Below are positions 1-45,947 of a stretch of DNA of 45,947 bases, in pieces. The notes under the pieces are model-generated. The model was not told where the DNA came from and did no database searches. It worked only from the letters and a program-made list of their open reading frames with translations. The number at the start of each line of letters is the position of its first letter. Position 1 is the stretch's first letter. Location of the stretch: positions 1 to 45,947 of the forward strand of contig JAJDBK010000021.1 of NCBI GenBank assembly GCA_029261405.1, written 5' to 3'. The DNA is from Nitrospinaceae bacterium. GTDB lineage: Bacteria; Nitrospinota_A; UBA7883; JAJDBK01. The translations under genes and the position numbers were made by a program.

Positions 1-138
1 GATACCTGCGCTACCTTTTTGAACACCTGCCTCACGCAAAATCTGAGGAAGATTACAAGGCTCTCCTACCACCATCTATCAACCAAAAGAAGCTCGATTA
101 TACCCCTGTTTGAAGGGTGAGGTTGACTCGACGCTTAC
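1..138 (+). mobile_element. Right end of an IS66-family insertion sequence
   Basis: The first 113 bases encode the C-terminus of an IS66-type transposase. About 25 bases after its stop, the sequence ends in GACTCGACGCTTAC at 125-138. Its reverse complement begins GTAAGCGTCGAG, which matches the GTAAGCG-type terminal inverted repeat of the IS66 family. The element therefore probably ends at base 138, and bases 139-146 would be one copy of the 8-bp target duplication. The left end lies outside the window, so the duplication cannot be checked here. Confidence 0.75.
3..113 (+). CDS. IS66 family transposase, C-terminal fragment (cut by window edge)
   Basis: The frame opening at base 3 is uninterrupted to the TGA at 111-113 and gives 36 residues. 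They begin YLRYLFEHLPHAKSEEDY and are followed by a short LLPPSIN stretch. This is the typical C-terminal tail of the large IS66 transposase (TnpC), whose usual ending contains a LP-A-T-ED-E-LLPW pattern. The rest of the gene is upstream of the window, so whether it is intact is unknown. It lies next to the 3' end of the minus-strand glycan operon, reads towards it and has inserted downstream of it. Confidence 0.75.
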   Translation, partial: YLRYLFEHLPHAKSEEDYKALLPPSINQKKLDYTPV

Positions 139-244
139 GATACAAATTCATAAGAAGATTAAGATGAAAAGTAAGGAAAATAAGTGGAGCCAGCAGATGA
201 AATCCTGCGACGGAAACCCCTATCTGCACAATGGGCAATTTTAT

Positions 245-448
245 CTATCTATCAGGCAAGAAAAGATCGAGATGAGTGGTCGATGCCACAGCGGCGATCA
301 TGAATAGCATGATAGGAACGAACGCCACCACCAGGTTGCGGGTCTGGCCACCCGATGTGTCCAGATGTTTCTTCATCTCATCGGCTGTGGGTTCCGTCGG
401 TATAATCAGCGCCGCAGTTATTTCCCCCCAGGTTGACGATTCCACCAT
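245..448 (-). CDS. Small single-pass membrane protein, hypothetical
   Basis: A 67-residue ORF. Its ATG (448-446) overlaps the TAA of the upstream glycosyltransferase as TAATG, an arrangement typical of translational re-initiation. The product has a polar N-terminal half containing IIPTEPTADEMKKHL, then one hydrophobic segment at about residues 41-58, then a short polar tail ending LFLPDR. I do not recognise a family. No strong ribosome-binding site is visible, so coupling to the upstream gene would be needed. It would be the last gene of the long minus-strand operon. It could be a chance ORF, but the stop/start overlap and the membrane segment argue for a real gene. Confidence 0.4.
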   Translation of the reverse strand: MVESSTWGEITAALIIPTEPTADEMKKHLDTSGGQTRNLVVAFVPIMLFMIAAVASTTHLDLFLPDR

Positions 449-1425
449 TATACGCGATGTGACCGCGCCACAGCGAAGTATAGTACCCCGGATCCTATCA
501 CCAGAGCGCGTAGCGCCAGAAAAAACGGAGAGAGCAGACCAATGGTAAAATCGCGTTTTATAGCAAACAGCGCGAAAGGGACCGAAAAGAAGAGGAAGGC
601 ACAAAACGATAATAACGCCAACAGAAATAGTGGCGGGAAAACGATTCCGGTCATCATCAACGCCATCGCCCCGAAGAGGGTCGCCACCTGCGCTTTTAGG
701 GTCTGCGGTGTATAGGTGTCTTTCACCATTTTTTCCGGGTACTTTTTGTAGACCACCATGCGCCAGTATCCCCGCCAGAATTTTACTGAAGCGTATCGCG
801 CGACACTGTCGGGATGTCCCAGGTGTTTGACCTTCGCCAATGGATTGAAGACCAGCCTGTGACCAGCGGCGGCCAGCCGGTATGAAAGGTCGGTGTCTTC
901 ATTGTTGGCTACCGGAAAAGATTCGTCAAAGCCACCTGCTTCGATAAAAATATCGCGCCTGAAAGTGGCTGAGTAGGTATCGATCATGTCGATGGTCTCG
1001 GCCCGTTTCAGTAGCTCGAACCGCTCTTCGAACTCAACCTGACAGAACCTTGCTGTCAGGGAGTTTTGCAAAGTCCCGCTATAGACACCCTTGGCGGCGG
1101 AGACCCTCGCATCAGCAAGAAAAGGCGCAACGCTCTTCTCCACCCAGTCGGGCGCCGGAACGCAATCCGCGTCGGTAAAAAGAATGACGCCCCCGGTCGC
1201 CTCATTCGCCCCACGGTTTCTCGCCGAAGCGGGACCGGCGTTCTCCTGCCAGATATATCGCACCGGGTAAGACTTTATTATCGCGTCGCTCCCGTCGGTT
1301 GAGCCATCGTCCACAACTATAATCTCATAATCGTCAGTCGCAAACGTCTGGTCAATCAACGCTGTGAGACAGCGGGCGATACTGCCTTCGGAGTTGTATG
1401 CCGGAATGACTACGCTTGCTTTCAC
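448..1425 (-). CDS. Family 2 glycosyltransferase with C-terminal membrane segments
   Basis: 325 residues, GTG start. The N-terminal GT-A fold opens with SVVIPAYNSEGSI. It contains the nucleotide-sugar motif VVDDGSTDGS (about residues 37-46) and the metal-binding TDADC (about 84-88), then an acceptor-region ED motif in NNEDTDLSYRL. The last 80 residues are strongly hydrophobic, with two or three membrane spans, so the enzyme should be anchored in the inner membrane and face the cytoplasm. This layout is common in glycosyltransferases that build lipid-linked glycans. It starts 5 bases after the upstream radical SAM gene, so the two are surely co-transcribed. The donor sugar and acceptor cannot be deduced from the sequence. 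Confidence 0.88.
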   Translation of the reverse strand: MKASVVIPAYNSEGSIARCLTALIDQTFATDDYEIIVVDDGSTDGSDAIIKSYPVRYIWQENAGPASARNRGANEATGGVILFTDADCVPAPDWVEKSVAPFLADARVSAAKGVYSGTLQNSLTARFCQVEFEERFELLKRAETIDMIDTYSATFRRDIFIEAGGFDESFPVANNEDTDLSYRLAAAGHRLVFNPLAKVKHLGHPDSVARYASVKFWRGYWRMVVYKKYPEKMVKDTYTPQTLKAQVATLFGAMALMMTGIVFPPLFLLALLSFCAFLFFSVPFALFAIKRDFTIGLLSPFFLALRALVIGSGVLYFAVARSHRV

Positions 1426-1430
1426 GTTTA

Positions 1431-2906
1431 TCAGCAGTTCTTTTCGGGAATGTCGGACCCTCGAAAAATATACTTTATAAAAGTCTGGGCGGAACGAAAG
1501 TTTCGTTTTATTTCCGCAGGGTTGGTCAGAGTCTGCGCAACTTTGTAGGCGATGTAGCCGGGGCGAAGATAAAACCTTCTACGGGCGTGATCGCAAAAAC
1601 TTACCAGCTCATCCGGGGTCAGTTCGTCAGATTTTATTACCGTGTTGTGAAGCCCGCCGGGAGTTATCCATTTGGAAAAATCATCAGTCGTCAACAGGCC
1701 TCGCTCCTTGTACCAATCGTACGCCTCGGTGCCGGGATAGACCATTATTGGATAGAACTGGGCGGTATCAGGATTGAGCCGTAGGGCAAGGTCCAGCGTC
1801 TGGTTCATAGTCTCCTTTGTCTCACCCGGCAGACCGACCATGAAACAACCGTGGACCAGCAATCCCGCTTTTTTTGCGTCAGCCATGAAGCGGCTCATCT
1901 TTTCGATCTTGTTCTTCTTTTTGATATTGTCGAGAAGCTGTTGGTTGCCACTCTCGAACCCGACGCACATCAGCCGGAACCCGGCTTGTTTCATCACCGT
2001 CATGGTATCCAGGTCGAGATCTGCGCGAGCGTTGACTGTGCCGGAGATTTTTATGTCCCTGCGGATTATCTCCTCGGCGATTTCGACGCATCGTTTCCGG
2101 TTGATAGTAAAAGTGTCATCCTCGAAGAAGATGGTCTTCGCTTCTGGAAACTCCGAAACTATATATTCGATCTCATCCACCACGTTTGCAACACTTCTCA
2201 CGCGCATCGTGTGATCGGTCAGCGTCTGCGGATAGACACAGAAGGTACATGGATATGGGCATCCCCTGCTTGTGGTTATGGTAACCATAGGCGGTAGGGC
2301 GTTGGCGTTGAAGTAGCGGTCTATATTCAGAAACCTTTTATATATACGACTCACGAAAGGGATAGCGTCGAGGTCCTTGATAAATTCACGCCTGCCGGTG
2401 TTTACAATTTTGCCACCGATTTTAGTAACGATACCCGGAACGCCAGATATATCATTTCCCGATTCAATCGCTGCCGCGACATCGGTAACTGTATAGTCAT
2501 ATTCACTGACCGCCGCAGCGTCGATGGATTGATCGAGGGTAAGAGACTCTTCAGGTAAAGCGGTGACATGGGTTCCGACCATCATGATAAACAGATCGGG
2601 CAATTCTGATTTGAGTCGGGCGCATACCTTCGCATCGTTATATATCGATGGAGTACTAGAATCGACCACCACCATACGCGGTCCGAACGCCTTGATCCTT
2701 TCGACTACAGCGTCAAGGTCCAGATCGTCCGCCGGCGCGTCGATGAGATCGACCCCATAACCATTATCGTCGGCCACGGCGGTGGCGTAGGCTAACCACA
2801 TGGGGTAATAGAGCGTCCCGCTTTTTGTAACCGCCGGACTACGTTGCGGTCGTGAGAAATCCTTCATAAAGGGAGGGTTCAAGAAGGTGATATTGAGTCG
2901 GGGCAT
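1431..2906 (-). CDS. B12-binding-type radical SAM protein (BchE/HpnJ-like architecture)
   Basis: 491 residues. Residues 1-150 form a Rossmann-like cobalamin-binding-type domain, including VGTHVTALPEE near 110-120. The classical DxHxxG cobalamin ligand motif is not evident. The radical SAM cluster motif is CPYPCTFC, with Cys216, Cys220 and Cys223 binding the 4Fe-4S cluster. It is followed by a GFESGNQ-type SAM-binding strand near 320 and MVGLPGET. A C-terminal helical region follows. Family members methylate or rearrange unactivated carbons in lipids, pigments and antibiotics. Its ATG directly follows the TAG of the DUF362 gene, with AGGA about 9 bases upstream. The substrate is unknown; an operon-linked lipid or sugar is my inference. 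Confidence 0.9.
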   Translation of the reverse strand: MPRLNITFLNPPFMKDFSRPQRSPAVTKSGTLYYPMWLAYATAVADDNGYGVDLIDAPADDLDLDAVVERIKAFGPRMVVVDSSTPSIYNDAKVCARLKSELPDLFIMMVGTHVTALPEESLTLDQSIDAAAVSEYDYTVTDVAAAIESGNDISGVPGIVTKIGGKIVNTGRREFIKDLDAIPFVSRIYKRFLNIDRYFNANALPPMVTITTSRGCPYPCTFCVYPQTLTDHTMRVRSVANVVDEIEYIVSEFPEAKTIFFEDDTFTINRKRCVEIAEEIIRRDIKISGTVNARADLDLDTMTVMKQAGFRLMCVGFESGNQQLLDNIKKKNKIEKMSRFMADAKKAGLLVHGCFMVGLPGETKETMNQTLDLALRLNPDTAQFYPIMVYPGTEAYDWYKERGLLTTDDFSKWITPGGLHNTVIKSDELTPDELVSFCDHARRRFYLRPGYIAYKVAQTLTNPAEIKRNFRSAQTFIKYIFRGSDIPEKNC

Positions 2907-4148
2907 CTATACAATCCTTTTTACTACGTCGTCGTATTGGCGCAACTGCTCGTCTAAAAATCCCCGAACGCCGTGGAACTCTACAGCGTCGTAAGGGCAG
3001 ACACAATAACAGTAGAGACAGTCGATACAGTTTTTGTCGTTTTCGTTCAGACCCTCCGGGAGTTTCACACCCGTGGGGCAATATTCGATACATGGTTTTC
3101 TTTCGCAGGTTTCACACTTTTTCAAGTCTACGCTTAACTTATCGAGCCGCATCTCCTCATCGATAAATACATCCTGTCGCAAACCTGTAGCGTAGAGAAG
3201 GGCGCCTATCAGCTTTGTGTTGCAGACCATGTTAAAGAAGGCGGTATTCCTTACGGCCAGAAAATACTTCTGTCGTTTCGGGGAGTGGATGAATGTCGCC
3301 AACGGACCGGCTACTGGTGGCGCGAAATGGAACTTTTCGTCGAAGTTATAAGCATCGGCGAACGCTGTCATATCTTCAGTGACGAGACCTTGTCGCTTCG
3401 CTTCCAGCAGCGTCCTGAATTCAGCTTCGTCAAAACCGGCAAATCGCGCCATCATAAGATCGATGAGGTATGGGCTGTCGCCAATGAATACTCTGCCGGT
3501 TTTAAGGGGAGTTCCCCTGGTGGGGCCGAGACCTTCCATCGCAATGACGCCGTCCACTATATGAATATCAGGTTTCACCACCTTGTTGATGTTCAGGATG
3601 TTGGCGGCGAGTTTCAGGTGTGTCTTTTTTTTATTTTCCTGACCCACGAGGGTACCCATCAGGTTCTTCAGACAGACACTCATGCCGATCTCGAAATGGG
3701 TTTTTAACTTCGGCATGTTTATCAGGAAGTCGGAGTCGATGACATCCTTGGCAACACTTGCTGTAACACCATCCTCAAAAGTTATCGGGAATTTTTCAGA
3801 TTGGTTAAGGTCTTTTACCACCGCGCCGTAATGTTTAGCCAACTGATCGAACCTGAGTCGGGAGATGACGTCTATTTTGTTCCGGTAATAACCGCTGTTG
3901 GTCCCTTCGGCGACTGTTATATCGGTGTAATCATTATCCTTTAGATACTCCAGAACAGCCGCCACCAGACGCAGGTCTGTGGTGTTGCCGGTGAGCGCGT
4001 TCATGTTGGCGTTCATATTCGGCTTGATCACCACCTTTACATTTTTGTCGGAAGGGAAGAGGTCGCCATACTTTTCGTCGAGAGTGGTTTTTACGCCTGT
4101 TTTTATTTCGGTAACCGTCCCGGCTTTAATCGAATCAAATCGAATCAT
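2907..4148 (-). CDS. DUF362 protein with C-terminal 4Fe-4S ferredoxin domain
   Basis: 413 residues. The first 310 residues match the DUF362 pattern: KVVIKPNMN near 41-49, a conserved VAEGTNSG near 98-105, and LINMPKLKTH near 145-154 leading to CLKNLMG. The C-terminal 80 residues carry two cysteine clusters, CETCERKPCIEYCP and CIDCLYCYCVCP, arranged as a two-cluster ferredoxin. DUF362 has no agreed reaction; fused ferredoxins point to redox or electron transfer. Its start overlaps the GT9 stop by 4 bases (ATGA) and it abuts the next radical SAM gene, so it may supply electrons to the three radical SAM enzymes of this operon. That role is inference. Confidence 0.88.
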   Translation of the reverse strand: MIRFDSIKAGTVTEIKTGVKTTLDEKYGDLFPSDKNVKVVIKPNMNANMNALTGNTTDLRLVAAVLEYLKDNDYTDITVAEGTNSGYYRNKIDVISRLRFDQLAKHYGAVVKDLNQSEKFPITFEDGVTASVAKDVIDSDFLINMPKLKTHFEIGMSVCLKNLMGTLVGQENKKKTHLKLAANILNINKVVKPDIHIVDGVIAMEGLGPTRGTPLKTGRVFIGDSPYLIDLMMARFAGFDEAEFRTLLEAKRQGLVTEDMTAFADAYNFDEKFHFAPPVAGPLATFIHSPKRQKYFLAVRNTAFFNMVCNTKLIGALLYATGLRQDVFIDEEMRLDKLSVDLKKCETCERKPCIEYCPTGVKLPEGLNENDKNCIDCLYCYCVCPYDAVEFHGVRGFLDEQLRQYDDVVKRIV

Positions 4149-5290
4149 GGCTCCGACTTCTCAAGCAGATCAAGAACAGTATTGTAAACTTCTTCCATTG
4201 TAATATCCTCCATACACGCTTGTAGCCTTTCGTGCGAGCAAGAGCTTTCATCGCAGGCGGATCGGCACTCAAAATCTTTTTCAATAACTTTCGACCCGGT
4301 TCCGTAAGGGGCCGTCTCGACACTTTTGGACGGACCGAAAAGGGCCGCAACCGGCGTTCCCATGGCGCGGGCTATATGCATCGGCGCAGAGTCGTTGCAG
4401 ACCAGCAGGGACGATTTCCCAAGAACCAGAGCCAGTTCCCGCAGATTTACCCTGCCAGTAAGGTTTACGCACTCAAACCCAAGGTCGGCCACTATCTCGT
4501 CCGTCACTTCTTTTTCGGAACCATGCCCAAGCAGGGCCAAGGTAACTTTAGTCTCCTCATATATTTTATTACATAACCGGGCGTAGCGCCCAACATGCCA
4601 CATCTTCAGCTTTAATCGGGAACCGGGATGCACACAGATAAATTTTTCCGTAATGCGGTTTTCCGCTAGCAGTTTATCGACGCCATCAATTTCATTTTTT
4701 GTGAATTCCAGGGGAAACTCCGGCTCACCAATATCGCATCCGATATGCCTTGCGATATCGAGATGATATTCGACTTTATGTTTCAGTTTTTCGTAAGGAA
4801 CGACATCTGTAAGCAGGTACGCTCCGCCGCCAACAGCGTAAGAAACTTTATGTTTCGCTTTGACCGGCAATAAAAGTCCCATGATCTCCCGGATATCAGC
4901 TCTCGCTTCGATAACGAGATCGAATTTTTCTTTTCTTATGCGCCGTAAATAATCTATGTAATCCGATTTCGGAGATGGGTGAAACCAGAACGGGTCGTAG
5001 GTGATTACTCTATCCACATACCGGTTGTTCTCGAAAAGGGGCGCCGCGCTTTTGGTGGTAAGGAACGTTATCGACGAATTCGGGAATCGTTCTTTTAACG
5101 GTTTTAACATCGGCAGGGTCATCACCACATCACCAATATAAACAGTGCGGATTAGCAGGATGCTTTTGACCGATTCAGGCTGTATCGGTCCGGTTCTTTT
5201 TAATATGCAGGCCGGATAGAAAAGAACCTTGCCGATGGTGTCTGCAATTTTTGTTGCGAGCAGTTTTTTTTTATTTACGATCTTGTACAA
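4145..5290 (-). CDS. Glycosyltransferase family 9 (heptosyltransferase-like)
   Basis: 381 residues, TTG start with GGTGA a few bases upstream; no ATG is available before the conserved core. The core begins ILLIRTVYIGDVVMTLPML, the classic GT9 opening in which a residue of the GD motif acts on the acceptor. The C-terminal domain has the HPGSRLKLKMW donor-site motif and CNDSAPMHIARAMGTPVAALFGPS, which binds ADP-heptose in WaaC/WaaF. GT9 enzymes add heptose or other sugars to lipid A core. It overlaps the alpha/beta hydrolase by 16 bases. Whether it acts on LPS core or on the special glycan of this locus is not determinable here. Confidence 0.9.
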   Translation of the reverse strand: MYKIVNKKKLLATKIADTIGKVLFYPACILKRTGPIQPESVKSILLIRTVYIGDVVMTLPMLKPLKERFPNSSITFLTTKSAAPLFENNRYVDRVITYDPFWFHPSPKSDYIDYLRRIRKEKFDLVIEARADIREIMGLLLPVKAKHKVSYAVGGGAYLLTDVVPYEKLKHKVEYHLDIARHIGCDIGEPEFPLEFTKNEIDGVDKLLAENRITEKFICVHPGSRLKLKMWHVGRYARLCNKIYEETKVTLALLGHGSEKEVTDEIVADLGFECVNLTGRVNLRELALVLGKSSLLVCNDSAPMHIARAMGTPVAALFGPSKSVETAPYGTGSKVIEKDFECRSACDESSCSHERLQACMEDITMEEVYNTVLDLLEKSEP

Positions 5291-6150
5291 GGATCACCAG
5301 CGCATTTGAGAAAATGTTTTAGTATCGTAGCCTTGTTGTCGTCTCCCGGAGAAATCCAGTGGTATTCGTCGATTTTGCTCTCATCGAAAAGCATATCTGA
5401 TTTGTTGTCGTTTAATTGCGTGCAGGAGGCTTTGCCTTTGGTGGCCAGGTTCACAAGTTCGATAGCGTGTCCGACGAATCGCCCCTGCACATGATCCTCC
5501 ACTCCCTGATACCTGTAGTAGGCGCACTTTATATCGCCGATGGAACCTGTCGGCTCCCGCTCGCTCCAGAATGTTTCATCGCTACAGGGGTGTTCGGTGA
5601 AGGGTGGGTGGGTATCGTTCCTCGTAATCACAAACCTGTTTGACGGGCCTTCCCAATCGAAGAGGTATGTTAGATCGTCCGAACAGTAGCTGGCCAGAAA
5701 TCCCACAGCGATAGTCACTCCGATGGAGAAAGAAAAAAGCCCGATTTTCTTTTCGTCCACCTCCTCCCGTTCGGAAAAGAAACGGACAACATCGGCAAGC
5801 TCCTGTTGGTGAATGGCGCCACACCGGTTTTCAACTCCATCGCTACCGCCCCTGCCGGAAGGATCGTATGTCATAACGGCAAAACCCATCCCCGCAACTT
5901 CCGGCGCGGTCAGTTCACCACGTTTGTCGTATCGGGTTCCTTCCGTTATTCCGCCAGGAATAAAGATGACTCCCGGTAATGGTGATGTGTCAATACCGTT
6001 AGTGGGCGTTGTCAGATGGGCTTTTAGTCTGTCGCCGTTAAACGAAGTTACGCTAAACTCCTCAGTTTTTACTTGCGCCAGTTTTTTGCCCAAAGTTTTT
6101 TCGGTGAAGTATTTGTTTCTCCGGAAAATAATCTGGTCGAGCGGTTTCAT
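5275..6150 (-). CDS. Alpha/beta hydrolase (S9/dienelactone hydrolase-like)
   Basis: 291 residues, ATG start overlapping the acyltransferase stop as ATGA. The order is beta-strand VIFIPGG near 61-67 (oxyanion region), YDPSGRGGS near 95-103, and the nucleophile elbow SFSIG (Ser142). A possible acid in LFDWEG and a late His complete the expected triad. The nucleophile elbow lacks the first Gly of GxSxG, having Ser instead. Similar hydrolases occur in exopolysaccharide and exosortase loci. No signal peptide is visible, so it is probably cytoplasmic. The substrate could be an acyl ester of the lipid or sugar being built; this is inference. Confidence 0.8.
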   Translation of the reverse strand: MKPLDQIIFRRNKYFTEKTLGKKLAQVKTEEFSVTSFNGDRLKAHLTTPTNGIDTSPLPGVIFIPGGITEGTRYDKRGELTAPEVAGMGFAVMTYDPSGRGGSDGVENRCGAIHQQELADVVRFFSEREEVDEKKIGLFSFSIGVTIAVGFLASYCSDDLTYLFDWEGPSNRFVITRNDTHPPFTEHPCSDETFWSEREPTGSIGDIKCAYYRYQGVEDHVQGRFVGHAIELVNLATKGKASCTQLNDNKSDMLFDESKIDEYHWISPGDDNKATILKHFLKCAGDPCTRS

Positions 6151-7067
6151 ACTTTTCCGGTGAGCTTGTCGAAACGATCAAGAAAATGCCACCAGGCGGG
6201 ATTTTGTTCGATCCGCGTTTCTAGCCTTTTAACAAATTTTTCTGTAACCCCTGGTATGGAGATTTTTTCAACGGCGCCGTCTGTTATCGGTGGTTCAATG
6301 ATGATGCGGTACAGTCTCTCTTTTCCCGGCGTTATGAACAGAGGTAGCAGTGGCGCTCCGGTCTTTCCAGAAAGAGTAGCGGGGCCGAGCGGGAACTTGT
6401 ACGGTTTTTCACAAAGAGGGATGGTGACGCTTTTTCCGATGACCTTATTTGTTCCGGCTCCGTCACCTGTAATCATTATCACACCATTATCTTTCAGCCA
6501 GGCGAAGACCGGGCGCAGAAACGATTCGGCGTTCACCACATCAGCGGGCATCATGTTTTCGTATCGAATCCGTTGTCGGAAAGCGACGTTTCTGCCAATC
6601 CAGCTTAACCCTTCGTCCGACGGGTATCCAACCTGCCGCATTTTGTACCCGATTCGCGCAAGAGCGACAAGGGGCAGATGGACCGGGCCGATATGGCCGT
6701 GAACAAGGATCGCGCCTCTCCCTTTGGCAAGAGCGAAATCGAGATGTTCAAGTCCTTTGATCTCTATAAACTTCTCAACTTCTTTGGCGTGAAAATTTGG
6801 AAAAATAAAGATCATTAATCTGTCTGTATAGTAGTTTCTGAAAAACTTTAGCGTGGCGGGTTGTGGATCGGGGCCGTTTCCGTTTATCAAGGCAATGTTT
6901 TGCGCCAGCCTCTTCCGGCCACCTTTTGACACGGCGTGATGTATATCGCCAAGATAACCGAGAGTCGAAATCGCCCATCCTACAGGTAATAAAAGGACAA
7001 ACCAGCGGAGCGGGTACCAGACAACAAGGCGCATGATATCGCGTAGAAAAGACTCTTTTGTCTTCAC
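6147..7067 (-). CDS. LpxL/HtrB-like acyltransferase with altered active site
   Basis: 306 residues, GTG start with AAAGG about 8 bases upstream; ATG at 7034 is a possible alternative. The N-terminal hydrophobic anchor (about residues 13-40), the KGRGAILVHGHIG strand and the later GDGAGT, PLCEKP and FITPGKERLYR segments match the lipid A late-acyltransferase family (LABLAT). The catalytic box HX4(D/E) reads HIGPVH here (His125 to His130), so the acidic partner is missing. It sits between the alpha/beta hydrolase and a radical SAM gene, with 4-base and 1-base junctions. It probably transfers, or once transferred, a fatty acyl chain onto a membrane lipid on the inner membrane's cytoplasmic face. 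Confidence 0.8.
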   Translation of the reverse strand: MKTKESFLRDIMRLVVWYPLRWFVLLLPVGWAISTLGYLGDIHHAVSKGGRKRLAQNIALINGNGPDPQPATLKFFRNYYTDRLMIFIFPNFHAKEVEKFIEIKGLEHLDFALAKGRGAILVHGHIGPVHLPLVALARIGYKMRQVGYPSDEGLSWIGRNVAFRQRIRYENMMPADVVNAESFLRPVFAWLKDNGVIMITGDGAGTNKVIGKSVTIPLCEKPYKFPLGPATLSGKTGAPLLPLFITPGKERLYRIIIEPPITDGAVEKISIPGVTEKFVKRLETRIEQNPAWWHFLDRFDKLTGKV

Positions 7068-7068
7068 C

Positions 7069-8340
7069 CTATTTACCTTTTAACGCCAGCAGAAGATTGA
7101 ACAGCTTTTCTATATATTTTGTTTTCCGGTTCGTATAATAGACAGGTTTCAAAAGATCGGCGCCTTCTTCGATCAAACCTTCATCAAGGGCGATCTTGTA
7201 CATCTTCGTGTGCGGTTCGACCCGGATAGAGTTAAACTCGAAATGAATTTCCCCCCCAAGCTCCCGTTTCGCTTTTACGCAAAAGATCATCATCGCCAGA
7301 AAATTCGATAAGGTCTGCGCGGGAGGGTTTTTGAAAAAGTTGTAGCTTATTTCTATCCCCTTAATCTCTTTTAAAATCGCATAGACCCGAAAGATATCTT
7401 CCCGCGTAAAATTCTTGCCGAGAGCTTTTAGTGTTTCATCTGAAAAACCATCGGGTGATAGCACGAAGTTATCACAACCGGCTTTCACCATGAGATCGGC
7501 GAACTCTCTTGTGAAACCTTTTTCATTAAACCATGCGGACCATTTGATTGTGACACCACGCTTTATAATCTCTTCGCAGACCGCCGTGGCGTGTTCTTTA
7601 GGAATATTAAAAACCGAATCGACGAAAGTGAAACGGTCAACTCCCCCTTCGATCAATGTTTCGATCTCATCCACCACTTTCGCCGGATCTTTTAACCTGT
7701 ATGTTTTGCCATTTAAAAATCCGTATATACAGTAGACACACTTTAACGCGCATCCACGTTTTGTTTCGATACCGATAGCGTCGCGGGTCTCCAGATATTT
7801 ATCAAGCGCAATGGCGCCACGCGCAGGGGGTGGTAACCGGTCAAGGTCAGGTGGTGTGCCAGGGCCGGTAAACAGTACGGCGCCCTCTTTCCGATAGTAG
7901 ACCGAAGGTATCGAGTCAGGCGAGTCGAGCGACTTTAAAAGTTTGCCCAGCGTGGTCTCCCCCTCCAGATAGAGTCCATAATCTATCCGTGGCTCTTCGG
8001 TCATTATCTGCTCGGCGTACATCGAAAAACCGGCGCCACCGACCGCTATCGGAGTAGACGAAACCTGCTTTACCGCCGTTATAAACTCAGCTAAAAACCT
8101 GTAATAATAGACAACTTTTCGTTTGTTGGTGGAGTCGATATTCCGCAGTGAAAACCCTACGAAGTCAGGCGCGAAACTTTCGATTATCTCCTTGAGTTCA
8201 TCAAGCGGATTTGCAGAAACGTTACTATCAAACACCTTAACCTCGTGATCGCCAAGACCACTTGCGACACACGCAAGACCTATGGGGTAGACTACAGGTT
8301 CGTTCCCGCCAAGGTAACACTGGACCAGAAGAACTTTCAT
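7069..8340 (-). CDS. B12-binding-type radical SAM protein
   Basis: 423 residues, ATG start overlapping the next upstream gene by 4 bases. The N-terminal 130 residues form a short cobalamin-binding-type domain with PIAVGGAGFS near 97-106 and GEGE-like LEGETT near 125-130. The cluster motif is CALKCVYC (Cys197, Cys201, Cys204), followed by FTFVDSVFN. The C-terminal part is shorter than in the other two radical SAM genes of the operon. It follows the neighbouring radical SAM gene directly and may act on the same intermediate. The reaction and substrate are unknown. A methylthiotransferase is unlikely because no TRAM domain is seen. Confidence 0.88.
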   Translation of the reverse strand: MKVLLVQCYLGGNEPVVYPIGLACVASGLGDHEVKVFDSNVSANPLDELKEIIESFAPDFVGFSLRNIDSTNKRKVVYYYRFLAEFITAVKQVSSTPIAVGGAGFSMYAEQIMTEEPRIDYGLYLEGETTLGKLLKSLDSPDSIPSVYYRKEGAVLFTGPGTPPDLDRLPPPARGAIALDKYLETRDAIGIETKRGCALKCVYCIYGFLNGKTYRLKDPAKVVDEIETLIEGGVDRFTFVDSVFNIPKEHATAVCEEIIKRGVTIKWSAWFNEKGFTREFADLMVKAGCDNFVLSPDGFSDETLKALGKNFTREDIFRVYAILKEIKGIEISYNFFKNPPAQTLSNFLAMMIFCVKAKRELGGEIHFEFNSIRVEPHTKMYKIALDEGLIEEGADLLKPVYYTNRKTKYIEKLFNLLLALKGK

Positions 8341-9830
8341 CGGCCCAGAATCGCTCCTTTGAAGTGGCGATAGGCGAACTGTAATCCGAGGAAGAGGTAT
8401 TTGAAAAATGGACGCAAAACTTTACTGTTCAGGATCGTCACAACAGGCTCTGATACAAGAAAACCAAGAAGTGGTGATGGAAATTTACCACCCTTTGCGA
8501 GGGTGAACAGAAGGTTGAGGTAATTCGGCTCCCGCATGGTGTAGGTTTTGCCGTATACTTCATCCTGTTCGTTAGATAACGCTCCGCTCTCGCTCGCTTG
8601 CCTGTGCAGTTCGGTGCCTGGATATAGAATTAAAGTAAACGGCTGTAGCCTGTATGGTTTCGGGATTTGTGAAATAAACCTCAGGCTGTCGATCTTGTCC
8701 GCGTCCCGTTCGTAAGGCGCGTCGAGCAGGAAATCGTATGACGGCGGACTCATCTTATCCTTGAACCGGTTGATGATAGTCATCGCTTTCATGAGCCGTT
8801 TGTTATTCATATTTTTTCGTTTATATATCTCCTGCATCCGGGTACTGGCGCTCTCCACCCCCATCTGCACGTAAACAAGCCCTGCGTCAACCAGCGTCTC
8901 AACCTTCGCCTCCGTTACCGTGAGCGGACTTACGAGACATGAGAAAGGCAATCCGATCCGCTCCTTGTAGAGTCGGGAAAACTCAATGAGTTCATCTGTC
9001 TTCCGGGCGAAAAACTCGTCGTCGGAGATCCATATATAATCTACATACGGCATATTTAGCTTTACCGCCTCAAGTTCTCTCATCACATGCTCAACGGAAC
9101 GCCACCGCAGTTTCTTGCTCCCATACATATCGTTTAGCGTGTCGTTGATACAGTAGGTGCAACTGTAGGGACAGCCCCGGCTCGTCATGGTCTGATAGCC
9201 TGTTTTGCCGAGGTAGTCGGAGACCGTTCCCCGACGCAACGCATCCTCCATCACCTTGTGGGTTAACGGGAGAAGGGCGCCATCGAACATGACGTGGTGA
9301 TCGTCCATACTGTAGTCGGGCGCAGGATATATATCAAGGTTGCGATCAAGTTTGCCAAGCGGGTTTTTTACAATGTCGGCGCCTTTGCGAACCCAGAGGT
9401 TTGCTGTGGTGGTGTAATCATCCCCCCGTTGCATCCTGTCGGCAAGCTCCATGATCGCCTCTTCACCGTCGCCGATGCAAACCATGTCTGCGTGTTCCAT
9501 CGACTCTTCCGGTCTGATGGTCGGATGCACACCACCCCATAGCGCCGGCGCTTTTGTCTGTTCCCTGATCTTCCGGGTTATCTGGACTGCGCCATCGAAA
9601 AAATTTGTCATAAGCGTAACGCCGATCAGGTCGGAGTCTTTGCAAAGAGCTATGGCGTCGTCGAGAAGCTCTTCGTTGTACCGGTCCGCCCCCGCCACAA
9701 TGTCGTCGCCAAACGGGTCGGGCAGAAAAATTAACTGTGTAGTATGACCCCGCTCCTTGAGACAAGCGGAGAGGGTCCGCACGCCGAAGGAGGTCAGATC
9801 GGGGTATGGGGAAATAAGTGTAATTTTCAT
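8337..9830 (-). CDS. B12-binding-type radical SAM protein (BchE-like architecture)
   Basis: 497 residues, ATG start. The N-terminal cobalamin-binding-type domain spans about residues 1-135, with WGGVHPTIRPEES near 98-110 and VCIGDGEEAI near 117-126, the usual signature of the BchE-type group. The radical SAM motif is CPYSCTYC (Cys220, Cys224, Cys227). WISDDEFFA and VQMGVESAS follow and contribute to SAM binding. A basic, aromatic C-terminal tail could associate with membrane. It lies 7 bases after an LpxL-like acyltransferase and overlaps the next radical SAM gene by 4 bases. The local context suggests a lipid or isoprenoid-linked substrate, which is inference. Confidence 0.9.
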   Translation of the reverse strand: MKITLISPYPDLTSFGVRTLSACLKERGHTTQLIFLPDPFGDDIVAGADRYNEELLDDAIALCKDSDLIGVTLMTNFFDGAVQITRKIREQTKAPALWGGVHPTIRPEESMEHADMVCIGDGEEAIMELADRMQRGDDYTTTANLWVRKGADIVKNPLGKLDRNLDIYPAPDYSMDDHHVMFDGALLPLTHKVMEDALRRGTVSDYLGKTGYQTMTSRGCPYSCTYCINDTLNDMYGSKKLRWRSVEHVMRELEAVKLNMPYVDYIWISDDEFFARKTDELIEFSRLYKERIGLPFSCLVSPLTVTEAKVETLVDAGLVYVQMGVESASTRMQEIYKRKNMNNKRLMKAMTIINRFKDKMSPPSYDFLLDAPYERDADKIDSLRFISQIPKPYRLQPFTLILYPGTELHRQASESGALSNEQDEVYGKTYTMREPNYLNLLFTLAKGGKFPSPLLGFLVSEPVVTILNSKVLRPFFKYLFLGLQFAYRHFKGAILGR

Positions 9831-9837
9831 GACAGAC

Positions 9838-10782
9838 TCACTCTAATGTCTTCGCAAAGTATGGAGGGTCGCCGGTACTCTCCATGAATTCGCGGAGGGC
9901 CAGAAAGTTTATGTAGTGGCACGGGTGTTTTATTACATAATAATCGAACCTGGTGGCGAAATACTGCAGGGCGGTATGAACGTCTGAATCGTAATCACCG
10001 GTCACTTCCAGGTCGAGCGGCGGTTCGATAATCATCCGGGTTACTCCGTTATCACCGCGAACCATGAATGTCGGAAGGGCGACACAACCTGCGCGTTTGG
10101 CTATCTCCACGGCGCCGGTTGAAAAAAAAGCGGTACCACCGAGAAAATCGACCCGTAGTCGTTTTTTACCACCGCCTCCGTCAACTGCTACACCAAGAAC
10201 CTCATTTCGTTTAAGACATAAAAACGCCTTCTTCAACGAACCGAATATATTTATATGGGTAACCGGCAAGGAGAGTTCATTCTCCCACCGAAGTTCCAGC
10301 GCTCTCTTTTCCATCCGGCTGATAACTTTTCCGGGAACGATATCCTCCCACACAGTGGCCGGGGCGGAGAGCTGGGACATGGTGTATCCCCTGTAGCCGA
10401 TAGCGGGCATCACCATCTGGTTTGCGCCGAAATGCCCAAAAAGAAGAGCCACCCCTTTTCCCTTTTTTAAACCGTCGTCAATATGTTCCAGCCCTTCGCA
10501 AGTAACCGCCTCTCCTATATTTGCGGTCGAAAGTTTCGGGTAGACTAACGCTTCGAGTTCATTGAGCATAAGTATAGTGAACGATCTGCGCACGGTATCA
10601 TCACACGGCGCAAAATCGAAATTATCGCATATCCGCAAAAGCCGCTCCTTCTTCCCTCTGGCGACAGAATGGTAGAGCCATCCGAGTCCGGGGCCGACTC
10701 TCAGTAACCATCTTAACGGCGCAAGTTGCGCAATTAATCGCACCGGGTACCAGTATATCCAGAGCGCCACATCTTTTATCAT
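9838..10782 (-). CDS. LpxL/HtrB-like acyltransferase with altered active site
   Basis: 314 residues, ATG start. It shares its layout with the acyltransferase at 6147-7067: an N-terminal anchor with a W-YPVRL motif, CEGLEHIDDGLKKGKG, and the catalytic-box strand ALLFGHFGANQ. The expected HX4(D/E) reads His117 to Gln122, so the acidic residue is again absent. Later blocks include AVDGGGGKKRL, the GGTAFFSTG loop and MIIEPPLDL, all matching the lipid A acyltransferase superfamily. It starts 6 bases after the phosphodiesterase gene. The two divergent paralogues in one operon suggest that two acyl chains or two acceptors are handled. Activity cannot be assumed with the acidic residue replaced. Confidence 0.8.
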   Translation of the reverse strand: MIKDVALWIYWYPVRLIAQLAPLRWLLRVGPGLGWLYHSVARGKKERLLRICDNFDFAPCDDTVRRSFTILMLNELEALVYPKLSTANIGEAVTCEGLEHIDDGLKKGKGVALLFGHFGANQMVMPAIGYRGYTMSQLSAPATVWEDIVPGKVISRMEKRALELRWENELSLPVTHINIFGSLKKAFLCLKRNEVLGVAVDGGGGKKRLRVDFLGGTAFFSTGAVEIAKRAGCVALPTFMVRGDNGVTRMIIEPPLDLEVTGDYDSDVHTALQYFATRFDYYVIKHPCHYINFLALREFMESTGDPPYFAKTLE

Positions 10783-10788
10783 TATTGA

Positions 10789-12423
10789 CTATTCGATATA
10801 TCCGAGATCGCGCATCTGCTCTTCTATCTGCTTCGCATCTTCATCGGAAAAATCTTTACCGACCGAAGAACCGCCCCCCGCTTTTATTGTGTAGTTGGCG
10901 TCCCGGTTAACCGGATTGCTTTCGAGATGATCACGCTCCATGGCTCCCGTCAGCGGTACGCCATCGAAACTGTCGCTTACCGGCTGGCCCAACAGGTAAA
11001 GAGCGGTAGGGGTTATATCCATTATATCGGCCCGGTCAAGTTTCACGCCTCGTTTCACGCCTGGGCCTTTCATCATGAAAACACCGTAATCCTCGTGCCT
11101 GCCAGACCATTTGAGGGGAAAGAAAAGCCCCCGGTTATCGAGTTTGTAAAAACTGCACTCCGATGGGGAGATCGGGTAATAACTCTGGGCGCAATCGACG
11201 ATCAGATCTGGCGCTCCGGTGGCCTCGTCCATATCGTAAACATCCTCACTTCGATGCACTTTGGTAACCACCTTGTCGCCGGTTTCGGGATCGGTGAGTG
11301 ACAAAAGCCCTTCTATGACACCTGTGCGAACCTTCTCATACTCTTTGCTACCTTTTACAATACCGTCCCTTTGCCGCCCCGTAAAATTTACCCAGATACC
11401 TCCTCCGGCGCCTTCGCAATAAGCTGTCGTTTTCGACCAGTCAACTTCGCCGATAAACCGGTTCAGCCCCTCATCTCGATTACCGCTCGCCCCGAATATT
11501 TTTTGGCTAACCTTCCTGGCAAAACTTGCAACCTTTGATGGTTTTTCTTTTGGGCCTTCACCAGTGTGCGCGGTGTAACCGTTTTGCGCCAGCCAGTTGG
11601 AAAGCGAAAACGCCTTGTAGACCGGGCCGAAACCGTGGTCGGAGACGATCATTATCGAATCGTTCTCCTCCACCCGGTCGAGGATTTTTCCCACCGATTC
11701 GTCGAGCCGTTTATATACATCCTCGATGAAAGTTCCGTATTTGTTTCGTTCGCTCTCGGTAACCGTCTCGTTTTCCGGATCGGAAAATTTCCAGAAGTAG
11801 TGCTGGGTTCTGTCCGATTCCACATGAACATAGAAGAAAAGATCGTACTCGCCGTTGTCGAGCATGTGAGCCGCTATCTTCTCCTTCTGCTCTATCGATT
11901 CATATGTGGTCTTGACCACCCTTTGCAGGTTGTCTGGCGATGAAACCTCGAACCGGTACTTCCCGAAACGTTTTTTCAGATCAGCCGCAAGCTCTGGTGG
12001 GTAAGTGAAATCTGTCGAATCGCCCGGTGTGAACATTCCGGTAATCATGAATCCGTCAACAGGCTCCGGCGGGTATGTCACCGGGACGTTGATTACCCCG
12101 GTTTTCAATCCCCGCTCGTTTAGAATTGTCCAAAGGGCTTTGTACCGTCTGTGGCTTGAGTTGATGAAACTGAGTCTGTAATCGTCGTTGTGAATGAAAG
12201 CGTCGGTAACGCCGTGCCTGCCAGGATTGACACCGGTTATCATTGAGGTCCAGGCCACCGGGCTGAAAGCTGGTACAGTAGATTTCAGACCGGCATGTAC
12301 ACCGTCGTTCATTATGGAGGCGAGATGTTTCAGTTCCCCCTTTTTGATGAGCGGATTTATGACGTTAAAGGTAGCGCCATCAAGGCCCACGATGTATAGC
12401 TTACCCCGTTTGTTATCGCTCAA
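10789..12423 (-). CDS. Alkaline-phosphatase superfamily phosphodiesterase (type I NPP-like)
   Basis: 544 residues from the TTG at 12423, chosen because AGGAG sits 6 bases upstream; a TTG at 12429 is in frame but touches the AGGAG. Superfamily landmarks are the metal Asp in IVGLDGATF, the Thr nucleophile in VAWTSMITG, VESDRTQH with Asp and His ligands, IVSDHGF, and the late His in SGRHEDYG. It ends in an LGY tail as many relatives do. Type I phosphodiesterases hydrolyse phosphodiester or pyrophosphate bonds. No signal peptide is apparent, so it is probably cytoplasmic or needs another export route. It may cleave nucleotide-lipid or polyprenyl intermediates; the substrate is unknown. Confidence 0.85.
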   Translation of the reverse strand: MSDNKRGKLYIVGLDGATFNVINPLIKKGELKHLASIMNDGVHAGLKSTVPAFSPVAWTSMITGVNPGRHGVTDAFIHNDDYRLSFINSSHRRYKALWTILNERGLKTGVINVPVTYPPEPVDGFMITGMFTPGDSTDFTYPPELAADLKKRFGKYRFEVSSPDNLQRVVKTTYESIEQKEKIAAHMLDNGEYDLFFYVHVESDRTQHYFWKFSDPENETVTESERNKYGTFIEDVYKRLDESVGKILDRVEENDSIMIVSDHGFGPVYKAFSLSNWLAQNGYTAHTGEGPKEKPSKVASFARKVSQKIFGASGNRDEGLNRFIGEVDWSKTTAYCEGAGGGIWVNFTGRQRDGIVKGSKEYEKVRTGVIEGLLSLTDPETGDKVVTKVHRSEDVYDMDEATGAPDLIVDCAQSYYPISPSECSFYKLDNRGLFFPLKWSGRHEDYGVFMMKGPGVKRGVKLDRADIMDITPTALYLLGQPVSDSFDGVPLTGAMERDHLESNPVNRDANYTIKAGGGSSVGKDFSDEDAKQIEEQMRDLGYIE

Positions 12424-12438
12424 AATCAACTCCTCTTG

Positions 12439-14286
12439 CTACAGACAGTCTTGTGGGCAATGCCCTGTGTTGGACTCCACCGGTCCACATACTCCGTCAC
12501 CGCACTTGCTACGACCCGGTGATCCTCCACCGTATTCGCGCCTGGGGCCATTGCCGCCACCTCCGCGAGGTTGCTCCATCCGGCCCCTGTAAGATCCCTG
12601 CGAATCGAGGTTCTCTACACGCTCCCGCTCGCCTCCGCTCGCCGCAATCGACCTGCCGTTTTCCAGATCAATTATGTTGATGGTGGCGGTCTCCAGCGAA
12701 GCCCTGTAGAATTTCCCCGCTTTAAAATCGAAGGTGTACTTTGAAGGAATAACACCGCCGTCAGGGAGTACCCACTCTCTTTGCAAAACTCCCAGCTTAT
12801 ACTCCATCAGCCGCTCTTCAAAGACACCCTTCTTTATTGGTGTCAGTTTGGAAAGGTAGACCCGCTCTTTATCGTTATCAAAACCGACCACCTTCGATCC
12901 GGTCGGGAACCTGCCCTTGATACGCAAGGTCTGAGCGTCGATTATTTTTTCTCCCAGGTAAAGTTCCCTCTTTTCGGAGTTTGAACGCAGATTCATCTCC
13001 CCTTTTCCACCACTTACATGACTCTCCGCCACAATTTCGAGACTGCTACCATCATAAACAAGCAGTGTCCCCTTTTTGGTGATGTGCAGAAATAACCTGT
13101 TAAGTTTTTCGTCGAAAGCCAGAACTATCTGGCCCGGACCGGTATACGATCCGGCTTCCTTGATCCTGATGGTATTGATGAAGCGACCGCTACCCGTATC
13201 GACAACCGCAAGTTCACCTAATTCCGGGAAGGCGGCGTAGAGTTTTTTGCCCCGCCGGTTATATACCATGGTGGAAACCCCGTCAGTGCGCGGTTTTAGG
13301 GAGAGCCGTATCGGGATAGAGTTTATCACCCGGTTTAACGCCGTATCGATAACGTCGATCCTTGGGGCGTAGTGGCAAAGAGCATAAATTAAGCCGCCAT
13401 CGATTATCATTTTTGATGGCCATAACCCCACACCATCGGGGCCAGCCTCCTCCGCGCGGGGAACCGCCCTTAACAGCTTGCTCCTCAGATCGTATATGTA
13501 GATAACGGAACCGCCGAGCCTGTTTCTTATGTATAGAACCGAACTGTCATTACTCAACTCCACCTGGTTAATTGCGGACCCGATCCGTATTTTCTTTGTC
13601 TGTTTCGCTCCACGATTCAGGTCGAACACAGTTATGGAACCGTCCCCTGTGTTTGTGGCGTAGAGCTTGCCGGTATCCTGATCGATGGTGAAATAGAGCG
13701 CGTCGGGGCCGTGCTTTATGGTGTGGACAGATCGCCCGCCTGCATCTTTCACATCGATTATTCCGTAGGCGGCTTCTAGATCCTGCGTGTCACCGACCTT
13801 GAACGGGCCGGGCCTGTGGCTGTAATAAAGATCGTTATATTTTATCGACCTCCCCTTTTTGGGCATGTTCATGTGAGCCGGCAGTCCGGAAACCTCCACC
13901 GCGCTCTCTTCCCTCTCGTCGATTCTGTAATAACGTCGCTCTTCGATACGGAACATGTAGAGATCACCGTTTCGTGGATCGATCAGAAGGAATCCGCCCC
14001 GAACCCCGATATCGAAAGTCATGACCAGTTCATCCCGGTCTAGATCAACAACAGCCACACTTGTCGAACGGGCGCCTGTGACGTAGAGGCGATGGTTAAC
14101 CCGGTTGATGACAGGATTGAGCGGTTTGAGGATGTTGTCGAACTGCGCTCCCGTGACAAGTTTCTGCACGTTGATGGCCTCGTAGGAAACCACATCGTCA
14201 CTACGGTCCGAAGCGTCAGAGCCGGAATAACAAAAAGAGACTATCGCAATCAGGATCACTACGGTCCTGCCAATAAAAATGTTCAT
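12439..14286 (-). CDS. Secreted YVTN/NHL-type beta-propeller with C-terminal Cys module
   Basis: 615 residues from the ATG at 14286, which overlaps the upstream stop as ATGA. Longer in-frame versions would run back through the neighbouring gene and are less likely. Residues 1-25 form a signal peptide (MNIFIGRTVVILIAIVSF). Repeated blades follow, with motifs such as SVAVVDLDRDELV, GSITVFDLNRG and LAVVDTGSGRFINTI, typical of YVTN-type propellers. After a Gly/Arg-rich linker the C-terminus is CGDGVCGPVESNTGHCPQDC, a small six-Cys module seen in secreted proteins. It should act in the periplasm or on the surface, perhaps binding the glycan made by the locus. Enzymatic activity is not indicated. 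Confidence 0.85.
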   Translation of the reverse strand: MNIFIGRTVVILIAIVSFCYSGSDASDRSDDVVSYEAINVQKLVTGAQFDNILKPLNPVINRVNHRLYVTGARSTSVAVVDLDRDELVMTFDIGVRGGFLLIDPRNGDLYMFRIEERRYYRIDEREESAVEVSGLPAHMNMPKKGRSIKYNDLYYSHRPGPFKVGDTQDLEAAYGIIDVKDAGGRSVHTIKHGPDALYFTIDQDTGKLYATNTGDGSITVFDLNRGAKQTKKIRIGSAINQVELSNDSSVLYIRNRLGGSVIYIYDLRSKLLRAVPRAEEAGPDGVGLWPSKMIIDGGLIYALCHYAPRIDVIDTALNRVINSIPIRLSLKPRTDGVSTMVYNRRGKKLYAAFPELGELAVVDTGSGRFINTIRIKEAGSYTGPGQIVLAFDEKLNRLFLHITKKGTLLVYDGSSLEIVAESHVSGGKGEMNLRSNSEKRELYLGEKIIDAQTLRIKGRFPTGSKVVGFDNDKERVYLSKLTPIKKGVFEERLMEYKLGVLQREWVLPDGGVIPSKYTFDFKAGKFYRASLETATINIIDLENGRSIAASGGERERVENLDSQGSYRGRMEQPRGGGGNGPRREYGGGSPGRSKCGDGVCGPVESNTGHCPQDCL

Positions 14287-15782
14287 TCGATGCGGTCCTT
14301 GAAACCATTCTCTTTTTTCACCATGTTGACAAGAGCGAAAGCCACTCCAAGATCGAACCATACATACTTTGAGCCGTACGACACAAGGTCGTAATCGACC
14401 AGACCGTGCATGAGCGGTTCGGCCACCACAACCGCAAACGCGCCGAGCGCCATCCGGTATGCGTATGTGTCCTTTGAGTTCATGATACAAAACGTCACTT
14501 CCCTTATCATTATCAGAATGATCGGGATCAGGATCAACAACCCGATAAGTCCCATATCAAAAAAATAGGCGGCCATAACGTTGTTGACCTCAGGAGATGA
14601 GGTCGTAGCGCCGTAACCTGCGGAGTAGAAGTTAAAGCTACCTACGCCTTCTCCGAAGAGAAAATACAATGGCTCATCGAATATCCCGTTTATCGCATGT
14701 TTGAACCATTCATATCGCAGTTCCAGCCCGGAAAGACCCTCCCCCTCCGATGTGTTTGACATGCTTGCATAGTAGCTGTTATCAGAGAAGAACAGTTCGC
14801 CCTGGTAACCGAAACCGATAAGGATACGATCAATAAATGTAGGCGTGATTATCAGAATTACAAGCAGAGCGGTTGCCCCCCCGGCAATAGCCCTGTGATA
14901 AAACACTCTTCTCAGCTCCGGCCTTAGCAGGATAAAAAACATATAACCGATGAAACATCCGACAAGACAGCCTCGTGACTTCGTGAGGATCATTCCACCG
15001 AGCATGAAAGCTATGACAAGGAAAACGGCAAACTTCTTTCCGCGGGTGGGTGTGTTAAACATTACCGCGTAGGCCATGATTATGGCTGATGAAAGAAAAC
15101 CGCCCACATGGTCAGAGCCACCTATACCTGCCGGGCGTTCCACCTGCTTTGTAATTCCCATCAGCAGACCGGTGTCCCTCGTAAAATCTATGGTCTTTGA
15201 TATCTCGTACTCTACAGTGACCATGACTAACGCAGCCGTGATTATTCCGGCGATAATCCAGATCGTTATAAGGGTGCGAAGGGCATCCTCTGTGTCGATG
15301 AGAGTTACCACCGCATAAAAAATAATTAAGTCGGTGAACAAAAAGAAGAGGCATAACGCTCCACTCTCCTGTGAGGGGGTCCAGAGTATGGTCATAAGCT
15401 CTACGGCCATGATTAGACCGACGAAGACATCTATCCGTGTCGTTCCGATCTTTATTTTCCCGGCCATATGGTAAAGAGCCAGGCCGGCGAAGGTGGCAAG
15501 CAGGGGAATCTCATAAACGTAGAACCGGGCTTCGTAAAAGTACTCCACTTTGTAGAAGATATGTACCCGCTCCAAGGTCAGCAGAAAAGCGACCATGTAT
15601 AACGAATATCTCGGATTGACCATTCCAACAACAAAAACAGAAACAATGGCAAGCGCAGGAAAAAAGAGATAAACCGGAACCAGAAGATAAGCTGACCCGA
15701 TGATGAAACCTGTCAGCCACAAAAGAAGAACCTGGTTGATCCGGGTAGTTACTGGCTGAAAAAAGGGTTGAACTGTGTGCAA
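14283..15782 (-). CDS. Wzy/WaaL-like O-antigen polymerase or ligase
   Basis: 499 residues, TTG start without a strong ribosome-binding site, so the exact start is uncertain. About 12 hydrophobic segments run along the protein. A large periplasmic loop at about residues 320-400 ends with SSPEVNNVMAAYFFDMGLIGLL, the pattern typical of the Wzy_C domain. The conserved TKSRGCLVG motif near 270 carries the Arg expected in this family. It acts in the inner membrane, either joining repeat units or ligating glycan to a lipid or protein acceptor. Location right after the Wzc-like chain-length regulator favours a polymerase for the locus. Polymerase and ligase cannot be separated by eye. Confidence 0.85.
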   Translation of the reverse strand: MHTVQPFFQPVTTRINQVLLLWLTGFIIGSAYLLVPVYLFFPALAIVSVFVVGMVNPRYSLYMVAFLLTLERVHIFYKVEYFYEARFYVYEIPLLATFAGLALYHMAGKIKIGTTRIDVFVGLIMAVELMTILWTPSQESGALCLFFLFTDLIIFYAVVTLIDTEDALRTLITIWIIAGIITAALVMVTVEYEISKTIDFTRDTGLLMGITKQVERPAGIGGSDHVGGFLSSAIIMAYAVMFNTPTRGKKFAVFLVIAFMLGGMILTKSRGCLVGCFIGYMFFILLRPELRRVFYHRAIAGGATALLVILIITPTFIDRILIGFGYQGELFFSDNSYYASMSNTSEGEGLSGLELRYEWFKHAINGIFDEPLYFLFGEGVGSFNFYSAGYGATTSSPEVNNVMAAYFFDMGLIGLLILIPIILIMIREVTFCIMNSKDTYAYRMALGAFAVVVAEPLMHGLVDYDLVSYGSKYVWFDLGVAFALVNMVKKENGFKDRIE

Positions 15783-15801
15783 GGTCGCAGGCTTCGTCAG
15801 A

Positions 15802-17925
15802 TTAATAAAAGAGGGTTGCCGACGGGCTTTGGTTGATGGCTACCCCTCCCAAAGTTATACCCGCATCGGTGAAAGCTGTAGACACATCGGCCAGGCGATC
15901 CTTCGACACACCACCCCATTTGACGGTCAGAATCGTGGCGTCGCAAAGTTCACCTAGGGCCATAGTCCCCGCCCCTTCTACAGCGGGGGGCGCGTCGATT
16001 ATTACAACAGAGTAGGATTCCCGCAGTTCATTTAACAGGCTTTTCATCTTTTCCGATTCGAACAGCTCACCGCTGTTCCCTTTACGCATACCCGCAGAGA
16101 TATATGAGAGACCTTCGATCCGTGTTCGACAAACAGCGTTTTCCGTCTCTGTTTTTCCGGTCAGAAGGTCTGACAGTCCATACGCCATATCGCTTTTTAT
16201 ATATGAATCGTCTTTACCGCCTTTTAAATCCGCGCTAACCAGAACCACCCGTTCCCCTCTCCCGGCGAGCAGTGTGGAAAGGTTCGCCGCAACGAAACTT
16301 CTTCCTTCACCCCTCAGACAGGATGAGACTGCAACTATCCGGGGCCATTCACCGTTTTCGGCGACCATGGACCTGCGGATAATCCTGAATGCGTCGGAGT
16401 GTTCCGCCCCATCTTTCCCTTTCGGAATCGAGCCGAGGACCCTGACTCCGGTTATCCCCCGGATCTCATCGACGCTGTAAACGCTATTGTCCATGTGAAA
16501 GAAGAGAAGCGAGGCGGACACCCCGATTACGGTTCCCAGAAATATTGCGATGATGGTATTGAGGAAGATGTCGGGAGTCCTGTGCGCCCGGTCATCCAGT
16601 TCGGGCGCTACGGCCAATTCCGCTATCGTTATGGCTGGAGACACCGAATTTTCTGTCAGCTCCAACTGCTTTAACGCAGTCAAGAGAGTCTTGTAGATCG
16701 TTTGGCTCGCGCTCAGCTTGAGGTCTATTCCCGCGCTTTCGAACACCTTGTCAGGAAGGGAGACAAGATAACTTTCATGCTTTTCAAGCAGACGACGGTA
16801 CCCCTCTTCTGTGCCTTCCATCTCTGCGATGTTTATGTAGGTTTCTATCAGCCGCTCACTTAACGATTGATAAATCGAATTGCTACCGACGCTCTCCGAA
16901 GCGAAGGTTTTGGCGGACTCATCCCTGATCTTCTCCTTGATCTCGGCGATTTTGGCGTTGATGGTTATAATAGTCGGGTGATTTTCCGTATAAATAAGTT
17001 TCGCCCCGACCCGGCTCAGATACTGCTCGGTCAGCGACTGTTTCAGCTGTTCAATCATCGGGTTCGAGACGAGGGTCTCCGACGATTTTTTATACTCCGG
17101 CAATTCGACAAGTTTTCCGCTTATCTCATCCACTGTTATTCTGGATGTCTCAAGCGCCATACCGCTATCTTCGATCTTTTGTCTGAGGTCGTTGACTCTT
17201 GTTATTGTGGTGGATATCTCAGAGTCGAGGTTTAAGATCTTCTCTTTTTTCTGGTATTCACCAGATGCTTTCAGGTTGGAGAGAAAATCGTCCCTGGCCC
17301 TGTTGAGATTTCCCCGCGCTATCTTTATGACCTTGGCGTAATCAGAAGCGGCTCTCCTTTTTTCGTTTTCGATAAATTCCCTGGCTATGGAGTTTGCTAT
17401 TCGTTCCGCCTGTTGCGGGTCGGGGGAGTATCCTGTTATCTCCAGCAGGTCGCTATCGTCTACCGCCTCGACCTCGGCGAACGGTCTCGGAAAAATTCCC
17501 GCCGTCATCGATTTTTTAGTCAGCTCCTGCGCCGTCATTTTCAGGTGGGTCGATGAGACATCTACGCCAATGGCGCTTAAAATCGTTTTGGCAAATGGGA
17601 TGGCGTTCATGATCCGGGAGCGAACTCGTTCCCTTTTAAGGTCGATGGCCTTGATGACCCTCTCAATAACCGGCCTTGAAGTGACCAGATTCTGAATCGT
17701 GACCTTCTCGGTATCGGAGATGGACGAGCCTCCGGTCGATTGACCGAGGGAGTTTAGCATGGTCGCCACAGCGTTTGATTTCTTCATCTGAACTATCGAA
17801 GTGGAGTTGTATTGGGGGGTGACAATGAGCGTGCCAACTACGATGACCAGAAAGATCGAAGCGAATATGTTTATCCCGATCCACCGTTTTCTGTAGAGAC
17901 CGAGCAGAATGAATCTTAGTTCCAT
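15802..17925 (-). CDS. Wzc-like chain-length determinant with degenerate tyrosine-kinase domain
   Basis: 707 residues. A first membrane span (about 16-36) is followed by a Wzz-like periplasmic domain with long coiled-coil helices (about 190-440), a second span near 455-475, and a cytoplasmic P-loop domain from about 529. The Walker A segment reads SCLRGEGRSF (535-544), where the invariant Lys is Arg542. Walker A' reads VLVSADL, and Walker B is VVIIDAPP. The tail ends ATLFY with one Tyr rather than a tyrosine cluster. It should control polysaccharide length through the Wzz part, while kinase activity is doubtful. It starts 9 bases after the SGNH hydrolase gene and precedes the Wzy-like gene. 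Confidence 0.88.
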   Translation of the reverse strand: MELRFILLGLYRKRWIGINIFASIFLVIVVGTLIVTPQYNSTSIVQMKKSNAVATMLNSLGQSTGGSSISDTEKVTIQNLVTSRPVIERVIKAIDLKRERVRSRIMNAIPFAKTILSAIGVDVSSTHLKMTAQELTKKSMTAGIFPRPFAEVEAVDDSDLLEITGYSPDPQQAERIANSIAREFIENEKRRAASDYAKVIKIARGNLNRARDDFLSNLKASGEYQKKEKILNLDSEISTTITRVNDLRQKIEDSGMALETSRITVDEISGKLVELPEYKKSSETLVSNPMIEQLKQSLTEQYLSRVGAKLIYTENHPTIITINAKIAEIKEKIRDESAKTFASESVGSNSIYQSLSERLIETYINIAEMEGTEEGYRRLLEKHESYLVSLPDKVFESAGIDLKLSASQTIYKTLLTALKQLELTENSVSPAITIAELAVAPELDDRAHRTPDIFLNTIIAIFLGTVIGVSASLLFFHMDNSVYSVDEIRGITGVRVLGSIPKGKDGAEHSDAFRIIRRSMVAENGEWPRIVAVSSCLRGEGRSFVAANLSTLLAGRGERVVLVSADLKGGKDDSYIKSDMAYGLSDLLTGKTETENAVCRTRIEGLSYISAGMRKGNSGELFESEKMKSLLNELRESYSVVIIDAPPAVEGAGTMALGELCDATILTVKWGGVSKDRLADVSTAFTDAGITLGGVAINQSPSATLFY

Positions 17926-17934
17926 TTTTTCCGT

Positions 17935-18963
17935 TTATAGTTTCCGGTTTGTTGTTATTTCGGCGACCCGTTCGGCGATTATATCGGCTGTAAAGCTGTG
18001 TCCGTCCGGGTTTGGATGTATGTAATCGTGTTCCATGTATAGTTTGCCGCCATGTTTCCTGAAAGAATCGAGCATATCTATCAGTGGCGTTCCCATCGAT
18101 GATAACAAACGGGTCAGGAGCGGTTCGCTGTCTGAAGTATGCTCCGCAAGCTGAAACTTGTACGGAAAGATTACAAAAACAGGCGTGGCCCCGTCCGCCT
18201 TAATCCTGGAGACAAGACTCTCAATCGCCCTTTTCCCCTCCTCCCATCTATCGGCGAGGGAGGGAGCGGATTTTTTCGCCAGGTCTTCCCCATCCTTGTT
18301 GTCGGCGCTGGTAAGCGCCCCTTTCATGCGGAGACTTATAAAACCGTACAGCTTTGACCAACCGAGCCATTTCGATCTGTTCTTTACAACTTCATCCGTA
18401 AAAGCCCCACGAACGAGACCGAACATATCCGTGTAATAAGGGCCGGCGGCGGTGAAATCGTTCTGGCACACGCTCACCAGAACGATGTCAGGCTTGAGAG
18501 GGCGAACTTTGCTTTCATATGTAGAATGATATTGCCAGATATCGTAACCGCCGACTGCGGCGTTGATAACCTCATATCGCTTCCCCGCTCCAGCCTTGTT
18601 CAGGTTTTTTTCCAGAATATACGGAAAAATATCTTCCACCGGCAAGCCCGGTCCGAAAGCGATCGAATCGCCTATGACAACAAGCCTGGTATCGATGTCG
18701 CCACGCTCTTGAGGCTCCTTCCCCCTGAACCCAAAACGATTGACCGAGACCCACTTGAAATTGAATCCGGGCTTTAGTTCATATCCGATATTCGTGTCAG
18801 CCGCCAAACGGACCATGTGGCGCCCTTTTTGGTAATCCTTAATCGCCCTGCCCGTACGGAAAACCCCCTCTGCAATGAGAAGGGTCAGCATTGCAGAGAC
18901 TACGCAAAGGAGCAAATTGCCAAGGTAGCTACCTTTGTAACCTGATTGTGTTGTATTGGTCAT
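17935..18963 (-). CDS. Membrane-anchored SGNH/GDSL hydrolase
   Basis: 342 residues, ATG start. One N-terminal membrane span (about residues 14-34) anchors a periplasmic domain. The SGNH blocks are visible in order: VIGDSIAFG (catalytic Ser near 98), AAVGGYD with the conserved Gly, CQNDF with the conserved Asn, and DYIHPNPDGH with the catalytic Asp/His pair. Relatives in polysaccharide loci add or remove O-acetyl or other acyl groups on the glycan. It sits between the alcohol dehydrogenase and the chain-length protein. Whether it is an esterase or an acyltransferase of the AlgX/AlgJ kind cannot be told from sequence alone. Confidence 0.85.
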   Translation of the reverse strand: MTNTTQSGYKGSYLGNLLLCVVSAMLTLLIAEGVFRTGRAIKDYQKGRHMVRLAADTNIGYELKPGFNFKWVSVNRFGFRGKEPQERGDIDTRLVVIGDSIAFGPGLPVEDIFPYILEKNLNKAGAGKRYEVINAAVGGYDIWQYHSTYESKVRPLKPDIVLVSVCQNDFTAAGPYYTDMFGLVRGAFTDEVVKNRSKWLGWSKLYGFISLRMKGALTSADNKDGEDLAKKSAPSLADRWEEGKRAIESLVSRIKADGATPVFVIFPYKFQLAEHTSDSEPLLTRLLSSMGTPLIDMLDSFRKHGGKLYMEHDYIHPNPDGHSFTADIIAERVAEITTNRKL

Positions 18964-19035
18964 ATAGCGGGGTAAATTAACGCCGATTTAACATAAAGGG
19001 GTTTATTGTATTGTATTTTCAATGGTTCTGGCAAA

Positions 19036-20193
19036 TCAGATATCGATAATGATGCGACCGTCACACCTGTCACATGAGGTTGCAAGGGCGTCGACAGCCT
19101 GAGCGAGAGAGGCTCTCCTCGTAACAAGTTTTTCCAGTGGCAGACGGCCGGTTCTGACGAGTTCGATAATGTTCGGGAAAATACCGTAGCCCGCATGGCC
19201 CCTCGACCCCACAATCGATGAGGCGGATGAAACCAGCGAATCGAGGTACATGGAGACTTTCCGCGCCGCCCTGCCGAGGTAGACTATCTTTCCCCGGACC
19301 GCCATGGAGGTCTCCATCTCAGGGATGGTCAGGTGGGCCGCTCCGGCCGCTTCCACCTGTACGTCCGCGCCTCTACCATCGGTGAGTTCCATAATGGTGT
19401 CGGATGGCGTTTTCTCAAGGTTCGAAATATTCAAGGCGTGGTCGGCCCCCATTTCACCACCGAGCGCAACCCGCCGGTCTATGGTGTCAAAGGCGATAAT
19501 CTTGCTTGCCCCGGCCAGCCGCGCAAAAGCCACCGCTGAAAGCCCAATGGGGCCGAGACCGAAGACCGTAACCACCGCTCCGGGCAAAAATCCACCAGCG
19601 CTGATAAAAAGACCGTTGTAAGCGCATCCGGCGGGTTCAATCAGCGCTCCTACCTCAAACAGGTCCGACTCTTCGTACCGCTCCGAGAGCGAATCGATGT
19701 TCCAGCAGTGCCACTCTTTCGCCACGGCGTACTCCGCCATGGCGCCGTCAACGGTCACACCGGCCAACTCCACGTTCCGGCACTGGTTTACGGCCCCGCT
19801 CCGACACATCCGGCAACGTCCGCACCACAACACACTCTCCATCGCCACCCGGTCACCGACGGCGTGGGCGGTCACGTTTTTCCCCACGGCCTCAACATAT
19901 CCCGCATATTCGTGCCCGATAACAGATGGCATTCGTACAGGGCCGGAAAATATGATGTAACCTTCATTGTCGGTCTCGTAGAGGTGGGTGTCGGTGCCGC
20001 AGATACCACATTTTTTCACCCGTATCAGAATCTCATCGTCAGAAAATGACGGGACAGGCGCCTCCTTGAGCGCAAAAGTCGGGTTCCTGAAGACCTGGGC
20101 GCCCGACTCCGCCCTTTTCAGGGTTTCTTCTTTCTCCGATACTTTGTATCCGTCCCGTGGCGCCCACTCGGCCTCCGCTACAATCGCTTTCAT
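19036..20193 (-). CDS. Zinc-dependent medium-chain alcohol/sorbitol dehydrogenase
   Basis: 385 residues, ATG start. The GroES-like catalytic domain has CGICGTDTHLYE and IGHEYAGYV, which bind the catalytic zinc. Four structural-zinc cysteines lie in CGRCRMCRSGAVNQC. The Rossmann fold follows with VFGLGPIGLSAVAFARLAGA and the acidic end IIAFD, suggesting NAD. The N-terminus carries an unusual insertion of about 30 residues between the first strand and the catalytic domain. In a glycan locus it could oxidise a nucleotide sugar or polyol. The 93-base gap upstream holds a small palindrome. A near-copy of the first codons of this gene is found at 22035-22056. Confidence 0.88.
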   Translation of the reverse strand: MKAIVAEAEWAPRDGYKVSEKEETLKRAESGAQVFRNPTFALKEAPVPSFSDDEILIRVKKCGICGTDTHLYETDNEGYIIFSGPVRMPSVIGHEYAGYVEAVGKNVTAHAVGDRVAMESVLWCGRCRMCRSGAVNQCRNVELAGVTVDGAMAEYAVAKEWHCWNIDSLSERYEESDLFEVGALIEPAGCAYNGLFISAGGFLPGAVVTVFGLGPIGLSAVAFARLAGASKIIAFDTIDRRVALGGEMGADHALNISNLEKTPSDTIMELTDGRGADVQVEAAGAAHLTIPEMETSMAVRGKIVYLGRAARKVSMYLDSLVSSASSIVGSRGHAGYGIFPNIIELVRTGRLPLEKLVTRRASLAQAVDALATSCDRCDGRIIIDI

Positions 20194-20238
20194 ACCATTT
20201 ATTCCATTTGAACGTAATCGTGAGCTATTATTTTAATA

Positions 20239-20253
20239 CCGATTTAAAATCGG
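20239..20253. repeat. 15-base palindrome in a gap of the glycan operon
   Basis: The sequence CCGATTTAAAATCGG pairs 7 bases on each side of one central base. It lies between the phosphodiesterase stop (20287) and the alcohol dehydrogenase start (20193). On the transcribed minus strand it is followed by an A/T-rich stretch but not by a run of T. A weak terminator or a binding site is possible; I see no further evidence for either. Confidence 0.3.
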
Positions 20254-20286
20254 GTTGAATTATTTCCTTTGGGAGATATCGGTTGA

Positions 20287-21897
20287 TTACATATACCCAA
20301 GATGGTGAAGTTTTTCCATAATCTTAGCTTTGTCTTCTTCTGTATAGTCCGGTTTTTCGTTTGTGTCGCTGTTCATGGTGATGTCACTTTTAACTCTGGC
20401 CTGTGCGCCTACACCAAAAATTCTGGCCAGCGACGCGCCATCCACACTCTCAGGGACAGGAACAGCAAAATAATCGAGAATGGTTGGCAGAAAATCTGTA
20501 ATTCGGATCTCGTTTAGTTGTTGGCTCGAATCCAGGCTGGGACCATATCCGACCATGACACCAAAATAGGCGGTGTTGTGGGAGCCGGTTGTGTGTGACC
20601 GCATTAGGGTGGGGCGGAACACTTTGTCGCTAACCTGAAGGTTGACATTGTATTTATCGCTTGTGAGATACAAAATGTCAGGCATTATTTCCCTGAATTT
20701 CCCGGCATAGATCTCTTCGACCGGATGAACCAATTTAAAAACCTTTCTCCCGTCATCATCAAGCAGAGCTTTCATCTCCAGAATCAGTTTCGATCTAATT
20801 TCCTCCCGGTTTGGCAATTTTAAATCCAACTTGACGCCCCACCCGATCGACCCGAATGCGATGACAGATTCTGGATCAATCCCCAGTTTGGGGGCGGAGA
20901 CATATGGGGGTGGGGAAACAGGGACCGCGCCTTGTTCTCCCATGACATTATCAGGAACTGGTCGCCTTAATTTCCCGTAGAGCAGACGTAATCTTCGCTT
21001 CGTCATCACCGGAATGGCGGCTACAAGTCTCTTTTTCATTTTATGCAAGTTAGACGGACCGAAAATTCCTTTTCCGGGCTTCAGATATCCAAGTTTGGCT
21101 AGCCATGTGTTGATATGAAAATCTTTATCAGGCGTGGCGTGGAAACCATGGTCGGACATAATCATAAGGTTTGCGCCAGGATTTTCATCGAGAAACTGTT
21201 GTAACAGCTCATCCACACACTTATATAACCGCAGAATCTCATCCGGCTTGTGCCAAACAAAATGTTGTATTAAATCGGTATTTTCCAGGTAGAAGAGGGA
21301 GAATGGGAAATCTTCCGTTTTTTGCAGTTCTCTGAATATCGAGAATTGTTTTCTAGTAAGTTTAATTATCTCATCAGTGAACTGTTTATGATTCTTAACC
21401 ACGCCTCGCTGTAGCGCTTTGTGCAGAACGGGATAATTAACCTTGTCCGGCTGATAGCCACCACAAATATTTTGCAACTCCTGAGGTTCCACATAATTGC
21501 GGCCCTCGGCGCGCAAAAGGCCGCCGGAAATCATAACTCCATCTATTATTTTGGGAGGATAAGTGACTCTTAGCCCGACTATCAGGGAACGCAACCCCGC
21601 TTGGCCGAGATAATCCCAAATTGCCGGGTCTCTAATATCAGCAGAGCTTATCAGCCCGCCATCGGCTTTAATAAACCCCGTGATACCCGTATTGCCCGGA
21701 TCCCGGCCCGTTATGAAACTCGTGAGAGCGGGGGCGGTGACGGGAGGCACGGTGGAAACCATATTACAATGAAGGCCGTTTGATACGATTTTTTCAAAGG
21801 TGGGTAGCAATCCGTCTTTGATCCAGGGGTTTATAAGTTCCCATTCACATCCGTCGAGGCCGATAACGACCATGGGCGACGGTGTTGGTTTAATCAT
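20287..21897 (-). CDS. Alkaline-phosphatase superfamily phosphodiesterase (type I NPP-like)
   Basis: 536 residues, ATG start. It has the same family landmarks as the gene at 10789: MVVIGLDGCEWE with a metal Asp, the Thr nucleophile in ALTSFITGRDPG, ENTDLIQH, MIMSDHGFH and the late His in HTTGSHNTAYFG. The tail KIMEKLHHLGYM resembles that of its paralogue. No signal peptide is visible. It lies between the acyl-AMP ligase (195-base gap) and the alcohol dehydrogenase (93-base gap), which makes this the loosest-packed part of the operon. It probably hydrolyses a phosphodiester; the substrate is unknown. Overall divergence from the second copy suggests distinct roles rather than recent duplication. 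Confidence 0.85.
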   Translation of the reverse strand: MIKPTPSPMVVIGLDGCEWELINPWIKDGLLPTFEKIVSNGLHCNMVSTVPPVTAPALTSFITGRDPGNTGITGFIKADGGLISSADIRDPAIWDYLGQAGLRSLIVGLRVTYPPKIIDGVMISGGLLRAEGRNYVEPQELQNICGGYQPDKVNYPVLHKALQRGVVKNHKQFTDEIIKLTRKQFSIFRELQKTEDFPFSLFYLENTDLIQHFVWHKPDEILRLYKCVDELLQQFLDENPGANLMIMSDHGFHATPDKDFHINTWLAKLGYLKPGKGIFGPSNLHKMKKRLVAAIPVMTKRRLRLLYGKLRRPVPDNVMGEQGAVPVSPPPYVSAPKLGIDPESVIAFGSIGWGVKLDLKLPNREEIRSKLILEMKALLDDDGRKVFKLVHPVEEIYAGKFREIMPDILYLTSDKYNVNLQVSDKVFRPTLMRSHTTGSHNTAYFGVMVGYGPSLDSSQQLNEIRITDFLPTILDYFAVPVPESVDGASLARIFGVGAQARVKSDITMNSDTNEKPDYTEEDKAKIMEKLHHLGYM

Positions 21898-21942
21898 TTC
21901 GATTTACCATTTCATTCATATTTCAAGACCTCTGAAAAGGGT

Positions 21943-22056
21943 TTATTTGGATGCATTTCTCATTGTAGTATCTAACCGATATTTTGAGCTGATGTCATGA
22001 AGGCTATGCGACCGGATAAATGGCGATCTATCAGTCTCCGCTACAACCGCTTTCAT
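21943..22056 (-). pseudogene. Vestigial 5' end of a second alcohol dehydrogenase gene
   Basis: A 37-codon ORF begins MKAVVAETDR with GGAG about 10 bases upstream. The first 22 bases of coding sequence differ at only one position from the start of the alcohol dehydrogenase at 20193 (MKAIVAEAEW), and the upstream bases are partly alike. After about 9 codons the similarity is lost and the frame ends at 21943. It lies 36 bases downstream of the acyl-AMP ligase stop. It looks like the stump of a duplicated dehydrogenase gene, or a short duplication of its translation-initiation region. A functional 37-residue peptide is less likely. Confidence 0.4.
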
Positions 22057-22092
22057 TCCATTGTCTCCAATGCGATCCTGTTATCTTTCGGA

Positions 22093-23622
22093 TTACACAA
22101 ACGAATTGATCAAAGCCTTCTTGTCGACCTTGCCGGAGCCGATCTTCGGCAGTTCATCGAGAATGAACACCTTTTTCGGCGCCATATAACCTCCGAACCG
22201 CTCACGCATGAACCTTGTTACCATATCACCTGTCAGCCGGGCCATAGCGACGGGAGTTACGAAAGCCAGTAACACCGCGCCCCTGGAAGAATCTGTCACA
22301 CCGATTACCGCCGCCTCGGAGACCCCCTCAAGTTCCAGCAGAGCGGTTTCCAGTTGCGCCGGAAAAACTTTAAGGCCGGCTATTTTCACCATTCCACTCT
22401 TTCGGTCGGCGAAATAGAGGAAACCGTTTTCGTCTCTGCGAACCATATCGCCGGTGAGGCGCCACCCCCCTTCCAGGAGGGGAAGCGGCTCCATCCCGAC
22501 ATATCCGCTGACGACCCCTTTGCCACGGACCGCCATCTCGCCCGTCTCGCCATCGGGAAGATCTTCGCCCGATCCCCCCACAACCCTTATTTCGTAATGG
22601 GGCAAGGCGCGACCCATACTGCCGTCCATACGGAAACTGTCTGGTCTGTTACCGACTGAAATTCCTGTGGTCTCGGTGCTACCCCACACAGAGAGAATCG
22701 GAACACCGAAATTGTCCATAAAAGCCGCGTTGATCTCCGGTCTCGTATACATGCCACCACTCTCCGCTATCCTTAGCGACTTGAGTTTCAGTGTCGAACC
22801 ACGCCGATTAAGGGTTTCATACATCGGAGCCAGCCCCATAATACAGGTCACCGAATTATCCTTTACCGCCAGGGCCACAGCCTTCGGGCTTATCTCCTCA
22901 AGCATAATCAGACCGCCACCTGTATAAAGGGCGCGGGAGAATAGCTCGTGGGGATGGGCGAACGATGCGAACATGCAAAGGTGAATGTCGTCCCCCGTAA
23001 TCTCGAACGCCTCAATGGCCGACATGGTGTTCCAGTATATGTTCGAGTGGGTGGTCAGAGCGCCTTTCGGAATTCCGGTCGATCCGGTGGTGTAGTTGAG
23101 ATATGCGACATCATCGGCGCCGATTTCGGGAAGGTCACAATCGTCCGCTACGGAAATGGTATCGGACCAACTGACATATCTATGTTTCCGCTCACCTGTG
23201 ACGATGATGTGTAGACCCAGGTCTTCTATTGTCGTTTCGTCGAGTTGGTCTAGTGACAAGTCGCCGACAACGACAGCTTTCGGTCTGATGCGCCGGATAA
23301 CCGTATTCACTTCGTTCCGGCTCAGAAGATGGTTGACCGGAGACGCATGAGCGCCCATAAGTGAGCAGGCCAGAAAACAAATTACAAGCTCAGGTTTCCG
23401 GGGGAGAGCCATTGCGACCTTATCGCCCGGTCTGACCCCGATCCCGGTCAGGTAAGAAGCGAAAGAGAGCGCCTCCTGATACACATCGGAGTAGCTATAA
23501 GAATCGTTCCGGTGGTGGATAAATGTTCTGGACGGAGAGGAGGTCGCATGGTGTCTCAGCGCCTCGTTGAGAGTTATAGCTGTAGGGATTTTATTGTCGT
23601 CGGTCACATATCTGACTTTCAC
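22093..23622 (-). CDS. Acyl-CoA synthetase / AMP-dependent ligase (ANL superfamily)
   Basis: 509 residues, GTG start. The P-loop-like ATP motif NYTTGSTGIPKGA lies near 176-188, VWGSTETTG near 315-323 binds AMP, and LTGDMVRRDENG is the conserved hinge region. The C-terminal domain ends with KIGSGKVDKKAL, carrying the catalytic Lys. It activates a carboxylic acid as acyl-AMP and then probably as acyl-CoA. Similar ligases are frequent beside exopolysaccharide and exosortase clusters. With two acyltransferases further down the operon it could provide an activated acyl donor. No carrier-protein gene is seen nearby, so CoA is the likelier acceptor. It is cytoplasmic. Confidence 0.88.
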   Translation of the reverse strand: MKVRYVTDDNKIPTAITLNEALRHHATSSPSRTFIHHRNDSYSYSDVYQEALSFASYLTGIGVRPGDKVAMALPRKPELVICFLACSLMGAHASPVNHLLSRNEVNTVIRRIRPKAVVVGDLSLDQLDETTIEDLGLHIIVTGERKHRYVSWSDTISVADDCDLPEIGADDVAYLNYTTGSTGIPKGALTTHSNIYWNTMSAIEAFEITGDDIHLCMFASFAHPHELFSRALYTGGGLIMLEEISPKAVALAVKDNSVTCIMGLAPMYETLNRRGSTLKLKSLRIAESGGMYTRPEINAAFMDNFGVPILSVWGSTETTGISVGNRPDSFRMDGSMGRALPHYEIRVVGGSGEDLPDGETGEMAVRGKGVVSGYVGMEPLPLLEGGWRLTGDMVRRDENGFLYFADRKSGMVKIAGLKVFPAQLETALLELEGVSEAAVIGVTDSSRGAVLLAFVTPVAMARLTGDMVTRFMRERFGGYMAPKKVFILDELPKIGSGKVDKKALINSFV

Positions 23623-23690
23623 AAAACTTTGTTATCGGCGCCGCTTAACCAGCGTACATATCGCGTGCAAATCGACCTGTTCTTGCAATA

Positions 23691-24431
23691 CTACTCACCG
23701 CGACCCCATATGACGGCGCGGAAGGTCAGTAGCAGGATCTTTAGCTCCAGTACCGGGCTCCATTCGGTGACGTAGGATATATCATATTTCACCCAGTCAG
23801 AAAACTTGCCGCTTCCCCTCCCCATGACCTGCCAGTAACCGGTCATTCCCGGTTTTACCATCAGCCTGGTGGTTCTCCACAGAGCGTTTTTCTTCATCTC
23901 TTTTCTTGCCAGGGGACGTGGCCCCACCAGGCTCATATCGCCCCTGATAACATTTATCAGTTGCGGCAGTTCATCGAGGCTCCAGCGGCGAAGATATTTC
24001 CCGATTTCCGTGATTCTGGGGTCGTCTTTTTTCTTGAAAATAGGGCCATCGTGATCGTTCCCCAGCTTTTTCTTGTGCAACCCGGAGTGTTTTTTCATAG
24101 TCCTGAATTTAAACATCGGAAAGCGCCTGTTGTTCCGGGAGACTCTTTTTTGCCTGAAAAAGACCGGCCCCGGACTGTCGAGCTTTATCAGGAAAGCGAT
24201 CAGTATGAACAGCGGTGACAGGAGGAGAAGGAGAAAATAACCCCCGACAAAATCGACTACAGTTTTTATCGGTTTCTGGAATGGATGCAGGTTGATTTCA
24301 GGTCCGGATGTTTCAAACGGTTCGTTTCGGGCCACCCCGTTTGGCGGTGTCATGACTTTCCCGAAATGCTCCACACCTTTTGTGGAGTGTCGTTTGGGCA
24401 GGGCCGATCCGGGCGCAGGGTTCATTGTCAT
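23691..24431 (-). CDS. Monotopic phosphoglycosyl transferase (undecaprenyl-phosphate sugar-1-P transferase)
   Basis: 246 residues from the ATG at 24431, chosen because GAAGG lies about 6 bases upstream; an in-frame ATG at 24584 would add 51 residues of low-complexity, unlike the family. One re-entrant or membrane segment (FLLLLLSPLFILIAFLI) is followed by the conserved DSPGPVFFRQKRV, FKFRTM, LRRWSLDELPQLINV, DMSLVGPRPL and the end motif MTGYWQVMGR. The DE pair in SLDELPQ is catalytic. It starts glycan assembly by moving a sugar phosphate from UDP-sugar to undecaprenyl phosphate on the inner membrane. It lacks the N-terminal four-helix region of WcaJ/WbaP. It is the first gene of the operon. 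Confidence 0.9.
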   Translation of the reverse strand: MTMNPAPGSALPKRHSTKGVEHFGKVMTPPNGVARNEPFETSGPEINLHPFQKPIKTVVDFVGGYFLLLLLSPLFILIAFLIKLDSPGPVFFRQKRVSRNNRRFPMFKFRTMKKHSGLHKKKLGNDHDGPIFKKKDDPRITEIGKYLRRWSLDELPQLINVIRGDMSLVGPRPLARKEMKKNALWRTTRLMVKPGMTGYWQVMGRGSGKFSDWVKYDISYVTEWSPVLELKILLLTFRAVIWGRGE

Positions 24432-24986
24432 AACATACCTTCTCAATACTACAGAAGCGTCAGCACGCCTTTTTGTTCTCGCCGGGCTTGTCTGTACCCA
24501 GCAAACTGGACCGGCATCTGGAACTAATTTCCCCGTCACCCCCCGGCAACTAACGTTGTTATAATCCCACCAAAATATTTTCACGCAGGAGCCGCCCCCC
24601 GCTCATTTGACGGTATGTAATCTTATGCCTTTATTCACAACGTTTGTTATATACTACCACATTTCTTATGGTTTGCCCATTGATTTTCATCCCCCACAGG
24701 AGTCTGTCGGACTTGGGATGATTCTGCTACAAAAGCACAGTTTTGGCCAGATTATCCGCTCTTTTTTGGCGAAGTGGCGCGGCCACAGCGATTACACCTC
24801 AAAACAGCGAACAATCTGACTCAAAACCTTATCGCTGTGGTCGCGCCACTTCGCCAACGAACCCCCGAGTCCTACAGACTTCTCGACACTTTCGGCTTTT
24901 GGAGTTACATTGGAAAACCATACTATAATTTTTACGGACATGATCGAATCAGTCCGAAAACACTATTCGGGAGGTTATTTGGGTTA
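24432..24986. other. Divergent intergenic region between the two glycan gene sets
   Basis: This 555-base stretch separates the first gene of the minus-strand operon from the first plus-strand gene and should hold both promoters. Positions 24607-24635 read TTGACG, 17 bases, TTTATT, a weak sigma-70-like match pointing right. I find no convincing minus-strand promoter. Positions 24701-24880 hold a nested inverted repeat described separately. Long ORFs that cross the region are not supported by codon pattern or ribosome-binding sites. Confidence 0.4.
24701..24880. mobile_element. MITE-like nested inverted repeat
   Basis: The outer arms are 24701-24717 (AGTCTGTCGGACTTGGG) and 24864-24880, which match in reverse complement at 15 of 17 bases. 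The inner arms are 24768-24792 and 24831-24855, 25 bases each with one mismatch, around a 38-base loop. Between the outer and inner arms lie 50 bases on the left but only 8 on the right. No transposase is encoded. The form is that of a small non-autonomous transposable element or a long cruciform or RNA hairpin. It sits just ahead of the plus-strand glycan genes, so it could affect their expression. Confidence 0.6.
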
Positions 24987-25808
24987 ATGAACAACCTGGT
25001 CTACATCGTTATGGACAGTTGCAGGTACGATGCGTATGAAAAGGCCCGGACTCCGAATATGGACCGGATAGCCATTGGAGAAAAACGGTACAGCTTCGCC
25101 TCGTGGACTTCACCTTCCCACTACGTCCTGCTGATGGGGATCACCCCTCACAAAAGCCCGGTCGGGGTCTTCGCGTCGGAGGTTTACAAGGAGGATTTCA
25201 CCCTCTGGAAAACCAGACTTGCCGTCGAGGAGTTATCGTTCAAGTCTTTCGTGCCAGAACTCTCCCTCACCGCCAAGCTCAAGAAACTCGGATACAGAAC
25301 CAGCGCACGGGTCTCTCTGCCGGTGCTTAATCCTTTCACGACCTTCTCGACTCATTTTGACGACTACAAACTTATGAGTGACCATAACGACTTCGCAGGG
25401 ATGGTGGACGAAATAAAGTTTGACCCGTTGAAACCGACATTCCACTTCTTCAATCTTGGCGAAACCCATTACCCGTATATGCTCACCAAGGAGGACGTAC
25501 CGGTTCTGCATGGAGTCCACGGTGTTTTTAAACACCTCGATGACGATAACGACAAGGAAGATATCGAATTTTTCAATCAGGCGAAACTCGATGAGTTAAA
25601 AGAAAAACAGGTCTCCTGCGTGGAGCATATCGATAAAACGCTCGGCGAACTCTTTAGAAAATGCCCTGAAGAGACCTGGTTTATCATCACAGCCGACCAT
25701 GGCGAGCTTTTCGGAGAGGGAGGATATTTCGGACACGGCCCCATCTTCCACGAAAAAGTATTCGAAGTCCCCTTCCTCGAAGGGGTGGTGCGTGGCGCAC
25801 AGCCATGA
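24987..25808 (+). CDS. AlkP-superfamily sulfatase-fold hydrolase lacking the sulfatase Cys
   Basis: 273 residues from the ATG at 24987, with GGGAGG 12 bases upstream. Longer frames run into the inverted repeat and add no family sequence. It opens LVYIVMDSCRYDAY, which corresponds to the metal-binding strand. The nucleophile region reads FASWTSPSHYVLLMG, so the sulfatase C-x-P-S-R is T-x-P-S-H here, and formylglycine cannot form. ITADHGELFGEGGYFGHG near 232-250 supplies metal ligands. It is thus probably a phosphatase, phosphodiesterase or related hydrolase rather than a sulfatase. No signal peptide or membrane anchor is visible. It leads the plus-strand group with Wzt and two glycosyltransferases. 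Confidence 0.8.
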   Translation: MNNLVYIVMDSCRYDAYEKARTPNMDRIAIGEKRYSFASWTSPSHYVLLMGITPHKSPVGVFASEVYKEDFTLWKTRLAVEELSFKSFVPELSLTAKLKKLGYRTSARVSLPVLNPFTTFSTHFDDYKLMSDHNDFAGMVDEIKFDPLKPTFHFFNLGETHYPYMLTKEDVPVLHGVHGVFKHLDDDNDKEDIEFFNQAKLDELKEKQVSCVEHIDKTLGELFRKCPEETWFIITADHGELFGEGGYFGHGPIFHEKVFEVPFLEGVVRGAQP

Positions 25809-25838
25809 ACGCTACCGCGTCTTTTGAAAGCCTTATTC

Positions 25839-25875
25839 TTTACGTTCCGGTAGCGGTGGCTACGCCACCTTCCGT
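25839..25875 (+). repeat. Short dispersed repeat, copy 1
   Basis: The stretch from TTTACGTTCCGGTAGCGG to CCTTCCGT is repeated, inverted and with small gaps, at 38241-38281. It contains the hairpin GGTGGC-TAC-GCCACC (25855-25869), and the 8-base CGGTAGCG at 25848-25855 pairs with CGCTACCG at 25810-25817. It lies in the 180-base gap between the hydrolase and the Wzt gene. It resembles a REP-type extragenic element and might act as an RNA hairpin or terminator. Confidence 0.45.
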
Positions 25876-25988
25876 CAGGTCTATTACGGGCGTTTAAGAG
25901 GTGGTGGGCCAGAGCCGTAACTGCTGTACGCTGGTACTTGCATTGCTGTAGCTGATAGAATGTGCCACCCAATAATTTAATACGGTTT

Positions 25989-27263
25989 ATGAACGCTATA
26001 GAGCTTAACGGAGTCTGCAAAAGGTTTCGCAAGGTAACGCTTAAAAAGAACTACAGGACTTTTAAAAGTTTCCTGTTGCAGACGTTCCGCCCATCGACAA
26101 CCCCCGCTGTGAATGGGAAGAACGGGACGCAATATCGTGAAATACTCCAGGATGTGAATCTTTCTGTCCCGAAAGGAAAAACCTGGGGCATAGTCGGCTC
26201 CAACGGGTGCGGGAAATCGACTCTGTTAAAACTTATGGCTGGAATCTACCGGCCCGACAGCGGCTCTATAAATATCGACGGGCGGATCTCCGCTCTCATT
26301 GAACTGGGCGCAGGTTTTCACCCGGAGTTTTCCGGGCGGGAGAACGTATTTATCAACGCGTCGATTCTCGGCATGAGCAAGGCCACTATCGAGGAGAAAT
26401 TCGACGATATCGTAGCTTTCGCCGAGTTGCGCGATTTTATCGATAACCCGGTCCGCACATACTCTTCCGGCATGTTCATGCGACTCGGTTTTTCCATCGC
26501 TGTCCACTCCGAACCCGACGTTCTCCTCGTGGACGAGGTTCTGGCGGTGGGGGACGAAGCCTTCGGTCACAAATGTGAAGAGCGGATGGAGAGTTTTAAA
26601 CGGGCAGGCAAAACCATTGTCATAGTTACCCACGACCTTGCGCTGGTGGAGAAGTGGTGCGACGGAGCGTCCTGGATCGACAAGGGGAAGATAAGCATGG
26701 AGGGCGCTCCAGTCAGGGTGGTGGACGCATATCTCAAAACGGTGTCCGAGTCGGAGAACCGCGCATCAGTAGAGCAGTCGCATGAAGAGCCGGAATCGGA
26801 CCAAAGCGACCGGTGGGGTGATCGCGAGGTGGAGATTACCAGCGTAACTCTTTTCGGCTCCGACGGAGATGAACGCAGGGTTTTTGACAGCGGCGCCGAG
26901 GTGAATGTCACAATCGAATATACGGCCCATGAAAGCGTTGAGGACCCGGTTTTCGGCGTAGGTGTGTTTAAAAAAGATGGCTCCCAATGTTACGGCACCA
27001 ATACCGATCTTGAAGGTTTTTCGTTCGGGACCATCATCGGCAAAAGCTCGATCAAGGTCACCTTCGAGTCTCTCGACCTTCTCGACGGCCCTTACACCAT
27101 ATCGGTGGCCGTTCACGCCAAGGATGGATACGCATACGACTACCACGACCAGATGTACGAATTTGCAATCCGGTCAAAGATAAAAGATGTCGGAGTTTTT
27201 CGCCCTCCCCACAACTGGAGCGTGGACGGGAAGAGGCTTGAGCCTTCCACCCGGAAAGACTGA
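25989..27263 (+). CDS. Wzt-type ABC transporter ATP-binding protein with C-terminal glycan-binding domain
   Basis: 424 residues from the ATG at 25989. The ATPase has Walker A GSNGCGKST near 79-87, signature YSSGMFMRLGF, Walker B DVLLVDEVLAVGDE and the switch His in VTHDLAL. After a charged linker, residues 285-424 form a beta-rich domain (DREVEITSVTLFGSDG, VGVFKKDGSQCYGTNT) like the Wzt C-terminal domain, which recognises the modified end of an O-polysaccharide. It should drive export of an undecaprenyl-linked glycan across the inner membrane. The expected membrane partner Wzm is not next to it or elsewhere in the window. Two glycosyltransferases follow after 6 bases. Confidence 0.88.
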   Translation: MNAIELNGVCKRFRKVTLKKNYRTFKSFLLQTFRPSTTPAVNGKNGTQYREILQDVNLSVPKGKTWGIVGSNGCGKSTLLKLMAGIYRPDSGSINIDGRISALIELGAGFHPEFSGRENVFINASILGMSKATIEEKFDDIVAFAELRDFIDNPVRTYSSGMFMRLGFSIAVHSEPDVLLVDEVLAVGDEAFGHKCEERMESFKRAGKTIVIVTHDLALVEKWCDGASWIDKGKISMEGAPVRVVDAYLKTVSESENRASVEQSHEEPESDQSDRWGDREVEITSVTLFGSDGDERRVFDSGAEVNVTIEYTAHESVEDPVFGVGVFKKDGSQCYGTNTDLEGFSFGTIIGKSSIKVTFESLDLLDGPYTISVAVHAKDGYAYDYHDQMYEFAIRSKIKDVGVFRPPHNWSVDGKRLEPSTRKD

Positions 27264-27269
27264 TTATAT

Positions 27270-28463
27270 ATGGCGGTAAAACCGGCGTTTGTGGTCCCGT
27301 TTTACGGGCCGGAGATAGGTGGCGGCGCCGAAACCCTTTGTCGGCGGCTGGCGGAGAATCTTGCGTTGCGTGGCATCGACGTGGAGGTGCTTACGACGAC
27401 CATAAAAGGTCTGCAAAGCTCCTGGAACGAGTCGTACCATGAGCCGGGAATATATGATGTCAACGGCGTTACGGTCAGGCGGTTCGCGCCAAGGCCAATG
27501 AACCCGGATATTTTTATCCCGATGAACAACCAGCTCATCGCAGGCGAAAAGCTCTCCTTGCAATCGGAGGTCGAGTTTTCAAACCAGTTCGTCAATTCCG
27601 ACACCCTGTTCGAGTACGTCGGTAATAACGCAGGTAACCGGCTCTATTTTTTTCTCCCCTATCTGTTTGGACTCTCGTTAAACGGGACCGCCATTGCCCC
27701 GCACCGCTCTTTTCTGATTCCGTGTCTCCACGACGAAGGTTACGCCGCCATGCGGGTCACCGAAAAAATGTTCCACAGGGTAGGGGCCGCCCTTTTTCTC
27801 TCCAACGCCGAAATGGAGCTTGCGAAAAAACTGTATGGCGGATTGAAACATACCTCATCGTTCAACCTTGGATGCGGAGTCGATAAACTTCTAAGCTCCG
27901 ATGCGAAGAGTTTCCGGGAGAAACACGATCTGGGGGACGATCCGTTCATCCTTTATGTCGGGAGACGGTCGCCTGAGAAAAATGTAGGTCTGCTGGTAGA
28001 CTTTTTTGCGCGGTACAAGAGGGAAAACCGGGAGTCGCGCCTCAAACTCGTCTTTGTAGGGCCGGGAAAGTTCCCCATACCAGACGATGTGGCGAATGAT
28101 GTGATCGACGCTGGTTTTGTTTCGGTTGAGGAGAAACATGATGGCCTAACCGCCGCCACACTGCTTATACAACCGTCGTTGATGGAGAGTTTTTCCATTG
28201 TAATGATGGAATCGTGGCTTGCCGGAAGACCGGTTATGGTGCATAAGCGTTGCGCCGTAACAAAAGAGCATGTTTTAAACGCAGGTGGTGGGTTCGCCTT
28301 CTCGGAATTCGACACGTTTTGCCATCAGCTCGAAACGATTCTGACGGACGACACCCTCGCCGATGAGATGGGCGGGAGGGGGCGTGAATATGTGAAGCAA
28401 AACTATTCGTGGCATGCGGTGACTTCCCGTTTTGTAAATTTCCTCAACGCTGTAAACGGTTAA
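27270..28463 (+). CDS. Family 4 glycosyltransferase
   Basis: 397 residues, ATG start 6 bases after the Wzt stop. The N-terminal half starts PAFVVPFYGPEIGGGAETL, the GT-B acceptor domain with a Gly-rich loop. The C-terminal half has FILYVGRRSPEKNVGLLVDFF and FVGPGKFPIPD, then the donor-site block QPSLMESFSIVMMESWLAGRPV, which carries the conserved E-x7-E pair. It transfers a sugar from a nucleotide donor with retention of configuration, on the cytoplasmic face. Together with the following GT4 and Wzt it forms a small glycan assembly and export set. The linkage made is unknown. Confidence 0.9.
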   Translation: MAVKPAFVVPFYGPEIGGGAETLCRRLAENLALRGIDVEVLTTTIKGLQSSWNESYHEPGIYDVNGVTVRRFAPRPMNPDIFIPMNNQLIAGEKLSLQSEVEFSNQFVNSDTLFEYVGNNAGNRLYFFLPYLFGLSLNGTAIAPHRSFLIPCLHDEGYAAMRVTEKMFHRVGAALFLSNAEMELAKKLYGGLKHTSSFNLGCGVDKLLSSDAKSFREKHDLGDDPFILYVGRRSPEKNVGLLVDFFARYKRENRESRLKLVFVGPGKFPIPDDVANDVIDAGFVSVEEKHDGLTAATLLIQPSLMESFSIVMMESWLAGRPVMVHKRCAVTKEHVLNAGGGFAFSEFDTFCHQLETILTDDTLADEMGGRGREYVKQNYSWHAVTSRFVNFLNAVNG

Positions 28464-28466
28464 ACG

Positions 28467-29525
28467 ATGAAAATCCACCAGATGCTTCCGAACTATTGGT
28501 ATGGCGACGCCATCGGGAACAACGCCAGCGCCATCCGTGAGAAACTTATGGAGTTGGGGTACGAGTCGGAAATATACACAGAGCTTGTCCATCCGAAACT
28601 GACCGCTCGCTCTTACACAGATTTCCTTGAGGAAAACTCCCGCGACACCTGGGTGATCTACCACTACTCCACCGGGTCGCCGGTAAACCGGTTTGCGCTC
28701 GAAAACCTCGATAACATCATACTCATCTACCATAACATCACCCCGGGGGAGTATTTTGCCCGGTTCGACGAAGACGCCGCCATCCGATGCGACGAAGGCA
28801 GAGAGACTCTCGCCCGGTTTGCAAGTGTCGTAAAGGCAAGCGTCGGCGACTCCGAATATAACGCCATGGAGCTTGCCCGACTCGGTTTTCATAACCCGGC
28901 GGTCTCTCCCCTGATCCTTGACACCAGCGTCATAGAGCCGTCCGGGGTATCGCCGTTCAACGATGAGAAGACAAACATTCTCTTTGTCGGAAGGGTGGCT
29001 CCGAACAAACGTCATGAGGATCTGATAAAGGTTTTCTACTACTACAAAAACTTCGTCAACGAAAACTCCCGGCTTGTCATGGTGGGCGGATACGATGTCG
29101 AAGGGGGCTATTACCGCTCCCTTGAGAACATGGCGCGTGTAATGGACCTGCCGGACGTGGTTTTTACCGGGGTGGCGCCAAACGAGCGGCTTGGCGATTA
29201 TTTCTCATCCGCCGATGTTTTTCTATGCCTGAGCCGACACGAAGGTTTCTGTGTCCCGTTGATAGAGGCGATGAGGTTTGGCATTCCGATAGTGGCTCTT
29301 TCGACTACCGCCGTGCCATATACTCTCGGTCCGTCAGGAATCGTGGTGGAGCGGATGGAGCCGCACGCGATTGCGGAAATCATAGGTGAGGTTTGCGATA
29401 ACAAAAAACTGCGAAACGATATAGTGGAAGGTCAGTACAGGAGGCTTGAGGAGTTCGCGCCGGAAAAGGCTACTGAAACCCTCTTTTCCATTATCACTGA
29501 AACCGTCAAGGGAGTAACCGCATGA
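28467..29525 (+). CDS. Family 4 glycosyltransferase
   Basis: 352 residues, ATG start 3 bases after the preceding glycosyltransferase. The N-terminal domain opens KIHQMLPNYWYGDAIGNNA and contains IYHNITPGEYF. The donor domain has NILFVGRVAPNKRHEDLIKVF, VMVGGYDVEGGY and the SRHEGFCVPLIEAMRFGIPI block with the family's Glu pair. The stop overlaps the ATG of the secretion ATPase by 4 bases, so the ATPase is translationally coupled to it. Many GT4 enzymes with this N-terminus act in O-antigen or spore-type polysaccharide clusters. The product is unknown. Confidence 0.9.
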   Translation: MKIHQMLPNYWYGDAIGNNASAIREKLMELGYESEIYTELVHPKLTARSYTDFLEENSRDTWVIYHYSTGSPVNRFALENLDNIILIYHNITPGEYFARFDEDAAIRCDEGRETLARFASVVKASVGDSEYNAMELARLGFHNPAVSPLILDTSVIEPSGVSPFNDEKTNILFVGRVAPNKRHEDLIKVFYYYKNFVNENSRLVMVGGYDVEGGYYRSLENMARVMDLPDVVFTGVAPNERLGDYFSSADVFLCLSRHEGFCVPLIEAMRFGIPIVALSTTAVPYTLGPSGIVVERMEPHAIAEIIGEVCDNKKLRNDIVEGQYRRLEEFAPEKATETLFSIITETVKGVTA

Positions 29526-31312
29526 GCGTAGCGCAAAATACCAAAAAACTGGCGCAACTACTGCTCAAGGCAAAAGTGATTGACCGGGCCGGTTTTGACA
29601 CGATCTTTGAAAAACATAACGAAAAAGAAGTTGAAGACACAAAGGCCGCGAAGAAACATAGCGTGAAGAAGAAGAGGGAGGTGGACGAATCGATCCGGTT
29701 TATCGTCGATCTTCAAATCCCCCTTGTCGCCAACCCGAAAAAGATTGTGACCGACGAAGAGATCGGAAAAGTGTTGGCGGCCCTATTCAAGCTCGAGTTT
29801 CTCAAGCTCGACCCGCTTGATCTCGACCTGGAAATCGTTACGAGGACTATCCCTAAACCGTTCGCCTTAAAGCATATGATCCTTCCCCTCTACGACAAGG
29901 ATGGAAAGTTGCAAATGGCGGTGGCCGACCCGGAATGCCACGACACTTTAGAGGCGATCTCCAAGGTTTCACGCAAGGAAATTACTCCGATAGTCTCATC
30001 GGCAAGCGACATCGTAAAAATCATTCACGAGTTTTTCGGGTTCAAGGATTCTGTTAGTGGAGCGGAGCGACAGTCGAATCCGAACAGGTTCGAGTTGGGG
30101 AACCTCGAACAGCTCAACCGGATAAAACAGCCAGACCAGATCAAGACTGATGATGAACATGTGCTAAACGCTGTCGATTTCATGTTTAACAGCGCATTCG
30201 ACCTGCGGGCGTCCGATATCCACCTGGAGCCGAAAAGGGATAAATGTATCATCAGGTTCCGGATCGACGGCCAGCTTAATGACGTTTACAAAATACCGAA
30301 AGGTGTAGCAATACCGATAGCCTCCCGTATAAAAATGTTGGCGCGGATGAATATTGCCGAGAAGCGGAGACCCCAGGACGGCAGGATAAAAATTGAATCG
30401 GAAAACAAGTCCGCCGAGATAAGGGTCTCCAGTATGCCGACGGCGTTTGGTGAAAAGCTCGCATTGCGGGTTCTCCAGCCCGACATGCTGGTCCGGGAGA
30501 TGGACACCCTCGGTTTTTTCACAGAAGAACTGATAAAGATGGAGAATTTCATCAACCGCCCCCACGGAATCGTTCTGGTTACAGGGCCGACCGGATCGGG
30601 AAAAACCACAACGCTCTACTCCGCATTGGGCATGGTGGCAAGCCCTGAGCTAAATATTGTAACTATCGAAGACCCCATTGAAACCATCGTCGAAACGTTC
30701 AATCAGGTGGCGGTTCAGCCCTCCGTGGGACTCACCTTCGCAAACTCTCTGAGAACAATCCTGAGACAAGACCCGGACGTTATCATGATCGGTGAGATAA
30801 GGGACCCGGAAACAGCCGATAACGCCATGCAGGCCGCCCTCACCGGCCACCTCGTTCTCTCAACCCTGCACACCAACAACACCGCGGCGTCCATTACAAG
30901 GCTTATGGACCTCGGCATAAAACCGTATCTGATAAACGCCGGGCTGATTGGAGTCCTGGCCCAACGGCTGGTCAGGATGGTTTGCCCCCACTGTGCGCAG
31001 GATGTGGTCCATACAAAAGCGAAACTTGCCCGGTTCGGTGTTGATATTGACGAGCCGAAAGCCATACTCAAAGAAGGGAAGGGGTGCGAGGAGTGCCGGT
31101 TTTCAGGCTATCTTGGCAGGACCAGCGTCTTTGAGGTGTTGGAGATCGATGAAGATATACGAAACATGATTCAGGACGGGAAAACATCCGACGCGATCAG
31201 ACAACACGCCTTCAGCCGGGGTATGACAGGGCTACGCGAGAACGCCGTGCGGAAGGTTCTGGAGGGGACTACGACTCTCTCGGAAATGTTACGCCTGGGA
31301 TACCGGCTTTAA
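29522..31312 (+). CDS. GspE/PilB-type secretion or pilus ATPase
   Basis: 596 residues, ATG overlapping the previous stop by 4 bases. The N-terminal MshEN-like part spans about 1-170 with a Lys-rich insertion near 40-55. The catalytic core has the ASDIHLEP motif near 230, Walker A GPTGSGKT (355-362), the Asp box TIEDPIE, Walker B VIMIGEIRD, and the His box TGHLVLSTLHTN. A zinc-binding tetra-Cys module follows (Cys488, Cys491, Cys522, Cys525), which is typical of GspE/PilB and absent from PilT. It powers pilus or type II pseudopilus assembly from the cytoplasmic face. No other pilus or T2SS gene lies in the window. Confidence 0.92.
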   Translation: MSVAQNTKKLAQLLLKAKVIDRAGFDTIFEKHNEKEVEDTKAAKKHSVKKKREVDESIRFIVDLQIPLVANPKKIVTDEEIGKVLAALFKLEFLKLDPLDLDLEIVTRTIPKPFALKHMILPLYDKDGKLQMAVADPECHDTLEAISKVSRKEITPIVSSASDIVKIIHEFFGFKDSVSGAERQSNPNRFELGNLEQLNRIKQPDQIKTDDEHVLNAVDFMFNSAFDLRASDIHLEPKRDKCIIRFRIDGQLNDVYKIPKGVAIPIASRIKMLARMNIAEKRRPQDGRIKIESENKSAEIRVSSMPTAFGEKLALRVLQPDMLVREMDTLGFFTEELIKMENFINRPHGIVLVTGPTGSGKTTTLYSALGMVASPELNIVTIEDPIETIVETFNQVAVQPSVGLTFANSLRTILRQDPDVIMIGEIRDPETADNAMQAALTGHLVLSTLHTNNTAASITRLMDLGIKPYLINAGLIGVLAQRLVRMVCPHCAQDVVHTKAKLARFGVDIDEPKAILKEGKGCEECRFSGYLGRTSVFEVLEIDEDIRNMIQDGKTSDAIRQHAFSRGMTGLRENAVRKVLEGTTTLSEMLRLGYRL

Positions 31313-31319
31313 CCGGTAT
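31300..31319 (+). repeat. Hairpin at the end of the ATPase gene
   Basis: ATACCGG (31300-31306) and CCGGTAT (31313-31319) form a perfect 7-base stem around a 6-base loop that contains the TAA stop. It is followed by an A-rich stretch rather than a T run, so an intrinsic terminator is doubtful. An RNA-stabilising hairpin is an alternative. Confidence 0.3.
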
Positions 31320-31398
31320 ATAAAAAACGCTCAGAAAATTGCGAAAAACCGGGTAATATTAACAGCATCGTAAACTGGACACGATTTTGAGGCTGTAA

Positions 31399-31737
<339 letters not shown>

Positions 31738-31750
31738 ATTAGAGCGGGAT

Positions 31751-34437
<2,687 letters not shown>

Positions 34438-34454
34438 GAACTTTTTAGATTTGT

Positions 34455-35621
34455 TCAGTCGAACCTTCCTGGCAGACTGCCATCGAACGGTTTTAGCTCG
34501 CACTGGTCGCGGAACTCGCAGGAGACATAGTTTCGTAACGAAGCGATATTGAACCGGTCGATCAGATCGAGCAGTTTCGGGTCTACCTGGTTGTTGGTCT
34601 TCAATTCGTCAAACCCTCTGATGCCATGATCGCTCTCGCCCAGGTAGAAAGGCGCTACCTGAGTCTTCCCCTCCTCGAATGCGGCATAGAGGTTAAACGC
34701 TTTCAGATAAGCGATGGCGCATTCAAGGTATAAGGGACGGATACCCCGAAGGTATCTGCTGAAAGGTTCGCTTATTACCCGGCGGTCCGGGGTGTTCACA
34801 AGTCCGTGTTCTTCCAACTGACGCGCAAAGTAGATGGCGGCGTCTACCCTTTCCGGCAGGAACGTTGCCCTTATCTTACGTTCGTAACCCTCCGCCACCA
34901 CTATCAGGGCGTGGTCCGCTTCATTGAGCCTGTTGGCGATGTCGGTCAGTATGTTTTTATCGAAAGAGAAACCGGGCAGAACTACCAGATGAGCGCGCGC
35001 CGAGGCTCCCGCCATAAGAGCGTGTTTGCCCGACTCACGCCCCATCATCTCCAGAATATATTTTCGTTTATGGGTGTATGCGTCGTCGAACAGACCCCTG
35101 GCGATCTTCGCCCCCTCTTCGACACCTGTGAGATATCCGACCGCGATATCCCCCAATACGTCACTATCTACGGAGACGTTTATAAATCCGGTGACAATAT
35201 CGGGGAGCAGGTCGTTTAGCGCTCTTATGCCCGCCATGGTGCCGTTGCCGCCAATACCGATCAGGTGGGTGAACTCGTGTTCCCTGATATACTCTTCGGC
35301 GAGTTTCTGCTTTTCCGGTTTTGCAAAGTCGGGGTAACGTTCGGAGCGGAACTCGCAACCGGGCTGATCGACTGCGCGGTATAACGCTCTTGTGGGGATA
35401 CCCTTTGCGTTCAGTTTCCAGCTCTGCCGTCTGCTCATGACAAGACGGATCAGTCGCTCCTCGGCCACATGATCGCCGGAAAGCGACCTGAACCCCTCAA
35501 ACGCCGAATAGACCTTGTACCCCCGTTTGTCCCCCTCCTCGGTCAGGGAGGTGGCGACAGCGGTGTAACCGGGCGCCGCCCCGCCGTCGAAGACCAGAAG
35601 AATTTTTCGATTGTCTGCCAT
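34455..35621 (-). CDS. 6-phosphofructokinase family protein, atypical active site
   Basis: 388 residues, ATG start. Family landmarks are GGAAPG (13-18), the Gly-rich GGNGT (124-128), VSVDSD (149-154), which corresponds to the catalytic TIDND loop, and LEMMGRESG near 190-200. The usual GGDGT/GGDDT motif has Asn126 in place of the metal-binding Asp, and the TIDND loop is altered although both aspartates (152, 154) remain. It may be an ATP- or PPi-dependent enzyme with shifted specificity, or act on another sugar phosphate. It is divergent from the aldehyde dehydrogenase gene and convergent with the Cys-rich gene. Confidence 0.8.
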   Translation of the reverse strand: MADNRKILLVFDGGAAPGYTAVATSLTEEGDKRGYKVYSAFEGFRSLSGDHVAEERLIRLVMSRRQSWKLNAKGIPTRALYRAVDQPGCEFRSERYPDFAKPEKQKLAEEYIREHEFTHLIGIGGNGTMAGIRALNDLLPDIVTGFINVSVDSDVLGDIAVGYLTGVEEGAKIARGLFDDAYTHKRKYILEMMGRESGKHALMAGASARAHLVVLPGFSFDKNILTDIANRLNEADHALIVVAEGYERKIRATFLPERVDAAIYFARQLEEHGLVNTPDRRVISEPFSRYLRGIRPLYLECAIAYLKAFNLYAAFEEGKTQVAPFYLGESDHGIRGFDELKTNNQVDPKLLDLIDRFNIASLRNYVSCEFRDQCELKPFDGSLPGRFD

Positions 35622-35665
35622 GGTCTATGATAAACCGTAGCGACCCGCTTATGAACAATATTCTG

Positions 35666-35671
35666 TATAAT
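35666..35671 (+). promoter_or_regulatory. Possible -10 element (TATAAT) for the aldehyde dehydrogenase gene
   Basis: A perfect TATAAT lies 27 bases upstream of the GTG start at 35698, in a 76-base gap between divergent genes. No good -35 match is found at 16-18 bases further upstream, so the call is weak. Confidence 0.25.
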
Positions 35672-35697
35672 TACGACAGAACCTGAAGGAGCTAAAA

Positions 35698-37140
35698 GTG
35701 GTTGACCATTATTCTGTTACCGTACCTGGTGTCGAATCGGGCGATGTCGCAATACACGAGGTTACCGCCCCGTTCGATGGCGCTCTCATAGCAACCTGCG
35801 ATAGCGCCGACATTAACGGAGTAGATACCGCTCTGGCAAACGCGCATGAACTCTTCCGCGACCGCGACTCGTGGCTCACCGCAGAAAAACGGATCGAAAT
35901 CCTCAAGAAGGCGGGCCGGATAATGGGTGACATGGCGGAAGAGCTTGCCCTGGAAGCCGCCCGTGAAGGGGGAAAACCTCTGGTCGACTCAAAGGTGGAG
36001 GTTGCCCGGGCCATCGACGGCATTCAGATACTTGTTGAGACCTTGCGAACCACCGGTGGTAAAGAGATACCGATGGGGGTTACAAAATCCTCCCTTAACC
36101 GGATGGCGTTCACCCGGCGTGAGCCGATAGGTCCGGTGGTGGCGGTGAGCGCTTTTAATCATCCTCTCAATCTGATCGTTCATCAGGTAGGTCCGGCGGT
36201 GGCTGTCGGATGTCCGGTTATCGTGAAACCGGCTGGCGACACGCCCCTCTCCTGCATCCGGTTCGTCAATATTCTGCATGAAGCGGGTCTGCCGGAGAAA
36301 TGGCTCCAGACTCTGGTGGTTCCTGACAGGGAGGTGGCGACGAAACTTGTTACGGATGAGAGGGTGGCTTTTTTCAGTTTTATCGGTAGCGCTGAAGTCG
36401 GCTGGGGGTTGAGATCAAAACTTGCAAATGGAACAAGATGCGCGCTGGAACATGGTGGTGTGGCGCCTGTTATCGTGGCTGAAGACGCCGACATCGATGA
36501 CACGATCCCACTGCTGGTCAAGGCCGGTTATTACCATGCGGGACAGGTGTGTGTGTCGGTCCAGAAGATCTTCGCCCACGAATCGATAGCCGAATCGCTT
36601 GCGGAAAGAATCGCCGAAGAAGCCTCGAAACTTATAACGGGCGACCCAACCGATCCGGCTACCGATGTCGGCCCCATAATCCGACACGAAGAGACCGACC
36701 GGATCGACCGATGGGTCAAGGAAGCGGTTGATGGCGGAGCAAAACTGTTGTGCGGCGGCGAAAAGATATCCAATTCGCTCTACACGCCCACCCTGCTTTT
36801 CGATCCGCCAGCAGACGCGAAAGTCAGTACTAGTGAAATTTTCGGCCCGGTGGTCTGTGTCTATTCATACACGGACATGGATGCGGCCATTACTCTTGCC
36901 AACTCGTTACCCTTCGCGTTTCAGGCAAGCGTCTTTACGAAAGACCTGGACAAGGCGATGAGGGCCTACGCGAGGCTAGATGCGTCGGCTCTGATGATTA
37001 ACGATCATACGGCGTTCAGGGTGGACTGGATGCCGTTTGCCGGCCTGCGCCAGTCGGGCCTTGGTATCGGCGGGATGCCTCACACGATGGCCGATATGAC
37101 AATTGAAAAACTTATGGTGTTACGCTCTAAGGAACTTTGA
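35698..37140 (+). CDS. NAD(P)-dependent aldehyde dehydrogenase
   Basis: 480 residues, GTG start with GAAGGAGC 6 bases upstream, a strong ribosome-binding site that fixes the start. The coenzyme region has IGPVVAVSAFNHPLNL and KPAGDTPLS, the general base is Glu251 in ALEHGG, and the nucleophile is Cys285 in GQVCVSVQ. The C-terminal EIFGPVV block is also present. It oxidises an aldehyde to an acid in the cytoplasm. The sequence resembles the lactaldehyde/glyceraldehyde/phosphonoacetaldehyde group, but I cannot pick a substrate. Its end overlaps the convergent AlkC-like gene by 14 bases. Confidence 0.92.
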   Translation: MVDHYSVTVPGVESGDVAIHEVTAPFDGALIATCDSADINGVDTALANAHELFRDRDSWLTAEKRIEILKKAGRIMGDMAEELALEAAREGGKPLVDSKVEVARAIDGIQILVETLRTTGGKEIPMGVTKSSLNRMAFTRREPIGPVVAVSAFNHPLNLIVHQVGPAVAVGCPVIVKPAGDTPLSCIRFVNILHEAGLPEKWLQTLVVPDREVATKLVTDERVAFFSFIGSAEVGWGLRSKLANGTRCALEHGGVAPVIVAEDADIDDTIPLLVKAGYYHAGQVCVSVQKIFAHESIAESLAERIAEEASKLITGDPTDPATDVGPIIRHEETDRIDRWVKEAVDGGAKLLCGGEKISNSLYTPTLLFDPPADAKVSTSEIFGPVVCVYSYTDMDAAITLANSLPFAFQASVFTKDLDKAMRAYARLDASALMINDHTAFRVDWMPFAGLRQSGLGIGGMPHTMADMTIEKLMVLRSKEL

Positions 37141-38206
37141 GCTGGAAGGTTTCGCTTCCTGATACGATACCATTAATTACGATATCGAGCGTGTGTTCAC
37201 CAGAGTAGTGTTTGCGGGTGGTAAACTCGTCGAATAGCCTGGATTGTTCGATTTTACATGTAGCTCCACCATCGAGCGTGACTTCTTTTAGTTTGAAAAC
37301 TTTCGGACTTGTTTTGCCCGATTTCTTCACATAATGAATCTTGTAATCTATCGAAAGTTTCTGCGGTTTCCCTGATATAGACAGGATCGAAAACGAAAAA
37401 TTCAGTTTTTCACCCAACCTGATAACGTTATTTTCCAGTCGCAGTTCCATAAGCTCTATTCCTGGAGTCGGATCGAAGCCGAACAGCCCCAGGGCCGATG
37501 GATCACCTTTTTTTATCAGGGTGCGGGAAGCGTGTTTCACTATCCAGGCTGTATTCGCGTCGCTCCTGTCCCACGACTCCATCAGATCAAGCGCATACTG
37601 CGGGTTGTCCTTTGTGATGTCGTTGATATGGTTCGCCACAGATTTTTGAACGTACTTATCCGGGTCGGTTTTAAGAGCCTCAAGTATGGGACGAACAGGG
37701 GATGGGTCTTCTTTCAACCTTTCAAGATGATTCGCCCACGGAAGTCTCGGTCTGCTCCCCTCCGAGGCAAGCCGCCTTACATGATGATTATCATGCTCCG
37801 CCCACTGATACATTATCTTTATTGTCTTATCGAAATCGCGTTGGAGAAAACTGCGGATGGCAAGTTCTGATGTGGAGTATTCAGTAAAATCGCGCAACGC
37901 TTTCATCGACAGGTCATAGTCATCCATTCCGAACCGGGCGGCGAAACCGGGCATGAAGAGATAACCGAAGTCAGGCTCGATAATTTCTGAAAGTCTGTAA
38001 AGAATATCGAGCTGATCGCAGAACCTGCCCGGGAGAAATTCTGCAACCGTCTCTGTAGTAAAACCGATCCGCTCTTTTAATTCCCGGTTTGCAAGTCCAG
38101 ATGTAACAGCTTTGTAAAAAGCATCCCGGTCAAACTTCGGGCAGACAGTTTTTAGCTGGTTTGAGAGTTTTTTGCAGAACGTTTTGCCAAGATATTTATC
38201 TTTCAC
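37127..38206 (-). CDS. AlkC-like DNA alkylation repair protein
   Basis: 359 residues. Residues 1-235 are all-helical with HEAT-like repeats (SEGSRPRLPWANHL, KYVQKSVANHINDI, MESWDRSDANTAWIVKHASR). This is the AlkC/AlkD DNA glycosylase fold, and the WANHL-type and SVANH-type segments match the conserved DNA-facing helices. Residues 255-359 form a beta-rich Ig-like domain, the feature that separates AlkC from AlkD. AlkC removes alkylated adenines such as 3-methyladenine without flipping the base. It begins 89 bases after the old-yellow-enzyme gene; a dispersed repeat lies in that gap. Confidence 0.85.
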   Translation of the reverse strand: MKDKYLGKTFCKKLSNQLKTVCPKFDRDAFYKAVTSGLANRELKERIGFTTETVAEFLPGRFCDQLDILYRLSEIIEPDFGYLFMPGFAARFGMDDYDLSMKALRDFTEYSTSELAIRSFLQRDFDKTIKIMYQWAEHDNHHVRRLASEGSRPRLPWANHLERLKEDPSPVRPILEALKTDPDKYVQKSVANHINDITKDNPQYALDLMESWDRSDANTAWIVKHASRTLIKKGDPSALGLFGFDPTPGIELMELRLENNVIRLGEKLNFSFSILSISGKPQKLSIDYKIHYVKKSGKTSPKVFKLKEVTLDGGATCKIEQSRLFDEFTTRKHYSGEHTLDIVINGIVSGSETFQLKVP

Positions 38207-38240
38207 TCTGGCGCCCTCTTCATCTTCTTGTCAAAGTCGC

Positions 38241-38281
38241 ACGGAAGGGCGCAAAGCGACCGCTACCGGAGCGAACGTAAA
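38241..38281 (-). repeat. Short dispersed repeat, copy 2
   Basis: Read on the minus strand it runs from TTTACGTTCGCTCCGGTAGC to CCCTTCCGT and matches 25839-25875 apart from a 4-base insertion and a few substitutions. It sits between the oxidoreductase and the AlkC-like gene. The shared core is CCGGTAGCGGT. Confidence 0.45.
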
Positions 38282-38295
38282 CAGACTCTCGAATC

Positions 38296-39423
38296 CTAGC
38301 GAAGCGGTACTGGCTGTGGGGCGCCCACCTCTTCTTTGGCTACCACGCAGTAGATTCCACCCTCTTTTAGCCCCGGAAGGAAACAGCGGTTGCAGGAACG
38401 GCAGTGCGCTTTTTCCCGGTCGCCCGACTTCCATCGGTTGGCAAGGCCCGGCTCTCGTATGAAAGGACGGGATATGGAGATATGATCCATCCCCGCCTCC
38501 AGCGCCGACTCGATGACTTCGAGGCTCCGAAATCCTCCCACTACCATAATCGGGCAATCGACCGCCGCCCTGAATTCTAACGCCAGCGGTAGGTTGTACG
38601 CTTCTCTTGAAGGCTCCGTGATCTTGTCCCGCACCGGGCTTCTTTTGCCGGAAGCCGATGTGCCGCCAGATATCTCAATAGCGTCGATTCCTGCTTTATC
38701 GAGAAGTCGGGCGGTTTTCAGGGCGTCTTCGGTCTCAAACCCGCCATCAAGAAAATCGGAGCAACCAAGTTTAATCATCACAGGAAAATCATCCCCGACC
38801 GCATTTCTTATAGCCTCGCAGACCTCCATCAGGAAGCGGGCGCGGTTCTCAATGTCGCCTCCGTAACGATCCGTTCGCCGGTTGGTGAGGGGTGAAAGAA
38901 ACTGGTTGATAAGATAACCGTGGGCGCCGTGAAGTTCGATAGCGTCAAAGCCGAACCGTTTCGCCCGGGCCGCCCCATCCGCGAAAGCTCTCACTATTTC
39001 GCCGATCCCATGTTCGGTCAACTCTTCCGGTTCCTCCGGAAACATATCGACCTTGACAGCCGATGGCGCCAGCGGTTTTCGCCCGGCTGTGGCGGTATTG
39101 GTCTGGCCTCCGGCGTGTACTAACTGGATTGCGATGGCTCCCCCCGCAGTATGAACGGTGTCGGTGAGCCGTTTCATCTCCACCTCGAAATCATCGGTAT
39201 GAATCCCCATCTTGCCGGGCAACTGTTTCCCCTCCGACCTCACAAATGCGTATCCGGTGATTATCAGCCCCACACCACCCTCGGCGAGGTCACGGTAATG
39301 ACAGGCCAGCTTCTCAGTCGGTCTCCCGTCATCCGCACACATTCCCTCCCATGTGGCGGACCGGACCAGCCGGTTCTTAAGCTGTAATCCATTTATACTC
39401 GTTTCGTCGAACAGTTTTTTCAC
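38296..39423 (-). CDS. NADH:flavin oxidoreductase, old yellow enzyme family
   Basis: 375 residues, GTG start overlapping the pyrF stop as GTGA. The TIM barrel shows the family's FMN and substrate motifs: NRLVRSATWEG near 17-27, VQLVHAGGQT-like IQLVHAGGQ near 100, ELHGAHGYLINQFLSPLTNRRTD with the catalytic His pair near 163-166, GGDIENR, and the phosphate-binding VVGGF and SISRPFIREP. The C-terminus has CRSCNRCF and ends soon after, so there is no fused Fe-S/FAD domain. It reduces activated alkenes with NAD(P)H in the cytoplasm. The physiological substrate is unknown. Confidence 0.9.
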   Translation of the reverse strand: MKKLFDETSINGLQLKNRLVRSATWEGMCADDGRPTEKLACHYRDLAEGGVGLIITGYAFVRSEGKQLPGKMGIHTDDFEVEMKRLTDTVHTAGGAIAIQLVHAGGQTNTATAGRKPLAPSAVKVDMFPEEPEELTEHGIGEIVRAFADGAARAKRFGFDAIELHGAHGYLINQFLSPLTNRRTDRYGGDIENRARFLMEVCEAIRNAVGDDFPVMIKLGCSDFLDGGFETEDALKTARLLDKAGIDAIEISGGTSASGKRSPVRDKITEPSREAYNLPLALEFRAAVDCPIMVVGGFRSLEVIESALEAGMDHISISRPFIREPGLANRWKSGDREKAHCRSCNRCFLPGLKEGGIYCVVAKEEVGAPQPVPLR

Positions 39424-40139
39424 GCTCTCCCCATCTCAATGGTTATGTTTCGCGCCGCTGTAACCGGGTCGTCCGCCTTTAATATCGGTCTGCCCACGAC
39501 GATAAAGTCGGCGCCTTTTCTGATTGCCTCTTTCGGTAGCATAATACGTTTCTGGTCATCCATACTCGATCCTGCTGGCCGGACACCGGGTGTAATCACC
39601 AGGAATTCTTCACCAACCTCTTCTTTTATTATGGTTATCTCAAGCGTGGATGCGACCACACCTTTCATTCCCGCTTCTTTTGCAAGCTTCGCGAGTTTGA
39701 CTACCTGATCAGCAGGTTCAGCGTTAATCCCCACTCGTGAAAGATCGTATCTATCCATTGATGTGAGAACCGTGACGGCTATCATGATGGGCGGATTGAT
39801 CCCCTTTTTGTCGCAATGTTCGTTCACCGTATCGACGGTCCGTTTCATCATCTCAAACCCACCCGTGGCGTGCACGTTGAACATGTCAACACCAAGTTCG
39901 GTCGCCGCCACCCCGGCCCCTGCAACGGTCGCCGGAATGTCGTGAAACTTCAGGTCCAGAAAAATCTTACCACCACGCTCCTTCACCATCGATACGGCGG
40001 CGGGGCCGACGGAGGTGAAAAGCTGTTTACCGATTTTGAACCAAGCCACGGTTCCGGCGAGTGTTTTTACTACCTTTGTCGCTGTATCAAGCGATGGCGC
40101 GTCGAGGGCCACGATAAGCCTGTTGTCGATGTTATTCAT
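39420..40139 (-). CDS. pyrF: Orotidine 5'-phosphate decarboxylase PyrF
   Basis: 239 residues from the ATG at 40139, which overlaps the end of tatC; a TTG at 40151 would add four residues. The catalytic motif reads LDLKFHDIPATV, with Lys and Asp residues of the charged network, and the phosphate loop is VVGRPI near the end. RLIVALDAPS opens the first barrel strand. The length is normal for the bacterial form. It makes UMP in the last step of de novo pyrimidine synthesis. It is translationally coupled to both neighbours, tatC and the oxidoreductase. Confidence 0.94.
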   Translation of the reverse strand: MNNIDNRLIVALDAPSLDTATKVVKTLAGTVAWFKIGKQLFTSVGPAAVSMVKERGGKIFLDLKFHDIPATVAGAGVAATELGVDMFNVHATGGFEMMKRTVDTVNEHCDKKGINPPIMIAVTVLTSMDRYDLSRVGINAEPADQVVKLAKLAKEAGMKGVVASTLEITIIKEEVGEEFLVITPGVRPAGSSMDDQKRIMLPKEAIRKGADFIVVGRPILKADDPVTAARNITIEMGRA

Positions 40140-40920
40140 CTTTTTTAACAATGAACAAGCGGGATACCAGAACGCTCGTCTCGAATAGAATGATCATCGG
40201 ACCCGCCATAATTATCTGGGTGAAAACATCAGGCGGTGTCATTATGGCCGCCACGATAAAACTGCCGACGATGAAAAAGGGCCGCTTCTCCGATAGCGCA
40301 TCGGGGGTTACAACACCGATTTTCGTCAGCAGTATTATCACTATCGGCAACTGGAATATGACACCGAACGCGATTATCAGCTTGAACGTGAACGATATAT
40401 AGTTGCTGGCAGTAATCTGGGCGCTGATGCTGTCCCCCGCGTAGCCTAAAAGAAACGAGAGGCCGTAAGGGAGTACCAGGAAATAACAGAACAAGCCTCC
40501 CAATACGAAAAACAGGGTCCCGAAAACCACAAACAGACCGGTATAACGTCGTTCGTTTTCAAGAAGACCCGGCGCCACGAATTCCCATACATGAAAAAGA
40601 AGCAGTGGTGTCGAAATGATAAGCGCCATGTAGAACGATACTTTGAGGTAAGCGAAAAACGCCTCCGTCGGCGCAATGGCGATTATCTGGTAATCACCCA
40701 TCGGTTCGCGGAACAGCTCAAACAGATAATCGGAGACGGAGTAGAGAGCGCAGAATACGACAAAGATCGTAACGGAGCAGTAGATCAGGCGTAATCGCAA
40801 CTCTTCCAGGTGCGATGTAAAAGGGAGCGTCTCGTCCTGATCCACCCGGCGCAACCTGTCCCGTCTGGCGTGGACGGCTCCACTCTCTTCGCTTTTATTC
40901 AGGTCAATGCTCTCGTTCAC
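40132..40920 (-). CDS. tatC: Twin-arginine translocase subunit TatC
   Basis: 262 residues from the GTG at 40920; the TTG directly before it (40923) is also possible. The conserved cytoplasmic N-terminus TLPFTSHLEELRLRL is followed by six membrane helices, and the periplasmic loop FVAPGLLENERRY carries the conserved Pro and Glu that contact the signal peptide. The first 30 residues are charged and longer than usual. TatC binds twin-arginine signal peptides in the inner membrane. No tatA or tatB gene is in the window. Confidence 0.94.
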   Translation of the reverse strand: MNESIDLNKSEESGAVHARRDRLRRVDQDETLPFTSHLEELRLRLIYCSVTIFVVFCALYSVSDYLFELFREPMGDYQIIAIAPTEAFFAYLKVSFYMALIISTPLLLFHVWEFVAPGLLENERRYTGLFVVFGTLFFVLGGLFCYFLVLPYGLSFLLGYAGDSISAQITASNYISFTFKLIIAFGVIFQLPIVIILLTKIGVVTPDALSEKRPFFIVGSFIVAAIMTPPDVFTQIIMAGPMIILFETSVLVSRLFIVKKDE

Positions 40921-40967
40921 CAAAATCCCGTTCCACTTTAAAAAGGGCGATTATCCCATACTTTGGT

Positions 40968-41807
40968 TTAATCGAGAGAAACCGGGGCCGATGGGTATAG
41001 GTCGCCTTGAAGTTCTCCCCACATTTTCGATCCTTTACCGGCGAGGACAGAGCGGGTGATCTCATACTTACCTCCGGTTTTTCCATATTTTCCAGCTACT
41101 CGCTCAATAAACCGCTCACCGATTGTTGGTGGTAAGAAATCGAAATAAGGTTGCGCGGTATGCTCTCTGAGCCACCCTTTGAACCGCCCTTTGTCGATGA
41201 TCGTCTTTTCGGACCGCCTGGAGACCGATATCTGGTGGAACGCCGTAGAAACCATCAATTCGTTCAGCCTCTCCTCCGTCAAAAGTATGTACGGAAACCT
41301 GAACCCGGAAAAAGAAGTTTTAAACTCCGGCTCATTTCGCACCTGTTCAATGATTTTATACAAACTTTCGCAATCACCCTCGCCCGCCATCTCGAAATAA
41401 ACAAAACCCCCGTCACGGATGAGCCGGACAAACCTGCTCAAAAGCCGGGTATAGTTCTGGCCTCGCTCAATCGACGAGTGCGAAACCAATATGTCAAACG
41501 GCGCATGGGGCAGGTTACTCGGCAGAGCGCAAGGGTCGGCTTTCCTGAACGTAACATTGTTTTCGATCCCCAAAGCTCCCCCCTTGATGGCCTTGGCGAA
41601 AAGCGATGGATCGTACTCGACACCTACAACCAATCCATCCCTTACCGATTCCGACAGTCTTTTCGTTATCAGGCCATCGCCCACACCCACCTGCAGTACC
41701 GTCGCGCCCGACAGGTCGGTCTCCTGATGGAAAAAGCGGGTCTCCCACTGGTTTTGAGGGAGAGCGTTTCTCCGGTATTTCGGGCTGTTCCAGACCTCTT
41801 TTTTCAT
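40968..41807 (-). CDS. SAM-dependent class I methyltransferase
   Basis: 279 residues from the ATG at 41807, with AGGA 9 bases upstream; a longer frame to 41846 would overlap the transporter gene. The SAM-binding motif I is VLQVGVGDG near 37-45, followed by the acidic end GVEYDP and the DPCALP and FDILVSHSS strands, which match the Methyltransf_11/25 group. The C-terminal third is basic. The acceptor could be a small molecule or lipid; no closer family is recognised. It starts 4 bases after the EamA transporter gene and is probably co-transcribed with it. Confidence 0.85.
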   Translation of the reverse strand: MKKEVWNSPKYRRNALPQNQWETRFFHQETDLSGATVLQVGVGDGLITKRLSESVRDGLVVGVEYDPSLFAKAIKGGALGIENNVTFRKADPCALPSNLPHAPFDILVSHSSIERGQNYTRLLSRFVRLIRDGGFVYFEMAGEGDCESLYKIIEQVRNEPEFKTSFSGFRFPYILLTEERLNELMVSTAFHQISVSRRSEKTIIDKGRFKGWLREHTAQPYFDFLPPTIGERFIERVAGKYGKTGGKYEITRSVLAGKGSKMWGELQGDLYPSAPVSLD

Positions 41808-41811
41808 CGAA

Positions 41812-42699
41812 TCAATTCCTGTTATACATAGCCACAGAGACAACAATCAAAATTTCCGCAAGGGCCGATACCGTATCAGGTATCTCCCCCAACAGGATCA
41901 TAGCGTATAGAAATGCAAAAAAGGGGATCAGCAGTTTAAAACTGGTCGCGTCAGCCGCTCCGACCACGCTCATGCCCATATTGAAAAAAAGGACCGGCGC
42001 CCCCAGTCCCATAACGCCGAACAGCAGACCCTTGACCGATTGTTCCATAGAGTAGAACATCAAGTCGCCTGTAAGAGTCGCTATCACCAGACCGACAAGA
42101 AACGATATCATGAAAACCCTTCGGGTAGTCTCAAGCGCGCCGAGGGTCTTTACCGTTTTTTCAAGGGCGATCGTCATGGTCGCTATGAGGAACGCCGCCA
42201 TAAGAAGGTAGGCGACACCGGTTAACTCACCAGCCATCGCGCCACGAATCGACCCGATAAGCAGTACGCCAATGAAACCTGCAAACAACGATATTACCTG
42301 TCCCGAAGAAAACCGTTTCCGGCCAAGTATCCACGACATTACGGCTATCATAAGGGCATTCGATATGACTATGGCGGCGGAAAGGGATGGTGAAACCACC
42401 TTCGAGGCGGTCAGGATCAGAAAAGGTACAATGGCCGTACCGAAACCACAATAAAGAATCGGCGCAACATCGCAGGACGGAGTTTTGATGGTAAGGCTCC
42501 CTGACACGATTATGCTCATCAACGCCGATGCGGTAATGGCGTGCAGGGCGAATGAATATGTCCCATGGTCTAGGTCGGCCATGCGGGACATGATATATCC
42601 GGTTCCCGCACACGCGGCGAACGCCAACAGATGCAATCTCGCCTTTAAAACGGTTTTACCATCAAAGACCTGAACAGCTGGATCAACTACGGTATTCAA
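41812..42699 (-). CDS. EamA/DMT family transporter
   Basis: 295 residues, TTG start supported by GGAG 6 bases upstream. Ten hydrophobic helices are arranged as two similar halves of about 140 residues, the hallmark of the drug/metabolite transporter superfamily. The second half contains GLGAPVLFFNMGMSVVGA and ends with LLGEIPDTVSALAEILIV, typical of the EamA end block. It acts in the inner membrane as an exporter or exchanger of a small molecule. The substrate is unknown. It seems to be the first gene of the run that includes the methyltransferase. Confidence 0.87.
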   Translation of the reverse strand: MNTVVDPAVQVFDGKTVLKARLHLLAFAACAGTGYIMSRMADLDHGTYSFALHAITASALMSIIVSGSLTIKTPSCDVAPILYCGFGTAIVPFLILTASKVVSPSLSAAIVISNALMIAVMSWILGRKRFSSGQVISLFAGFIGVLLIGSIRGAMAGELTGVAYLLMAAFLIATMTIALEKTVKTLGALETTRRVFMISFLVGLVIATLTGDLMFYSMEQSVKGLLFGVMGLGAPVLFFNMGMSVVGAADATSFKLLIPFFAFLYAMILLGEIPDTVSALAEILIVVSVAMYNRN

Positions 42700-42892
42700 T
42701 TAACACTCCACAATTTCAGGTAGTTTACATCAAAAAGTTCTCAATTCCAGATGCTATGTAGTGTGGGTATTCGGAATAAACAGGAAAATTAATTGTTCAA
42801 AAGAATGGGTTAAGGCTGTATCATTGACACCGACGCCAGTCAGGCAACCGGCCTGGGACCGTTTATGGTTTATCACGGCGACGGTATCTCAT

Positions 42893-42969
<77 letters not shown>

Positions 42970-43012
42970 TTAAATCAAGCTGATAGGGCCTTCTGAAATG
43001 CTTCCGCCAAAA

Positions 43013-43034
43013 ATAGTAACCCTATAGTAACCCT
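43013..43034. repeat. Tandem 11-base direct repeat near the tRNA
   Basis: ATAGTAACCCT occurs twice without a gap (43013-43023 and 43024-43034), 44 bases past the end of tRNA-Arg. It could be a recombinase arm-binding site or chance; no integrase gene is seen in the window. It also lies inside a 46-codon minus-strand ORF (42970-43110) whose stop abuts the tRNA's CCA. Confidence 0.4.
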
Positions 43035-43142
43035 TTGAATGCCAAAATAACCCGATCCTGACTGTTCCTGTAACCGCCAATTTCTCTTCGTTTCTTGCGA
43101 CCACCATCATTCAAACCGATTCCTTATACGAGCAGGGTAAAA

Positions 43143-43171
43143 TTGTAGTTTCGCTGTATATTCGCTATAAT
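43143..43171 (+). promoter_or_regulatory. Sigma-70-like promoter ahead of the terminase-like gene
   Basis: TTGTAG (43143-43148), 17 bases, TATAAT (43166-43171). The -10 overlaps the first ATG (43170), so transcription would begin near 43178, right at the second ATG (43179). This suggests either a leaderless message from 43179 or a fortuitous match. Confidence 0.35.
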
Positions 43172-43613
43172 GGCTTTCATGATAGACCTGAAACCATGGG
43201 AAAAGGTTTTCGTCACCGAGTATGTGACGAACAGCCAGAACGCCAAGGAAGCGTATATGGTCGCCCGCCCGGGAGCCAAGCCGGACAGCGCCAAAGCATC
43301 CGCCCACAAGCTCATGAAGCGTTCCTACATTCAGGACGCAATAGGAGAGGCTCTATCTCCCAACCTGCCATCCACCGGCGAAGGCTTGGCCGTCACCCTC
43401 GAAGACGTTACCGGGAAGCTCTTGTCTGTTTACGAGCGAGCCAATGCGGAAGGACACTTAGAGATATGCCGAAAGACTTTATGCGACCTCGCTCGGCTAC
43501 ATGGTCTGGACGGACGGGCGGTGGATGAGGCGGCCAAATACCAGACACTTATTGTCAACCTGTTCGGAGATACTCCACAACTGGACACCGCCATTGTAAC
43601 CGGCCAGAAATAA
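43170..43613 (+). CDS. Phage terminase small subunit-like protein
   Basis: 147 residues from the ATG at 43170; the ATG at 43179 is equally plausible and there is no clear ribosome-binding site. Residues 8-60 (LKPWEKVFVTEYVTNSQNA, AYMVARPGAKPDSAKASAHKL) match the N-terminal helix-turn-helix of small terminase subunits, where a K-x-FV-EY start is followed by a repeated element-recognition helix. The rest is helical. In phages it recognises the packaging site. No large terminase subunit follows, so it is probably a remnant of a prophage or mobile element at the tRNA gene. Confidence 0.65.
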   Translation: MAFMIDLKPWEKVFVTEYVTNSQNAKEAYMVARPGAKPDSAKASAHKLMKRSYIQDAIGEALSPNLPSTGEGLAVTLEDVTGKLLSVYERANAEGHLEICRKTLCDLARLHGLDGRAVDEAAKYQTLIVNLFGDTPQLDTAIVTGQK

Positions 43614-44011
43614 AGCATCCTTTTTCCTACAGGTACGGGCCACCCCCTCCCCCCCGGCTTGTACAAATTTATAATCCATTCAGGCATTTTTCAAAAAAAG
43701 CGCCATTGTGAAAGGCTACCCTCGGCTTACTGATTGCCGTGTTCTACAAAGACAATCACGGAAAAGGACAGGATGTGATACTACAAGGCGTAGGCCGGTG
43801 GGAAAAGTGCGAGGTATGCTTTACGGTCGCCGATGGCGTTACATCAAAGAGAAATATAATCTCGCTAATTCTGGGCCTGGACAACTGAAAGCCTGATGTC
43901 ACAACTGAAATGAACGCTGAACTCGTGGCTTCGGTTTAGAGCGATACTTTTATGTGGTATTGAAAACGAGTCGACGGAGGAGTATACTTGGCGAAATAAA
44001 GGGGTCTAGAT
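43614..44011. other. Gene-poor stretch in the accessory region
   Basis: No gene is well supported in these 398 bases. A 49-codon frame from the GTG at 43739 to 43888 (VFYKDNHGKGQDV and further) has protein-like composition but no ribosome-binding site or recognised family, and could be a worn fragment. AAGGGG upstream of 44012 belongs to the next gene. Confidence 0.4.
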
Positions 44012-44536
44012 ATGAAGCATTCTTGCTTTCTGGTTTTTGCTTTCTTAATTCTTCTTGCAAATCCTGCATGTACGACGACATCAACAACGGATAAATATGG
44101 TAACGCAATTAAAAAGCTACCCACCAAGAGGATCTATGTTGCTCTATTCCAATGTAAATGCCCTGATGATACCGTAAGGCTCGCCATTCAAAACAGCATA
44201 TACGAAAAGCTAATGTTAGCAAAACAGAAGGTCGCCTTTCTCCCGGAACAGTCTGACATTGTAATAAACGGAACAATTACATTTTCCGATGACGCCTATT
44301 CGTCGGCAGGGGTATATGGAAAGGTCGGTGCTTCCAGCTCATCCTATGGACAGTACGCATCGGGGATAACTACAAAATTATTAGACACAAAAAGTTCGGA
44401 GTTGTTAGCCATAGTCTCCGTAACGCAATCACGCTCCAACGGTCAGTCTATAGTTGCACCGGAGGCTCTTGCGCACAAAATAGGGGGGAAAATATCCCGG
44501 ATAATAAAGTATAAAAAATACAAAAATAAAGACTGA
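44012..44536 (+). CDS. Putative secreted lipoprotein, hypothetical
   Basis: 174 residues, ATG start with AAGGGG about 9 bases upstream. Residues 1-20 form a signal peptide (MKHSCFLVFAFLILLANPAC), and Cys20 could be lipidated, though the residues before it (N-P-A) are not a textbook lipobox. The mature part is Thr/Ser-rich at first, then alternates strands and helices (RIYVALFQCKC, DIVINGTITFSD, SYGQYASGITTKLLD). It loosely recalls CsgG/LpoB-like lipoproteins but I do not recognise a family. It should sit in the periplasm or outer membrane. Base composition is AT-richer than the operons to the left, consistent with an acquired segment. Confidence 0.65.
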   Translation: MKHSCFLVFAFLILLANPACTTTSTTDKYGNAIKKLPTKRIYVALFQCKCPDDTVRLAIQNSIYEKLMLAKQKVAFLPEQSDIVINGTITFSDDAYSSAGVYGKVGASSSSYGQYASGITTKLLDTKSSELLAIVSVTQSRSNGQSIVAPEALAHKIGGKISRIIKYKKYKNKD

Positions 44537-44621
44537 ATGGATGCAATCATGAATGGTAAACAGACCAATGATTAGCCATGAAAGAAGAATTGGCAGGACA
44601 CTGCATATCGGATCAGGAAAA

Positions 44622-44784
44622 GTTTCCCAGGCGGGAAACAATTATGGATATTTCCTATTTGTTTCCTATCGTGGAAACCATCTCGCCTTTTATTAGCCCC
44701 TATAATTACAACAAGTTACATTTTCCTTTTGTGCAAAGTTTCCTTGTTTGCGGGTGTATATCCTGCATAAGAAAACATGGAAAC
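44622..44784. repeat. Array of GTTTCC / GGAAAC inverted pairs
   Basis: Three inverted pairs occur in 163 bases: GTTTCCC-4-GGGAAAC (44622-44639), GTTTCC-6-GGAAAC (44661-44678) and GTTTCC-35-GGAAAC (44738-44784), with further TTTCC copies between. The region is AT-rich and has no supported gene. It resembles an operator or iteron array near the ATPase gene. Confidence 0.5.
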
Positions 44785-44792
44785 ATATGGCT

Positions 44793-45794
44793 CTATCTGG
44801 GCATCATACGGCTGTTATGGCCACTTCCCTGTATCGAAATAAGACCTTCCTGAAGAAGAGCCTTCCGGGCCTTGCTGATTGTTCCTTTGGCGACTCCAAG
44901 TTCTTCAACGGCTTCTTTGCTCGTCAATCCCTCGCTATCACATTCTCGAATCAGATTAATCAGGCGGTTCTTTGCATTCTCCGCAAGATTGGTGATGCTC
45001 CATTCAAGGTGACCGTCAATTTCTATCAGTTGCGCCGAAAAAGGTTCGGTAGTCGCACCGTATGCGCCACGGGATTTGGTGAACTCAACTATAAAATTTG
45101 CACCAGCGCTATTATCATCTCCTGCTTTCCGTAGAAGAATGGAAGTATCAAGATGGTCTTCTCTTGTCGATGTTCCTCTTTGCTGCCCGCTTTTACCGGC
45201 GTGGTGGACAAGAATCACCGCCACTTGTCTACGTCTGCACGCTAGTAAAAACGGCAAAAACGCGCTCCGCCAGTCGTCTCCAAAATCTTCTCGAATCCGC
45301 GTCAGGCTGGACAAGTTGTCGCAGATAATAACCTTGATGTCTTCGTTACGGTCAAGCATTGCCAGAATTTCATCCTGGGTGCTTTTGTCGGTTATATCAA
45401 TATCCCTCTGGGTTTTTTCGAAGTACGGTTCGTGATTGAGAATTTGAAGTGGAGCTTCGGGAGCCGTACGCATGAATTTAATGAGCCTTTCCCTGCAATC
45501 GTGAAGGCTCATCTCTCCGTCCAAATAGGCACAACCCACAGGTTCCGAGACTTCCCATTTCATAAACGGTGTACCACTCGCAAGTGACGCAGCAAGGCTT
45601 AAAGAAAACCATGTTTTCCCCTCACCTCGTTTTGCGTAAACCATGACCAATCCACCATGGTTAAGCCATGGCAAAATTGTCTTCCGCTCCTTGATATCGG
45701 CTCGTAATAACCCTGAATAATAACCACCCCTCGATACAGAAAACAACCGACACAGAATATTCACTGGATAATAGAGTCGCAATTTACTGATCAT
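44793..45794 (-). CDS. RepA/KaiC-like AAA ATPase with an IS3 OrfB-derived N-terminus
   Basis: 333 residues, ATG start overlapping the IS3 orfA stop as ATGA. Residues 1-31 (YYPVNILCRLFSVSRGGYY) are the N-terminus of an IS3-family OrfB. From about residue 33 it is a AAA_25-type ATPase: Walker A AKRGEGKT (54-61), Walker B VIICDNLSSL near 155-164, and HHAGKSGQQRGTS with the sensor region. A winged-helix segment near 295-320 (LTSKEAVEELGVAKGTISKARK) closes the protein. Relatives are found in plasmids and islands as RepA-like helicases. The chimeric start suggests that an IS3 fragment replaced the native 5' end. Confidence 0.75.
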   Translation of the reverse strand: MISKLRLYYPVNILCRLFSVSRGGYYSGLLRADIKERKTILPWLNHGGLVMVYAKRGEGKTWFSLSLAASLASGTPFMKWEVSEPVGCAYLDGEMSLHDCRERLIKFMRTAPEAPLQILNHEPYFEKTQRDIDITDKSTQDEILAMLDRNEDIKVIICDNLSSLTRIREDFGDDWRSAFLPFLLACRRRQVAVILVHHAGKSGQQRGTSTREDHLDTSILLRKAGDDNSAGANFIVEFTKSRGAYGATTEPFSAQLIEIDGHLEWSITNLAENAKNRLINLIRECDSEGLTSKEAVEELGVAKGTISKARKALLQEGLISIQGSGHNSRMMPR

Positions 45795-45947
45795 CGCGTA
45801 CCGGGTAGCGACTCCATCGCATAGTACGCGGCGGCCTTTTTTAATATATCGCGCTCCATACGGGCTTGAGTCAACTCCTTACGCAAACGAGCGTTTTCAA
45901 CTTCCAATTCTTTGGAAGAACGAGAACCAGGAATAATTGGACTCTCG
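45702..45947 (-). mobile_element. Partial IS3-family element, joined to the ATPase gene
   Basis: The end of orfA and the first 31 codons of orfB are present in the usual order with a 4-base overlap. OrfB then stops matching at about 45702, where the ATPase sequence begins. The rest of orfA and the left end lie outside the window. No inverted repeat is visible at the junction, so the IS was truncated by deletion or recombination. Confidence 0.7.
45791..45947 (-). CDS. IS3-family OrfA, C-terminal part (cut by window edge)
   Basis: The frame on the minus strand is open from the window edge to the TGA at 45793-45791 and gives 51 residues. The pattern is KELEVENARLRKEL, then MERDILKKAAAYYA, the leucine-zipper and the end of IS3 OrfA proteins. 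OrfA carries the DNA-binding helix-turn-helix (outside the window) and pairs with OrfB through a frameshift. The overlap with the following ATG matches the usual orfA/orfB layout. Confidence 0.75.
   Translation of the reverse strand, partial: ESPIIPGSRSSKELEVENARLRKELTQARMERDILKKAAAYYAMESLPGTR

Follow-up and report, generated by a model that had tools for sequence, protein, structure and literature searches.

A conserved cobalamin radical SAM, DUF362-ferredoxin and glycosyltransferase gene set in a candidate surface-glycan locus of a Nitrospinaceae bacterium

What is made by an operon in which three radical SAM proteins, a DUF362-ferredoxin fusion and two LpxL-like proteins are encoded together with glycosyltransferases? 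We addressed this question for positions 448-12423 of a 45,947-nucleotide contig of a Nitrospinaceae bacterium (JAJDBK010000021.1; hereafter, the window), which a preliminary description, made from the sequence alone, had read as an undescribed ten-gene pathway for a lipid-linked glycan.

The operon and its surroundings

The minus-strand operon consists of ten consecutive, tightly packed ORFs, the families previously assigned to them being borne out by the ORF coordinates and by Pfam, which backs all ten calls. In ascending coordinates, the core genes encode a GT2 glycosyltransferase (448-1425; Glycos_transf_2, PF00535, 1.9e-36); an HpnJ-like B12-binding radical SAM protein (1431-2906; gap of 5 bases); a DUF362 protein, predicted to fold like the lactate racemase LarA, in fusion with a 2[4Fe-4S] ferredoxin (DUF362Fd; 2907-4148; gap of 0; DUF362, 3.2e-41); and a GT9, heptosyltransferase-like glycosyltransferase (4145-5290; overlap of 4; Glyco_transf_9, PF01075, 4.3e-30). 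The accessory genes follow, namely, those for a putative alpha/beta hydrolase (5275-6150; overlap of 16), which, with a Peptidase_S15 match at 2.2e-6, is the weakest family call of the operon; LpxL-family protein a (6147-7067; overlap of 4; Lip_A_acyltrans, PF03279, 2.5e-22); a BzaD/ladderane-type B12-binding radical SAM protein (7069-8340; gap of 1); rSAM3, a B12-binding radical SAM protein that could not be placed in a named family, as no curated model scored above its cut-off (8337-9830; overlap of 4); LpxL-family protein b (9838-10782; gap of 7; PF03279, 3.7e-19); and PDE1, an AlkP-superfamily type I phosphodiesterase (10789-12423; gap of 6; Phosphodiest, PF01663, 5.7e-39). If the first TTG is used as the start, PDE1 extends to 12429 instead of 12423. 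All three radical SAM proteins carry Radical_SAM and N-terminal B12-binding Pfam domains above cut-off, and are predicted cobalamin radical SAM enzymes.

Upstream, on the same strand, lie the genes for a Wzy-like O-antigen polymerase/ligase (14283-15782; Wzy_C, 6.6e-08), a Wzz/Wzc-like chain-length/tyrosine-kinase protein (15802-17925; AAA_31 and Wzz), a Zn-dependent alcohol dehydrogenase (19036-20193), a second AlkP-type phosphodiesterase, PDE2 (20287-21897), an AMP-forming acyl ligase (22093-23622) and a WbaP-type polyprenyl-phosphate sugar-1-phosphate transferase (23691-24584; Bac_transf, 3.4e-63), so that the initiating transferase, polymerase and chain-length genes are all close to the block (14283-24584). 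Glycan-type neighbors in the block and related loci include Wzy, Wzc, WbaP, flippase and export genes, and a GT4 gene is found near the block.

In a genome of the same order (G013), eight of the ten operon genes are colinear, with 49-69% identity, and homologs of PDE1 (54%) and LpxL-like protein b (50%) are encoded upstream within the same cluster. The G013 cluster also retains orthologs of the alcohol dehydrogenase (58%), PDE2 (43%), the acyl ligase (51%) and the WbaP-type transferase (~65%), and the dehydrogenase and ligase are present at a further locus (L096) as well. Because these upstream genes (19036-24584) are conserved in the G013 cluster, and because additional members of the unit are found on contigs C79 and C37 of the present genome (G000), the stretch 448-12423 misses part of the unit.

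A conserved core and variable accessory genes

Gene neighborhoods were compared across 45 named DUF362Fd-anchored loci from Nitrospirota, Desulfobacterota, Schekmanbacteria and cable and magnetotactic bacteria, with neighbors counted within 10 kb or to the contig end. The HpnJ-like gene was found in 35 loci, GT2 in 30, GT9 in 26 and a gene for an acetylene-hydratase-like molybdopterin enzyme (Mo enzyme), which in G000 is located off the window, on contig C37, in 14; the BzaD-like gene was found in 10, rSAM3, which adjoins the BzaD-like gene in fuller clusters, in 8, and the hydrolase in 7, in addition to G013. A conserved core composed of GT9, DUF362Fd, the HpnJ-like protein, GT2 and the Mo enzyme is well supported, and the LpxL-like pair, the hydrolase and the two further radical SAM genes are optional.

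The linkage extends to whole genomes. An HpnJ-like ortholog was present in all 33 searched genomes with DUF362Fd, and the Mo enzyme, at no less than 58% identity, in 27 of the 33 (28 genomes had a match at E ≤ 1e-120, one of them with only 43% identity). Among 150 genomes of one class, DUF362Fd occurred in 16, the HpnJ-like protein (≥59%) in 16 and both in 15 (P = 1.6e-18), with the two genes no more than 260 bp apart in 12 genomes and ~1.2 kb apart in 2. Within the phylum of the present bacterium, close relatives of DUF362Fd (100 and 64%; 24 genomes) and of the Mo enzyme (63 and 64%, the next being 35%; 23 genomes) were found only in G000 and G013. Counting against the core linkage, the genome G012 has neither DUF362Fd nor the Mo enzyme, yet encodes relatives of the HpnJ-like protein (47-51%) and of GT2 (45%). 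Cultured carriers in the records include Solidesulfovibrio aerotolerans DSM 16695 and S. alcoholivorans DSM 5433.

Thus, of the ten-gene pathway initially proposed, a conserved, co-inherited, glycan-linked gene set stands, but the conserved unit is a smaller core rather than all ten genes. Homologs scattered without their neighbors, the pattern that the preliminary description had named as speaking against a pathway, were not seen for the core, but were partly so for the accessory genes.

Relationships of the core and accessory proteins

The DUF362 moiety had been viewed as an electron donor, which now appears to be at best half of its role. When the predicted structure of DUF362Fd was compared with the PDB using Foldseek, all 18 matches at E ≤ 1e-3 belonged to the LarA family (probability 1.00; whole-model TM-scores 0.28-0.38). 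By sequence profile, with the ferredoxin domain removed because ferredoxins swamped the full-length query, the LarA match was weak (E 0.28; hhalign P 8e-4, but probability 24%). The eight ferredoxin cysteines and residues H151, K161 and H177 are invariant in 32 sequences, and the latter three are equivalent to LarA H174, K184 and H200, respectively; K161 and H177 would hence correspond to the residues that in LarA attach the cofactor (Lys184) and bind nickel (His200). The catalytic histidine pair of LarA (108 and 174) is not complete, with the His174 equivalent kept and Asn (N84) at the His108 position. Given the LarA-like fold and the retention of three of four key residues, DUF362Fd is probably a catalyst with a built-in ferredoxin, and a role as a simple electron donor was set aside on the fold result. 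We know of no DUF362 protein that binds the nickel-pincer nucleotide. DUF362 shares a Pfam clan with LarA but is a family of its own, and has served as the LarA outgroup (PMC11770544); in published single-histidine LarA-like enzymes, His174 is the residue replaced (PMC12611868, PMC11770544). LarC was considered as a marker for nickel-pincer use; it was present in 24 of 30 cluster carriers, including G000 and G013, the latter with a LarB-like gene (47%) beside it, but cofactor supply proved non-discriminating and the marker uninformative, because 21 of 24 genomes of the phylum encode LarC, with or without the cluster.

The HpnJ-like protein, with its CxxxCxxC motif at residue 216, matches the HpnJ model TIGR03471 with 412.9 bits over 474 residues, short of the curated cut-off of 577.6, and is 34-35% identical to annotated HpnJ (35% over 480 aa). 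All 28 scanned block members match this model below the cut-off, as follows from their best E-value of 5.9e-132 compared with 1.9e-123 at 413 bits. In the phylogeny, the block clade excludes annotated HpnJ (92/84 support); long branches lead to the latter and to several relatives, and we therefore rely only on the grouping of the block members. From these sequence comparisons, the protein is assigned to a sister family of HpnJ, for which, with a score below the HpnJ cut-off, ring contraction is an analogy only. The closest solved structure is that of AprD4 (2.7e-21; residues 199-434, the radical SAM half); the AprD4 model gives 100 bits (cut-off 500). A plasmid of Lawsonia carries a sister HpnJ-like gene together with SIS, HAD-IIIA, GHMP-kinase and glycosyltransferase genes resembling a heptose pathway.

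For the Mo enzyme, the nearest PDB entry is acetylene hydratase (6.5e-116, 391 bits, full length). Its N-terminal FeS cysteine motif is present, and in the metal-ligand region a cysteine aligns with that of acetylene hydratase. Where acetylene hydratase has Asp following its second N-terminal cysteine (VCQSCDINC), the Mo enzyme has His (VCRVCHGGC).

For the LpxL-like pair, the preliminary description had pointed to the acylation of lipid A by LpxL-type enzymes. HX4(D/E) is the catalytic motif of LpxL/LpxM acyltransferases, and both proteins have the Lip_A_acyltrans domain but lack the acid of this motif (HIGPVH in a, HFGANQ in b), as do their relatives wherever the motif is readable; acylation is accordingly unsafe to assume. 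No curated LpxL or heptosyltransferase model reached its cut-off, the GT9 protein matching heptosyltransferase models below it. GT2 is not HpnI-like (E 0.19). Membership of the BzaD-like protein in the BzaD (TIGR04385; 292 bits, cut-off 450) and ladderane-type (TIGR04072; 262 bits, cut-off 360) families was rejected, both scores being under the cut-off.

Candidate pathway, alternatives and known systems

We give an even chance to the operon belonging to a locus for a surface glycan, either an exopolysaccharide or a glycolipid, with the conserved core making one unusual sugar modification. The co-inherited unit is well supported; its chemistry and product are what we infer. Judging from their families, GT9 and GT2 would add sugars to a carrier-bound saccharide, from which the HpnJ-like enzyme may abstract a hydrogen, leading most likely to rearrangement into a carbocycle, by analogy with the action of HpnJ on hopanoid glucosamine, or to removal of a hydroxyl, as in AprD4. 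DUF362Fd, possibly with a nickel-pincer-type cofactor, could shift a hydride at a hydroxy or hydroxy-acid carbon, its 2[4Fe-4S] domain exchanging electrons during this step, and the co-occurring, cytoplasmic Mo enzyme might perform a further hydration or redox reaction. The additional B12 radical SAM enzymes, phosphodiesterases, acyl ligase and LpxL-like proteins and, in relatives, products of sulfate-activation genes would provide lineage-specific decoration. The more specific proposal, of an undescribed surface-glycan class with a sugar rebuilt at carbon by three cooperating metal-dependent enzymes, namely, a ring-rearranging cobalamin radical SAM enzyme, a ferredoxin-fused, nickel-pincer-type LarA-like enzyme and an acetylene-hydratase-like Mo/W enzyme, is tentative and, in our estimate, doubtful.

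The Wzy, Wzz/Wzc, WbaP, GT4 and export genes around the block, and the change of accessory genes from lineage to lineage, would also be expected of a standard Wzx/Wzy exopolysaccharide locus in which accessory genes have accumulated; the genes would then co-occur only as neighbors in variable glycan loci, with no common reaction sequence. We consider this rather unlikely: HpnJ-like and Mo enzyme genes are retained even in genomes without adjacency to DUF362Fd, such as Solidesulfovibrio, at five loci (L057, L059, L062, L063 and L094) the core is separate from recognized polymerase genes, and adjacency alone is insufficient as an explanation, given the genome-level co-occurrence (33/33 and 27/33). 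Modification of lipid A or the LPS core, with GT9 as a heptosyltransferase and the LpxL-like proteins as secondary acyltransferases, is unlikely, too. It would account for the below-cut-off heptosyltransferase matches, the two Lip_A_acyltrans proteins and the heptose-like company of the Lawsonia gene, but sits poorly with the sub-cut-off scores of all LpxL and heptosyltransferase models, the missing HX4(D/E) acid and the optional nature of the LpxL genes, and the WbaP-type transferase and Wzy/Wzc indicate polymer synthesis.

A small-molecule cofactor or cyclic lipid decorated by glycosyltransferases, suggested by the BzaD and ladderane-type matches and by the AMP ligase and hydrolase, is improbable, considering that both scores miss their cut-offs, that the BzaD-like gene occurs in so few loci and that the core includes two glycosyltransferases of surface-glycan type. 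The hopanoid pathway, with HpnJ as the radical SAM enzyme and bacteriohopanetetrol cyclitol ether as the product, is suggested by TIGR03471 being the best curated match and by the 35% identity to annotated HpnJ, and we reject it as extremely unlikely: all 28 members score below the cut-off, annotated HpnJ lies outside the clade, GT2 is unlike HpnI, none of the loci read showed an hpnK gene, and a search of 24 genomes of the phylum, this one included, gave no match to squalene-hopene cyclase (TIGR01507).

The surface-glycan reading would give three poorly understood groups, DUF362 proteins, non-hopanoid HpnJ-type B12 radical SAM enzymes and acetylene-hydratase-like enzymes, a shared, testable pathway; if the LarA likeness holds, nickel-pincer-type chemistry would reach a ferredoxin-fused enzyme in glycan synthesis. 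In agreement with the preliminary description, the open-access literature yielded no described pathway matching the block, nor any paper linking DUF362 with radical SAM enzymes, or acetylene hydratase or cobalamin radical SAM enzymes with glycan genes.

Among known systems, Wzx/Wzy exopolysaccharide loci likewise contain the WbaP-type transferase, Wzy, Wzz/Wzc and glycosyltransferases that adjoin the block; to our knowledge, DUF362Fd, HpnJ-like and acetylene-hydratase-like genes are absent from the usual loci of this kind. AprD4, a radical SAM aminosugar dehydratase, offers the nearest solved structure and a sugar substrate, but its alignment with the HpnJ-like protein is restricted to the radical SAM half. 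Acetylene hydratase, in which the conserved Asp13 and Cys141 are key residues, resembles the Mo enzyme over the full length, including the aligned cysteine, and differs in the Asp-to-His replacement and in the glycan-gene neighborhood of the latter. LarA superfamily racemases and epimerases share the predicted fold of DUF362Fd and its invariant His174, Lys184 and His200 equivalents, whereas DUF362Fd has Asn at the His108 position and a C-terminal 2[4Fe-4S] ferredoxin, and its nickel-pincer cofactor is putative. Finally, the HpnI-HpnK-HpnJ pathway of bacteriohopanetetrol cyclitol ether synthesis (PMC12583986) also places a glycosyltransferase beside an HpnJ-family B12 radical SAM enzyme, with full-length homology, but no hopene cyclase was found in the 24 genomes of the phylum and no relatives of HpnI or HpnK were seen, and the partners of the HpnJ-like protein of the block are instead DUF362Fd, GT9 and the molybdopterin enzyme.

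Composition and co-inheritance of the block

The ten-gene minus-strand operon (448-12423), located in a window that covers positions 1-45947 of contig C21 of a 3.27-Mb, 99.5% complete genome (G000), is as tightly packed as first noted, adjacent genes being 0-7 bases apart or overlapping by 4-16, and every family is backed by Pfam. The block is very probably a real, co-inherited functional unit, with a core consisting of a GT9, a GT2, an HpnJ-like B12 radical SAM protein, the DUF362-ferredoxin protein (DUF362 fused to a 2[4Fe-4S] ferredoxin), and a molybdopterin enzyme encoded outside the window. A pattern-based contig scan derived from the DUF362-ferredoxin alignment yielded 45 loci in Nitrospirota, Desulfobacterota, Schekmanbacteria, cable bacteria, and magnetotactic species. 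The fetched flanks contained the HpnJ-like gene in 35 of these loci, GT2 in 30, GT9 in 26, the molybdopterin enzyme in 14, the accessory genes LpxLa, BzaD-like radical SAM, rSAM3, and alpha/beta hydrolase in 12, 10, 8, and 7, respectively, and the sulfate-activation genes CysD and CysN in 7 and 5, with identity thresholds chosen after inspection of the data; these counts are probably underestimates because many contigs are incomplete. At the genome level, all 33 DUF362-ferredoxin carriers searched encode the HpnJ-like protein (at least 49% identity), and 28 encode the molybdopterin enzyme at E ≤ 1e-120 (27 of these at no less than 58% identity, and G026 at 43%). Of the co-occurrences that the preliminary description named as a check, that of the DUF362-ferredoxin and HpnJ-like proteins holds; LpxLa, the BzaD-like protein, and rSAM3 are optional.

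In a separate test sample of 150 genomes from the class of Candidatus Magnetominusculus xianensis (G048, locus L094), DUF362-ferredoxin and HpnJ-like proteins (at least 59% identity) were each detected in 16 genomes and together in 15 (hypergeometric P = 1.6e-18, shared ancestry ignored), the exceptions being G135, with only the former, and G182, with only the latter. At a looser cut-off of 1e-95, the HpnJ-like protein was found in 30 genomes, including 15 of the 16 carriers (P = 1.4e-11). Ten genomes encode 47-53% HpnJ-like relatives without DUF362-ferredoxin, implying a sister subfamily that exists without it; the HpnJ-like relatives in G012 likewise lack this partner.

Within the 24-genome phylum sample, G013, from the same order, retains rSAM3, BzaD-like radical SAM, LpxLa, hydrolase, GT9, DUF362-ferredoxin, HpnJ-like, and GT2 genes in colinear arrangement at 49-69% identity. 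The upstream part of its cluster contains orthologues of the window ADH, AMP ligase, WbaP-type transferase, and phosphodiesterases PDE2 and PDE1, followed by rSAM4, LpxLb, a second rSAM3-like protein, the APS kinase CysC, and other genes. The two extra radical SAM genes of this cluster (rSAM3p and rSAM4) are relocated in G000 to contig C79, directly beside genes for a Type II Cas9 (1076 aa) and Cas1 (L051:1983-6143).

Several loci show further variation. In Solidesulfovibrio/Desulfovibrio (L081, L083, and L100), DUF362-ferredoxin is encoded apart from the rest of the core, with the HpnJ-like and molybdopterin enzyme genes elsewhere in the genome, and in L081 and L086 a gene with a GDS-type motif, recognized by eye, precedes it. 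In L062 (4639-7912) and L094 (4728-7922), the core is preceded by genes for a large PAS-like and a response-regulator-like protein (by eye), possibly a two-component regulator.

Glycan context

Adjoining the ten-gene block are genes for Wzy, Wzz/Wzc, a WbaP-type transferase, and AlkP-type phosphodiesterases; the block is likely to represent a surface-glycan pathway. No characterized pathway matching it was found in the open-access literature searched. An ORF at 12439-14490 matches beta-propellers weakly and encodes a C-terminus rich in Cys; its true start is probably internal because it overlaps the Wzy gene.

The two LpxL-like proteins do belong to the Lip_A_acyltrans family, but the acid of the HX4(D/E) motif is missing from both, and from relatives with a readable motif, so that the acylating activity initially assigned to them cannot be taken for granted; both proteins are accessory.

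Divergent CysD and CysN are encoded downstream of the core and the molybdopterin enzyme in L071 (17312-19417), with similar genes in several other loci. Together with CysC in G013, their presence in several relatives suggests that sulfate activation and sulfation belong to some versions of the cluster. In L092, DUF362-ferredoxin is followed by a protein with a P-loop motif resembling sulfotransferases, which no NCBIfam model matched.

Radical SAM and molybdopterin enzymes

The HpnJ-like protein shares 35% identity over 480 aa with an annotated HpnJ; members of its family form a separate clade (support 92/84), and all 28 scanned match TIGR03471 below the cut-off. No hopene cyclase was found in the 24 phylum genomes. 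The nearest solved structure is that of AprD4, the substrate of which is a sugar. HpnJ itself converts lipid-bound glucosamine to a cyclitol (PMC12583986); unlike all but a few other cobalamin radical SAM enzymes, it is not considered to be methylating (PMC13142503). A 47% relative is encoded on Lawsonia intracellularis plasmid NC_008012.1 (L109:9531-10994), next to glycosyltransferase, methyltransferase, SIS, HAD-IIIA, and GHMP-kinase genes resembling a heptose pathway. By analogy with these three proteins, the HpnJ-like substrate is most likely a lipid- or carrier-bound sugar, and sugar rearrangement is our leading, albeit tentative, reading of the reaction of the pathway.

The molybdopterin enzyme (~704 aa) repeatedly adjoins the core in relatives; its G000 orthologue (C37:53904-55997) lies immediately downstream of a gene for polysaccharide export. 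Among 23 phylum genomes searched, a close orthologue (63-64%; next, 35%) is present only in G000 and G013, which are also the two genomes encoding a close DUF362-ferredoxin. In both, a gene for an EF-hand-like, Asp-rich repeat protein lies beside that for the molybdopterin enzyme (L108:12181-12945, L032:18846-19748). The nearest solved structure is acetylene hydratase (6.5e-116), followed by thiosulfate reductase (1.1e-84). Of the acetylene hydratase residues, the metal-ligand-region Cys is conserved, whereas the N-terminal Asp is replaced by His.

DUF362-ferredoxin and the LarA family

DUF362-ferredoxin was modeled confidently (pLDDT 88.9, pTM 0.91), and all 18 PDB matches at E ≤ 1e-3 are LarA-family enzymes, with modest TM-scores of 0.28-0.38. 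The comparison set included Lactiplantibacillus plantarum LarA, with the canonical His108, His174, Lys184, and His200, the first two histidines being the acid/base catalysts. The nickel-pincer nucleotide is held by Lys184 and His200 (PMC9283937). Across 32 DUF362-ferredoxin sequences, H151, K161, H177, and each of the eight cysteines of the ferredoxin domain show no variation; N84, H151, and K161 align with His108, His174, and Lys184, respectively (P 8e-4, probability 24%), and the H, K, H residues match malate racemase Mar2 at the correct spacing (E 0.28). Given the LarA fold, these conserved residues, and the Pfam clan common to DUF362 and the LarA domain (PMC11770544), DUF362-ferredoxin is probably a catalyst, a putative enzyme and candidate for the nickel-pincer cofactor. 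LarC is encoded in 21 of the 24 phylum genomes, including genomes without DUF362-ferredoxin. In recently solved LarA-like proteins with a single catalytic histidine, Asn takes the place of the other one, at position 174 (PMC12611868), whereas in DUF362-ferredoxin the Asn (N84) occupies the His108 position.
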